Shown here piece after piece: positions 1 to 64,000 of a stretch of DNA of 64,000 nt. The notes under the pieces were generated by a model. The model was not told the origin of the DNA and did not search any database. It saw nothing but the letters and a program-made list of their open reading frames with translations. Made by a program: the position numbers and the translations under genes. The stretch covers positions 8,804,001 through 8,868,000 of the forward strand of contig OX344751.2 in assembly GCA_947034885.2 (NCBI GenBank), read 5' to 3'. Source of the stretch: Thuidium tamariscinum. Taxonomy: Eukaryota; Streptophyta; Bryopsida; Hypnales; Thuidiaceae. The number at the start of each line of letters is the position of its first letter. Positions within the stretch are counted from its first letter, which is position 1.

Positions 1-220
1 CTCAGTGCTCAGGGGTTAAATTTCACTAACTTTGAAGAAGAATAAATACTTCCTCCTTGCAACCAACCAAAAAGTTTTAAATTAAAAAAAATAACTATAG
101 AGAAAAAGTGCTATACGGTATAAAACAATTCCAAAAAATATCACTAATTAAATTAAATTAAATTGTGTCTTTATTTTGTAGATATAGAGGTGAAAATCAT
201 AAGGCATCAATAAGCAATGG

Positions 221-551
221 TAAGATAGAAGGCTCTTAAATGGAGCAAGTTCTAAAATGGTGCCCTATCTTAAATGTACAGTACTTGTACATGTTGCTTT
301 TTCATAGCCTTTAGCAGTGTACTAACAATGTACATTCTAGCTAGGGTACCATTTTAGAGCCCTATGCCCTTTCAACTTCAGAATTTGATAACTAATTCAA
401 AAAAACTCAGAAAAATATGAAACGACTTGCATTAGATGTCAATTCTACTTGTCTTTCAAGGAAAATTAACTGAAAAATATTTCTAGAAGTTTTACCTCCC
501 TGAAATTCTGTTTCAGCCCTTAGATGGTCCATTATAGGACCTCTTACCTTA
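221..551. mobile_element. TA-flanked MITE, copy 1
   Basis: A non-coding element of about 327 bp (223-549) lies between two TA dinucleotides. The left end reads AGATAGAAGGC and the right end CCTCTTACCT, which are imperfect inverted repeats. The interior shares long stretches with 7,493-7,808 and 18,309-18,635, including the phrases CTCTTAAATGGAGC and TTTCAACTTCAGAATTTGATA. The TA flanks suggest Tc1/mariner-type mobilisation (Stowaway-like); this rests only on the flanks. Confidence 0.65.
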
Positions 552-3500
552 CAAATTGCAAATCTGGAGCTGATTGAGGAAATCCTTTGGTCTAAGTAAC
601 ATGTTTTTGAAATTGATTTTCTTGTACCGATGGGTCTACAGTAAGCTGGAAATTCCTAGATTCGGTAAGTGACCGGCCATACAACTTAAGGTGGTGCTGC
701 AGCTGGGCAGTCAACGCAAGAAGTTTGACCGGCGTCTCTTAGTGTTCTGTGTGATCTGCGACTCTTCGAGTTCCCAGTTCCCACGCCCAAGCTGAAGTAA
801 CTCAATCAGCAGCACAGCATCCTCTCTGAACTCACCTGGTTTGCAAAAAAGGTGGGGTTAAGGTGAACATTAAACAAGCATATTACCAACCTGATTTGCA
901 ATCTCACTATTTTGGGATCAACACCAAGAGGGTTACATATTTTTCACAAAGGTTTGTGCTTGTTTCATGAATCAAATCCAAGTGGAATTTTAACTTTCCA
1001 ATCAAAACTGTAATTTTTGTGAATTTTTGAAGTAATTTGGCTTGAAATTACAAAGCCTAACATTGAGTGGGGGCATAAACATCTTATAAACAACCCATGT
1101 CCACTCTCTTATGTATTTATTGGCATGCAAGTGTTCACCAATGAATGATTGATACATTACCCCTTTTGACATTACCCCTTTAAGGACTGGTCGACCACTT
1201 TTTGGTTGATTTTTGCACTTTTTGTTTGTTATTAATTATAGAACATCTCATTTCTAAAAACTTAGAGAACAACACAATTAGAGTGTCTTTGTACGCTCCT
1301 AACAAAGCCAATTTCAAAAAAATGCGTGCAAAAATGCATTAGCTACGCTTGTCCAAACTTGAATTGCCTAGCCCTTCATATGTGAAATATTGCAAAAAAA
1401 TATATGATGAATGTAAAAGATGACTACTTATATATGTGAAAGAACTAATTGGAAGGTTTAGAATTGATTTTTGGAGCATTTAGTGAAATTTATGCCCAAT
1501 TGTGGCAAACCCTATTTAGCACCACTACTAAAGGCTATTTGCAACACATGAATCTTTGAAAATTAATTACAAGGATGTGAACTGTTGGATCGCTTTCATT
1601 TTTTGTTTGATTCAAGGATTTGTCCTATAGAATCAATTCATACAATTTGATTTAGAGTTACATCCATAGAATGGTCACAAAATTGGACTCTTCAAGAATT
1701 GTGTAAAGAAATTGCACCCACCCTCCAAATCAACCACGATCCTTAAAGGATTAAAGCATGGAAATCGTCCAAAAAATGAGTAGATTTGTATGATAGAATG
1801 GACGAAAGTGGGGCTAAAAATAGGGGGATGGAATTAGAAAGTAGATGGTAATGACTTCATCTACCTTACATAAAATGCTCTTTTAAGCACTAAATACTAT
1901 TTGCAATACATTTATTTAGACTTTTTCATTTGAAAAGCACATAGAAATTGCATACAATTGACTTTTGTTTATATTCTTTAGTAACCCACTTTGATTTATA
2001 TTTTTTGGACTCTTCTTGAATTAGTTATGAATTTTTGAAGTTTGAATGGATTGAGCAATCTAACTTGAAATGTTTATTATTAAAAAATTGAAAATTCAAA
2101 CTTTTCATTGTGTTGGAGATTGCTTTTAGAGCAAGGTAAAATTTTAATACCCTATCTTTTAATTAGACCTTAAATTCTTAGGGTCTTTTTCCAAAAATTA
2201 TCCAAAATTATCATTTGTATTGCAAAAAGCAAAAGAATTTAATTCTAATGTTTTGTTATTAATGAGTACATATCAAACTATAGTATCTTGTACTAAAATT
2301 GTTTGAGAATGTGTGGAAGAAACTTTAAAAACCTTGAATGTGTACATTGCAAAATATTTGCATTTAAGTTAAGAAAATAAGTACTTTTTCACTTTTTCAC
2401 TAGATTCTTGACTTTGAATTTTCTTAATCTAAAGTTTTTCATTGCACTAATTTTCAACTTTGAATGTTGAGTAATTGTATTGAGATTCCTAGAAACTTCT
2501 TTAAAACAATATGTTTGATTTTCACATTAAAAATTTGTTAAATAGAAGTAAGTCCAAAATCTAAGGAAAAATATAATAATTAATAGCCCTAGATGGAATT
2601 GAGATGTATCAATTTCGACATGAGATTGTTATAACAAGAGATCTTAACCTTACAAAACTTTTTTTAAATTGTGAAAATTGTATTAAAAAATGAATCTTGT
2701 AAGTTAATTTTTTTAAGAAGATGCTTTAGTTGCTTAAAAAACAAGATTTTCCATAATTTTCACATAACTAATCCAAATGGAATGAATCAAAGCTTTCTAT
2801 TTGGAGAAAATGTAATCTATAAGAAACAACCTTCTAAATTTTTTATTTTAAATTTTGTAGGGATTTATTTTGTCTATTGAGTTAAATTTTGGACTTATTG
2901 TTCTAAATTTTTTTCTCCTAGATACAAATTGAAATAAAAACTATATTCTTCTAGAAAGCTAAGGGTCATTGCAAGAAATACATATACTATTTTTTGACAT
3001 ATATTAGAAGCTAATTAGTTTTTTGTCCATAACTTTTGCATTTTGGCTCCAAATGACTCAAAATTCACAATTTAGGTACTTGTGACTAATATATAGTTAT
3101 ATTGTACATTTTTTGGAATTAAAAAAGCTTACTACGGAATATTTAATAATAGTACCCAATATTATGTCACACTTGCCATTTGAGGATATTTTTTGAACAA
3201 AGTAGTACCCAAAGAAAAGAATTTGGAGCAGAAATTTAGAAGAAATGGTCTTATAGTATACTTTTAGCTAGAATTTAAATAATTTTAAGAAATAACTAAT
3301 TAAATGTCATGTAGAAGTCCACAAATAGAGCTTCTTCCTACTTGCATTTTGAAACTTGTAAAAAATTATTTTGGTGATATTTTTGTTGAATCACCATTTC
3401 CATAAAGTTGGTGCAAATGCACAATTTAAAAAAATAAATTTAAAGCTTTTTTAAATTATTTTTCATTAATTAAAACATTAAAATATCCATTTTCTTGAAA

Positions 3501-3576
3501 TTTGGCACTTTTCTAGTTCTCCTACCTAGAGATTTTCTTAACAAATTTCCTTGGGTAGTTACCTTCATCTTAAAGG

Positions 3577-3644
<68 letters not shown>

Positions 3645-5229
3645 ATATTTTGAAATTAAAAGAAATCCTAGTTTTAAAGTATTCTAGAAAAAATCATGAG
3701 TATTGTTGCAAAGTGCAACAAATAGTATTGGTGTTTCTTGCAATCACCCTTAATGTATTTTTCTATCTTCTCAACGAATTGGAGAAAATCATAGCAAATC
3801 TTGAGACCATAAAAACCTACCCAAAATCCAATTTGTCTTTTGAAGGAACAATGAGACTTTAGAGGTTAAATGTAATATGAATGAATTATAGTATAGGTTC
3901 ACATATTTTCTATAATAAATATTTTGAATTAAAATATTATTTCTCTGCTTTCCACACATGCCTTTTATATAAGAAGTATTTCTTTAAAGTAGCAATTTGC
4001 TCTTATTGCTTCGAAATCTAGTATCTTCTTCACATTTGATTTAAAGTTGTAATTTAAGTAAAAAAGTACAACATTTTTTTGTTAAACTTCTACAAAAAAT
4101 TTAAAACCAAGCTTCAACTTCAAGAACTCAATAAAAGCAATTTTCATATTCAATCATATAAAAACCTTCACTAGTGAATTTCGAAGTAAAATTTCCCATC
4201 TATTTGGGATACTACTTCTATTTTAGTAATACTAGTCTATGTTGTTCTTGTTTCATTTTGTCCAAACTACTTCCCCATTTTAGAATTGAGGATGATCATT
4301 TGAAATTTGAGCTCAATTAATGAAATGAAGTTCAAAAAATCTAGTTTGATATCTATTTTAAAAATAAAAATAAATCTAAAATTTGAATGTTTGCAACAAT
4401 TTTGATGTCACCTAAAACCAAGATACTTTAAGGTTTATAAGTTTTTGTTTTTTTTCAAATTCAATTTTGGAAGTGTCACTTATATACTAGTGTTAAGCTT
4501 TGATTCTTCCTTAATCCCCAAAGGACTATTGTCACCTCGGGGGACAAAGTGGATTTTGGGTAGGTTCCTATGACCTCAATTTTTGGTGAAACTTTTTGAA
4601 AATTTCTCATAAGATAGAAAAAATGATTAGCTTTGCAAAAATATAATTTTCATTTTAATTGGTGCTTGGGAGAAAAAGTTATACCACTAAAAGCCCAAAG
4701 TTGAATTTGGTGGGTGGCAAATGTTTTTGCAAAAAGAGAAAATTAATTCAAATTTTTTTTACAAAAATAATGTATTTTTGGCTACATGTAAAGCATTGAT
4801 TCATTCTATTTGGACTAATAATGAGAAAGTTATCAACAATATGTTTTTTTGGGCAATTCAAACATCTTGAAAAAACAACTTTGATTGCTCATATCTTCTC
4901 ATCTATACAATCAAACTTTGTGAAATTTTTACAACAAAATCTCAAATAAATTAAGTAGAAGATCCTACAATTAGATCCTAAACTTTTCTTTGTTTCTTGT
5001 ATGAATGCAACAGAATTGGCAATTTTGAGAGAGATTTTGACAAAAAAATGGCCTCAATCCTTTAGGAATAAATATCTATTAATAGTAAACAAATCTTTTG
5101 GATTGATTATTTACAATAGAAATACATGTTTGCATACAAGAAAGCATCAAAAATAACATTCCCTAGACTTTCTATATATCCAAAGATGTATAAATTTTTT
5201 ATTTTTGGTGACTTTTCAAGTTCCAATGA
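552..5229. other. AT-rich gene-free stretch
   Basis: Apart from the TA microsatellite at 3,579-3,641, I see no gene here. Open frames are short and low in complexity, and homopolymer A and T runs dominate. A moderately GC-rich patch at about 660-840 has no recognisable coding potential. Confidence 0.6.
3579..3641. repeat. (TA)n microsatellite
   Basis: About 31 uninterrupted TA dinucleotides. A 103-codon frame running through it (repeating Tyr-Ile) is an artefact of the repeat. Confidence 0.97.
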
Positions 5230-5533
5230 CATTAGGAGAGATTTGAGGGCAAACGAGGGTTATTCCCTTGTATATTCTTTGTGTTGTCATGAAACCATAA
5301 ATCAACCCATAATGGATTAATTTTCAAATTTTTGAAAATTAAAAAAAATCCAAAAAATGTTTAAAAATCTAAAATTGATTTAGGAAAAAAATATTTAAAA
5401 ATAATTAAAATAATTCCTATTTTTTGGTGTGGCAATCTCTCAACCATGCTGAACTATCGATGTGAGGCATTCCTACAATCCAAGATTTCAAGATAACTTG
5501 TAGTCTTCTAATGCCCTAAAATCTCCCCTAATG
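5230..5533. mobile_element. CATTAG-end MITE, copy 1
   Basis: An element of about 304 bp with inverted ends: left CATTAGGAGAGATTTGAGGG, right end the inverse of CATTAGGGGAGATTTTAGGG. The right portion (TTGTAGTCTTCTAATGCCCT) matches copies at 54.3, 55.6 and 57.0 kb. It has no coding capacity. Confidence 0.65.
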
Positions 5534-5949
5534 ACTTTTGGCCCCTTAACTTTTTTAATCCAAACCATCCATTTTATCATCTCCATTTCCAAAGTCACCA
5601 ATTATAGGTGCTAATTTAGATTGGATTGATTAAAAATTAGATTTGAATATTCTAGCTCTATTAGGAACTTTTTGCCCAATAATTAATTAGAGTGAAAGAA
5701 ATAGTCAAGCAATCCATAAAACAATTAATGAATATTGATAAATTTTAAAATATAATTCAAATAAGTTAGGCATTCTTTCAAGTTGTTCTCACAATTTTGG
5801 ATGTTTTTTGCTACTTTCATTCACCAAAAGGTAGTTTCATTTGCCTAAACCCTTATCATTTTCTCCAATCTCTAAATTCTTTGCCTTATAAGTGAAGGTT
5901 TTCTTAAATGTCAAAGTTTGTGGGATGAGATTTGTTTTGTTTGTGAGAG

Positions 5950-6480
5950 ATTGTACAATGGGGTACCAATCAAAATGGCATTTTTGAATTTGCAATGAAA
6001 GAAATTTTACTGTTGCCAACTTTGACAGCCTTCCAAGAGCTCAAAAATTGGTATTTACCATGAAATGTTTTCTACAAGATTGTCTTTAAATTAATAAACT
6101 ATGCGACAAATTTCAAGGCCAAAAGATTAATACAAAAAAATATATTCAAAATCTACCAACATATATAGCTATGAATTTTTTTTCACTACTTTCAACTTTG
6201 ACACCCTCCCAATGGTTGAACAATTTTTTTTGCCATGAAATTTTTGGCATGAAATAAACTCTATATTTATAATATGTGAAAAAAAATTCAATTTCAAAAT
6301 ATTAATACAAAAAAAGATATTTGAAATCTACCAATATGTGTAGTTTTGAAAAATTATTCACAATTGCCAACTTTGACACCCTCCTAAGGACTAAAAAATT
6401 GGTTCCTTACCATGAATTTTTTTTTGTGAAATTACCTCTATGTGTCAAAAATGGCAAGGCAAAATACTTTGCAATGTACG
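5950..6480. repeat. 175 bp tandem array, locus 1
   Basis: Three degenerate head-to-tail units, aligned on CAACTTTGACA at 6,017, 6,193 and 6,367, give periods of 176 and 174 bp. The upstream flank (ACAATGGGGTACCAATCAAA) and the unit recur at 16.8-17.4 kb, so the arrays are dispersed copies of one repeat. It is non-coding. Confidence 0.75.
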
Positions 6481-7490
6481 CTAACAATTATTGACAAAGT
6501 AAATGTGCAAGATTGTGTAGATTGAGCTTGATTTCCATATATTAGGCAATCTTTTATATCTATACATCTATATATCTAAATATCTATGTATTTGTATATC
6601 TCTCTCTATGGAAAATTAAGTCAATGATTTTATAAAAATTGAGGCACCTTTTTCATTATTTATTTCTTGACCAAACTACTAGAAAGCTATAGTATTAATT
6701 ACTGCTAATTCCCAAAATAAAACTAAATTCTTGATTTTAAGATTAGCCAAAAATTTATTTGACAAGAATTCATTGATAAATTTTAAAGAATTTTAAAGCC
6801 AACGGATATCATTTTTTGTAATGTATTGTTATATTTATGACAAGAGAATTGGCTTTTTTTTATTAAAATATTCATAGATAGTCTAAAGCTAATTCAATTA
6901 TAAATTTCTTTTACTAAGTTTATAGACAAGGGAACTAAAACTGTGTATAGACTGAAAGTGAAAGTATAAATGACAAAAATATTTTTTTTAAATATTTTTT
7001 TCAAAAGGGTTGAAGGACTTTTTGGAATTGTTACTTTACTTCTATTTGGTTTAACTTTTATTTTCATTCATAAAAAACTTCCAATGACTTCTTTACCATC
7101 TAATCATTGGTTTGTAAAGATTTTTTTGCTTCCTAATGATGTGTATTAAATAATCTTAAGAATTGTACCCAATTCTTATTTTACCCTACGAGATAATCTT
7201 GCATATTGCCTACTGCCCTTATTCAAAGCACCTCGAAGCACCTCTGATTGACATTTTACTTAATTTTTCATACTTTGAGGTGGAATCAACAAATGAGATT
7301 TATTTTTACACATTGACAATCTAAAATTTAAATTTTTTTTAAATGATCATTTAAAAAATTTGTAAGAACATACTGTAAAATTATAAAGTTTAAATACATT
7401 ATACATTCCAAATCATTTTTTGCATTTCATGAATGCAAGCTGCATATTTGAGACTTCCTATATTTACATATTTTCAAGATTGGTTTAAAA
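6481..7490. other. AT-rich gene-free stretch
   Basis: No coding or structured repeat signal beyond short A/T tracts and a TATATCTA-like simple sequence at about 6,555-6,605. Confidence 0.5.
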
Positions 7491-7810
7491 TAAGGTAGGA
7501 GGCTTGAACTCCGATAGGGCATTTAGAACCAAACATGGCCTAGAGGTACATCTCTCTTTCTGCAATATTCCAAAATGTACAAATTGTGTACATTCTAGGT
7601 GGGTAGTTGCTTTCAAAGCCTGATAGCTTTCAACTTCAAAATTTCATAACTAATTCCACAAAGATCCACAAAATATGAAACAACTTGGGGTTGGATGTCA
7701 TTTCCTCTTGTCTTTCAAAGAAAATTTATTGAAAAATATTTCAAGATGTTTTCCCTCTCCAAAATTCAGCTTGAGTGCTTAGACTGTCGCTTTATGGACC
7801 TCCTACCTTA
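7491..7810. mobile_element. TA-flanked MITE, copy 2
   Basis: The best-preserved ends of this family: TA, AGGTAGGAGGC, about 316 bp, CCTCCTACCT, TA. The first third has diverged from the copies at 223 and 18,309. From about 7,627 (TTTCAACTTCAAAATTTCATA) onward the three align well. Confidence 0.7.
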
Positions 7811-9423
7811 TATGGTTGGAAATGGGTGCTTCTACCTTATTGTTTAAAATTATTTCAAATGGATGTTTTCACTCTACAAAATTATTAAACTAATATGCAA
7901 TTTCAAATATAGTTTAATTGCATGCAAGGATGCAAAATTTTGACAAAGATGGCAAGGTATATATTATCTTAAAAAAATATACTACTATCCTTGATACTAG
8001 AACAAAAGATAATGTGTTATTTAATTCATATTTTTAGAATTAAAATATATTAATTATGAATACAATTTTATAAATGATATTATTATTTTTAAAGTGATTT
8101 TCGTATTAGTAATTGAATACCTAAACAACCATATATTGGTTGAGGATAAAGTATGCAATGAACTTCATCTTGTAATTTGCCCATGGCCAAAGTTGTGAAA
8201 GTTGTGCACTTCATTAGTCTCCTGATTTAATTACAAAAGTGAGGACAAATTGTATTTGTACTAATAAAAAAATTTCAATTTTTTTTTGGGAATCTCAAGG
8301 TTTTTTGAAATGCCAAAGTGGCTACATAAAATGTTACAATGGTGCTACAACTTTCAACATTCATCCACATATTGGATAAAAAATATCACATCCATCCATA
8401 GCACATGTCCATGATTTTGTTTTCATCCGCAATCAAGCTAATTCATCCAAGAATTTTTTGTAATTCAAAGTTTTATGGTAAAAAATTTCACAATTTGTTG
8501 CCAATTTCTAGCCAATATTTTTTTTCCTGGTGCAATCTAGCACTAGAAAGCCCAAAAAGCCCTATTTGGAATCATGGTGCACATTCCATGACACCTTCAA
8601 TGGTTGTAATAACCCTGGACTAATGATCTTTCATGTTGAGTTACAAAAAGTATCTAGTTGAGTTTTTAGTTTAACTAATGTTTGTTTTCATATAGTTGAG
8701 AAGTAATTAGAGAAAACGGATGACAAAATTTGCCATTTTAGTGTATTTTGAGAAATTGAGTAAATCTGAAATTTCCCCTTGAAAACAACATTTTTTGAAT
8801 TTGAGGCCAACTAATGAAATGGAGGTCCTCTTCTCTAGTTTCTTCTCCAATTTGAATTTTGGAAAAATTTGTAAAATTAAATATTTATTGCAGTCTGAAC
8901 TTGGCTGAATTTTTAATGTCCACTGCATTCTAATTATGCATTCTAATTATACATGTACACGGCAAATCAATTTACACCATGATGTTTGTCATTGTAATGT
9001 TCACACATGGTGAAATTTTCAGATTTTTTGAGATTATTTTCTATTTGATATGTTTTTTTCTTCAGTTTTTCTTCAAAAAATTCCAGAAAATACAATTTTC
9101 CTCAAAAAAAAAATATGAAATTTTGTGAAGTAAAGAGGACACGTAGTTTCATCTCTGAAAAATAAAATTAAAATTTTTCTTACACATCTGGTTACAAAAT
9201 GGCAACAACCTGGGTGACGGACAGTGAGCCCTGAAACCAGTGGTTATAGATCCGGCGTTTCAGGGTTAATGTGCATGTGGAACAAATATATACACTCAAA
9301 ATGCGAGAAGTTAACAAATACAAATCATCTGTTGCTCGATTCCTTTTCTTCTTCATTTCTATGCAATCAATGCTCCCCTGCAGTGAAAAAAACATAATCA
9401 CAGCTTGTTCACTCCAGGATTAA
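7811..9423. other. AT-rich gene-free stretch
   Basis: No gene recognised. Base composition becomes less AT-rich from about 9,180, approaching the 3' side of the reductase gene. Confidence 0.5.
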
Positions 9424-9429
9424 TTTATT
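9424..9429 (-). terminator. Candidate polyadenylation signal
   Basis: AATAAA on the minus strand, about 90 bases past the stop codon of the reductase gene ending at 9,516. The position fits a plant near-upstream element, but the motif is common in AT-rich DNA. Confidence 0.4.
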
Positions 9430-9515
9430 TCTGAATGGCCCTGTTTGGCAAACAATTTCTGCAGAACAAACGAATGCACGCAAGATGGAGATCAAAAGGT
9501 GTATGCGACCGATCT

Positions 9516-11733
9516 TCACTTGTGATTCAGAGTCATTGCTACACCAGAGGCGAAGTGTGTCAACTTGATGTCTAGTTCTGCAACGATCTTGTTCACGTCC
9601 ATAGAAATGTCTGGCGGGCTCACCACACCTCTGTTAAGCTGCACGAGAGTCAACATGGAAAAACGAAACCAAGGATAAGAAATCGTTGCAGCTGGATTTC
9701 AAGTTCGCAAGACTTCTCAAAACATGAAATTCATGGACCAGGTAACGTGAAAGGAGAGCCATATTTAGAGAAATAACCACAGGAGTAGCAACGGAATGCT
9801 ATTTCAATAACAAGACTATACAGCAAATGTACTTTACCAGACAGAAACTTGATAATTGGAACTTGATCGATCATGCTCAATCAAGGGCGTTATAAAAAAG
9901 AATTACGGAGCTAAGCACAAGATCGTAAGACATAACCATGCTCCTCATATCCAGTGCTTAATTGCCAACCCTTCCTTGAGGTTTTATGAAACATAATAAA
10001 GAGAGAGTTGTCTGGTTAAAGACCACTCACTGCTGTTTGCGATGAAACCCTCCTGACAAGCTTCGTGTCGTAGCCTCGCACATGAGCCACAGTCTCGGCC
10101 ATGGTAGCTCGAGAAAGACGATCTGGACCTCCAACATTCAAACACAGATGCATAGGACGCTGCACTCCGGCAAAATGTTTCTCCATGAGAAGCTGAATCG
10201 CCTGCACCACATCCTTCACATAAACAGGACACCGATACTCATCTTCAAAGAACTCGCCTCCTGCTCCACTCGACAGAACACCATCCATCCACTGCAAACC
10301 ACCATTTGGGTGAGCATCTGTGTCACCTAGACTCAACCCACTTTAATAACCCGCTCTCAATTTGCAAATTCCGTTGTATTTGCTAAGAATTTGTCCACAT
10401 CTGATTCGATAACTCCCACATGCCAACTCTTAAAATGCTACTCTTTAATCGCACATTCCTTGAACACTCTGAGAAGCTTTCATGTTTAGGGTTTAGATTT
10501 ACTTCCAATTGTGAGTGCATTTAGAAGTGTACATTTGTCCTCTGAGACAGTATCATAAGAGAAAGTCTGCCTTTACCCCAATCAATGCGCGTCGGCCAAT
10601 TCCAATTGAATTCATCACAAACTTGGGATGAAAGTGGAGAGAGGAAATGCGCTACCTGGACGGGGAGGGTCTTGGGAAGAGGGACAAACGGCTGAGGCCC
10701 ATATATGATGCTGCTTCGCAAAATGGCATAATGACTGTAGTTTGACTGAATGTAACTCTCAGCTGCCACCTTCGTCTTCCCATAAGTATTCACAGGTTTC
10801 GTCTCATCACTCTCCTTGTAAAATGACTTCACGCCTTCGTACACTGCCACAGTCACGCACATCCATCGGATGGGGAACCCGTGTCCCGTGGGCTCAGAAG
10901 CACCCCTCTTTACAAAGCACTTACCTTAGTGTCATCTCAATACGTGCCTTGGAAAGAAATGAGATACTTCGAAGTTCTATTCATACATTGCAGATGTAAA
11001 TTTCATGGTTCAAGGGTAGGCTGGGCGAGTAATTGGAACCCTACTACTTCGACATTTGTAACTTGTTGATTCAATACCCAAATACCACATCCTTCAATGC
11101 GTTGGGTTCTAACCAAACGATCACATTCTATTCTAAAGATGGAAACCATTGGAGATAGCTGAAAGACACGGGAATGGGTTCCCTGAATCAGAAAAACTGC
11201 GTGCATACAGAACTTGCAATTCGAGTTCCGGTGATGGCTACCTTGGTCAGTGGAGAGGTGAATCAGAAACGGCGGCTGCGCAACATCCAAGGAGTTAAGC
11301 CACCGAACCAAAATGGAAGGCACGTTGATGGCCATGGCTGCCTCTGGATCTTGCTCACAAGCACGAGGTACTGAGATGGCCGCGCAGTTGATCACAACCT
11401 CCGGCTGCGCCCTCCATATCCCAACACGAAAAGCAATTTAGACTCCTTGCATTGCTCCCAAGAATTCTCAAAGCCGTGCATGTATTGGAAGGGACTTACG
11501 ATGTTCAGCGACTTCGAAATCTCGTCTAATCCATCGCCGCTACGAAGATCCAGATGAAAGGCCAGCACATTGGGAAGCTTCTCCACGAGTTGAGCAGGGG
11601 CAGGATGGGAGTTGTAGGTGTAGGCCAATGTGTAATCGCGTGATGCCAGAGCTTCCAAAACGTGAAGCCCTAAGTATCCTGAGCCCCCAACCAGCAAGAT
11701 CACTTTTTTCTTCTCCCGTCCAGACAGATCCAT
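9516..11733 (-). CDS. RmlD/MAT2B-like NAD(P)-dependent reductase
   Basis: Five exons on the minus strand: 11733-11500, 11404-11242, 10843-10656, 10291-10031 and 9638-9516. They total 969 nt (322 residues), with all junctions GT-AG and in phase. The N-terminus carries the Rossmann motif GGSGYLG (residues 16-22). NCAA and HLSTDQ follow, then the extended-SDR active site YGKTK (Tyr and Lys of YxxxK). NVGGPDRLSR lies in the C-terminal substrate lobe. Closest families are dTDP-4-dehydrorhamnose reductase (RmlD) and the beta subunit of methionine adenosyltransferase (MAT2B), whose lengths match. The plant substrate is not evident. A cytosolic place is inferred because no signal or membrane segment is seen. 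The gene appears intact, stands alone, and has higher GC than its surroundings. The initiator Met (MDLSGREKKK) is the first in the frame before the nucleotide-binding motif. Confidence 0.9.
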
Positions 11734-13986
11734 AGCCGCTCAATCTCTGACTCACCCACACAGGCACCCACATTAGATAAAAAAACTCGAATGCCCACAA
11801 ACCACGAGATTCCAGAGGCATTTTGCAGATCTCGAGCTTCTTGCTCACATTCAATACATCAGTGCAGGCAGGATTATGTAACGGTACTACCTTTGCACGG
11901 ATTGCAGCAGAAACTTTCAGGGTGGAGAAGAACGACGCTCACTTCTTTCGCCTCCCGAAGCTCCGTTCAATCTGGCTCAAGCTATCGTCTGTTCCGGAAT
12001 TTGGTACCCAAGATCTTCTCCCGTCAGAAACATGCTCAAGTTATTTTCTTTCGACTCAATGGTCAAAATACTTGAAGGTATAAAATACCTCCCATTGAGA
12101 AACAAAAATTATTGGTGCATCAATTCATCTGGTGCATCAATTCATCTGGTGCATCGGATCACAAGACACTGACTACCTCCATTTAAAATTATTGAGCTCA
12201 ATTTTGAGTTTCAATTTTTTATTATTGGTATGACAAGAAAATTTATATTCAATTAAGGTATGTTCACAAAAACTTTCAATTTCATTTCAATTTTCAAATA
12301 TTGTCTTTTAATCCTCATTATTAGTACATCTACTCATTATTGGTGTGTCAACTTTTAATTTCTCTTCAAAATTATTAATGCATTTTATTTTTGCTTTTTC
12401 ACATTCTTGGCATGTAGTTTTGATTGTGACTTCAAGTTGAAGCAACTGGTTATTTTAGTAGTTGAATAACTTCATCATGAAGCGTCCAATTCCCTCAGGT
12501 TGTGTCTTAGATGTAAGACTTTTGTAGAAGCGAGCTAATCCCCTTAGGCTAATGTCAAGGTGTTAGTCTCAAAAGAAGATATGAAATTGCTAAATATCTA
12601 TTCATCTTAATTTGAATTAATTTTAAAGAAAAGGCATTGATGCAACGATGGTAAACCATCACCTACTAATCCAAGTATCTAATTTGTCTTTTCTTAGTTT
12701 CGGTTGCGAATTTTACTCATGACAGGTTAGATTGAAACTTTATGATGAAGCCACCCAAATTCCTTACAGCAAATTTAGTCTTCAAGAGGAGCCGCTGAAT
12801 TCCCTAAGGCAAAAAGGTGCCAATTTTTATTGTGACGCTACTTATCATTCCTATCATTAGCTAAAAATAGAATTAAAAAAAAGACACTAGGCAACAATGT
12901 TAATCCAACTTTTTTCTTTTTCCTCTTGTGTTGTGTCCTAATTCTAGTATAAAAAGCATGGGCAATCTCTTGTCTTTTCAACTAGTAGTTGTTATTAGTT
13001 ATCATTGGGTCTTAGACCTATGTTCTCAGTTTGTTCAACCTTGGATTTCAAATCTTTGGCTTTTCATTAATAATTGGTTCATTATGCTTCATTTACTTTA
13101 AATTAGTTAGTCATCTCGATATGAACTAGTAGAGCCAAGTTTAGAGCCTTAACAAAAGTTGGCAATGCCAAAGATCAACGCCCTGTTAAATCCAAGTTGT
13201 CAAATTATTTAGATTGGTTAGTTATATACAACAAGAATCTAGTATGGCTAAAGATCTAACCACAGCAAATGACCAATGGTGATAGAGAATCGATCCCTCA
13301 ATTGAATCTAAGTCATCAAATTCTTATTAACCTACTCTTAACGCTTATATATATCGGGAACATAGAATAACAACCATAATAGTAATTTCAAAACATTCAT
13401 TAGAATAGGATATCATTTTAGCTTAAATGCTTGTATAGACAAGAACGTGGGCCAAACCATCAATCAAGATCATCTTTACAATAGGACAAGTTATCACCAA
13501 ACAATTTCATAATAAAAGTAGTTTAGTTTAGAATTAGAGAGCATATAATGCCCTCAACATCGTTCCAAAAAGAGAATAGTTCAATGACAAAGAACCTGGT
13601 AAAGCAAAGAGCAGGAACAATAGCAAAGTAAGAATTAGAGCCTTTGGAGGAATCCATCTTTCAGCCCCCGATTAGATGCAAGTTGGAAGAACCATTACCA
13701 ATTTTAATATTGTCACCAATATCAAATTGACCATTTGAACTCACTGAGGTCCAATTTTAGTAGTTACAAGTCAGGGAGTAGCCAATATAAAGCCCACGGA
13801 TGTACCCAGCCTTTCAAGAAATGTCTTCATTACCTAAAGATCCAATGCAATTATTCAAGTTACCAAATACTTGAAGACAATCACGGAACAAGGAAGAACA
13901 ATTTGGTTGTCATGTACCGTTGGAGATAATCCTTTTAATAGAGGAAGACCAAGGTCCCTAGCCACCAAGATCTAGATCACTTATGA
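11734..13986. other. Upstream flank and gene-free stretch
   Basis: 11,734-12,080 is moderately GC-rich and probably holds the 5' leader and promoter of the reductase gene. Short frames here on the plus strand look like chance. From 12,160 to 13,986 the DNA is AT-rich. Phrases such as AATTCCCT(A/C)AGG recur near 12,490, 12,535 and 12,800, suggesting an old degenerate duplication. No gene is recognised. Confidence 0.5.
12113..12155. repeat. 17 bp direct repeat, 2.5 copies
   Basis: TGGTGCATCAATTCATC occurs at 12,113 and 12,130, followed by a partial third copy at 12,147. Confidence 0.9.
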
Positions 13987-14830
13987 TTAACCCCTAAAGC
14001 CCTGAACTGCATTTTTTGGCAACATAGAAATTTTGGGTAGCTCACTACGAATGGAGTTTTTTTTGTTTTTCTTTGAAATTTTCACACAATATGTGTCCAA
14101 GGAGTATCTATAAGGCCCAACAATTTTCATAACTTTTGACTACACGGTTTAAAAGTTATGGCATGATATGTTGTTTCCTTTGAACTATGGGTAGCCTAGG
14201 CAACCAAAAAAACTTATTTAAAAATTGATTTTTTAATAAATAAAAATTTGAAATAGGTTTATTAGATTTTTATCTATGTCGAAAGCTTTGAATCATTCCA
14301 TTTCAATAAATGAGTCAAAAGTTATAAGGAATCTCAGTTTGGGGTAGTTTGCAAGTAGTTATAGAATTTGTACTCTATAAAAAAAGTTCGAAATTCTTTA
14401 TTTGATTCAATTTTTAATATTTTTGAAAAAAAATTAAAACAATGGGTGAAGATTGTTTATTACAATATTTTAACCATTGGGATTGGCATTTTTCATTTTT
14501 ATAAAAAAATTATTCACAATTTAGTATTTTCAAGCATTTTCTACTTCTTTCTACTTACTATTTTTTCCTATATGTTGTACAATTCCAAATGATTTGAAAT
14601 CTTTTTACCATATAGCCAACTTGAATTGAAAAATGAATTCAAAGAGTAACCATCATTTTGAGTATTTTTTCATACAAATGTGACCTTGTGAAGTGCAGCT
14701 ACCCGGATTTTTGCAAGGATAAAAAAAGGATTTTTGCTACTTCAAATGTTGATATCTTGCAATCTACACGGTGAAAGTTTTCGAAATTTTTTCTACATCT
14801 TTTCAAACCACCTAACTACACATAATCAAA
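13987..14830. mobile_element. piggyBac-type MITE, truncated copy
   Basis: It starts at TTAA (13,987-13,990) followed by CCCCTAAAG. It then carries the family sequence in order: TTTTTTGGCAACATAG, ATGGAGTTTTTT, CATAACTTTTGACTACA, GAATCATTCCATTT, AGAGTAACCATCATTTTGAG, GACCTTGTGAAGTGCAG. Homology to the copies at 49.7 and 53.7 kb fades at about 14,830. The far end with its CTTTAGGGG-TTAA is missing, so this copy is broken. Confidence 0.7.
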
Positions 14831-16811
14831 GTTTATGGCCCCCTTTGCAATCTTCCTTGAGATTGGTGGCCTATTTATGTCCTGAAAGTGATGGGGTAGT
14901 TCACCTCTTTTTTGGCAATAAGTTAGCCGATTTTGTTTTCTAGTTTTTTGCTCAATTGGCAAGTGACAATAGGTATTTATATCACCTCGGTGTGACAACG
15001 GACATCTCTAAGCTGTCAAAGATTAGTGGCTGCTATGTTATTGGTATTTAAAATAACAAACTAGTGACAAGTGACAAGGGTTCGAACTTTGGGTTGTCAT
15101 TGAGGGACTACCTACGCCTAAGCTAGTGACAAGGTAGGAAGTCACTAACATTGCGGTTGAAGACACTTTTTCAAGTGAAACTCCTAGCATTGTTGTCCAG
15201 ACTACTTGTCTTAAACTTTTTTTCTTTAGTCTTTTTGCATCTTTATCCAAACTCAATTCGTTGAGGTAGGATGGTGGATTTTTCTATTTTTATTTCTAAA
15301 AGTCCAAGTTGGCTCTGACTAAGGTGGATAAGGACTCTTTTCTCTTCTTAGATCCAAATCAACTTCGATTGAGGCGGATCATGATAAAAAAAATTATTAG
15401 AATAAATAAATAAACTGTGCTTAAAATCATAGAGTTTGACTTTAGGTCTTTAAGGTTTGCATCCAAAGTCCTTATAGGGAAATGGGTCCATAGATTTGTC
15501 TTGAACCCATATGGGTTGCATTGTGACTTTTTCAATAAAGTTATATTATGGTTCTAGAACCATAATGAACTTAGATTAGAATCACTCACTTTGATTTGTT
15601 AGTTGGTATTTATTAGTTTGATTGATCCTTCATTTTCATGCGTTTGTTCTCAAGTTTGAAATCTTAGAGTAGTGCATCAACTAGAATCCAATACCACTTG
15701 GTGGTTACGTATATTCACATGTTGCTAGCAACTTGATTAGATTTTGATTTGATCAAATATCATCTTATGAGATTCATCATGCGCCCATGATAAAACGTTA
15801 GCAAGAGTTTGGGTCTTATGGTTTGTAATCATACTATAGATGGCCACCATATGTGAGCCTTCAAGTTGGTACTTAGAACTTTGAATTTATTTTTTGTGAA
15901 TTTTTATAATTTTTAGGTTAATTTTATAGAAAAATAATATAAAAAGATTGTTATTGAGAGTCTTGGTAGAAGTCATTACCAAAGTAGTGAAGAATATTTC
16001 TAAAATTACAAAATGTATAAAATACCATATTTTTTGAATTCTAGGACCTAATTGACAGTCTAAGAGATTAATTAGCTATTTTGAGATAAATAAAGGTGTG
16101 AGAATTAGCTAGTCTTAGTATTTTGTCAATACAAAACTAAGACTGTAGAAATGCATTTGACAAATTGGCTAAGTATTTGAGTCTTTTTTAGGTCAAGAGA
16201 GTCAATTAAGTCAAAATTCAATTTATAGAAGATTTGGATTTGTTAATAAAAAAACATTGCAAGAACTTTGAGATTTAAGGCATAAATTTAACAAAGATGG
16301 AAGAGAAAGTATTGAAACATATAGAGAGGTGTTTTTAAGATGAAAGCATGCTAGGAGATTGACATGAGTGCCAATTACCTAAAAATTAATTCACTAATAG
16401 AAACCCCTAATTTTTTGGACATTTGTAGAAAACAAGAATGTTTTTTAAAACATAAGCAAGAAGATGTTGTTGCAGCCATAGAAGACACAATTCAATTGGA
16501 TGTTGTAAAAAACATGTAGATGTCATAAGCAAAAGAAGGTAATGTTCTATTTGATAGTGATGTTTTATGAGACATAAAAAATATAATTACATTTTGTACA
16601 ACATCCAAGAAAACATGGAATTGACACATTTGCAAGGGGTTTTGATTTAACTCCAACTAAGTTCACAAAAGTTGTTGTGGGCTTAGGTAAAACCCTGACC
16701 AAATGTGAAAATATAGAAGAAAAGAAGTTTTATGGCTTGCTTTCAAAAAAAAGAAATCAATGGATGTATACTGTGAATGAAAGGAGCAAGTCTATAGAAT
16801 AGTGGATGGTA
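14831..16811. other. AT-rich gene-free stretch
   Basis: No recognised gene. Frames such as those near 15,040-15,250 on the minus strand are short and show no family resemblance. Confidence 0.5.
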
Positions 16812-17410
16812 GGAAGTACAATGGGGTTCCAATCAAAATGGTGTTTTGGAATCCGTAGTGAAAACAATTTTAGTTTTGTCGACTTTAATAACCTCCTGAG
16901 ACCTCAAAAATTGATATTTTCTTATGAATTCTTTTTACAACATCATTTGTAAGTGAATAACATGCATGCCAAATTTCAATGCCAAAAAATTTACACAAAA
17001 AAAGATATTCAAAACCTACCAACATGTGTAGCAGTCAAAAACATTTCACTACTTTCAACTTTGACACCCTTCTAAGGATTGAGTTTTTTTTTTGGTCATG
17101 AAATTTTGGTCATGAAATAAACTCAATGTTTTTAATATGTGTGAAAATTTTCAAGGTCAAAAAATTAGTTTAAAAAAAGAAATTTGAAATCTTCCAACAT
17201 GTGTAGTTTTGAGAAAAATTTCACAATTGCCAACTTTGACACCCTCCCAAGGGCTGAAAAATTGGTTTCTTACCATGGAATTTCTTTAGTGAGGTCATCT
17301 CTATGTTGATAATATGTGATTAAATTTCATTAAATTTCAAGTTCAAAAGACTTACCCACTGAAAAAGATATCTAAAATCTCCCCAACATGTGTAGTTGTG
17401 AGGGTGAGTT
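16812..17410. repeat. 175 bp tandem array, locus 2
   Basis: Three degenerate units aligned at about 16,880, 17,056 and 17,231 (periods of about 176 and 175 bp). They match the array at 5.95-6.48 kb, including the leading phrase TACAATGGGGTTCCAATCAA. Unit hallmarks are CAACTTTGACACCCT, AAATTGGTTTCTTACCATG and CCAACATGTGTAG. Confidence 0.75.
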
Positions 17411-17459
17411 TTTGAGCTCTTGGTGTAGTATCATTTTGTGGGTCACAGTTTGACATAGA

Positions 17460-17690
17460 TGTTTAGTTAAACACTTTCAAAAGTACCTCCTTTAGCATTT
17501 AAAGTACAACTTTATTAAGACATTTTGAAATATTAGTGTTAAGGTTTGGTTTAAATACTTTCATGTGCATCTCTTTTAGCATTTAAAGTGCAACTTTATT
17601 TAAACATTTTGAAATATTAGTATTAAGGTTTAGCTTAAACACTTTCATGTGTACCTCCTTTAGTACCTAAATTCTTAAAATACTATTTTT
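17460..17690. repeat. 84 bp tandem repeat, about 2.5 units
   Basis: Units begin near 17,471, 17,555 and 17,638 with the pattern ACTTTCA(T/A)GTGTACCTC, followed by TTTAGCATTTAAAGT and CATTTTGAAATATTAGTRTT. The spacing is about 84 bp. It lies directly downstream of the 175 bp array. Confidence 0.7.
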
Positions 17691-18306
17691 GTCCTTTGCA
17701 ACATTAATGCATGAGGTCACCTCTATACAATGGAGCTATAGTTTTTCAATTTCTTGATTTTTTCTAAAAATAATCACTCATGTACACCTAGGATTGCCCC
17801 CACATGATGAAGCTTTGACTCTACAAACTTCAATTTTTAGAAACTAACCATTAAAATCTTTGGGTTTTTCCTGTTTGATAAAGCTTTGACTTTGCTAATT
17901 TCAAAATTCACTAGGGATATTTTTTGGTGGCATATAACAAGTCAAAATTCCATTAATCTCTCACTTCCATAGTTCCATTAGTGCATGTGTTGAAAGAACC
18001 TTGCTTCTCTACCTTGCCACTTATTGCTTAACCTCTCATTCCTTAAAATTAATTAAACCATTTATTCCAACATTCCAAAAATTAGTGAAAAATTACAAAT
18101 TATTAATTCCTCAAAATTTATACCAAGTGCGGTCATTTTTTGGGAATCTAGTTTCCAAAAGCAAGATTGAATCAACCAAAGCTAGTTCGGACTAGCCAAA
18201 ATAGTTCAAGATCAAGTCAGCGGACAAAGGACCTACCAATACATAAATGGACAAGGTCCCAATCCCAGAGTAACACGTATCATCAAGGGGAGGGGGAAAT
18301 GGAGGC
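17691..18306. other. AT-rich gene-free stretch
   Basis: Nothing recognised. A small less AT-rich patch is present at about 18,180-18,300. Confidence 0.45.
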
Positions 18307-18637
18307 TATAGGAGGAGGCTCTTAAATGGAGCGGGTTCTAAAATGGTGCCCTATCTTAAATGTATAGTATTTGTACATATTGCATTTTTATAGGCTTCAG
18401 CAGTGTACTGACAGTGTACATTTTAGCTAGGGCACCATTTTAGAGCCCTATGCCCTTTCAACTTCAGAATTTGATAACTAATTCTAGAGAGCTCCAAAAA
18501 ATATGAAACGACTTGGGTTACATGCCTATTCAAGCTGTCTTTCAAGGAAAACTCACTGAAAAATATTTCAAGATATTTGACCTGCCCAAAATTCTACTCC
18601 AGCCCTTAGATGGTCGGTTTATGGACCTCCTCCCTTA
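18307..18637. mobile_element. TA-flanked MITE, copy 3
   Basis: TA, then TAGGAGGAGGC, about 327 bp, CCTCCTCCCT, then TA. The interior matches the copy at 223-549 over most of its length with scattered substitutions. Confidence 0.7.
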
Positions 18638-19713
18638 ACAATAGGCTAACAGTTTAGTACAACCATGGAGAGACAGTACATGCAACCACAAAGAGACAGT
18701 ACAAGCACCAAGATAGAATAACTCAAAAATTCAATAAGTGATTTGAATTTCAATCCAACTCAAATTGCTTGATCAAACTATGTACAAAATTCCAACTGAA
18801 TTTTTATTGATCAAATTCAAAGGGTCAATTGTTGCTTACCACACCAACTTTGATTTTTGAATTAAAATTGCTTTCTCACATGTATTCTAAGTTTTCTATC
18901 AATTTTCTACTCATCTTCTCTCAACTAGTGCTAAACTCACAATTTTCAACAACCTCTAAAGTAAATGAGAAAGAATTAGGAATTGAAGAGAGAAGATTTA
19001 AAGGAAAATAAAATATGGGAAGAATTGTGCATGTGGAGAATTTAAGATTCAAAAATACATTTAAAATAATCCTATTGTTGCACTAACATTCTTTTATTCT
19101 TAATTCTATGTTGGTTAGTTAGTTAATATATTCTTGAAGGAATTTAGGGAATTTGGATTATAGTGTGATTTTGTTTTATTAGGCCTAATAAGCCAAAAAG
19201 ATAAAACAAATTGCCAACTGATACTTCCAAATTAATTAAGGGAATTAAAAAATAATCAAAATCTATTAGATTTGATTAGATTTAGTAGATTTAATTGCTT
19301 TGGGTATTAAAATAATTCTTAAGAAATTAGGAATTATCCGAAAAAATAGCCAAAATTCATAAAAATTTCATAACTATTAGGTAGTGAATTTGAATTAGAA
19401 CTAAAATTACAACAAAAACCAAAATTAATTTCACAAGTTCAATGATTTAGGAAATGAAGGAAAAAAAACTATAGGAAATGAATCCACATGATGTTTTTTG
19501 ATGATGATATTATCATGGGATAGGTATATTGAACAACTTAGATTTATTTGATATCCAATTTCATTTGATATTTTTAAATTAGAAATTCTCAATTAAAATT
19601 AATCCTTAGTTCAAAGTCTTAAAAATAAGATAGTGTAGTAGATGAGAAAATAACCTTAGAAAACCAAAAATTAACTTTTGATTTGAAAACTCACCAAAAC
19701 CTTAAACATTTAA
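18638..19713. other. AT-rich gene-free stretch
   Basis: No gene or structured repeat recognised. Confidence 0.5.
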
Positions 19714-21964
19714 CATTTACACTCGGAGGGTAAACTCCCCTTCACAATTTAAAACCACATGCAATAATGGGGTATTTAATGGGGGGTACCCTATTATTAG
19801 ATAAAAAGCTACTAGTGCATATTTTTCTATACCCTATTTTTTTTGTAAAATCTTGGAGGGCCTATTTTTGGGCACCCATTTTATTTGTATATTCAAAAAG
19901 TAAATAGTACTGAAAAAACTTGCAATATATTGCAAAAGCAAACATGCTAAAAGCAAAAGTCACTACTTGGAAATGTCTAATTCTCTCTGAGAACAAGCTA
20001 TAGCAATGGACCATTTCAGAAAACAACATTGAATATACATCTCACCATTTTGCAGCAAACAAATACAAATGCATAAATTACCCTATAGTATACAATTTGA
20101 GGCAGTGAGAATTTGAGAGAAGATGAATGCAATGACATACATATACAAAAAAAAATAGAAATTTTATATGAAAGTGTTTACAAACACAAATGCCTCTAGT
20201 TAAGTGCATTTCAAAACTAAAAACCAACAAGTTCAAGTGCATTTCAAAATTGAGAACTTGTAGGTTTAAATTCAAGGTTATTCTAATACCATTCAATCCC
20301 TTCTAAGGTTCTAATCTACCATGTGGTTTAGGATAAATGATGTCCTCAAAATGTGTATATGTACCACAACACAAATTGTAGCAATGACAGATTTCTAATA
20401 ACTTGTAGCCGTTGAAACAAGAGAAGAGACCCCAAAAAATACCATTGCGCTTTAGATAACACAATTAGGCTATTGAGGAGCAATCTAGCAATGAAGGCTT
20501 GAGTGGATGCCACTAGGATGGTGCCACTATAGACACTCTTGGCCATCTTCCTCCAAAGTTGTACTTAGTCCACAAAGATCATCAACTGAGAGTTCAACAA
20601 AAGGAACAGTTCGCCATTTGTCGCTAGAGAGAAGGTGTTGCAGATTCCAATTCTTCTCGAAAATACCACAAATTCAAAAGCTAGTTTAAGATGATACGAT
20701 GAATTAGCAAGATTAGCAACCCGTCTTCAGATTTCATCTAAATCCTAAACTATAGACAAAAATTGGAGAAGGATTCTGAAATCCAAAGCCCTAGGCCCCC
20801 CTTCTCACATCCTAAGTGCATCCTAAATGAAATCAAAACTAAAACCCTGAAGGGTGCATAAGGGATGCACCATGCACAACAACTTAAAACAAATAAAGGC
20901 ACGCATCAGAGAGCATGTCACTTACTAGAAGTTGCTATACTAAATCGTTACAAGATTGTCAAATTTCATGATTTCAACACGTAATTGAAGTGCACCATAA
21001 AGCTAGAAGCTCAACCCTAAACTAGTGGTGAAAACAACTAAGAAATCTTGAATTAATATGATGAACCAGCTCAGCTAGAAACAGATTTGACTTGAACCCT
21101 AAACCTTGAGCACTGTAAATTTGAGAAGAATTCCAAAACTTCTTATCCATGTCCACCCTTCTTACACCCTAAGTATTGCATATACAAAATCAAAACCCTA
21201 ACCCTAAAAGATACTTTAAACCCACAACATGCACAAAAACGCAACCTAAATCCTAAACTAAAAGCAAATCAAAGACAGACATCGGAGATATGTAACTTAC
21301 TAGAAGCAACAAATTTGGCGCACCCTAAACCATGAAGTTCATAGGGACATTGGTGGTAGCTAGGTGCAATAAAAAAATCTTCAATTAGCACGATTGCCAT
21401 GATGAATTAGAAACCCATTAAGAAATTTGACTTGAACCATAAACCCTAGGCATGAATTACAGAAAAATTATAAAACCTCACATAACTCTGGCATAGCCCA
21501 CAAGAATTCGTTATGCATCCAAAAACTCAAAAGCCAACAATTGGAAATTTGCAATGTATACTAGAAAATCTATTGGAAACATCCTAAACCTTGATAGCTC
21601 TATAGAATTGCCATGCCACCATGCCAATTCATTTTCCACCACCCTAAAGGTCTCTAATTCAAATTTAAACAACATATGAAATTAACTTATAGTCTAGTTA
21701 CCAAAGCTATTAAATGTCAAACTAAACCTACTAAACACTTATAGGGGGATTAAAAATTTGGCATCCTATTTTTTTTCAACACCAAAAAAAATGAAGAATT
21801 TCTTCCCACCCTATTTTATATATAAATCAAATCAAGACATATTACCAATGCTATTGTACATCTACAGAAAATATAAATTTTTTACCTCCTATGAATTAAA
21901 TTGACCCTATTTTTAATCACACCACTTTCTACTACATTGGGAGTTTATCCCTCGAGCATTTACA
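19714..21964. mobile_element. 2.2 kb TIR element with 8 bp duplication
   Basis: CATTTACA occurs at 19,714-19,721 and 21,957-21,964, flanking a 2,235 bp segment (19,722-21,956). The segment ends are inverted copies: CTCGGAGGGTAAACTCCC on the left, and on the right the inverse of CTCGAGGGATAAACTCCC. An 8 bp duplication fits hAT, or a Mutator-like element with a shortened duplication. The ends lack the usual hAT CAG/TAG start, so the superfamily is open. There is no transposase frame, so it is non-autonomous. The interior includes the 375 bp tandem units. Confidence 0.6.
20690..21560. repeat. About 375 bp degenerate tandem units
   Basis: The phrase CTTACTAGAAG recurs at 20,921 and 21,296 (spacing 375). 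A weaker TATACTAGAAA follows near 21,556. Each unit also carries GATGAATTAG/GATGAACCAG, a run rich in AAACCCTAA, CACATCCTAAGTGCAT-like text and ATGCAC. It lies inside the 2.2 kb TIR element. Confidence 0.55.
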
Positions 21965-24372
21965 ATTAGATGAACTTTAATTGAAATTTAGATGAAAGTT
22001 GACATTTTCATCCAAAGGCATCAAATAAAAAAATCTTAGAATCTTGATAGGAATTAGAAGTTTTAGATCAAATAGAAATTAAAAACCACTCAATTAAATT
22101 AAAAGTAATTTGTGGATGAAGATTATTCGTCAAACTTTGACCAAACTTCATCCAATAATAACTTTTTTGTTATGGATTTAGAATTTTTGCATTTTACTTT
22201 ATTAGAAAGATAATTTCTTGTTTTTTGCTTAAAAACCTCAAAAATCCTAAAATATTAGTATTTAGATTAAATCCCATTCTTAGATTAGATTGAACAACCT
22301 TTTAATTAAGAAATTTTGGGAGATACCTAAAGAATATTTTAATGAATCATTTTTTAGAGAATCTAAATAGGATTTCAAAATCATTTTTCATTCTAAAATT
22401 CATTCATTTTTCATTGAAATATAACAATGGATGAAGTTTGGGACCCAATTGAAAAACTTTTCCAAAATTAACCAAAAATAGACAATAAATTTAGAATTTA
22501 AACTAGAAGTCATTAGGAAGTCAAGGATAAAATTTGGAACAAAATTGACCTAATTTTTTTTTAAACAATTGACAAAGTTTTAAAGACTTATTAGGGCTTA
22601 ATTTTCATCCTTCAATAACTTTTGAAGGGAATCTCCACATTCAACCTACTTTTTCATTTTAGAATCCTCAAAAAAGTATCTAGAAATAAGATTAGAAAAA
22701 ATTTGATTAAAATTCATAACACCTTATCCATTGATTAGTTGACCAATAAACCATAAATCACACTAACTTTTACAATCTTTAGTTATCTTTTAGGCTTTTG
22801 TAGGAACAAATTACATCATTTGAATGTCCATTGCTTGAAAGGCACTTCTTTTGATCACCCTAACATTTCTCATTCAAATTTTCCATCAAAACCTGTATGT
22901 AAGGTTTTAGCTCAAAGGTGGAGTTAGAATCGCCAACATTTACTACACTTTTCTTACAAGTCAAACACATGTAGAGATCATCATAGATGTTATACTTGCA
23001 GAACTTCAAGAAACTAAAATTACTACTTTACATGCTCAGCTTAAACTTAAAAAATTGAAATGTCTACCAAATCTAGTTCCAAATACTAATGTGCCTAAAT
23101 ATATGTCACAACTGCAGCATTTCAAAATACACTATTCAAGCTACTGGAATTCTAAAATTGATGCTATCAAGGATTCCTTCAATATATTAAATATATCTTA
23201 CCATGCAAAACTAAATAATCTAAAAGAATTACTCCTTGAATTGTAGAAAAAAAGGAACTAAAACTCTTGTAGGCTTCAAACAAACAATGGAGTATCTTCA
23301 TAATTTCAAAAATGGCACCCCAATTATAATAGCTTATAAATTCATATAGTGTCAACAACTACTAGTAATCTCATTTACACTAGCTAGTAGTGTATTGTAT
23401 GTAAGTTTTGGATGAGATCAAGTGTACCTAGATCCACTAATTGGAAATTTTAGGCCCACACTGTTGACCAAGAATGTATATATACCTATATCATGGATAT
23501 GGAATAAGTTTCACATAATTGACACATCAACAAGTCTCGAAAGAAATGCCAATTCATATCAAAACTAACTGGTCTCAATTCAAAAATTCCTAAAACGTAT
23601 ATAAAAGCTTGCCTTGCATTAGTACTATTAAAACAATACAAGAATCATATCAAGGATTTTGTTCCTTATATTCTGTAGATTAAATTTTCTAAGATAGGTA
23701 TTTTTTCAAACACCCTCCAGACCTTTATAAATCTTAGATGCCAAAGTGATTTACTCAAAGTATATGCTTTGTAGTGCTGTAGAAAAATGCTTATTTGAAC
23801 AGTTGATGACAATCCAAATTCAATTCTTCCATACAAAACTCAAGAGTACAAATTTACCTCAAGTCTTTAGCTTAAACCATCAAGTTTGTAAGACTTCTTC
23901 AGCAAATCATGTTGACTATGTCTATACAACTCTAGAAGCTTGCTAGCATGTCCATTCAAAAATATAATTTTATCACCAAAATAAAATGTGTAAAAATAAG
24001 GAATCAACCATCAATCTCAAAAAGTACATTTTATAGAACAAAAGTACTACATAAATAAAAATATGAACATCAAAACTTACAAAGCTTTTTACAATGGACA
24101 TACCTGCTTATATATATTATTCAAATTTCTTCAATTTGGACTTCATAATTTAGGTAACACCTCATACTTTTTTGCTAATGTCTTCTCCATTTGCATTCAT
24201 TTCATACAATATTTTTATCCTCTGCACTAAAGTATTACGAATTTGGACTGATGAACCAAATTTTGTACACTTTTTACTTGTTGTACTAGGCAACCTACTA
24301 TGAAAATCTATTTTATCCCTCCATATTATTTCTACTACGCCACCACATAAATTAAAAATCTATATGTATGTT
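21965..24372. other. AT-rich gene-free stretch
   Basis: No recognised gene or repeat. Short frames (e.g. 23,055-23,246) show no domain signature. Confidence 0.5.
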
Positions 24373-25128
24373 TTACAAGAATCTAATAAAAAATCGCCCC
24401 CCTATACTTTGAAAACCATTTTCTCCACTTAATAGTTTGCCGGTTTTCAAATAAATTGGAGCCCATATTCCAAATGAATAAGAATTGTAGTTGTTGTCTT
24501 GATGAAAATACTTTCTAAAATTGTTTATAGTATATGTAAGGTTGCTACAAAAAGCATCATTCTCTGTGTGTAATAAATCAAACTCTATTTTTGTCAATGT
24601 AGGTATTTGGATTTGTATTGCTTCAATTTTTATTTGTTCAAACAAAGATAGTACAAGAGTGCAAAATTTTTTACGATAAATTCTTTCAATTTCAAGTATA
24701 TACGTTTGTTGATGCTCCCACCTTTAAAGTTCAAATTCATCATTTTGGATGCTTCCATCAGGAACATAATGGTCGACAGTTTTACCACTATTTGAACTTA
24801 CAACCTATAAAAACAAAAATATCAATTACACTTATACTTGTATATTTAAAACAAAATATATAAATAAATATATTTTTTTAATAAAAAACCTAAGAAAAAT
24901 TATGAAAACATTGTGAATTCGAAATGTACCTCTTCCCCATCCAATAGCATGCATTTTAGTAGATCTTTTGGCTTCATTAGTCACTACATTACTAGCACCC
25001 TTGACCATACTCATAACTATACTTGTAATTTTTTGGTATCCTGCAAATTCATCCATAGACATTTCTTTGAAAGGCAAACACCTTGCCACAAGTACTATTT
25101 CTTGTGAAGTCACGTCTTGAATAACCAC
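24373..25128 (-). pseudogene. Unrecognised coding remnant
   Basis: Two open segments lie on the minus strand. The upstream one (25,128 down to about 24,930) reads as a plausible protein: SMDEFAGYQKITSIVMSMVKG, then TNEAKRSTKMHAIGWGRG. It ends at a possible donor (GTACATTT). The second (24,645-24,373) is weaker and separated by in-frame stops. I do not recognise the family. A decayed transposon protein is the simplest reading given the surroundings, but nothing in the residues proves it. Confidence 0.25.
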
Positions 25129-25399
25129 AAAATAATAACTAACGTGTCAAATTAAAAGAACATTGAATATAAACTAATGGGTGGAAAACAAAAATATCAA
25201 TGTACCTGGTAAAATATTTTTGGTAATCCTCAATGTCTGTACTAAAAAAAGGTCTCCAACCATTACATATAAGGAATATATGGATTTGCTTAGGACAGGC
25301 ACTAAATTATAGGTCCAATTTATAATGATCCACAAAGTGTCTTCTTAACATTTGAGACTCAATCTTTCTCAACAAACCATATTTCTCAATGGAAGTCCC

Positions 25400-25601
25400 T
25401 AACACTATAAAAAACTCATGTTTTAAATGACAAATTTTAGGTGACATCTAATGTAGCAACTTGTGTTTGTATGTCAACAACAATATCTGCCATAACATCA
25501 AAATGCTCTCGCAGACATCATTGGTGATATAAAAACACACATTGCTACATTGGATGTCATCTAAATTCCATCACCTAAAACATGAGTTTCTTACAATATA
25601 A
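25400..25601. mobile_element. CACTA-like foldback MITE, copy 1
   Basis: A 196 bp palindromic element (25,403-25,598) begins CACTATAAAAAACTCATG and ends CATGAGTTTCTTACAATA. It is flanked by TAA on both sides, a 3 bp target duplication. Nearly the whole element can fold into one hairpin. It is the same length as the copy at 60,785-60,980. Confidence 0.8.
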
Positions 25602-27400
25602 GGTAAGGGCTAGCAACTTACCACTAATTTACTTTTACAAATTTGAATCTCTACAAACATATACTAGTAGTTGCGTCTTAGAAATCACCTTATACGACAG
25701 AAATTTCTAATCGAATGTCAAGTATTGTGTTCCATTAATTGATTCATCTTCCTAGCTACTCAAGTCTACTATCATTGGAAAAGTGCTACTAATGAATATA
25801 AGCACATCTACAAAAATCTTGCACTCAACATCTTTTTGACCAACTAACATGCTCCTCCATTGTCAATTGTGTAAAGGAATGCCAAACCATAATGCTTCAT
25901 GTTGACCTGTATGCACATAGAGACAAATATCAGCAATTTATCACCATTTAATAGTAATACAAACAAGGTGGAGAACTCATATACAACTCAGAAATCCTGA
26001 GTATATGAATGTAACATTACCTCCAATACTTTATATACAATACCAACCACCTCCTACCTCTTCATTCTCACTTGGACATAATGCAACTCATCTTGATTCA
26101 AATATACACACTCGTTCACAAAACTTATGTATTAGCACATAACAAACCAAAAGTCATTATTACACTTCTTGATGTAACTTAAGGTTGACAAATTTCAAGG
26201 AGAACGTTGCTTGTCATTGAATCTGAGTCACCAAATGTAGCTCCACTAGTTCTAGCTGATCCATGTAAAAATTTGTTGGCAACCTTGAAAGTGAATTATG
26301 CTGTGAATTCTTGTAATCTCAAGTATCTGTTGAGAAGATAACTAGATCTCGAATGGAAGAAGCTAAGTCATTTAGCTAAGTTACTGTAGGCTAGATTTGG
26401 GATTGCCATAGTTGAATTAAGGGAGCGAGATTTTTTTTGTTTTTTGAACATGCAAATGAAGGGCTTGAGTGTTGATGCAACAACTTCTAATACCAAGGTG
26501 GTGTGCTCGACGCTTGTAAGGGTTGGTAGGGAGTTATGTCACTGACCAACTAATATGTGGCCGTAACAATGGCATTATTTCATGTAAATAGGGTTGTGAT
26601 CTTTCAACCATCTAGTTGGGGGATAGGTGTGATGGAAGAATGGATATAGGATAGTATTTCTGTTCATCTAATATACAACTTGTATAGCTTCATTGCTCTA
26701 GTGAATCAAGTGCTTTCTGCATTGCAAAAAAAATAAATTATAAATAACTCCCTTCCTCACAAAAAACCAGTGGATTGACATTAAAGGAAAAACATCAAAA
26801 ACTATCCGTCTACCTTGTAGTGGACCTTAAACTCATCTAAAACTGTCCATATGTGTTTGCCAAATGTGTCACTCTAATTTACTGACACATACCAAAATGT
26901 GATTGGCTCAGTGCTGATTTTAGCAACTTTCAGATTTGGGGCCATCTATTGAACAATTCCAGTGGTCTAGGGAGCCAACACTTTGGAAAATCATAGAAAT
27001 TACATATGGCATCCAATTTTTTATTTTTTTTAATATTCATGATTTTCACTTGCTAATACTAGAGAAATATTATTTTTAGAAAAAGCTCCCTCCAACTATG
27101 CCGAATTCCTTATTTGGACGGTTTTGGGTGTTTCCACCGTAAAGAGGTCTGAGTGGACTACACAATTTCGAATGCCGACTGACGGACGGTAGACGTGCGA
27201 CACCGAAGACATGGCCGGGTCGTGTCGGTGCTGCCAGACGGAGATCTACGAAACTTGAAATCTACCCTCCAGGTACACCTTACCAGAAACAAGGGAATCG
27301 GCCCAAGTCGGGCTCATAATGCATCCGTCCCAGCGCAAAAGACGAAATCTTAAAAGATGCAATAACATCCATCCATTTCCAAGATCTTCAGCATCTGAAC
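25602..27400. other. Gene-free stretch and promoter of TMEM115-like gene
   Basis: 25,602-27,060 holds nothing recognisable. GC content rises from about 27,100, and the 27,160-27,580 segment is the likely promoter and 5' leader of the downstream gene. Confidence 0.5.
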
Positions 27401-27580
27401 CGTGGAACCTAAAAGATGAGGGGCTTCATAAGAGGAAGCTTTCTCCGTGTCACATCGGATAGAGGAAGAACCCACACTTTACTCATCGGAGGAGGCCACA
27501 AGCTTAGCGGCGGGGAATATTTACAAACAAGTTGTTTCTTCAATCGCGCAGGAGCGCCAGCAGCGAATCCGATCGACACA

Positions 27581-30533
27581 ATGAGCGCCCCTGGAGCGAT
27601 CGCAGGGGTTTGTTCAAATCTTTCATTGATTTCGATCGAGTCCATTTTGCCGTTTTCTTTCTCTTTCTTTACTATTGCTACCTCGTTGGATCTGTTGATG
27701 ATTTGCTGTGTCTTGATTTCCTTCAATCATAGTCGATGAAGTTGCATTCAGTCCTCTTCGTTGAGTCCCATATTTGTAAACTACACTGCGATATTGCTAT
27801 GATTTTGAAGTTGTGGAGTTAACCCTAACCCTGAAACTGTCGCAGCTCGTGTCTGATTGTGGGGAAATTTGATTGCTCTTCAAACCCGACACGTTGTGCA
27901 CAGTATGATAGCTCGGATTTCTCGATGCTTGTAGCAAGATTGTTCACCGGGCTGGTGTTGTGAACTCATGTTCTGTTTTCGATGCCATTGACCAGTTATG
28001 TACTTGAGGTGTAGCTTTCTCAGTCTCACATCACGTAAATCATGTCCGACTTTGTGAACTTCCGGAAATCAGCATATGCACCGCACTGCTGAAATTCTGG
28101 AAAAATGTCGTTTTAGTGGAGGTTATAATAATTGAGTGTATCGAATCTAACTTCATTTCGATTTTTCTCACTCAGGGGTTAGGGTTTATTATTTACTTCT
28201 GGTGTGTTGGGAAATGCAGCTCTGCCCTAATGGCTCTTGCATATAGGATTGCACTCTGACATGGATTGTTGGATTACAGACTGGAGGCCTTTTCTCGGGT
28301 TTCACTCGACTTTCGAAAGGCCTAGCTGCAGTCCTTGTTTTGGGCTTTGTCGCCAATGCCATTTTCCCTCGCACTGTCTCTGATACTGTTGCATTGATTC
28401 CTGGAAAGTAAGCACCTATACTAAACAACTTCTGGTCGTCGATTGGAGTCAATGCAGTTGTGAGGGAATCGATCGCTGTGCGAAGCAATTGACAGAATTG
28501 AGAAATGAACTGCACATATCAGAACTCTTCAAGCAGTCTGGATTAACTTAGAACGCATTTTCTGGGATGTAGAAATCTGCACTTTTTGCTTTCAGCTGGC
28601 ATTCTTGCTTCTATTTTGAGCCTCTGTACGGTTTGAGTTTTTACTTACTTTTTCCGCACCTTGTTTGCAGATCTATACCGTATGTTTGGAATATCATCAC
28701 AGCGGGCTACTTTGAGACATCCATTTTTGGTGTAAGCTTCTACCCCGGCATCGCAATGTCATTTGTTGACTAAGCACTGTGACTAATATCATTTTCCAAC
28801 AGCGTTTTGGACCTCCTGGCCGGTGCTTTGTCTTGATTATACAAGTTGTAGACTTTGTCCTTGTTTATTTTCACTCATCTGCTTCAACGAGGACATACTT
28901 TGGGGTATTGTGAAAGTGTTTCCGTCTTCTAACTATTGGCCCGCCGCAACTTTCTAGCGATTGACAACGTGCTTTTTAGGCCATCTACTATCTTATACCC
29001 CGTTTTCTTCACTCTGCAGTTGGCGGTGAGCATTGCCTCTCTACTTGTTGTAGGAAGGCACTTGGAGCCTTTCTGGGGTTCAAGAGAGTTTCTGAAGTTT
29101 ATTATCTTCGTTAATCTCTTCACGTGTGCAAACACCTTCGTTCTTGCCATCTTCCTGTACTTCATCACAAGACAAGGAGGCTATCTGTGAGTTGAACAAC
29201 CTCCTGGCTTATTTTTCAGAGGACGTAGTTTAGATATTTTGAAATTTTGGAGAAGCTTTATATTTTTTGAGAATAATGCCTCTTCTTTTTAGAGCTGAAG
29301 CAAGCAAGGTCAATTGCAGTCTAATACGGATGCTCAGTTCTATATTAGTTAGTTCACAGCAATCGGCTTTCAATCTTGGGCAGTGAACTAAATACTGGAG
29401 CAGTCTTTTTGTTTGTATTATATGCTTGGATTGGTTTGATTATTTCACTGCTGATCATTTTTATATCTTGCAGATATGCACCAATATCAGGGTTCCATGG
29501 AGTGTTAGCTGGGTTTCTTGTAGCAGTAAAACAGATCAATCCGGAACAAGAAATACCTTTTCCTTTTAAACTGCGTGCTAAGGTATTCTATGCTGTGATC
29601 ATGTGCTTTGGCGTATAGGAACATTTATTTATGCATGAGAGATTCCGGTTAGGACGAATTGATGATTTATTTATGAGCTGATTTCTATTCTGGATTGGTT
29701 TCTGAGCATTCATTGATGGATGCAGTGGTCTCCTTCACTTTTTGTGACTTTCGCGACCATCAGCAGCTTCTTCACCACTGAGCCAATTCAGTACTTAGCT
29801 TTCATTGTGTTTGGCACGTATGGAGCTTGGATGTACCTTCGTTACTTACAGAGGAAGCCCGAGGCAGGACTGAAAGGCGACTCAAGTGCTGAATTTGCCT
29901 TTGCGACCTTCTTCCCAGCACCCGTACAGTACGTGTTCTTTGACCTGCCAATTCTCATTTTCTCAAGTGTATTGTGAGGTGCAGTATTTCTTGTTAGAGT
30001 CCTGAGTTGGATCAGGGACATGGCCTTCTTCGTATCGAGTGCTGGCTGCTGCTATTCTTCACCTCGACTCTTTAATTTTGATCTTGAGATTTAACTTTGG
30101 TACGAAAGACCGTTTTCAGTTGTATAATAGCAAATCGCTCATTCTTCTTTCACTCCAGGCCTTTCGTCAATCCAATCTCAGCCATCTGTGAGAAGATATT
30201 CTGTTGGCAGAGAGGTCCGAAATTTGATGAAGGACCAGGCGATGAACCAGGAAAACCCCTACCAGGATCAGATGCTGTTGAGGCTAGCAGACGAAGGTAT
30301 AGTACATTTTGCTCCTGTTATTCATTAAACACATAAATCTACGAATACTGTATTCCTGGTGAAGTTCGAGATCCTTAAATTTCCACTAAGGTGAATCGTT
30401 GCTTGTTTAATGCAGGGAGAGAGGTGCACGTGCTCTTGAGGAAAGATTAGGTTCGACTGCGAAAGCTGCTCCAGATGGATTACCGGTGTCAAAAGGGGGT
30501 CTTGAAGCCATAGGATCTGATGATCTTGTCTAA
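27581..30533 (+). CDS. TMEM115/rhomboid-like Golgi membrane protein
   Basis: Eight exons: 27581-27607, 28280-28407, 28671-28731, 29020-29186, 29474-29582, 29726-29928, 30159-30296 and 30416-30533. They total 951 nt (316 residues); every intron is GT-AG and phases agree. The product belongs to the TMEM115 (DUF1751) rhomboid-like family of Golgi multi-spanning proteins thought to act in retrograde traffic. Recognisable family blocks are NIITAGYFE (about 58-66), GRHLEPFWGSREFLKF (about 84-99), the core SGFHGVLAGFLVAVKQINPEQE (about 132-153, given here in part) and GTYGAWMYLRYLQRKPE. Several hydrophobic spans lie between residues 20 and 210. The rhomboid catalytic Ser in GxSG is absent, so it is not expected to be a protease. 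The tail after residue 235 is hydrophilic. It looks intact. Confidence 0.92.
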
Positions 30534-31030
30534 GTCAGAGGTTTCGTCTTTTGCAGATTTTCCTTGTACATGGCAGAAATACGTTCATAAGCCACCTTGA
30601 CTGACATTTGACTACGCTTCCACTTAGTAAACGCAGTCGTCCTCTCTCGAGGAAATTTCCTTCTTGCTGAGTACCTGGACCCTTTCGTGAAGAGGAAGTG
30701 TTGTAGCATTTTGCAAGGTAAACCAGAGCACGTGGGATCTGCCCTTAGGTTCAAGAATTGTAGGATTAACCAAGGAGGTCTGTAAAAGTATTAGTACAGT
30801 TACGAGAAGAGTCTTCAGAGCTACACACTTGGTCATGAGTGTTGTGTATGCAGAAACCCCGATATATTCTGGTAGCATAAGCTTTGACTCGAATGTGTGA
30901 TGCCTTCGTTTCTCCTAGAGAAAATTGTGAGGTGATTACAGTGGTTGGCCAGGCATCGTGATGATGTGCAATGGACGTTATTTCTTAGAACGCAATGTCC
31001 TTAATAAGGCTGCAAGATTAAAGCATAAGT
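30534..31030. other. 3' flank of TMEM115-like gene
   Basis: Probably 3' UTR and spacer. Short frames on the minus strand here are not supported. Confidence 0.45.
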
Positions 31031-31777
31031 TCATGTATTGACCACCAGCAGTTTCAACGACTTGTAGCTAATTACCCCAGGGCTCCTGTTTACCGAACAT
31101 GGATTGTCATTTTGCACGTCATCGATTTCGAGTCTACCTCTTCCAACTTCACTGCAGTTTTTGGTAGATGGATACGGTAATGTGATGTTTGATGACATTG
31201 CTTGACGAAAATAAAAATCAGCTCGCTCTACAGAAATTGACAGAAAACCTGAGTATTTACAACAAGTGGATGAAAGTTCGTTGGTACCTCCATCCGTCAT
31301 CGTGTTGGACGAACTGAAGTGAGTCGCACACTTCGACATCCAATCGTTGGTTCTCAGTGACCGGCTGACCGCAACGTTGCGGTCAATTATCATTCGAGTT
31401 TCTCCGTCGTGTAGGTGGGCAGCCCCAGCGACCATGTCTGGAATAATTAGGTCTGCTGCTACTGTAGTGAAGAGGCCAAATGCTCTCCCGTTCCCTTGGC
31501 GAGCTCGGACATTGAAAATAGGTGCTCGGCCTCCTCGAGGTTTCGATCTGTTGGCCACGACTCCCTCCTGGCCAAGCAAATGGTTCACCTGTGCAGGACA
31601 GAGGAGTGAAGAGACGTTTGGATGGAGCTCGATGGCTTCCCCGAGGGTTTCCAGACCAAGCCCCAAACTTTGTTGAGACACCTCTTCAATTCGATAGCCT
31701 TGTTCATAAGAGTAGGAATCACAATTTCTGGATTGACCCAGCGCACTGGTCAGGAAAACGCTTCTTTCAATCTTCAC
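31031..31777 (-). pseudogene. Ty3/gypsy-like pol fragment, decayed
   Basis: A 248-codon uninterrupted frame on the minus strand. Residues 41-75 (LGEAIELHPNVSSLLCPAQV, then NHLLGQEGVVANRSK) resemble the end of a gypsy reverse transcriptase, where L..A.LKL.P.KC.L....V.YLGH.VS.EGV..DP.K is typical. About 25 residues on, GRAFGLFTTVAADLIIPDMV and AGAAHLHD line up with RSFLGL..YYRRFIP.....A.PL. The YRRF signature and the LGH motif are lost. No protease, integrase or long terminal repeat is seen nearby. The assignment is by eye and uncertain. Its persistence as an open frame is probably chance. Confidence 0.4.
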
Positions 31778-33267
31778 TACTATGAACTACTAAATCTAAT
31801 TATATGATTGATTCATAATTTTATAGCACTAGTATATTTTATAGGTTTGGATAAAAGCTTTGTAATGTAACTTTTGACGATTTTCATTTCATGCAATCTT
31901 GCGAAACGAATTTGCAAAATGTAATGATACTACTCTGTTTTGATGTAACTGAATGTGGCACTAGTCTATTGAGGTCACTATATTAGATTAGTGCACGTTG
32001 AAAAATTCCCATTTTGAACCCATTTCCACAAAAATAGATTTTGTCGTGACACTAATTTTCTAGGTGATGTTAATTTCTCCCCCTCCCCCCCCCCTCCACT
32101 ATTAAATCAAATTAGTGTAGAATAGTTGCATGACATTCTTTACCTAGCTTTTTAAACCCTCTTGATTTCCTACTATAAAGGGAAAATGCTATGTGGGATA
32201 TGTTTAGGGTTGAGGTTTGGAGTGATGCATGATGTGAGTCAAAACCTCCAACCTGCTATATGAAGAGGGCACATAAACTAGCTATACACTTCTAAAGACT
32301 AGACTCTCAAGGAATGGTAGAACCAAACACCTGTTCACTTCAGTGAACATCACAGTTTCATCCAAGCTCCTAATCTAGCTTGGTTTAGCTTTTCAACTCC
32401 ACAAGATCAAGTTGATGCTTCTTATAAAACACTTCTTCTCACAAAATGCACAAACCACAAGATTAAGATGCTTCTTCCCCAAAAGCCTCTTGTTGAGTGA
32501 TTACCTCATCTGTTCAAAATTCAGTACTTCGTAATAATAAATAAAATATAGTAAAGTAAGATTCATATTTAGAGCCGAAATAGAGTATACAGATTGAAGA
32601 ATTTGGAAGTGTGACTACGCAGGCATATATATGCTCAGTCCGTCCTTTCAGAGTTACATTACACGCCTTTTATTCAAAATTTTGAGTAACAAGGAAATTT
32701 CTTGCCCTGGTGCAGCGCTCTAAAAGAAGGATGCCCAAGAGTAGCATCTTTCATTTCAAAGTATAATAACAGACAGCAGACAAATGTACAGTACAAAGAG
32801 ACCCACTAACGGTCGCTGAGGAGTTGCAGAGCAGTCTGCGGTCATCTTGGCTCGAAACTACGTAACAAAAAGCCAGAGATTTTAGTGTACAAAATAGGCA
32901 TAGTTTCGCACCATACAAAAGCACACTCGTTTAATCTCGACTATATCTTCTTCCTACCAGTCCTCAGCTCTGACAAAACTACTTAGTTCCCAAAGGAACT
33001 CGTATAAAAATACCAAATCAATGGTAGAGTAAGCGATTGTGAACTGCGAGGAGAGCCTTGAGGTACAACCCCCCGTCTTCAAAGAATCATATGCAACAAA
33101 ATGTACAACTTTCCTAATTGACGCAGTCAATACTGACCTCATTTCACTATGCCTGTATCTCCACGCCTTCCTTAATGGATCTCCTTGTGTGGAGAGGCAG
33201 AAAAGAGCTCATAATCAACAAAGAGCATTCTGAGGTGCACAATACCTGATACGGGAACAATCCTGCC
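31778..33267. other. Spacer between convergent genes
   Basis: No gene recognised. It contains a C-rich tract (CCCCCTCCCCCCCCCCTCC) at about 32,079-32,097. The lower part (32,950-33,267) is probably the 3' UTR of membralin. Confidence 0.5.
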
Positions 33268-36200
33268 TCATTGGCTTGTTTCCTCACCCATTGCAGCGCT
33301 GGATACTGATCTGTGTCTTACTCCATCTCCTGCAGTTTGATGAACCTCGCTCTCTCGAGAAGTGTCGGAAGGGGTGTTCGCAACATCTACAGCACCAGGA
33401 GTATCCGAGCCTTGTGACTCGGGGCGTCCGTCACCAACATCATGAAACAAAGGGACAACCATGGAGGTGCTACCTCCCAAAATCCAAGGCAGAACCGAGC
33501 GATATGAAGTGAACAAAGATCCCTGTGACGTTGAAACCGCCTCTGGGACAGAGGGTGCCACACCTTGAAGCTCGGGCTCCCTACTACTACGATATAATGC
33601 ATCAAGCTGTCTGTCCCTTCGCAGTCCCTCCAACTCAAGTCGTCTCCTCCAAACCATACCCTCAATGTCTTGCATTGGATTGCCTATCCAGCTGCTCATG
33701 GGCATACCGTTACTTGGTCTCGACGGATCGAGCGGAACATTTGGATTAGTTGAATCATTAACCCTTTCAGAAGGCGTGCCTGGACCTTGCGACACCCTGG
33801 AGTTTCCAGCTTCAGCAGCAGCTCGCATTCTTGTCTGGTTGTCAGATAGAGATGCTTGCAGATTACTTAACCCTGTTAGGCCTCGTATGCTTTGGCTTAT
33901 AGTGTTGACGTGATTTCCTTGACTACTAACATGAACCGAGGAAGTGAGAATAGAAGATGATGCTATGTGAACTCCTTGTATTGACCGGCGGTGCAGGAAA
34001 AGCTGAATTCCTGGTACCTGTCAAACATGAAAGGTTGCAATGAGATAAGCGACATGCAGTCCACTAAAACAGGGCAGTGTGATTGCCAGATACATGTCAC
34101 GCAACGCTGCATCTTTCTAAGAACTATAAACAGACATCGAAGTGGTCCTGATTTCATGGCTGTAGAGAACTAGTTCATTAAGAAACACCTACCTCAAAGC
34201 GATTCCAGAAAAACAGCACAAGGTGCTGCATGAAGGCCGCTGTTGCCAGGAACGCAAGGTAAGAGAAACCTGTTCCAAGTAAGAAGAATAGGTTACATCA
34301 TCTGAAGCTTTAAAATAAAAATGAAAGTCTGGACCATAGGACAGAATGTGAAAAGGAACACGAATTTCTTATTCTGGGCCTGGAAGTTAAGAAGATGCTT
34401 CTGATGAGCTTTTAAGAATGATGCAGTTCATACGTCACACCCTCACAGCCTTAGGAATGCTACACAAAGTGAAACTCTACATGGGACTCAATCGCTGTAT
34501 ACTCCGTCAAACCAGTTAAAAAAAGAAAAACGTTGAAATTTGCAAAAAAAACTTACCATAAGCATATGAGAAGAAATAGATATGGAAAACCATGAAGTAG
34601 AGGAAGAAAAAGCGTGGGAAAAATCGCAAGGACAGTGGCATCCGCACACTGCACCACAGTCAACAATAAAAACCTAAATTCAGTTGTAAGATCTTGCGAG
34701 TCAAAAACATATATACAAAATATGAAACAGTAGCCCGTTCACAACAAAAGGAAGATCCATCGCTTTACCTGATCATGGTGAAAAGTTCACAAAGCCAGAC
34801 CAGGGTCAGGACCATGAAGGCCAGCAGCTGGTCATCGAAAAACTCAAACAGAAAGAAGAGTATACCAATCATTATCTGCACCCCAATTCCCACACATTGA
34901 TTATGAGTATTATCCCATTAATTAGAAAACATACAGATAATCTATAGAGAAGCTCAGTTCCTAGATTTTTAACTTCAGCTGACCTTCAACAGCCGCCCTT
35001 TCAAGATAGGAAAATCTTGTACTTACCGGAACAAAGACAAGTGACTCGACCACATGGATGAAAATGAGACGATAGGTGGGGAGCCGATGCCGGGCATGAT
35101 GTTGCAGCTGCACTGTAAGACCATACACCAGAACAGTAATAAATTTTCCAAGAAATAATAGCTTGAGCAACCCATAGAATTCCAAAGCATCAAAAGCATC
35201 ACGAAAAGTTGACAAAGTCAACAACTGGCTTGATGTTCCAGTCAAATTCATGTAAATGAGATGCATAGGGTGCGCTTAGACCAGTCATACCAGTGAACTT
35301 CAGCATGCGGGACTGTGTCTCTCTTAGGGTGAAGGAGACTGACATGGTGGTTGTGAAAAAAACGAACAGGGATGTGACGAAGACACCACATTTGAAAACG
35401 ATATAATCTGCATCTCGCCAAGAACAATATTTAAACCCGTATGAGATGAGTTTGTGAAGCACATTTTCAACTACACGAAGGCAGTAACTCTTAAGAAGAG
35501 CCAACATATTTTTGAGACCATTCAACATAAGGGAATTACTCACCATTGATTCCAACAGGCTCTCCACCAAAATCTTGCAAATAGTTGAGGTTATAAAGCT
35601 CTTTAGTCTGGAAATTGTATAGATAGCCTGAATAATAGATCACAATACGTGCTCAGATTACTAAAACACTATACACTGATCTGTCCACCAAGTAAGATAG
35701 TTTTCAGTCATTAGGTAAGAAATTCTTGAACCACGCGTAAGGATGCACGTGCACCAAGTTATGTGCACCAGAGTTCAAGTCCAGAAAATGACTTGGCAAT
35801 GGTTTAGATTATGAACAGATACATTCAAGAAATGAAACGTTGATGCACAAAGGTCCAAGAAATTTCCAAGACCCAACGACAGTACCAACAGGCTGCGGCA
35901 GTAAAAGGCCTCGTACCTCTACGGAATGCGCTGAGTAGACTGTTCATAAGAATCGTATCGTAGCCGACAAAATTATCAATAAGCACTCGTTGCCACCTGT
36001 ACAATATGCAAAATTAGGAGGTATTCAAGAACTATGAAAATGACTTGAATGCTTCATACGTGTAGGCATCATATCAAATAAGATAGATGAGAATCTGAAT
36101 CGACGGCGCCGTAAGCATCAACTATTTAGTTAAGTACACTTAGAATAGAAAAATTGAGAAGAAGTAAGTGCCACAACATACGCTCATGTACATAGACAAT

Positions 36201-39036
36201 ACATAAGGTGAAGAACCGACCTACCGATTTCCAAAACAAGCATGTTGAGCCGAGATGGATATATTGATGGTCTTCACGTTGTGCCGAAGTTTCGCACTCT
36301 CAGACATCATGAGATAGCCCTGAGAATCATCGAACACAGAGTTTGAGACTTTTATACCATTTGAGAAACAGGAAGGCCTCAAGGACGTTCTAAGGAATAC
36401 GGCCAGGATAATAGCACAAGAATTACACACCATACTCCTTACCTTCTCCATACTGAACAAGTAAGTTGGGTCATAGACTTCGCTTCCGTTCTCTGACAAA
36501 CCCACTGCATAGAGTAAACGGAAAATTAGGGCATCAAAGAATACAGCTTAATAGAACAGTCAAGCACTATGAAGAGGGACTGAATCCTGTTGTTCAGTTC
36601 TAAAAATGAAGAACGCACTCCCAAAACTCTACTGTAAGCTTGCCCCAAGAATCAAGCACAAGTTACTCTTGTGAGGCAAGGTCAACTCGCGGGATCCGAA
36701 CTCGGTACACTGCAACATCACCGTCTCGGCTCAGGCTGATACTTAAATCAGAAAAATACAAGTCATTCGAAGAGGACGAGTGTGAAATACCAAGAACGGC
36801 ATCAAGCTTGTTCCATGCAACCGTGCGACGATCCCCCTTAGGACTTGTTGTAAGTGGCTCCCACCCCGTAATCCTCTGTCCATCGAGTATTGGTCACCAC
36901 ACACACAAAAGTCACTTACATGTCGGACCACCGAAAAATACCCTAGACTAACCCCCCAAAATGCATGATATGCTGAAATGAGCAATTAGGGCCAAGACCA
37001 ACTAACCCAGACTTGCCAGAAGCTGCGAACACTTTTTTCAGCTCTTTTGAAGCAAGAGATCCCATAGCTCCTCCATCGGGTAAAATAATGCGACAGTGCA
37101 CTACCAAGCGGCCCTCTACCAGTCCCAGATAGCGGCCGACTGGAGACATCACGCTCAAGCCATTCTTCGTCAGCATTCCTCACCTCCTGTTGAGCCCTCG
37201 TCTCTGCTCCTGACTCAACCGTGGCAATGAAATCCTCCATTGAGCTTTGTCGCCCTTCGAGGCGACTCAAAGGCTTGCTTCGGCGTGCATTGGCTCCAAA
37301 CAGATTGAGCCAGAACCTCGCAGCAAGGATGGTCCAACCCTCACTATTCACTCCCTGAGCTTCAGAACCCTCGTGAATGTTTCCTCCGTCACCTAAGTAT
37401 TTCTGCCTTGTTACGTCGTATTTGCGAACAGCCCTCCCAAGCGCGTCTTCCGTGATTCGATTCCAGCTGCCTGTGATCTGAGACCAGAAGAGGTTCACAG
37501 TTGAAGAAAGCACAATTCCAAAATCTACACGAACACATAAAGGAAAAGAGAATCATCTAAAGAAAATGAGTGACAGGAAAATTGAGAACTCATATGTCAC
37601 ATGCATAATTAATCGACAATTCAATCAACGACCACGTAGAAATTAAAATGAGAGTACGGAGTTTCTCCTCCAGTTCCAGAAACTGAAACTATGAACGAGA
37701 AGAGAAAGAACATACTTTGATCTGCACAAGCTGGGCACCGGTTATGTCCTCCCTTCGAAAATGTTCTGCACATCCAGGCTGCCAGTGACCCGAAATGTCC
37801 GTTAGTGTCAGAAACAGCTCAATGCAAGCTCCTGATCCATGCAGTTTTAAATAAAGGTGATGCCACCACATGAACTCCAGCTTCATTTTATGCAGCATGA
37901 GTGAACTTCCCGTATAAACTGTTAAAAGAGGAAATCTCCCAACTCAGAATCCAAAACGGCCTCATGCAACCATGCAGTATACAAACCTGATACCCTAAAC
38001 CTGTGGGATCATAACACATTGGAGGAACGGGTACGAGATCAAAATCTACACAAGAGAACAAATTTTAATTCATGGACAGACCACGAGCGTAAAGACTACC
38101 CACTAGCCTCACTGAATGTCATGCCAAGAAGCATACAATAACCTAAATTTTCCAGTACAACTCCAGCACATCCCGGTTGAGTTCTTGCACCAGCTTGATG
38201 TCTAGACCCAAGCGGATTTCATAACCGTTAGGGACCTGATCCACTAATCCCTCTTAGAAATAGCAACTCATCTATTACCACACTCGTTTGGCGATCAATT
38301 AGCAAGTTGATTGTAAGCATGAATTTGGCTTATTAGGTCACTAATTTTTGAATTAAATGGGGGGTTGTCTACTATCCCTTCAACAGCGGTCTGGAACCTC
38401 CTACTTTGAGTGATTGCATAAGGTGTTCTTACACAGTGAGCATCGATAGAATTGGCTCTCATACCCAATATCTCTACTACATTATACTGATTTCCCAAAA
38501 CCCAGACCCCTTCATATGTTAAATTGATTAAAGCCACGTAAATAATACCACCTCCCTTACACCTATTTCGAAGTACAAAAATAATCTAGGACAGATTGTC
38601 CACTACAAACGACTATCGCCACTCACCTCTGGACGGAAATGGGTTTGTCTACTGTCAATTAAAGTAGTCGATAACCTCCCAATTCGAAATTGCATATGAA
38701 ATTGATACACAGAATTATATCCCAACAGCTTTCGCTCTTAAACACGAATGAAAGCTCACTCCATCCAATGTTGCAGACAGTGCTCTTTCCCTTACACCAA
38801 TTAAAAATTATCCAAGGAAAGATCGCCCTCTACAAATGCACAATCAATTAGGGTTCAAGGGAGGTAACAACCTGGGCGACGAAGTTGACGTGCATGACCA
38901 GCAGCAGCAGCAAAAGCGTGAGTGCATTGAACAGGAGCAGGCACTCGAGCGATGTGCGAAACTTGCGAGTTAGAAACCTAGCAATTATTCCCGACAGCCG
39001 CGGGTGCGCCCTCAAGTAAGGGTGCCCGGGATCCAT
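33268..39036 (-). CDS. Membralin (ER multi-spanning protein)
   Basis: Exons seen, all GT-AG: 39036-38872, 37778-37716, 37477-37007 (or 37003), 36504-36443, 36319-36225, 35996-35917, 35627-35544, 35407-35291, 35112-35027, 34875-34769, 34648-34557, 34269-34193 and 34017-33268. Joined directly through 37003 they give about 750 residues, near the usual plant length. Membralin (TMEM259 in animals) is an ER protein of the RNF185 ER-associated degradation pathway. Visible blocks: MDPGHPYLR start; first membrane span (about 30-50); QPGCAEHF; YDPTYLFSMEKG; SAKLRHNVKTINISISA; HACFGNRW; VGYDTILMNSL; SFTLRETQSRMLKF; QLQHHARHRLPTYRLIFIHV; then clustered hydrophobic spans ending near NRFEVP. The long C-terminal tail is Ser/Pro-rich. 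The junction at 36.5-37.0 kb is unresolved (see findings). An in-frame Met lies 14 codons upstream (39,078), but MDPG matches the family start. Confidence 0.9.
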
Positions 39037-39665
39037 GCTTGCTTGTGCTACCAGCCTCCTACCCTTTTCAAACGCCAAAATTAAGTATCACACACACTCC
39101 ACGGGTCGGATTCAGCTGATGACGCCTCCTCCGGTAGCTGGCTCGTAAGGACGGACACAACCAAGCGAGAGCTTTCATCCGCTGCGCGTCTACAATCGCC
39201 TCTTCGACTTCCGAGTCACAAACCAAGGCCCTCTCCATTCACGAAATTCTTGGGATAATTAATTCTTCCCAACCATCTCCTTGCTGCAGTACCCGAGCTG
39301 CTCATCACCCCTGTTCCTCCCAGATCGCCATCCCAGTCCCTAAACCTTCTTCAACCCTAAACGAAGTTTTTAACCCCAATTTCGGCCACAAACGGAACGG
39401 CAGCATCGTAGTCCGTCCATTACGGCTTCCAAGTGAAGTTCTTTACGTGTGAAGAAACAATCGGGCAACTGGGCAGGAAGAAACCCTAAGAGATAGAAGA
39501 GGGGTGCGGGACGAGGGCGAACAATCGAGAAGAAGATTCTACCATCGTCGTGGCGGATGAGGATTGTGCTTCTGTTGCCAAAGATGGAGGACGGTGTCGC
39601 GATTGACTGCCTGAAGGACTGGTGGGTGAGGACTGAGGGACCAGTGTTTTGGGGGGGTTTTGGTG
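39037..39665. other. Membralin promoter and 5' leader region
   Basis: GC-moderate sequence between the membralin start codon and the Mutator-like element. No other gene is seen. The promoter is inferred by position, and no clear TATA box was identified. Confidence 0.45.
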
Positions 39666-39674
39666 GTAGCCACC
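39666..39674. repeat. 9 bp target duplication, left
   Basis: GTAGCCACC, repeated exactly at 46,845-46,853 on the other side of the element. Confidence 0.95.
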
Positions 39675-40550
39675 CCTCGGCACTAAGTCCCAAGGCGTTT
39701 TGGGGTTCCGCCTGGGTGCCCGGCCCGTAAACTTTAACGCCCCGCCCGCCCCCAAGCCTCCTGCCACCCCGGAGTCCCCCTGCCCCAAGTCTCCAGCCCC
39801 GCAAGCCCCCCATCAGGGAGACCCAGCTTGCCCGCCCGATTGTCTTAAGGCACCCAGCTCGCCTGGACCTTGTCGCTCCAGGAGCTGACCCCTCTTCCCC
39901 TTTGCTTTTCTCATCACAGAGTTATGGCAAGTTTTCTTTATTTCAAATGGACCTCCAATATTGGGGTTTAGGGTAAATGTAGAAAGCACAAGGCCTGTTT
40001 TGAGCTTCTTGGAATTTGCTCTAAATTGAACAAAAATCCAGCATTTTGATAAGTTGAATCAATTTTTTTTTAAATTGTAACCGTACAAATTCAAAGTAGA
40101 CATGTTAGAGATGACATAGGAAAAGAAAACACAACAATATCACTTATGGATTGAAAGATTATAATGTTTGATCATGAGGGTGTAAAAACTATGAAAATCC
40201 TTGAGCTCTCTTTTTGCATGTCAAATCTTAAAAGTTGGTCACCAAAAAAAATTTGAGGTTCAAGGGCCTAACAAACCTAATCCAAATCAATTTATGGCTT
40301 CTCAAAATCTACTCTACAATTTTTTTAAATGAATTTGTAGTGTGACTTTTTTTTCTAAAATCTAGTGTATTTGAGGCTCATTTCCAAGAGTCCTTAACAC
40401 TATGGAATATCAAGATTGCAATGGTTACTCTAGCACTAAATCTTGAATAGAAAAATCATAATCATTCATTTTCAAAATTGGATTATTGACTTCAAAAACT
40501 AGACTTTAAAAAGAATCTTCAAAAATTATAAACTACTCAAAATAGAAAAG
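39675..40550 (+). repeat. MULE terminal inverted repeat, left
   Basis: An 876 bp arm. The first 230 bp are GC-rich with open frames on both strands; these frames are an effect of composition, not genes. The remainder is AT-rich, ending at CTCAAAATAGAAAAG. Confidence 0.93.
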
Positions 40551-40935
40551 AACATTTTTGGACACATGTAACCATAAAAAAAATTGTACGTTGGTTTGAG
40601 AGGATGTAAAATGGAATTTCCACTAAGAATATTGTAAGATATTAATGTTTGAGTTTTCACAACCCCTTTTTTGGGCCCTACAAAAAAAATTAGGCAATTG
40701 CACTTCACAAGGTCACATTGGTATGAAAAAATATTCAAAATGGTGGTTACTCTCTGGATTCATTCTACAAGGCAAATTAGCTAGATGCATAAAAAATGTC
40801 AAACCATTTGGAGTTGTACAACATACAAGAAAAATAATGATGAGTAGAAAGAAGTAGAAAATGGTGTAAAAAAACAAAATTGTTAATCATTTATTTACAC
40901 AAATTAAAAATGCCAATACCTATGGTTGTAATGTT
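40551..40935 (-). mobile_element. piggyBac-type MITE fragment in left MULE arm
   Basis: Starts abruptly in mid-element (ACATTTTTGGACACATGTAA). It follows the family order to about 40,935: CACTTCACAAGGTCACATT, AAATGGTGGTTACTCTCTG, CATTTGGAGTTGTACAACAT. The TTAA and the terminal CCCCTAAAG are missing on both sides. Up to about 40,797 it also pairs with the right arm. Confidence 0.6.
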
Positions 40936-41132
40936 AACATTGATAATGATGTGTTTGTATACATATTATTTTTAATATATTTCACATAATTTCTATAATT
41001 GTCTTAAGTAGTGAATTTATGAAAATTATAATTTGTATACTACAACTCAATTGCTTAATCAATAAAGTAGGCAATTATATTTAAATACCAAAATATAGAA
41101 ATATTGTCTTGTACCAAGTACATTATTTTGCA

Positions 41133-44100
41133 TCAAGTACATTTCAATTGTTTATCACAATTACGGCAAGATACTATTGTATCACCTTTTTCTATCATAG
41201 TTTTAGTGAAGCATATATCACAAAGTACTTTTGGAATTCTTGGGAAAATAGTCCTCTTCCGTTTTGAAGTAGACACCAATTTGTGAGGTGGATGTGTCAA
41301 TATAGGTCGGTGTTGGCTTGAAAGTGAAATTTTGTCTTCTTCAATTATAGCCTTTTTCTTGGAAATCCTACCATGTCCCATTCTTGTACGTTGCACATTC
41401 TCTTGAATAGATAATATAGATCCTTTTGATGGAAGTGCAATAGAAGAAGGTCTTGCAAACGAAAAAGGCTCTGTGATTGAATTCATGCATTTCTTCATGA
41501 TATCAATCTTGTACTTCATTTCATCGTTCCCATATTTTCCAACATTAGACTTCAATTTCAAAAATACATCCTCCATTTCACATATAACTTGTAGAAATTC
41601 TTCTTCCTCATCATTGTCTGGTATACTATCACTCATGACGTCTTCATTGTTGACTTCTTCAAATGTAGGAAGAATGGGAGGTTCTACTCTTGTACTTGAA
41701 GATGGGGATTCTTCATCATTGAAGGATGGATAATATTTTTTTACTATCAATTGCACTGCAAGTATATGCTTACAAGTTGATGCGGGAGAAGCACAGTCAC
41801 AAAAATGAGTACTGAGGGAAACAATGTACCTAGTGTGTAAAGAAGTCTCACTTGAAATACGAAATATTCCTTGTTCTACATTGAGTACTTCAAATACAGT
41901 CTGTAAATCGCTTTCATACTTCTTGAAAAGTCTCTCACCACTTGCTAGACGACGTTGATGAAGTTTATCATTTGCTCTTTTTGAGAACCTCCCTGAATCA
42001 CCTACATTTTCCAAGTGTAAATAAAAATGATTCACAATAATGAAACTCTCTTACTTTAGAAATACCTAAAGGAAAAATCAATCACATTACAAATACTTAC
42101 TTATAGCTTGAACTTGTTTGAAGTGATCTATTAAGGTAGGCCCTCCAATACGACTTCCATCCGCAGCACTTCCAATGATGGCAACAATTAAATCTCGAAT
42201 TGATCGATTGACTTTGCCTTGAAGAAGAGTGTATTTAATCCACTCCCAATGCCTCTCAACATGATTTGTAGTGTCCATGCCTCCATATGAGAAAAGTCTT
42301 CCAAATTTTGGCCACATTGTCCTCCAAGGCACTCCACTATCTGTCCATCCACACCTCATATATTCTTCCACCCCAAGAATGTGCTCAAAGTCTGCATAAA
42401 ATTTTCTCAAGTTCTCTTCAAAATGATCTTCACGTGGGCAATTCAATAGTACATGTAGACTTTGCCAAATTTTATCTTTCTCTACTCTAGGGACACGAGT
42501 CAAAAGGTTCTCACTCCAAGCCTTCATGGCATGAAACCAACATAATAATACTCGCCCTGCAATTTGTTCTTCACCAAGTCTTCCATGTTTCCAACAATGA
42601 GGATCATTGTTGCAAATATAGTTGATAGCATTTAATGATGTCTTGCATTTATCAATAATAATTGTTGATGGCCTTATGTCTCCCATATTAGAAAAAACAT
42701 GTGTTAGTGCAAGCTGTATTGCTATTCCTTCATGACCCGCTTCTTTATCTTTAGTACATAGCATGTAGAAAATGGGCATGGCTTTTCCATCCTGGTTTGG
42801 AACAACTGCAGCATATAGAGGTAAGTCATATTGATTTGTTTTGAAAGTTGAATCAAATGCCCATGATTGCCCCTTAGAAAACCTTTTAGCATTTGTTCTC
42901 ATAAAATCATCTTGTATTACCACAACAAATGGTCTTCGCTTTGGATCTTCATGAGTTGGACAATATTCTTGGTAGAAAATCACTTTCTCTTGTTTTTGAA
43001 GCCTTAAGATTTCAACATTGGCGGCATCCCAATCATCTATCCTCAATGCATCTAGAAAAACAACAAGAAATATATATAGTCAAATATCATGAAACAAATA
43101 CATGTAAAAATATGCATTTAAAATAAAGAATGAAGGAAGGACATACCATTAAGTCTGATGAAGTATGAAAGTTGTTCAACTTCCTTTGGGATAAGAAAAA
43201 ATCGATATGTTGCCCGCTCCAAGTCTTCAACCATTGCTTGTATCTTTATTTCTTCTCTAACAGACGCCAAAGCAATAGTCGATGTAGAAATCATGTGTTT
43301 TAAGTTCTCAATTGCCAAAGAAACAACTAGTGGATGAACGGGTAGAAACATTTTGTCAACTTCTGTACCCGATTGATGTCCGCTATGTTTGGTATGTACA
43401 AATATAGTAGCTTCGGTAGGGATATTGACTTGTGTAGAGCTTTCTCCCATCTCAAGAGGTACCATAACTTTTATTTGGAACTCACAATCACACTTCATTG
43501 ACTTCTTCTCTCTTCTTATTGTTGACGTAGAAATATTTTCTTCTTTTCTCCTCTTTCGTGACCTTTTTTTCCCACCTCTATGACAACGATAATATGTAAT
43601 CTTGTAATGCTTTGTAAGCATTGTGTAATACACACGACGTACTACAACATGAGTCTTACAAATGTCATTAAGTGTGTTATCAACAATGTTAGAAGGAATT
43701 TTGTGAACTTCATCCCATAATTGTGTTTCTTGGCAATTTGGACAAGATTTAATACAATTTTCAATGTAAGATTGAGCAATGCCTCCAAGCCTTTGGTCTG
43801 TGCTCCATTTGCTTCGTATAGAAGACGTTGTGCCATGTAGAGATAAGTGCTTACCACTAGGATCAAGATGGGAATTTGACACTATAGATGACCAATTTTC
43901 AATATGACCAATTTCTCGTTGTTTCATATCTAATAAAGGTGAAAGACCAACTCCATCACTAGTTTCTATAAACTTCAAACTCTTTTGAAGTTTGATCCAT
44001 CGGTCCTCGGTGTGCATGACATCATTGACATCTATAGGTCTTCCATGACTTGTAAGAAGCGGACGAAAGTTTCCATCTACTTCACGGATCTCATGGAAAG

Positions 44101-44428
44101 TAGGATACCTCTCTTTTTGTAAACAATCGATCATAAGATTCCTACTAGCAAGAGAAAATTGAACAAATTTTGGAGAAGACTCTATAGAAACATGATTAAA
44201 AGAAGGTTTTGGTAGCTCATCTATAGAGTAAGATAAGTCCGTTGTTGCCAAGCTCAAGTTCCATCCACCACCTTCATCAAATATTTCTTCCATGTCTTCA
44301 TCAAACCCATCATCAGATTCAAAATCTGATAAATGGAAGTAGGCATCTTCACAAGTTGAAGAATAAGTGCCTCCCTCACTTCCAGAAGCTCCATATATTA
44401 TATCTTCTACTCCTACAACATATTCCAA
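41133..44428 (-). CDS. SWIM-type MULE transposase
   Basis: Three exons, 44428-43147, 43051-42101 and 42001-41133, GT-AG and in phase, about 1,030 codons without a stop. Exon 1: an acidic N-terminus, then cysteine-rich zinc-binding-like parts (CPNCQ; YRCHRGG...KCDCEF) likely to bind DNA. Exon 2: the catalytic DDE domain of MULE type, with Asp in SWAFDSTFKTN (about residue 494), Asp in STIIIDKCKT and Glu in NHVERHWEWIKY; CWFHAMKAW is also typical. Exon 3: a SWIM zinc finger (CDCASPASTCKH), an acidic linker and a C-terminal LCDICF...CRNCD pair of CxxC motifs. Its role is cutting and joining at the element ends in the nucleus. The start is uncertain: codon 1 here is TTG and the first in-frame ATG is at 44,293. 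An ATG at 44,490 opens MEGGNELNEL, which is one base out of frame with exon 1. The exon 3 acceptor could also be 9 bases further in. Confidence 0.88.
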
Positions 44429-44966
44429 ATCATCTTCAAAATCAGAAGGATAATAACTATTAACTCATTTAACTCATTGCCTCCTTCCATGATTATTACA
44501 ACACTTCCACGTCTTATACTATTAGAATATAGTAAATGGTAAATATGAACAGAATATGAATTTATGAACATAAACGTTTTATGAAGAAATCAAGGCACCA
44601 AACTACTCAAAGAAATGAGTTCTTAAAGACAATCTCTTCACCTTCAAGTTCCGTCTTATAAATAGAGATTTAAAAGTAAAAGCTAGTTAAATTTAAAATA
44701 AAAGTGGACTACTTTTCTATTCTTATTTTCCTTTTTTTTAGAATAGTCTACAAAAGTAAAAGTATTCATTACATCTTATCCCAAGCTTGCCTTATCCAAT
44801 TATTGATCTTCTACTTAGAATTATTGTACTTAGAGTAATAGTGAATTTGGAAAATTACCTATATAGTATAATACATTTGTTCCAAGGAAAATTTTAAATA
44901 GGGTACAATAGCTAGACAATTCCAATCCTAGCTAAGTTGCACAATTCACTTTAGAGCCGAAATTAA

Positions 44967-45794
44967 TTAATTCCTAGATGCTTGGACTATTTTTTGACAA
45001 TATAGCAGTTTTGCGTAGCTTACTACAAAATACAAATGGAGTTTTTTTGTTTTGTTTTTGAAATATTCACCAAACATTTTCCCAAGCACTAGTTTTGAGG
45101 ACCAAAAATCTCCATAACTTTTGAGTATATAGTTGAGATGTTATTGTACGATGTGTAGATTTCATCGCTTAATTGCTTAATAGGAAGCTCAAGCAATTTA
45201 GAAAAATTCTTTAAGAAACACTATTTAAAAAAATAGTTTCTAGATTTATACATGTGTGGAAAATTTTGAATCATTCCATTTTGAATTAAAAAATGAAATT
45301 TAGGAGGAGTTTAAGTTTTTGGATAGTAATGGATAAGTTTTCTATTATACAATTCAATTTAGAGCCGTTTGTTCATTTCAATTTTCAATGTTCTTGTAAA
45401 GAAAATAAAAAATTGCATGTACATTGTTTATTAAAAAATGAAATTTAGAAGGAGTTTATTTTTTATGTATCTAGCTAACTTGCCTTGTAGAATGAATCTA
45501 GAGAGTAACCACCATTTTGAATATTTTTTCATACCACCGTGACCTTGTGAAGTGCAATTGCCTAATTTTTTTGTAGAGCCCAAAAAAGGGGTTGTGAAAA
45601 CTCAAACATTAATATCTTACAATGTTCTTTGTAGAAATTCCATTTCACATCCTCTCAAACCAACGTACAAAAAAATCCTATGATTACATGTATCCGAAAA
45701 TGTACATTTCAAAAAATAAAATGGATCTAGTACTAGACATGGTAGTTTCGGAGCATTTTGGATGAAAACATAGTCAAATACATTTAGGAATTAA
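44967..45794 (+). mobile_element. piggyBac-type MITE inside the MULE
   Basis: TTAA at 44,967-44,970 and 45,791-45,794 flanks 820 bp. The ends TTCCTAGATG and CATTTAGGAA are inverted copies of each other and cousins of CCCCTAAAG. The interior follows the family order (TTTTTTGACAATATAGCAG, ATGGAGTTTTTTTG, GTGACCTTGTGAAGTGCAAT, GATGAAAACATAGTCAAA) but lacks a middle block, so this copy has suffered a deletion. Confidence 0.65.
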
Positions 45795-45968
45795 TAATGA
45801 ACTAATTTTAATTTTTCCACTATTTTTGTAGCTACAAGTTTCTCATCTACATTTTTTATTATTCTTATTTTAAATTTTTGTGCTTTCTACACTTAACCCC
45901 TATAGTAAATGCCCAAGGCACCAAAATGTGGTTTTGAAGCAACTTTGAAGTTAAATGAAGTCTTACCA

Positions 45969-46844
45969 CTTTTCTATTTTGAGTAGTTTATAATTTTTGA
46001 AGATTCTTTTTAAAGTCTAGTTTTTGAAGTCAATAATCCAATTTTGAAAATGAATGATTATGATTTTTCTATTCAAGATTTAGTGCTAGAGTAACCATTG
46101 CAATCTTGATATTCCATAGTGTTAAGGACTCTTGGAAATGAGCCTCAAATACACTAGATTTTAGAAAAAAAAGTCACACTACAAATTCATTTAAAAAAAT
46201 TGTAGAGTAGATTTTGAGAAGCCATAAATTGATTTGGATTAGGTTTGTTAGGCCCTTGAACCTCAAATTTTTTTTGGTGACCAACTTTTAAGATTTGACA
46301 TGCAAAAAGAGAGCTCAAGGATTTTCATAGTTTTTACACCCTCATGATCAAACATTATAATCTTTCAATCCATAAGTGATATTGTTGTGTTTTCTTTTCC
46401 TATGTCATCTCTAACATGTCTACTTTGAATTTGTACGGTTACAATTTAAAAAAAAATTGATTCAACTTATCAAAATGCTGGATTTTTGTTCAATTTAGAG
46501 CAAATTCCAAGAAGCTCAAAACAGGCCTTGTGCTTTCTACATTTACCCTAAACCCCAATATTGGAGGTCCATTTGAAATAAAGAAAACTTGCCATAACTC
46601 TGTGATGAGAAAAGCAAAGGGGAAGAGGGGTCAGCTCCTGGAGCGACAAGGTCCAGGCGAGCTGGGTGCCTTAAGACAATCGGGCGGGCAAGCTGGGTCT
46701 CCCTGATGGGGGGCTTGCGGGGCTGGAGACTTGGGGCAGGGGGACTCCGGGGTGGCAGGAGGCTTGGGGGCGGGCGGGGCGTTAAAGTTTACGGGCCGGG
46801 CACCCAGGCGGAACCCCAAAACGCCTTGGGACTTAGTGCCGAGG
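45969..46844 (-). repeat. MULE terminal inverted repeat, right
   Basis: An 876 bp arm, the inverse complement of 39,675-40,550, with the same length to the base. Confidence 0.93.
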
Positions 46845-46853
46845 GTAGCCACC
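46845..46853. repeat. 9 bp target duplication, right
   Basis: GTAGCCACC, identical to 39,666-39,674. Confidence 0.95.
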
Positions 46854-47007
46854 TCGAAATGTAAGCACAAAGGGGAAAATGGATAGAATCATCCACAGTG
46901 CAAGTTCATCCATAAAATCATCCAAACATTGACAAATCTAGATTTTTTTTTAAAAAGGATTAGGTGATTTCATTCATTTTTTCAAACATTTCTCTTGGTG
47001 TCAACCT

Positions 47008-47954
47008 TTAACCCCTACAAGTTTTTGACTACATTTTCACCCAAAACATTCCAAAACTATCATTTTGAGTACCAACACCAACTTCTAGAAAGAAATAACA
47101 ATTTTGGATACATGTAACTATAGGAACATCTAGTCAACTAGTTCCAAAAGATGTAGAACAAATTTCAAAAATTTCGTCCATGTAGATTGCAAGATATGAG
47201 CGTTTCAATTGACAAATATTCTTTTTTTAACCCTGTGGAACCCTTGGCAAGTGCACTTCAAATGGTCACATTTGTTTGAAAAAATATCCACAATGGTGGT
47301 TACACTTTGAATTTGTTCTTCAAAGCAAGTAGGCTACATACTTGAAAATTTTCAAATCATTTGAAATTGTACAACACATACTTAGGAAAAAAATAATAAA
47401 TAGGAAGAAGTGGAGTATAATCCAAAATACTAAATCATTAATAATTTATTTATGGAATTGAAAATTGCCAATCCCAATGGTTTTCATGTTGTAATAAACA
47501 ACCTACATCTAATGCTTCTATTTATTTTTCCAAAAATATAAAAAATTGAGTTAAGTAAAGAATTCCAAACTTTTTTGTAGACTAATAGAGATTCTATAAC
47601 TACCTTCAATCCCTCATAAATTTTGACTCATTGATCAAAATAGAATGATTCAAAGCATTCCATGTAGATATAAATCTAAAAACAAATTTCAAATTTTATT
47701 TCTTGAAAAAATAATTGTTAAAGAAGGTTTTTTTTGCTACTTGGGTTGCCTACCAAGCAATGAAAACTACATATCATACAATAGCTTCTTAACTATGTAG
47801 TTAAAAGTCATGAAAATTGTTGGGCCTTAAAGGTACACCTCGGGAAATATTTTGTACAAATTTCAAAAAATAAAAAATAAAAACTCCATTGGTAGTGAGC
47901 TACCTAAAATTGATGTATTGCCGAAAAAACGCAGTTTAGTGCTTTAGGGGTTAA
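47008..47954 (-). mobile_element. piggyBac-type MITE
   Basis: TTAA (47,008-47,011), CCCCTACAAG, a 939 bp element, GCTTTAGGGG, TTAA (47,951-47,954). It lies in the opposite orientation to the copies at 13,991 and 49,667. No coding frame is present. TTAA plus ends starting CCC is the rule for piggyBac superfamily elements. Confidence 0.75.
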
Positions 47955-49662
47955 AGGTTGAATTACCTTATAGAAAAGGAGAGAGTGTCAAATAACTTTT
48001 CCATTTATAGTCTTTTCTTCTAAAAATGTTTTAGTACAAAGTTCAATATGATATAGCAAGTGTGATGTGGTAGGAAATTGCTACTTAACAATCTAGATTC
48101 AAATGTATGCCTTATTTGTTGAAATTTTTTAAGAACTCCAAAGTGTAGTTTAGCATTTTGGTCACATCTTTTGTGCTTTGAAAACAATCAAACTATTTTG
48201 TATCTTTCAAAAAATTTAGTGCTTTTTCACTAAAAGCTACCAAATCCAAGCATGATTGAAATGGAGAACAAGAAATTTCTAGTTTAAGGCATGCAATCTC
48301 CCCAAGCTTACATGTCTAGAAGGACATAATAGTTTGATTAAATTGGATAGTTCTACTATATTTGACTAATAATTTTTATTCTAAAAGATTTCAAACAATT
48401 TTAGACCTCCTAGTTATAATATATTGTATAAAATAAGGATTACTAATCAAAGTCAACTTTTACATGGTTAACTCCTATAATTTGAAGATCTAAATGATAG
48501 ACTTCTTTTTTGCAAAATGCCTTATTCTGTACATAGGCCCTTGCTTTCAAAGATCCTCTAACTCTACCATCCAATAATGCATTTACTCACCAATAGCATT
48601 CAAGGAGCATTTTTGATATTGCATTTTTCAAATAATTCTTCTATTCACAAGACCAACAAAACTTTTAGGGGTTAAAGAAGCTAGTGCCAATATCAAAGAC
48701 GGAGTAAGATTTGGGTGAAAAAATCACAAAAAAAATTTGGCTAGCAAAGACAAAGTGAAGAGCTTCCTCACTAAAGCCTTGTTGTTGGTAGTTGTATAAG
48801 GCCTAACTCATCTAATTGTGATTTGGTTCTAAACTAACCTTTACAAGTTATTGAGTAAAATGTAATGTATTTATAAGAAACCCAAGATTGATTCATTTTC
48901 CTATACTTTGAAAAATTCATATTTTATTATTTTCTTTTTGAAATTGCATTCTCTATTCACCTAATGTCCACTATTGATTCCCATCAAGATTCAAGAGAGA
49001 ATTTAGATAATTCAATCATAAAAAATATATTCATAACACTTGTTTAGATGATTATAACTATAGGTATATTAATTAGTGTATTACAGTGAGTTCAACTAAT
49101 TTTGCCATGATTTTAGAATTATCACCTAAATTGGTGGATTGTCTTAAGTCAAGTAAAGTGCAACATCAAAGTTCATAGGGTACCTTAAGAAGACACCAAC
49201 TTTTTTAGAGTGCATTCACATTGAGGAGTACTTGAGCTTTAAAAGGAACTTATAGCTTTCAATATGAGAGAGAGACAACAAGTTGATATTAGACCAACCT
49301 TTTTTCTTTCATTTTAAAAAAGATTTTAAAACAACCATTGTGTGCAAATTTTAGTAAAGCAAAATGTTTCTACATACATACATTTCTTTAACATGAAATC
49401 ACTGTCTAATTAGATTCATATGTGCTTCATCTATAACTAGCAATTTCATCTTATTTTTGAAGAATTTTTAAAAATTGGTCAAGAAAACAATATTAATCAT
49501 TAAAAACAATAGAAATAAAGTTTAAACTCAATTCCTTACAAAATCAGAGATTTACACACATGTTTGCCTAAGTGTGTATGTTTGATAGCAATTCCTACAG
49601 AAGTTGTATCTACAAAGCAAAAAATGACTATTTTACAAGAATTAAGGGTTGCCTACTACAAT
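47955..49662. other. AT-rich gene-free stretch
   Basis: No gene recognised. An AGGGGTTAAAG phrase near 48,667 is a lone match to the piggyBac-type end without a partner. Confidence 0.5.
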
Positions 49663-50595
49663 TTAACCCCTAAAGGACCAACATGCTTTTTTTGGCAACA
49701 TAACTATTTTGAGCAAGTACGTAGGACTAGAGATTTTCATGTTTTGGGATCAAAATTTAATAAAAGGTGTGGGCAAGGAATATCTTCAAAGCCCAACAAT
49801 TTTCATGACTTTTGCCTACATGGTTAAAAAGTTATCACTTGATATGTTGTTTATTTTTCAACTTGGTCAGTTCAGGTAGATCATAAAAAATCACTTTTTT
49901 TGGAAAAAAAAAATTGAAATTGGTTTTATAGATTTATACATATGTAGAAAATTTTGAATCATTCCATTTGGACTAATGAATCAAAAGTTATGAAGAGTTT
50001 TAGTTTGCTGGTAGTTATGGATTCTCTACTCTAAAATAAACTTTGAAGTCTTTTATGTTATTTAATTTTCAATATTTTTGGAAAAAAATAAAAAAATTGG
50101 GTGTAGATTGTTTATTACAACATTTGAACCATTGGAATTGGCAAGTTTCAATTTCACAAATAAATTCTTAACAATTTAGTAATTTGAATCATTCTCTATT
50201 TTTTTTTATTTACTATTTTTTTCCTATATGTTTTCCAATTCCAAATGTTTTGAAATTTTTCAAGCATGTAGCCGACTTGCCTTGGAGAATGAATCCAAAG
50301 AAGCACTACCATTTTGGACTTTCTTTCATGAAAGTATGAGCTTGTAAAGTGCAGCTGTCCGAATTTTTGCTATCGTAAAAAAAAGATTTTTGTAATTTTG
50401 AACACTAATATCTTGTAATCCACATGGTAGAAATTTCTGAAATTTTTTCCTCATCTTTTCAAACCAGCATACTACAAGATCCTACAATTATATGCATCTA
50501 AAAACAATATTTTCCAAATATTTGGTACTTGTGTTAGAAATGGCAGTTTTAGAGGGTTTTTGGTGAAAACATAGTCAAAGAACTTTAGGGGTTAA
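49663..50595 (+). mobile_element. piggyBac-type MITE
   Basis: TTAA (49,663-49,666), CCCCTAAAGGACCAACATGC, 925 bp, ACTTTAGGGG, TTAA (50,592-50,595). Both ends are intact and inverted. It shares internal order with the copies at 13,991, 47,012 and 53,715. Confidence 0.78.
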
Positions 50596-53500
50596 AGAAG
50601 AGATAATACAAGCATATTTAGCCTTGGTAAGTCTTATGAAAAACAAGACGTTTTGATATTCATAAATGAATATAATGAGTGGTATATGGCAAATTTTTCA
50701 AATATAGACTTCTTTTTTAAGAGAATTGAACCAATCATACTATGTTATAGCAAAATGATTGTGAAGTATTGGAGTATGACCCTTAAATTACTTGTCAAAT
50801 CATGAAGTTTGTTTTGTATAGCCATAAGGATTATTCTTTGTTATATATAAAGTTTTTGTTTAGTGATGACTATAGTTTACTATTATATTTTCTAAAAATG
50901 CTAAAATTTTGAATTATTATTACCATTTGTCTACTTTTAACATGTTTTTGTCTATCACATTAATGAATTGCAAGAGTGCAAATTGTTTGTGTGATTTACC
51001 TTTGAATTCAAACCTAATAATCTCCTAAGAATTATTCCAATACTATAGATTTATTGGTCATTTGAAGTACCTTCAATAGCTATTGCAACAATCACTATGG
51101 AACTAGCAATATAATATTGTGTAGTATAGATATCAATGATATGATATGGTCAATTGTTACAATTATATCATGTAATATTTGTAAATTGAAATCTTATAGT
51201 TGAAAAGTAATAAAGTATAAAGGATTAATAATATATAACATTTGTCATTAAAATTTTAAGGCTAAATTTCAAATGTAAATAAAATTTGAAAGGAAACAAT
51301 TAAAATATTTAATTTTAAATCTATTTTATGCAAGTCATTGATAATGTTTTTGTTTATTTGATGAAAATAAAAATAAAAATAATAATATTTGACTCCTATT
51401 GTATAGAATTGTCTATACTATTAAAATAGATGATTATTTGTTTATTTGTGTCTTTGTGATAACATTACATTAGAATCTTAGTGATCATTGGGCTACCTAA
51501 GGCACACTTGATAACATCAAAAAGCCTTAGGCAAGGGGGTACATGGGAGAGAGTTTACAACATTTTGCCCTATGGAGTGAAAGATATTGATAGACCAAAT
51601 TTTAATCCCACCAAAAATTTAAAAATTATAGATGGAAAGCAATTGAGCTATATTGTTGATGGCTTTCTTTTTCTTTATAAAAAGAATTTTATCTTTGAAA
51701 TTTGTTTGCCAATATTTTCTTTTTATATGTGTAAAAAAACTAGAAAATAAAAATGTAATATGAAAATTGATATGAGACAAGATATTGAATGTCATTTCTA
51801 TGGGTAAATTTACTATCCTTTAGTGAATTGAAAAATGGGTATGAAAGAAGCCATAAAGAGAAGTTAGCCATCACTTTTAGAGCAATAAAAATTGACAAAC
51901 TAATGGTTGTAGCAACAATATAAAGTTGAGCTTTAAAGCACACTAGCATGAAATAACATTAGGTGAGTTTCATGATTGCAATGAAATGCCAAAAATTGAG
52001 AATGATAAATATATAGTTACAATTATATTTTTCAATTGGTAAAAATTTAACTACTATGACAAACTTTCATTAATGGTAATTAGCCATAGTGGTCTTGCTT
52101 TGTCTTTTTTTTATAGATCAAAATGTAATATGGGGGGATACTCTCACTACATTTGGGGAACCCACGTGCGGCAGAGGGGGATTTTTTACCAATTGAAAAT
52201 TACAATTGTAACTATTTACCTCTTAAGCAACATTAAAAGAGCCCCTATCATTACCTAATGCAAAAAAATATCCTATATAATCATCCATATCATTACTTAT
52301 ATTATATTGGTCAATGCAATTTTTTTTAGCCTATATTTTTTGCAAGTAAAAAAACTAAATAAAAAACTAATGAGAAAGTAAAAGTGACAAGAAAAAAGTT
52401 CATAGAAAAAAAGATTTAATTTCTAAACACCAATTAGCATGCATGAATCAAATACAAAACATTAGACTTGAAAGCCATACTCAACAATTAGAAGCCATAT
52501 GAAGAATGTATTCAAAACACAAAGCTGAAGTCAATGAAAGTACTAAATGTGCAAAGTACTGAAAATGTGCCTCAATGTCAAAATGCAAACAAGAAAAAAT
52601 GACTCCTAGCAAATGAAAAAAACTACAATAGCAACCCCCTGCTGCATTTTTGATACACACTTATACATTTGAAAAAAAACATTCAATCTACCATTTGCCA
52701 CTCAACAGCTACTTTAAAACTCTAGGTCTATGAAATCGCACCTTCATCCATTGATTTGGAGTTTCATCTTGTAACTTTGACATATGAATACCCTACGCTC
52801 GAGTCAGATTTGTCAAAAATTAATTCAAAATTAATTAAATATGGCACATGATGAAATTTTCAGAAATCATAACATGACAAGTTTGATAGTGTAGAAAAGA
52901 TTAACGAAAATAATTTGAAATCTTAAAAAAAAATTTGATGAAAAATTAAATATTATATTATCCATGTGTTTCAAAAAATCAACAAATCATATAAAATAAT
53001 ACTCCATATATTATGTTGTAAAGCCTTAAGACTTGATTGTAAAGCCTTGATTTTAGCTTAAGAACTAATAGTATGGCCTTCATTACTCAAACCTAATAGT
53101 AAAGCCTTGATTAATCCTGAGTAGAGCAAAATTCTGGAAAGCCTGCCTTATTTTAGCCCTGTAAAACAACATTTTGTAAAGCCTCCATCATGTTGAGCTT
53201 ACAATGTGGTAAAGCAAGAGGACCATAGCTACAATTAACAAAATATTCCCAATTACAATAAATCAAATCCTGAAAATTCTAAATGGGGTGATTGAAAGGG
53301 AAATTTAAGCAAAAAGAAAAGATTTTGTATAGAGTATGATAAATCTGCCACCAACATATGGTACTATACTATAAGTTTGATATAGTATTATATTGTAATT
53401 TTGACGTATGTAGTATAAACAAACCCTACTTAATACAATTTATTGGATCTAATTCTTTTGCTCCTAAATTACATGTATCTAAAAATTAATGGATCATATT

Positions 53501-53710
53501 TTTTGGCTACCTACTTTACTTATAATGGACTTGCCATTTTTCATATCCCCTATTTTATATGTAATTTTTTTCTAAGTACTTATAAATATTACCCAAAATG
53601 AATTAAATCCATCCTATATTTTACTGCATGTAGGTTGCTAAAATGCGGGAAGTGTCCCTCGTGAAATGTAACTACCAAAACTAATTCCAATTAATTGGTT
53701 GATAGTCACG
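50596..53710. other. AT-rich gene-free stretch
   Basis: Nothing gene-like. Near 53,020-53,190 the phrase GTAAAGCCT(T/C) recurs about six times at irregular spacing, a weak simple repeat. Confidence 0.5.
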
Positions 53711-54955
53711 TTAACCCCTAAAGGTTTTTGACTATGTTTTCACCAAAACCACTTCAAAACTGTCATTTTTTTAGACAACTACCAAATTTTAATAAAAAAA
53801 AAATTTGGACAAAAGTAACCATAGGATCTCTTAGAGCACAAGTTTAAAAAGATGTGGAAAAAATTTCAGCAATTTCCACCATGTAGATTGCAAGATATTA
53901 GTGTTTGAAGTGACAAATATCCTTTTTTTTACCACTGTGGAAATCCAGGCAGCTGCACTTCACAAGGTTGCATTTGTATGAAAAAAAGTTCAAATTGGTG
54001 GTTACTCTCTGAATTCATTCTTAAAGGCAAGTTGGCTATATGCAAATAAAATTTCAAATCATTTGGAGTTGTAAAACATAGAGGAAAAAACTAACAAGTA
54101 CAAAGAAGTAGAAAATGAGCCAAAACACTAAACTGTAAACAATTTATTTATGGAATTGAACATTTTTTATCCCAATGGTTAAAGTGTTGTAATAAACAAT
54201 CTTCACCTATTGCAATTATTTTTATCCAAAAATATTAAAAATGGAATTAAATAAAGGATTTCAAACTTTTTTTGTAGTGTAGGAATTTTGTAACTAGCAT
54301 CAGAAGAAATTTGAGGGCATTAGAAGACTGCGGGTTCCCGGACTGCGGGAACGCAGTTTCTGCCCTGTAAACTCGAATCCTACGTGGTCGGGACACTGCC
54401 ACATAATTAAAAAAAAAAATTCAAATTTTTTTTTGAGCTTATTTTCATATTTCAGGACCCAGAATATATATATATATTTATTTATTTATTTTGGTAAAAG
54501 TCGGCCTGACAGGGGGCTGTGGCATTGGGAGCCGTTTTGGGAACAGACCCGAAACGGTCCTGTAATGCCCTCAAATTTCATCTAATGCCACAAACTACCT
54601 CAAACTAAGCCTCCTCATAACTTTTGACTCACTAATCCAAATGGAATGATTCAAAGATTCTTGCATATACAAAATTCTAAATAAAATATTTCAATTTTTT
54701 ATTTTTTCAAAAAATTATTTTTAAAGATGTTTTTTTATCTGCCCAGGTTGCCTAGAGATCAAAGAAAATCACATATCATGCAATAACTTTTTGACTATGT
54801 AGTCAAATGTTATGAAACTTGTTGGACCTTAAAGCTACTCCTTGGGCACATGTTGTGTGAAAATTTCAAAGAAAAAGAATAAAAACTCCATTCATAGTGA
54901 ATTGCCTAAAATTGCTATGTTGCCAAAAAACGCAATTTGGTCCTTTAGGGGTTAA
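53711..54955 (-). mobile_element. piggyBac-type MITE with nested insertion
   Basis: TTAA (53,711-53,714), CCCCTAAAGG, 1,237 bp, CCTTTAGGGG, TTAA (54,952-54,955). It is longer than its relatives because a CATTAG-end MITE sits at 54,298-54,587. Subtracting this leaves about 947 bp, matching the 925-939 bp copies. Confidence 0.8.
54298..54587. mobile_element. CATTAG-end MITE, nested copy
   Basis: About 290 bp, from CATCAGAAGAAATTTGAGGG to the inverse of CATTAGATGAAATTTGAGGG. A GC-rich subterminal segment (GGGTTCCCGGACTGCGGGAA) stands out from the AT-rich host. The interior has an AT simple repeat. AACTA close to both sides may be its target duplication. Confidence 0.7.
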
Positions 54956-55549
54956 GTCTTGTTTCATCCCTTAGTAATGTCAAGGCTTAAATGTGTTATT
55001 AAAATGATTGTATTTAGCATATGCTAAAATAAGAGTAAATATTTTACCACTTCCAATACATTGGTAAATAAAATCCCCATGGGATATCAAAATTATTACA
55101 TTTGATTAGTTTATTCATATAGAAGCAAAAAAATCACTATTAATACTTTCTAATAAAAAATTTAAACCAACCTATTGGCTATTAGGTAGGGATTGTTTTA
55201 GCAATTGTTGGATCATTACCACTCTATAAATTTCTTTTAGAACATTGCAGAAGACATTATTGATATTTGAATAGATGAAATTGTCAAACTTTCTTTAATT
55301 TTCCAAAATAAGATGATATTGCCACAATTGGAAAAAACCATATAAATTTGGATAAGTGATTGGAATTTTGTCCATAATCTAAAATTAATAAATTGATGTA
55401 GCCTAAATCATCATTGTAGTCAAGATTGAAAGGTATACACCAATAATAAGTCTTTATTGGTGAAGGGTTGATGACTTAGGATTAGTATTACTACAAAATT
55501 TTATATTTATAAAAACTAGACCCTTGTCGCTAAGAAAATATGTTTAGTC
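54956..55549. other. AT-rich gene-free stretch
   Basis: Nothing recognised. Confidence 0.45.
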
Positions 55550-55919
55550 CATTAGAGGAGATTTGACATCATTAGAAGCCTGCGAGTTATTTTGAGTTCC
55601 CAAATTGTGGGAACACACCACAATGACCACATCAGCAGTTTGACATGGTTGAGACACTACTATATCAAAAACATTAGGTGACATTTGAGGGCACTGGAGG
55701 GCCATTTTGGGTTTGTTCCCAAAATCGTTCCTGATGTTATTGGCCATTGTCAGGCTAGCATTAACCAAAAAAAAAGGGGGTCCTAAAATATGAGAAAAAG
55801 TAAAAAAAAAAACCGTGGTAGTGTCTCGACCACGTAGGATTAATGTTCCTATGGCAAAAACTGCATTCCTGTAGTCCAAGAACCCGTAGTCTTCCAATGC
55901 CTTCAAATTTCATCTAATG
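55550..55919. mobile_element. CATTAG-end MITE, copy 3
   Basis: About 370 bp, from CATTAGAGGAGATTTGACAT to the inverse of CATTAGATGAAATTTGAAGG. It shares GGGTTCTTGGACTAC-like subterminal text and a GTGTCTCGACCACGTAGGAT phrase (inverse strand) with the nested copy at 54.3 kb. Confidence 0.68.
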
Positions 55920-56059
55920 ATAGTAATTTAAAATTTTTAAAATTTTTATTTGAGTATGATTTAAATATTATTTTTTGGAAAAAAAGTTTTAGGTTTCTTA
56001 ATACTTTTTGGACTTTTTGGACCTTTTTTAGAAAAGAAAATTTCTTCAGAAATTCAAAA

Positions 56060-56151
56060 ATTTAGCCATTATGGATTGATTTATTGTTTTAGGACAGTAT
56101 ATGGAATAAGCTATGAAATGATCCTCCCTTGATGTCAAATCTCCTCTAATG
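56060..56151. mobile_element. CATTAG-end MITE fragment
   Basis: Ends TTGATGTCAAATCTCCTCTA-ATG. Upstream it resembles the inverse of 5,230-5,330 (CCATTATGGATTGATTTAT). Only one end is clear, so it is either a fragment or the outer end of a compound unit with 55,550. Confidence 0.45.
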
Positions 56152-57034
56152 ATTTTATGAAGAAAATTGCTTTTACTTTATTTTTTTAATACTCAATTTA
56201 AATTTTATAAGCATATTTTATTTTATTTTAAATTTCAATCCTTCCTTCATCTACCAACTAATTTTTTTATTGTAGATCTTTGATAAGTATATATTTTAAA
56301 ATTTCTAAATATTATGTTCTAATTATTTTTGGTCATATTTTTTCTTATTTTATAATTTTTTTTCTTATTTAATTTTTATACTTTTTATATCTTCTATTCC
56401 ATGTTATAGTACTTAGAGTTGGCTTTAAATTTGGCTTGGCCTTCTACTTTGGCTTTGCAATTGGCTTTGGCATTTAGATTTACTATTACTATTCTATATT
56501 TTATATTTTATTTGTTTATAAATTTACTCATATCAATCTGACATTCTAATATAATTGTATTTTAGTTGTTTTGAATTGTAGGGTATGATATTGTTTATTA
56601 ATTTTGTCTTTGTCTTCTCACTTTGTTAATAAATGAATCATCTATGATTGTCCATTATCTTATTTAATATTTTTAATCATAACCATTTAGAAATTTAGAA
56701 ATGATTTAGTGATTTATAACTATCTATCATATAATCTTCAATAAAATTTAATGATTTATAGTTGATTTTATCATTTTCATGATTTATAACAAATTATTAT
56801 ATGTATGATATTTATTTAATGATATTTATTATAATAATTATTCAAAGATGATATGTATTCTAATACAATCACATATACTAATGCACGACAATGCAATGCT
56901 TTTTTTATACAATTTAATGTCCAATTGTTTAAAAAAAAAGAACAATTTCAAGCCAATAGTAAAATATAGAATAAATGTGTTAAAAATATCAAACTCTAAT
57001 TAATTGTTGACCTACTCATTGTTGCCACCGAATG
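56152..57034. other. AT-rich gene-free stretch
   Basis: Nothing recognised except a short TTGGCTTTG/TTTGGCTTGG repetition near 56,415-56,470. Confidence 0.45.
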
Positions 57035-57333
57035 CATCAGAAGTTTTTTCAGGGCATTAAGAGACTATTTCACTCTTGTTCCCAATTTATGAACTAATCA
57101 CTACTAGTTAGATTAAAAAACAATTAAAAAACAATTAAATATATAATTAAAACAATAAAATTATTTAAAATTATTTAAAATTATTATTTTAGAAAAAAAT
57201 AAAACATTAATTAAATATTATTATCTGATGTGGTAATCTCTTAGCCACATTAGATCACTCATGTGACAAATTTCAACGAGTTCCCAAAGTCCGGGAATTC
57301 ATGGTCTTCCAATATAGCCAGAAAACCTCATAT
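57035..57333. mobile_element. CATTAG-end MITE, degenerate copy
   Basis: The left end CATCAGAAGTTTTTTCAGGG and the right text ATGGTCTTCCAATATAGCCA correspond to the family ends. The outer right end is eroded. Confidence 0.5.
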
Positions 57334-57991
57334 GGTTTCCAAAATCTCATTTCATCCATCATGCAAAGCGAGCACATTCAAAAATCACATGTAAAAATTA
57401 CATACACAAAATTGTATATTCAATATAATTGTCTTCCATTAATTCAAATGTCTAAAATGAAGTAGTTAGGAAACTTAAAGCCTTCTTGAAAGAAAGCTAC
57501 ATGACCATTGATCCAAACCTCTAAGAAATAACATCTATACAATGATTTTTATGTAGAATTTTCTCATGGCATGTAAAAACATATACATATATATGATTGT
57601 TTTTCAACTATATTATAGAAAAAATCTAGAGAAATTATTGTCTTATAGTAATATTTCAATCTACACTAATTTCAAAATATTGCAACATTGGTACAATAAT
57701 AGTTTAAATTGATCAACCTGAAAATTCAAAAATCAAATCTCTAGTTGTCCTTGCTCTAATGGGCTGAAATAAATTGACCCCCTTATTTAGCCCCTTAGAA
57801 AAATGCTAAAAATTTTCATTTTCCATGCATGATAAAATTTGCAAATTTTGAATACATTTTTGCAATTTACAACTCTAAATTACCACAAGGGGTATACAAG
57901 GTAAATTAATCAAGTGCAAAATAGTTTTTTTTACCTTACACTCTAGAATGATTTAGAAGGGCTAAGTAACGGGGCTAGTACACACTGATGC
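57334..57991. other. AT-rich gene-free stretch
   Basis: Nothing recognised. Confidence 0.45.
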
Positions 57992-58600
57992 TTAACCCCT
58001 CACCACCCCAAACAGAACACAAGCACAAGCAGGTTTCTTGAGCGACCTACAAATGTTTTGACCTCGTGGAAAATCGAATGATGTGTATGAGACTTCACCG
58101 TTGATTACTGTAGATAACTCTGCTGCGGATTGGTAATCCAAGTCCGATATGAAAATAATGCTGAATGCTCAGACATTACAATGCTTGATGAGACCAACTT
58201 TTCCGGAAAATGGTGTCGTGGCCCACATCTTCCAAGGTTTGCATCAAAGTTGTAGGCAGCTCAAATGAGGGAACTAGGTCCCACTTTTAGCAAGTGGAGA
58301 GATGTCGTTCTTCAAGAACCATGCCAAATTACAAGGGTCAACAAGCATTGGTGGGGCCGAAAACTGGTATGACATTTGTAGCCAAGACAAGCATTCACCG
58401 GCGCTAACCGACTTCAAGTGCGAGGTGGACAGGTAATAGGAAGTTACACTTCCTTGTCCAAAAATTAGTGTGGTTTCAAAATCATTGCATGCAGGGTGAT
58501 TGCAAGAAAGGGCTGTCCTTTTTGGCGTCACAATGGAAGTGACATTTGTGCCATTGGTTATAACTTTTGGGGTATTAATCCAATGTACTTGAAATTTTTA
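57992..58600. other. GC-richer island opening with TTAACCCC
   Basis: Starts TTAACCCCTCACC, resembling a piggyBac-type end. It is followed by about 550 bp of clearly higher GC than its surroundings. An 85-codon frame lies at 58,531-58,274 (minus strand), and related reading continues downstream through stops. The protein family is not recognised. It may be the transposon-end region of the piggyBac relic at 59.8-62.0 kb or an unrelated gene remnant. Confidence 0.3.
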
Positions 58601-59844
58601 TTGAAGATGGACAACTTGATAGTAAATAAATTCCTTATTTTTCAGAAATTTCCAAAAAACATTTTCTAATTAAATTTTAATTTACCTAATTTGTCACACT
58701 TTGCAATTTAGGGGTTTCTAGTACTGTGGAGTATCCAAAATTAATGATGTAGACTTGAAATTTGTATGGTATATTTATACACTAAATATTTATGAGTTGA
58801 CCAAAAATATTTTTAAAAAACATTATTTTATGTCCTCTACATTGATGCAAACAGGGGCCCCTTGCGCATACAATTCTGAACATCAAAAATGGTTTCCAAA
58901 TAATTTTTGTGGTGAAATCTCATCATCATCAATCCTTCCCAAATTTCCAATTTTTAATTTAAAAAAAAATTATTTTCCTATTTTTTACAAATTAAAATGT
59001 GAAAGTACTAATTTTCATGAGATTTTGCACTTTTCTAGTTCTCCTAGTTAGAGAATTTTCCTGAACTTTTCCTTCCTAGAGTACCTTCTTCTTAAAGATA
59101 TATTCATGAAAATTATTTTTCACATTTTTTAAAAATTGTTTTTCTAATTAAATAGTACTCCTAAAAAAATTATGAGTACTATTCAAAACAAGACAAAAAA
59201 TGGGAGGCCTTTCTTGCAATCACCCTACACAGATGAAATTCAAAGGTCAGCCGGCTAAGAAAAACACTTGCAACGATCATATCCATTAACTGAAAATATA
59301 TTACTGATGACACGTACATATATAGTAATTTCAAAGGTCTGCAAGAGTTTATAATCAGAAGTCTTGGTTCTAAAATGTATAATATCAAAACTCCAACCCC
59401 ATGCAACTGCAATAGGTCGTTTTAACTTTGTCTCATAAAAACAATAAGGTGGAAAACAGACTCTAAAGTACAACTACAGCTTACGCAAAATATGCCATCA
59501 AAAGTGAGTCAAAACTTGACATTAGAAAACTAATTGTACATCACAGTTGAAGCTTGCAGAAGGTCATACTGCAACTTCAAAACAAAACTACATAAAATCT
59601 CTTGAACATGCTACTTCATCAAACTTGTTCTCTACAAATACTTTGAATCTGCATCAATTGTACTCTACAATAGCTACTCAACAATGTCTTTGAGACCAAA
59701 TTCCACTGAAGGCGACCCCAACACCTCTTTGATGCTTGCATGCTCATTGCCAAACTCAAATTTCCAGCCATTGTGGCTTACCAAATCGGGAGACTTCTCG
59801 CATGTCGACAGCAACCATTCTATAGAGACAAACAGAGAATCAGA
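58601..59844. other. Gene-free stretch
   Basis: AT-rich to about 59,200, then mixed composition. Short minus-strand frames at 59,179-59,473 have no recognised motif. Confidence 0.4.
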
Positions 59845-62021
59845 TCATTGGGTCAAACGAAGTGCCCACTTTCTACTTGTATGTGCCTTGAAGAAACACG
59901 GTTCATCACAAAGGAACACCCCACAAGCCTTGCAGTAATGGCTCTGACGTCGCTTGTAAATGCGGCAACAACGTCGTGTTGTTGGATAGGCAACGCTATA
60001 GTGTAGAAGGTTAACATTGTTATTGTATGGGGTGCAAGTCATTGCAGGGCAAACTAGAGGAGCAACTAGCTCCTTCGTGACTCCGCAGTAGAAACTTCGA
60101 CGATTGAGTCGATGGCCATGTCTCCACAAGCCTCTTGATCAGCTTTGTACAACACCCATGCGTTTTGGAGAGACGAGTCGATGGTGAAAAACAAAAACTG
60201 ATGCCACCATTTCCGAGAATGAAATTGTACACTGTAGTCTCCTCTCATCTGATCGATGAAGTCAACTCCACGCATGTGTAACTAATACTTTACTTGTTGT
60301 GGCGTAGTGCTCATTTCTTGCCTTTCACGGTTTATCCACAGTAGAGCAATGCCAGGGCCAATGGGATTTGGGGACGTACTTAAGAATGATACAAGTTTTG
60401 AGTCAAACCATATTGTTGCGTCCATGCGGCAATTCTCATGCATTTGCCAAAACAATGTGCTCCATGGATGCTTAAGTACCTCTTTCAAAACCACTAAGAA
60501 CTGTAGGATACCCAACACGACTAGCTCTCACGGTTCCTGTAGCATAAATGCCACGCTACAAGAGAGAAGCAAAAAGCAATGGACTACCCCACCTTCCTTC
60601 CCTGTATACGGTATGAGGCTATAAATATAGTGCAAAGGATTCGAACCAGCTGCCCACACTTTAAAGCCATAGCGGGTTGGCTTCACAGGAAGATACATCC
60701 TACACGGAGAAAAACAACCTCAGAAAGCTACTATTATTTCATCAATTGTAACAAACTTTTCACAATTGAACAACTATTGAGATCCACTATAAGAAACTCA
60801 TGTTTTAGGTGACGGATTTTAGGTGACATCCAATGTAACAACTCATGTTTTTATGTCAACAATGATGTCTGCCATAACATCAAGATGTTACGGCGGACAT
60901 CATTGTTGGCATAAAAACATGAGTTGTTACATTGGATGTCACCTAAAATCTGTCACCTAAAACATGAGTTTCTTACAATGATCACTTTACGAAATGGTCT
61001 AACACCCACCTCACCTTTCCAAGTTTATCGTAAGCATCACTATTTCTGTCGCGACAAAGCGTTGTATTATCTACGTAGTGGACACAACGCAGAAGGGACT
61101 CAAATCTATCACGCGTAATTATGCATGGGATGAAATTACAACGCAAAAAAGCATCTGACTTCCAGTAATCGCAAATCATGGAAGATCCCTTCAAACCCAT
61201 TAAAATTATAATTCCAAGGAACGTTTGAATTTCAATCAATGTCACTAGCTTCCATTTGGGCCCTCTATTCAAACCTGTTGGTCACCCCTCCAACAAGGAT
61301 CGTTCTGGACCATGAATTGTTGGTCGGCATATACATTTGTTTCATTGACTATATGCTGCAAGGTCTCATCATTCCACCATAAATTTAAAAAGTACACCGG
61401 GCCTTGTTGGAGCCAAGTGTGTCGTTTAGTGGGACCTGAAAAAGGCCCACTGAACAAGGTGCGATCTCCAAGAAGTTCACTTGTCTCTTGACCCCACTTG
61501 TCATCTCCATAACACCGACGAATATCTTCTACTACTAATTTCCAATCACTATTTATATGTGCAAACTCCTTCTAACGCTCCAAGTCCAAAGATTCTCCAA
61601 TTGACAAGCACTCATCGTCATCCTAAAGAATCAACCAACTATAGTTTTCATCATCAGAGGAATTACCTGCGAAGTTGGAGTAGCTCGCCATCCATACAGA
61701 ATCTTGTGAATCAGACGTCCACACTTTGTAGTTATTGAGGGGGGTGTACTCTGCTACATCGATAGGATTACAGAGGTTGCCAAATCGGCATGGTCTTCGT
61801 GGGGGAGTACCAGTGTCATTCCCCGCCGTTTGGATCACTCGCACTCCGGTGATCGATTCATCATAGTCACTCATCACTTGCTGATTTTGAAAGTGTCCAA
61901 TGCTTCCGTCATGAAAAGGTGACAAAATACAACATGGTGCAGCCGAAGCAAGGAGTGTGGTATATGGCACTGGCAGAGGCTCATGGAAGAAATTCAATGT
62001 CTTGTAGTTGGCCTGAGCCAC
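59845..62021 (-). pseudogene. piggyBac-like transposase, broken
   Basis: Read on the minus strand, fragments follow the piggyBac (DDE_Tnp_1_7) order. An acidic N-terminal part with SDYDESITG and SSDDENYSW comes first (62,021-61,623). Then FLNLWWNDETLQHIVNETN (61,457-61,269), and EIQTFLGIIILMGLKG to DKLGKVRWVLDHFVK (61,272-60,982). Next come VTIDEIIVAF with the first catalytic Asp, and YLPVKPTRYGFKVWA (about 60,755-60,640). Then MRGVDFIDQMRGDYSVQFHSRKWW with the last Asp (60,275-60,066), and a C-terminal cysteine finger HYCKACGVFLCDEPCF (60,129-59,845). The middle catalytic region is degraded. It is inactive: an in-frame TGA sits just after IVAF, a TAG just before LHMRGVD, at least three frame changes occur, and a 196 bp MITE interrupts it at 60,785-60,980. 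Confidence 0.85.
60782..60983. mobile_element. CACTA-like foldback MITE, copy 2
   Basis: A 196 bp palindrome (60,785-60,980) from CACTATAAGAAACTCATG to CATGAGTTTCTTACAATG, flanked by ATC on both sides. The arms pair almost fully around a short centre (ATCAAGATGTTACGG). It is inserted in the piggyBac transposase relic. Confidence 0.88.
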
Positions 62022-64000
62022 TTGTCTTCAACTAATCGATCCTCTGAAGTCCACTCCATACCAATACATGCCGTTGTCAAACCAACCTTGTTGCACTTCA
62101 CCTATGAAATCCTACAACGCCATATGTTGCTTCCAACCAAATTTGTCATAGTTGTAAGCCAGTCCTCTGTGCCTGCAGCTTTGGAAAAGGCTCCAATTAG
62201 GTTTACTTGTCGAGCATGCCTAGGCAAGACCTACCGATCACCATTTCGTAATGGTGAATTGTGGTTCGCAGGACGTCTTTCATCAGTCGCTTCTTTTGAA
62301 GAGTTTGGAGCCATTGAAGATGTTATACAATTACTAGCTATGGACCTTGGGCCTTGACCTCGTCGAGCTCGTTGATATGTTGGTGACTTGCTAAGGGAGC
62401 GGGGTGAACTATTGCTCCCAAAGCTGGCAAGCACCAACATCATCCCCTTGCGTATGCATGGTCCCACAACCTAGGCATGGCCGTGTATATTGATTTGTTT
62501 TTTTTCATTGCAGAACTTGAGGCGATGTCAAATTCAAAAAAATATTTGGTTGCCTCCAATTGTGTCTACCTTGACCATACCTATTGCACCCACCACAGAC
62601 CGACGCTTGAATTGTCTGTAGAATAGGCAATCCCCATGTGCCGCCTGAAGTTGGTGAGGTTTGTGCCCACCACGTCTTGATCGTCCACCTTGACCCCTTC
62701 CACCGCGAAGAGTCCTTCTACCCAACTCAGAAACCATGACATTTACATCAAGGGCTTTCAGAGTTGAAGTTGCATGCCCCCTCCTTTGATCACCCCTACT
62801 GCCTCGTCGGAATTGATGCAAGAATTGATAGGGGCATTGGAATTGTGTTGTAGAGTACCTGCACTTGTTGCAATGATGCCACGGTATTGTCGGCTATGAC
62901 TATGAAAGTCGTTGGTTGAGAGTTGCTGACCTGAATTGTAGCTTTTTTTGTTGCAAGGACGCGCATGTTGTTGACTTGCACTATGATTGTCAGTAGTTTG
63001 ATGAAGGGTTGACTTTGCGCGATCCCATCTAAAAGTACATCGGAGCCTTGTGGGAAGATCTTGGACACGACCACCATAGGTTTATTCGGCAACTAGTTTG
63101 GCACTTGCTGTTGTAGGATAGTTCGGGCTTATAGCTGCCCCTTCGCTACTTGTCATGCTCGATTCTTCATCATGAAACGTAGGCCAATACTTGGTCCGAA
63201 GAAACTCGTTGAGAAAATTGGGAATTCTTGAAGGATGCCCCTTTGGATACAATCTCCGCCACCCTAGTAGTCTAGCAATTTGTCTTCTACATAAATATCT
63301 CTAGTTTCGAGTACTGGAGTATATAGGCCAATGGTGATTCTCCTCAGGCGGCAATAGACTAAGCAAGAAATCCTCTTGGAGACAATTCACAACCTTCTGT
63401 GCTATTACCTCACTCTTTGAACTATCCAATGCCCAATGACAAAGCCAATCGTACACTACCCACACTTCTTCTTTTATTGCCCTTCCCACCCACAAAGCAG
63501 TAGTTATAACAATGGATTTGAAAGGCAGAAATCAACAAACCATGTTCAATAGCTTTGAAGCTCAAAAGGTGGGGTGCCTACATCTCGTTGAAGAGCTTGG
63601 CTTTTGTCCACAACTATAATGTAAACTCTTGCCCTTGGAAATAGCCACTCCACAGCATGATTCCTTTCTGCATCAAGACAGGACAACATCCCCATACACG
63701 AGTAATGTGTCCTTCCCGAGTTGCCTTTTTAACAAATCCACTCTTGATAATCCAAGTCCAAGTGCAACCGAAATCCAAAAGTACCATGCGCATATGTCCA
63801 CCACGAAGCACTGACCGTGCGTGGGTCGCCATTCTACAACTTTGTTGCCTTGTCCTCAATTCTTCTCCTCTTCAAACATGATTATAACCTAAACACCCCA
63901 CTATGTCGCCAGACAAATGTCTCGACGCCATATCTTGCATCGTGCGATTGTCCCAACCATTGAAGTTTCTTCTCCACCTCGCACGGAAGCTCCACGCCTC
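62022..64000 (-). pseudogene. Unrecognised transposon-like coding remnants
   Basis: Medium-GC sequence with several minus-strand open segments: 63,859-63,614, 63,495-63,301, 63,092-62,796, 62,821-62,534 and 62,467-62,231. They are broken by stops and lie in different frames. 62,821-62,534 has a basic Gly/Arg-rich run (RTLRGGRGQGGRSRRGGHKP). The reading enters the window's right edge (NFNGWDNRTMQDMASRHL) and so is cut. It could be the N-terminal or 5' part of the piggyBac-like unit, or another element. No motif decides. Confidence 0.3.

Follow-up and report, generated by a model that had tools for sequence, protein, structure and literature searches.

The 64,000-nucleotide stretch of DNA analysed here (the window) contains a near-complete, 7,170 bp Mutator-like element (MULE), a DNA transposon of the cut-and-paste type, whose identical terminal arms probably come from copying between its two ends (estimated probability about 0.62). 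The sequence supports a well-preserved element with intact ends, a target site duplication (TSD) and putative catalytic residues. Divergence steps from zero within the arms to roughly 5-8% just inside them, and because of this step we infer arm-to-arm copying, together with its direction, number and timing, from a single copy of the element. If the arms were copied from one another, their perfect identity would therefore date the last copying event and not the insertion. The positions of all features of the element and of related sequences in the window are listed in Table 1.

Table 1. Features of the Mutator-like element and copies of the associated TTAA-flanked MITE family in the window.
Feature	Position	Strand	Remarks
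MULE, near-complete	39675..46844		7,170 bp
TSD, left copy GTAGCCACC	39666..39674		identical to 46845..46853
TSD, right copy	46845..46853		identical to left copy, 9 of 9 bases
Left terminal arm, 876 bp	39675..40550	+	inverted match to right arm
Left MITE piece (LU), truncated	40551..40935	+	profile positions 86-481; profile match E 1.3e-69
Transposase exon 3, including stop codon	41133..42001	-	CxCx6CxH starting at codon 824; close to the C-terminus, CDIC at codon 1017
Transposase exon 2	42101..43051	-	MULE domain
E705 (putative catalytic residue, exon 2)	42255..42257	-	
D573 (putative catalytic residue, exon 2)	42651..42653	-	
D506 (putative catalytic residue, exon 2)	42852..42854	-	
Transposase exon 1, as open frame	43147..44464	-	in-frame stop directly upstream; earliest in-frame ATG at codon 58
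MITE just inside right arm (RU)	44967..45794	-	TTAA at both ends
Right-only spacer between right arm and RU, 174 bp	45795..45968	-	
Right terminal arm, 876 bp	45969..46844	-	identical to left arm
MITE family copies and remnants	2181..2848; 4510..5067; 13986..14892; 47006..47955; 49662..50597; 53711..54955		

The ends and the coding content of the element show that it belongs to an already known kind, the Mutator-like elements. An exact 9 bp duplication had been claimed in a preliminary description of this DNA and is indeed present, its length lying within the range of about 8-11 bp for TSDs of MULEs. The terminal inverted repeats (TIRs), which are often long in MULEs, agree at 876 of 876 positions and the transposase carries the MULE domain PF10551. 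Identical 9-mers spaced 7,179 positions apart occur at 8 of 56,812 window positions, the TSD pair among them. The reconstructed empty site reads GGTGGTAGCCACC, then TCGAAATG. The target site GGTGGTAGCCACC (39662-39674 joined to 46854) forms a near-palindrome with 5-bp arms. GC content in the 2-kb bins beside the element, which overlap its arms, is 49% on the left and 34% on the right. A second copy of the transposase was not found in the window, where the next best tblastn match has an E-value of 1.1. Two inverted units of ca. 950 bp at 47006-50597 were considered as a second MULE and rejected; each is a MITE copy of its own, flanked by TTAA, and the two are oppositely oriented.

A survey of MULEs published in 2019 is reportedly the work of Dupeyron et al. 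With the MULE superfamily (MuDR, Jittery, VANDAL and other groups), as far as it is covered by the available part of PMC6446971, the element shares a 9-bp TSD, long TIRs and a transposase of the DDE type that carries a MULE domain and the letters of a putative SWIM-type motif. Its 876-bp arms are longer than the TIR range given in that part of the survey, which is 14-500 bp with individual table rows of up to 640 bp. Tm1 Mutator/Foldback elements of root-knot nematodes likewise have mostly 9-bp TSDs and, according to the accessible portion of the study, 5 of 61 carry TIRs that are fully identical over their aligned portions (PMC3169594). Tm1 differs in that the same portion gives an average TIR pair identity of 93.15% and describes a mostly MITE-like family.

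The transposase gene is encoded on the minus strand and, in agreement with the three-exon structure claimed previously, consists of three exons separated by GT-AG introns of 95 and 99 nt, yielding 1,045 open codons with a stop codon that ends at 41133. In a Pfam scan of the three open frames, taken one by one and not spliced, the exon-2 frame matches the MULE domain with an E-value of 4.8e-13 (49.8 bits against a cut-off of 27.6) and a ZSWIM1-3 RNase H-like domain below threshold (E 1.3e-5, 25.6 bits against 27.2). The gene had also been described as a SWIM transposase that keeps its DDE residues. At the sequence level the residues are in place: in the spliced frame, the putative catalytic D506, D573 and E705 are spaced by 66 and 131 residues with CWFH at position 610, which we take to be the DDE triad and the C/H motif located between the second D and the E. 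The SWIM assignment stands only in its letters, since CxCx6CxH, presumably a SWIM-type motif, is present in exon 3 but the Pfam SWIM profile reaches 14.6 bits, below the cut-off of 19.6. The exon-1 frame gives two sub-threshold matches only, to unrelated families (E 0.068 and 0.55), and neither a MuDR N-terminal domain nor a FAR1 domain is found among the Pfam matches up to E 1 in the three frames. Fold prediction of the transposase without an alignment resulted in a mean pLDDT of 45.4, too poor for catalytic geometry. A search of solved structures returned a single match, a glutathione S-transferase at E 0.048, which is taken as chance. Relatives of the transposase were also sought in viral contigs, with no pattern match in a search that catches close relatives only, and in prokaryote genomes, where 2 stretches matched the pattern and 0 were confirmed.

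The 1,045-codon frame lacks a start codon. An in-frame stop is located directly before 44464, the first in-frame ATG lies at 44291-44293, and the ATG at 44488-44490 belongs to a different frame. Yet codons 1-57 resemble coding sequence under a coding model trained on codons 121 onward of the same gene, with a mean log-odds of 0.337 compared to a null mean of -0.19 and 0 of 3,000 random stretches scoring as high. The other two frames over this stretch score -0.098 and -0.283, and codons 58-120 score 0.12. Either a 5' exon has been overlooked or the start is damaged. The upstream stop and the late ATG, combined with the coding-like character of the preceding codons, could indicate a copy that moved recently but is no longer self-sufficient, its own transposase gene being damaged at the 5' end and its mobilisation having relied on the enzyme of another copy. 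All recognised domains would, however, be kept if a further 5' exon has escaped recognition or if translation begins at codon 58, and we hold the reading of a damaged copy to be possible with the odds leaning against it. The earlier characterisation as a complete, active autonomous element is borne out for the ends, the TSD and the catalytic residues and falls short at the start of the transposase frame. Very recent activity of the element is plausible.

The two terminal arms are identical over their entire length. Alignment of 39675-40550 with the inverse of 45969-46844 confirmed the claimed arms of 876 bp and equal length, with 0 of 876 positions differing, which sets a 95% upper bound of 0.34% on arm divergence. 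The match ends abruptly inside 40550/45969. An alternative arm length of 877 results from the chance pairing of flanking positions 39674 and 46845, while 876 fits the 9-bp TSD. Exact inverted 60-mers in the window define four axes, namely the MULE and three neighbouring axes near 3.58 kb that are due to a perfect (TA)31 run at 3579-3640. Apart from the arms themselves, only short matches to the outer arms were found in the window (best E 0.046), and a search for diverged MITE material within the outer arms yielded only matches of ca. 20-40 nt, none with an E-value below 0.046. In the terminal 200 bp of each arm (39675-39874 and its mirror 46645-46844), GC content is 67-69% and CpG observed/expected ratios are 0.81 and 0.41; the remainder of the arm has a GC content of 21-45% and 1 CpG in total. 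Total identity over 876 bp with a sharp edge would also be expected from an assembly or polishing artefact in which truly differing arms were collapsed or polished to one consensus. The TSD is nevertheless consistent with a real insertion and the inverted repeat adjoining the arms stayed distinct at 88-95% identity, depending on the counting method, making such an artefact highly improbable.

This inner inverted repeat is formed by MITE sequence. After the break at the arm ends, inverted homology resumes between 40545-40797 and 45458-45710 at 90.9% identity. Its left and right copies mismatch at 20 of 246 positions once 8 gap columns are excluded, and at 10 of 207 in a conservative count that leaves out an AT-run beside the junction (40551-40590). 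Compared with the arms, Fisher's test gives 3.5e-14 and 5.4e-8 for the two counts, respectively, the inner divergence resting on about 207-274 columns that are partly of low complexity. A tandem-TIR MULE was considered and rejected, as the inner repeat is unrelated to the outer arm and matches the MITE profile; it is not a duplicate of the outer TIR. The right MITE piece, RU, retains both MITE ends with TTAA and the termini TTCCTA...TAGGAA and has an internal gap of about 130 positions relative to the family profile. The left piece, LU, retains neither end and is missing both the 174-bp spacer and MITE positions 1-85. The profile match of LU begins at 40545, within the end of the left arm, and at this junction GAAA is common to the arm end and the MITE. 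Within the right spacer, 45892-45945 weakly resembles another MITE end but was not counted, its E-value of 2.5 being at chance level, and a 21-nt match that this spacer has with the arms (E-values of 0.013 and 0.046, depending on the query) was not used.

In a six-copy alignment, LU and RU show the same state in 240 of 274 shared columns, compared to 67-72% in the same columns when either is set against the four other window copies. They share 16 derived sites relative to the unanimous state of these four copies, while the same test finds 0 derived sites common to LU and any single other copy. Because of this difference, LU and RU are most likely sisters.

The MITE family to which both pieces belong is recurrent in the window, with copies of ca. 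830-950 bp that are flanked by TTAA and bounded by CCCCTA...TAGGGG, the termini found with TTAA in copies U47, U50 and U53. We presume from this end motif that the family is piggyBac-like. A profile was derived from four copies that do not belong to the MULE (47004-47957, 49660-50599, 53709-54957 minus an insert, and 13985-14822) and searched against the window, resulting in 11 matches with E-values of 1e-9 or lower. Of these, five fall on the training copies, with U53 split in two and U14 reaching 14892. A pair of older remnants accounts for three more, one at 2181-2848 and the other comprising 4510-4840 and 4877-5067. The remaining three are within the MULE, at 40545-40935 (profile positions 86-481), 45794-45458 (positions 5-345) and 45439-44983 (positions 477-931). 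The reversed window, searched as a control, gave nothing better than E 0.58. The copy at 53711 is interrupted at 54296-54590 by an insert of ca. 295 bp; that at 13986 lacks one end. Fragments of a piggyBac-type transposase are found at 60985-61571 on the minus strand, with DDE_Tnp_1_7 matches at 60985-61281 (E 1.3e-17) and, below the cut-off, at 61272-61571 (E 0.04), and represent a possible source of the TTAA MITEs. A 186-bp fold-back sequence with the core ends TAAGAAACTC and TAAAAAACTC is present in two copies (60790-60975 and 25408-25593; 95% and 76% self-complementary), one of which adjoins the piggyBac fragment. The window further contains an 84-bp tandem repeat of 2.4 copies (17461-17663) and a gene for a DUF1751/TMEM115-type membrane protein in open frames at 28933-29974 on the plus strand. 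DUF1751, a family of eukaryotic membrane proteins, is matched by two of its three frames (E 1.9e-13, above the cut-off, and E 0.0012, below it), and the gene at 28.9-30.0 kb presumably resembles the land-plant form. An Rfam scan of the window returned 0 matches at the gathering score.

The arrangement of arms, spacer and MITE pieces suggests how copying between the ends may have proceeded. A single TTAA MITE would have inserted beside the right arm, and the right end together with part of the MITE would then have been copied onto the left end. The inner copies would subsequently have diverged by about 5-8%, each acquiring deletions, before the outer 876 bp were copied anew in a tract that would stop at the left heterology, that is the missing spacer and MITE positions 1-85. 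The arms may have been kept alike through end-to-end copying during repair, either by gene conversion between them or by interrupted gap repair after excision. Interrupted gap repair of this type occurs in maize MuDR. Copying between arms can take place before, during or after insertion. Against this history, LU and RU could derive from two independent insertions of a MITE subfamily otherwise unseen in the window, and the similarity at the left junction amounts to a mere four consecutive exact bases. In addition, TIR similarity of rice genic MULEs declines with age, as stated in the part of PMC4858842 that was available, so that high identity would indicate youth.

The rice data favour the original interpretation of a simple recent insertion, in which the arms of a young autonomous MULE would be identical owing to the youth of the whole element, and its inner MITE pieces, whether inserted independently at an earlier time or inherited from long ago, would have no bearing on the arms. 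The exact TSD and arms and the unbroken frame with its catalytic residues point in the same direction. However, sister-like MITE pieces with their shared derived sites, placed in inverted orientation beside both arms, are not readily obtained from independent insertions, and neither the sharp contrast in divergence between arms and inner repeat nor the missing start codon fits a simple recent insertion, which we therefore regard as unlikely. Copying between the arms remains our preferred reading. MULEs with multiple TIRs likewise possess more than one inverted repeat pair near their ends, for which the accessible text of the report discusses recombination or acquisition as the origin (Ferguson and Jiang, 2012; PMC3310237). 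Unlike the multiple-TIR MULEs covered in that text, the inner pair observed here consists of TTAA MITE pieces and not of a copy of the outer TIR. A literature search by titles and abstract openings found no report of arm copying in MULEs, and we make no claim that it is unpublished.

At substitution rates of 8e-10 to 3.3e-8 per site per year, the upper bound on arm divergence corresponds to about 2.1 million to 52 thousand years, where the highest rate is the maize value used in the available part of PMC8547701, the other rates are assumed, and the rates may not be those of the host. With a divergence of 4.8-8.1%, the inner repeat exceeds the arm-divergence bound by a factor of 14 to 24. The description of the element as recent is supported only for the last equalising of the arms, given the step in divergence. 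For elements other than LTR retrotransposons, the same part of PMC8547701 uses terminal branch length for dating.

For the most part, the element represents one more well-preserved MULE and a candidate mobile MULE in a land plant. If the copying between its arms holds, it would caution against taking the identity of the two ends of a DNA transposon as a measure of its age and would offer a concrete, testable case for the origin and upkeep of long terminal repeats, with a MITE as internal marker. More broadly, and with odds that we place just short of even, repeated repair synthesis might copy one end of such elements onto the other, dragging foreign DNA beside one arm into both, so that arms would grow and be renewed independently of insertion. 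If this is true, arm identity would be a clock of copying and not of transposition.
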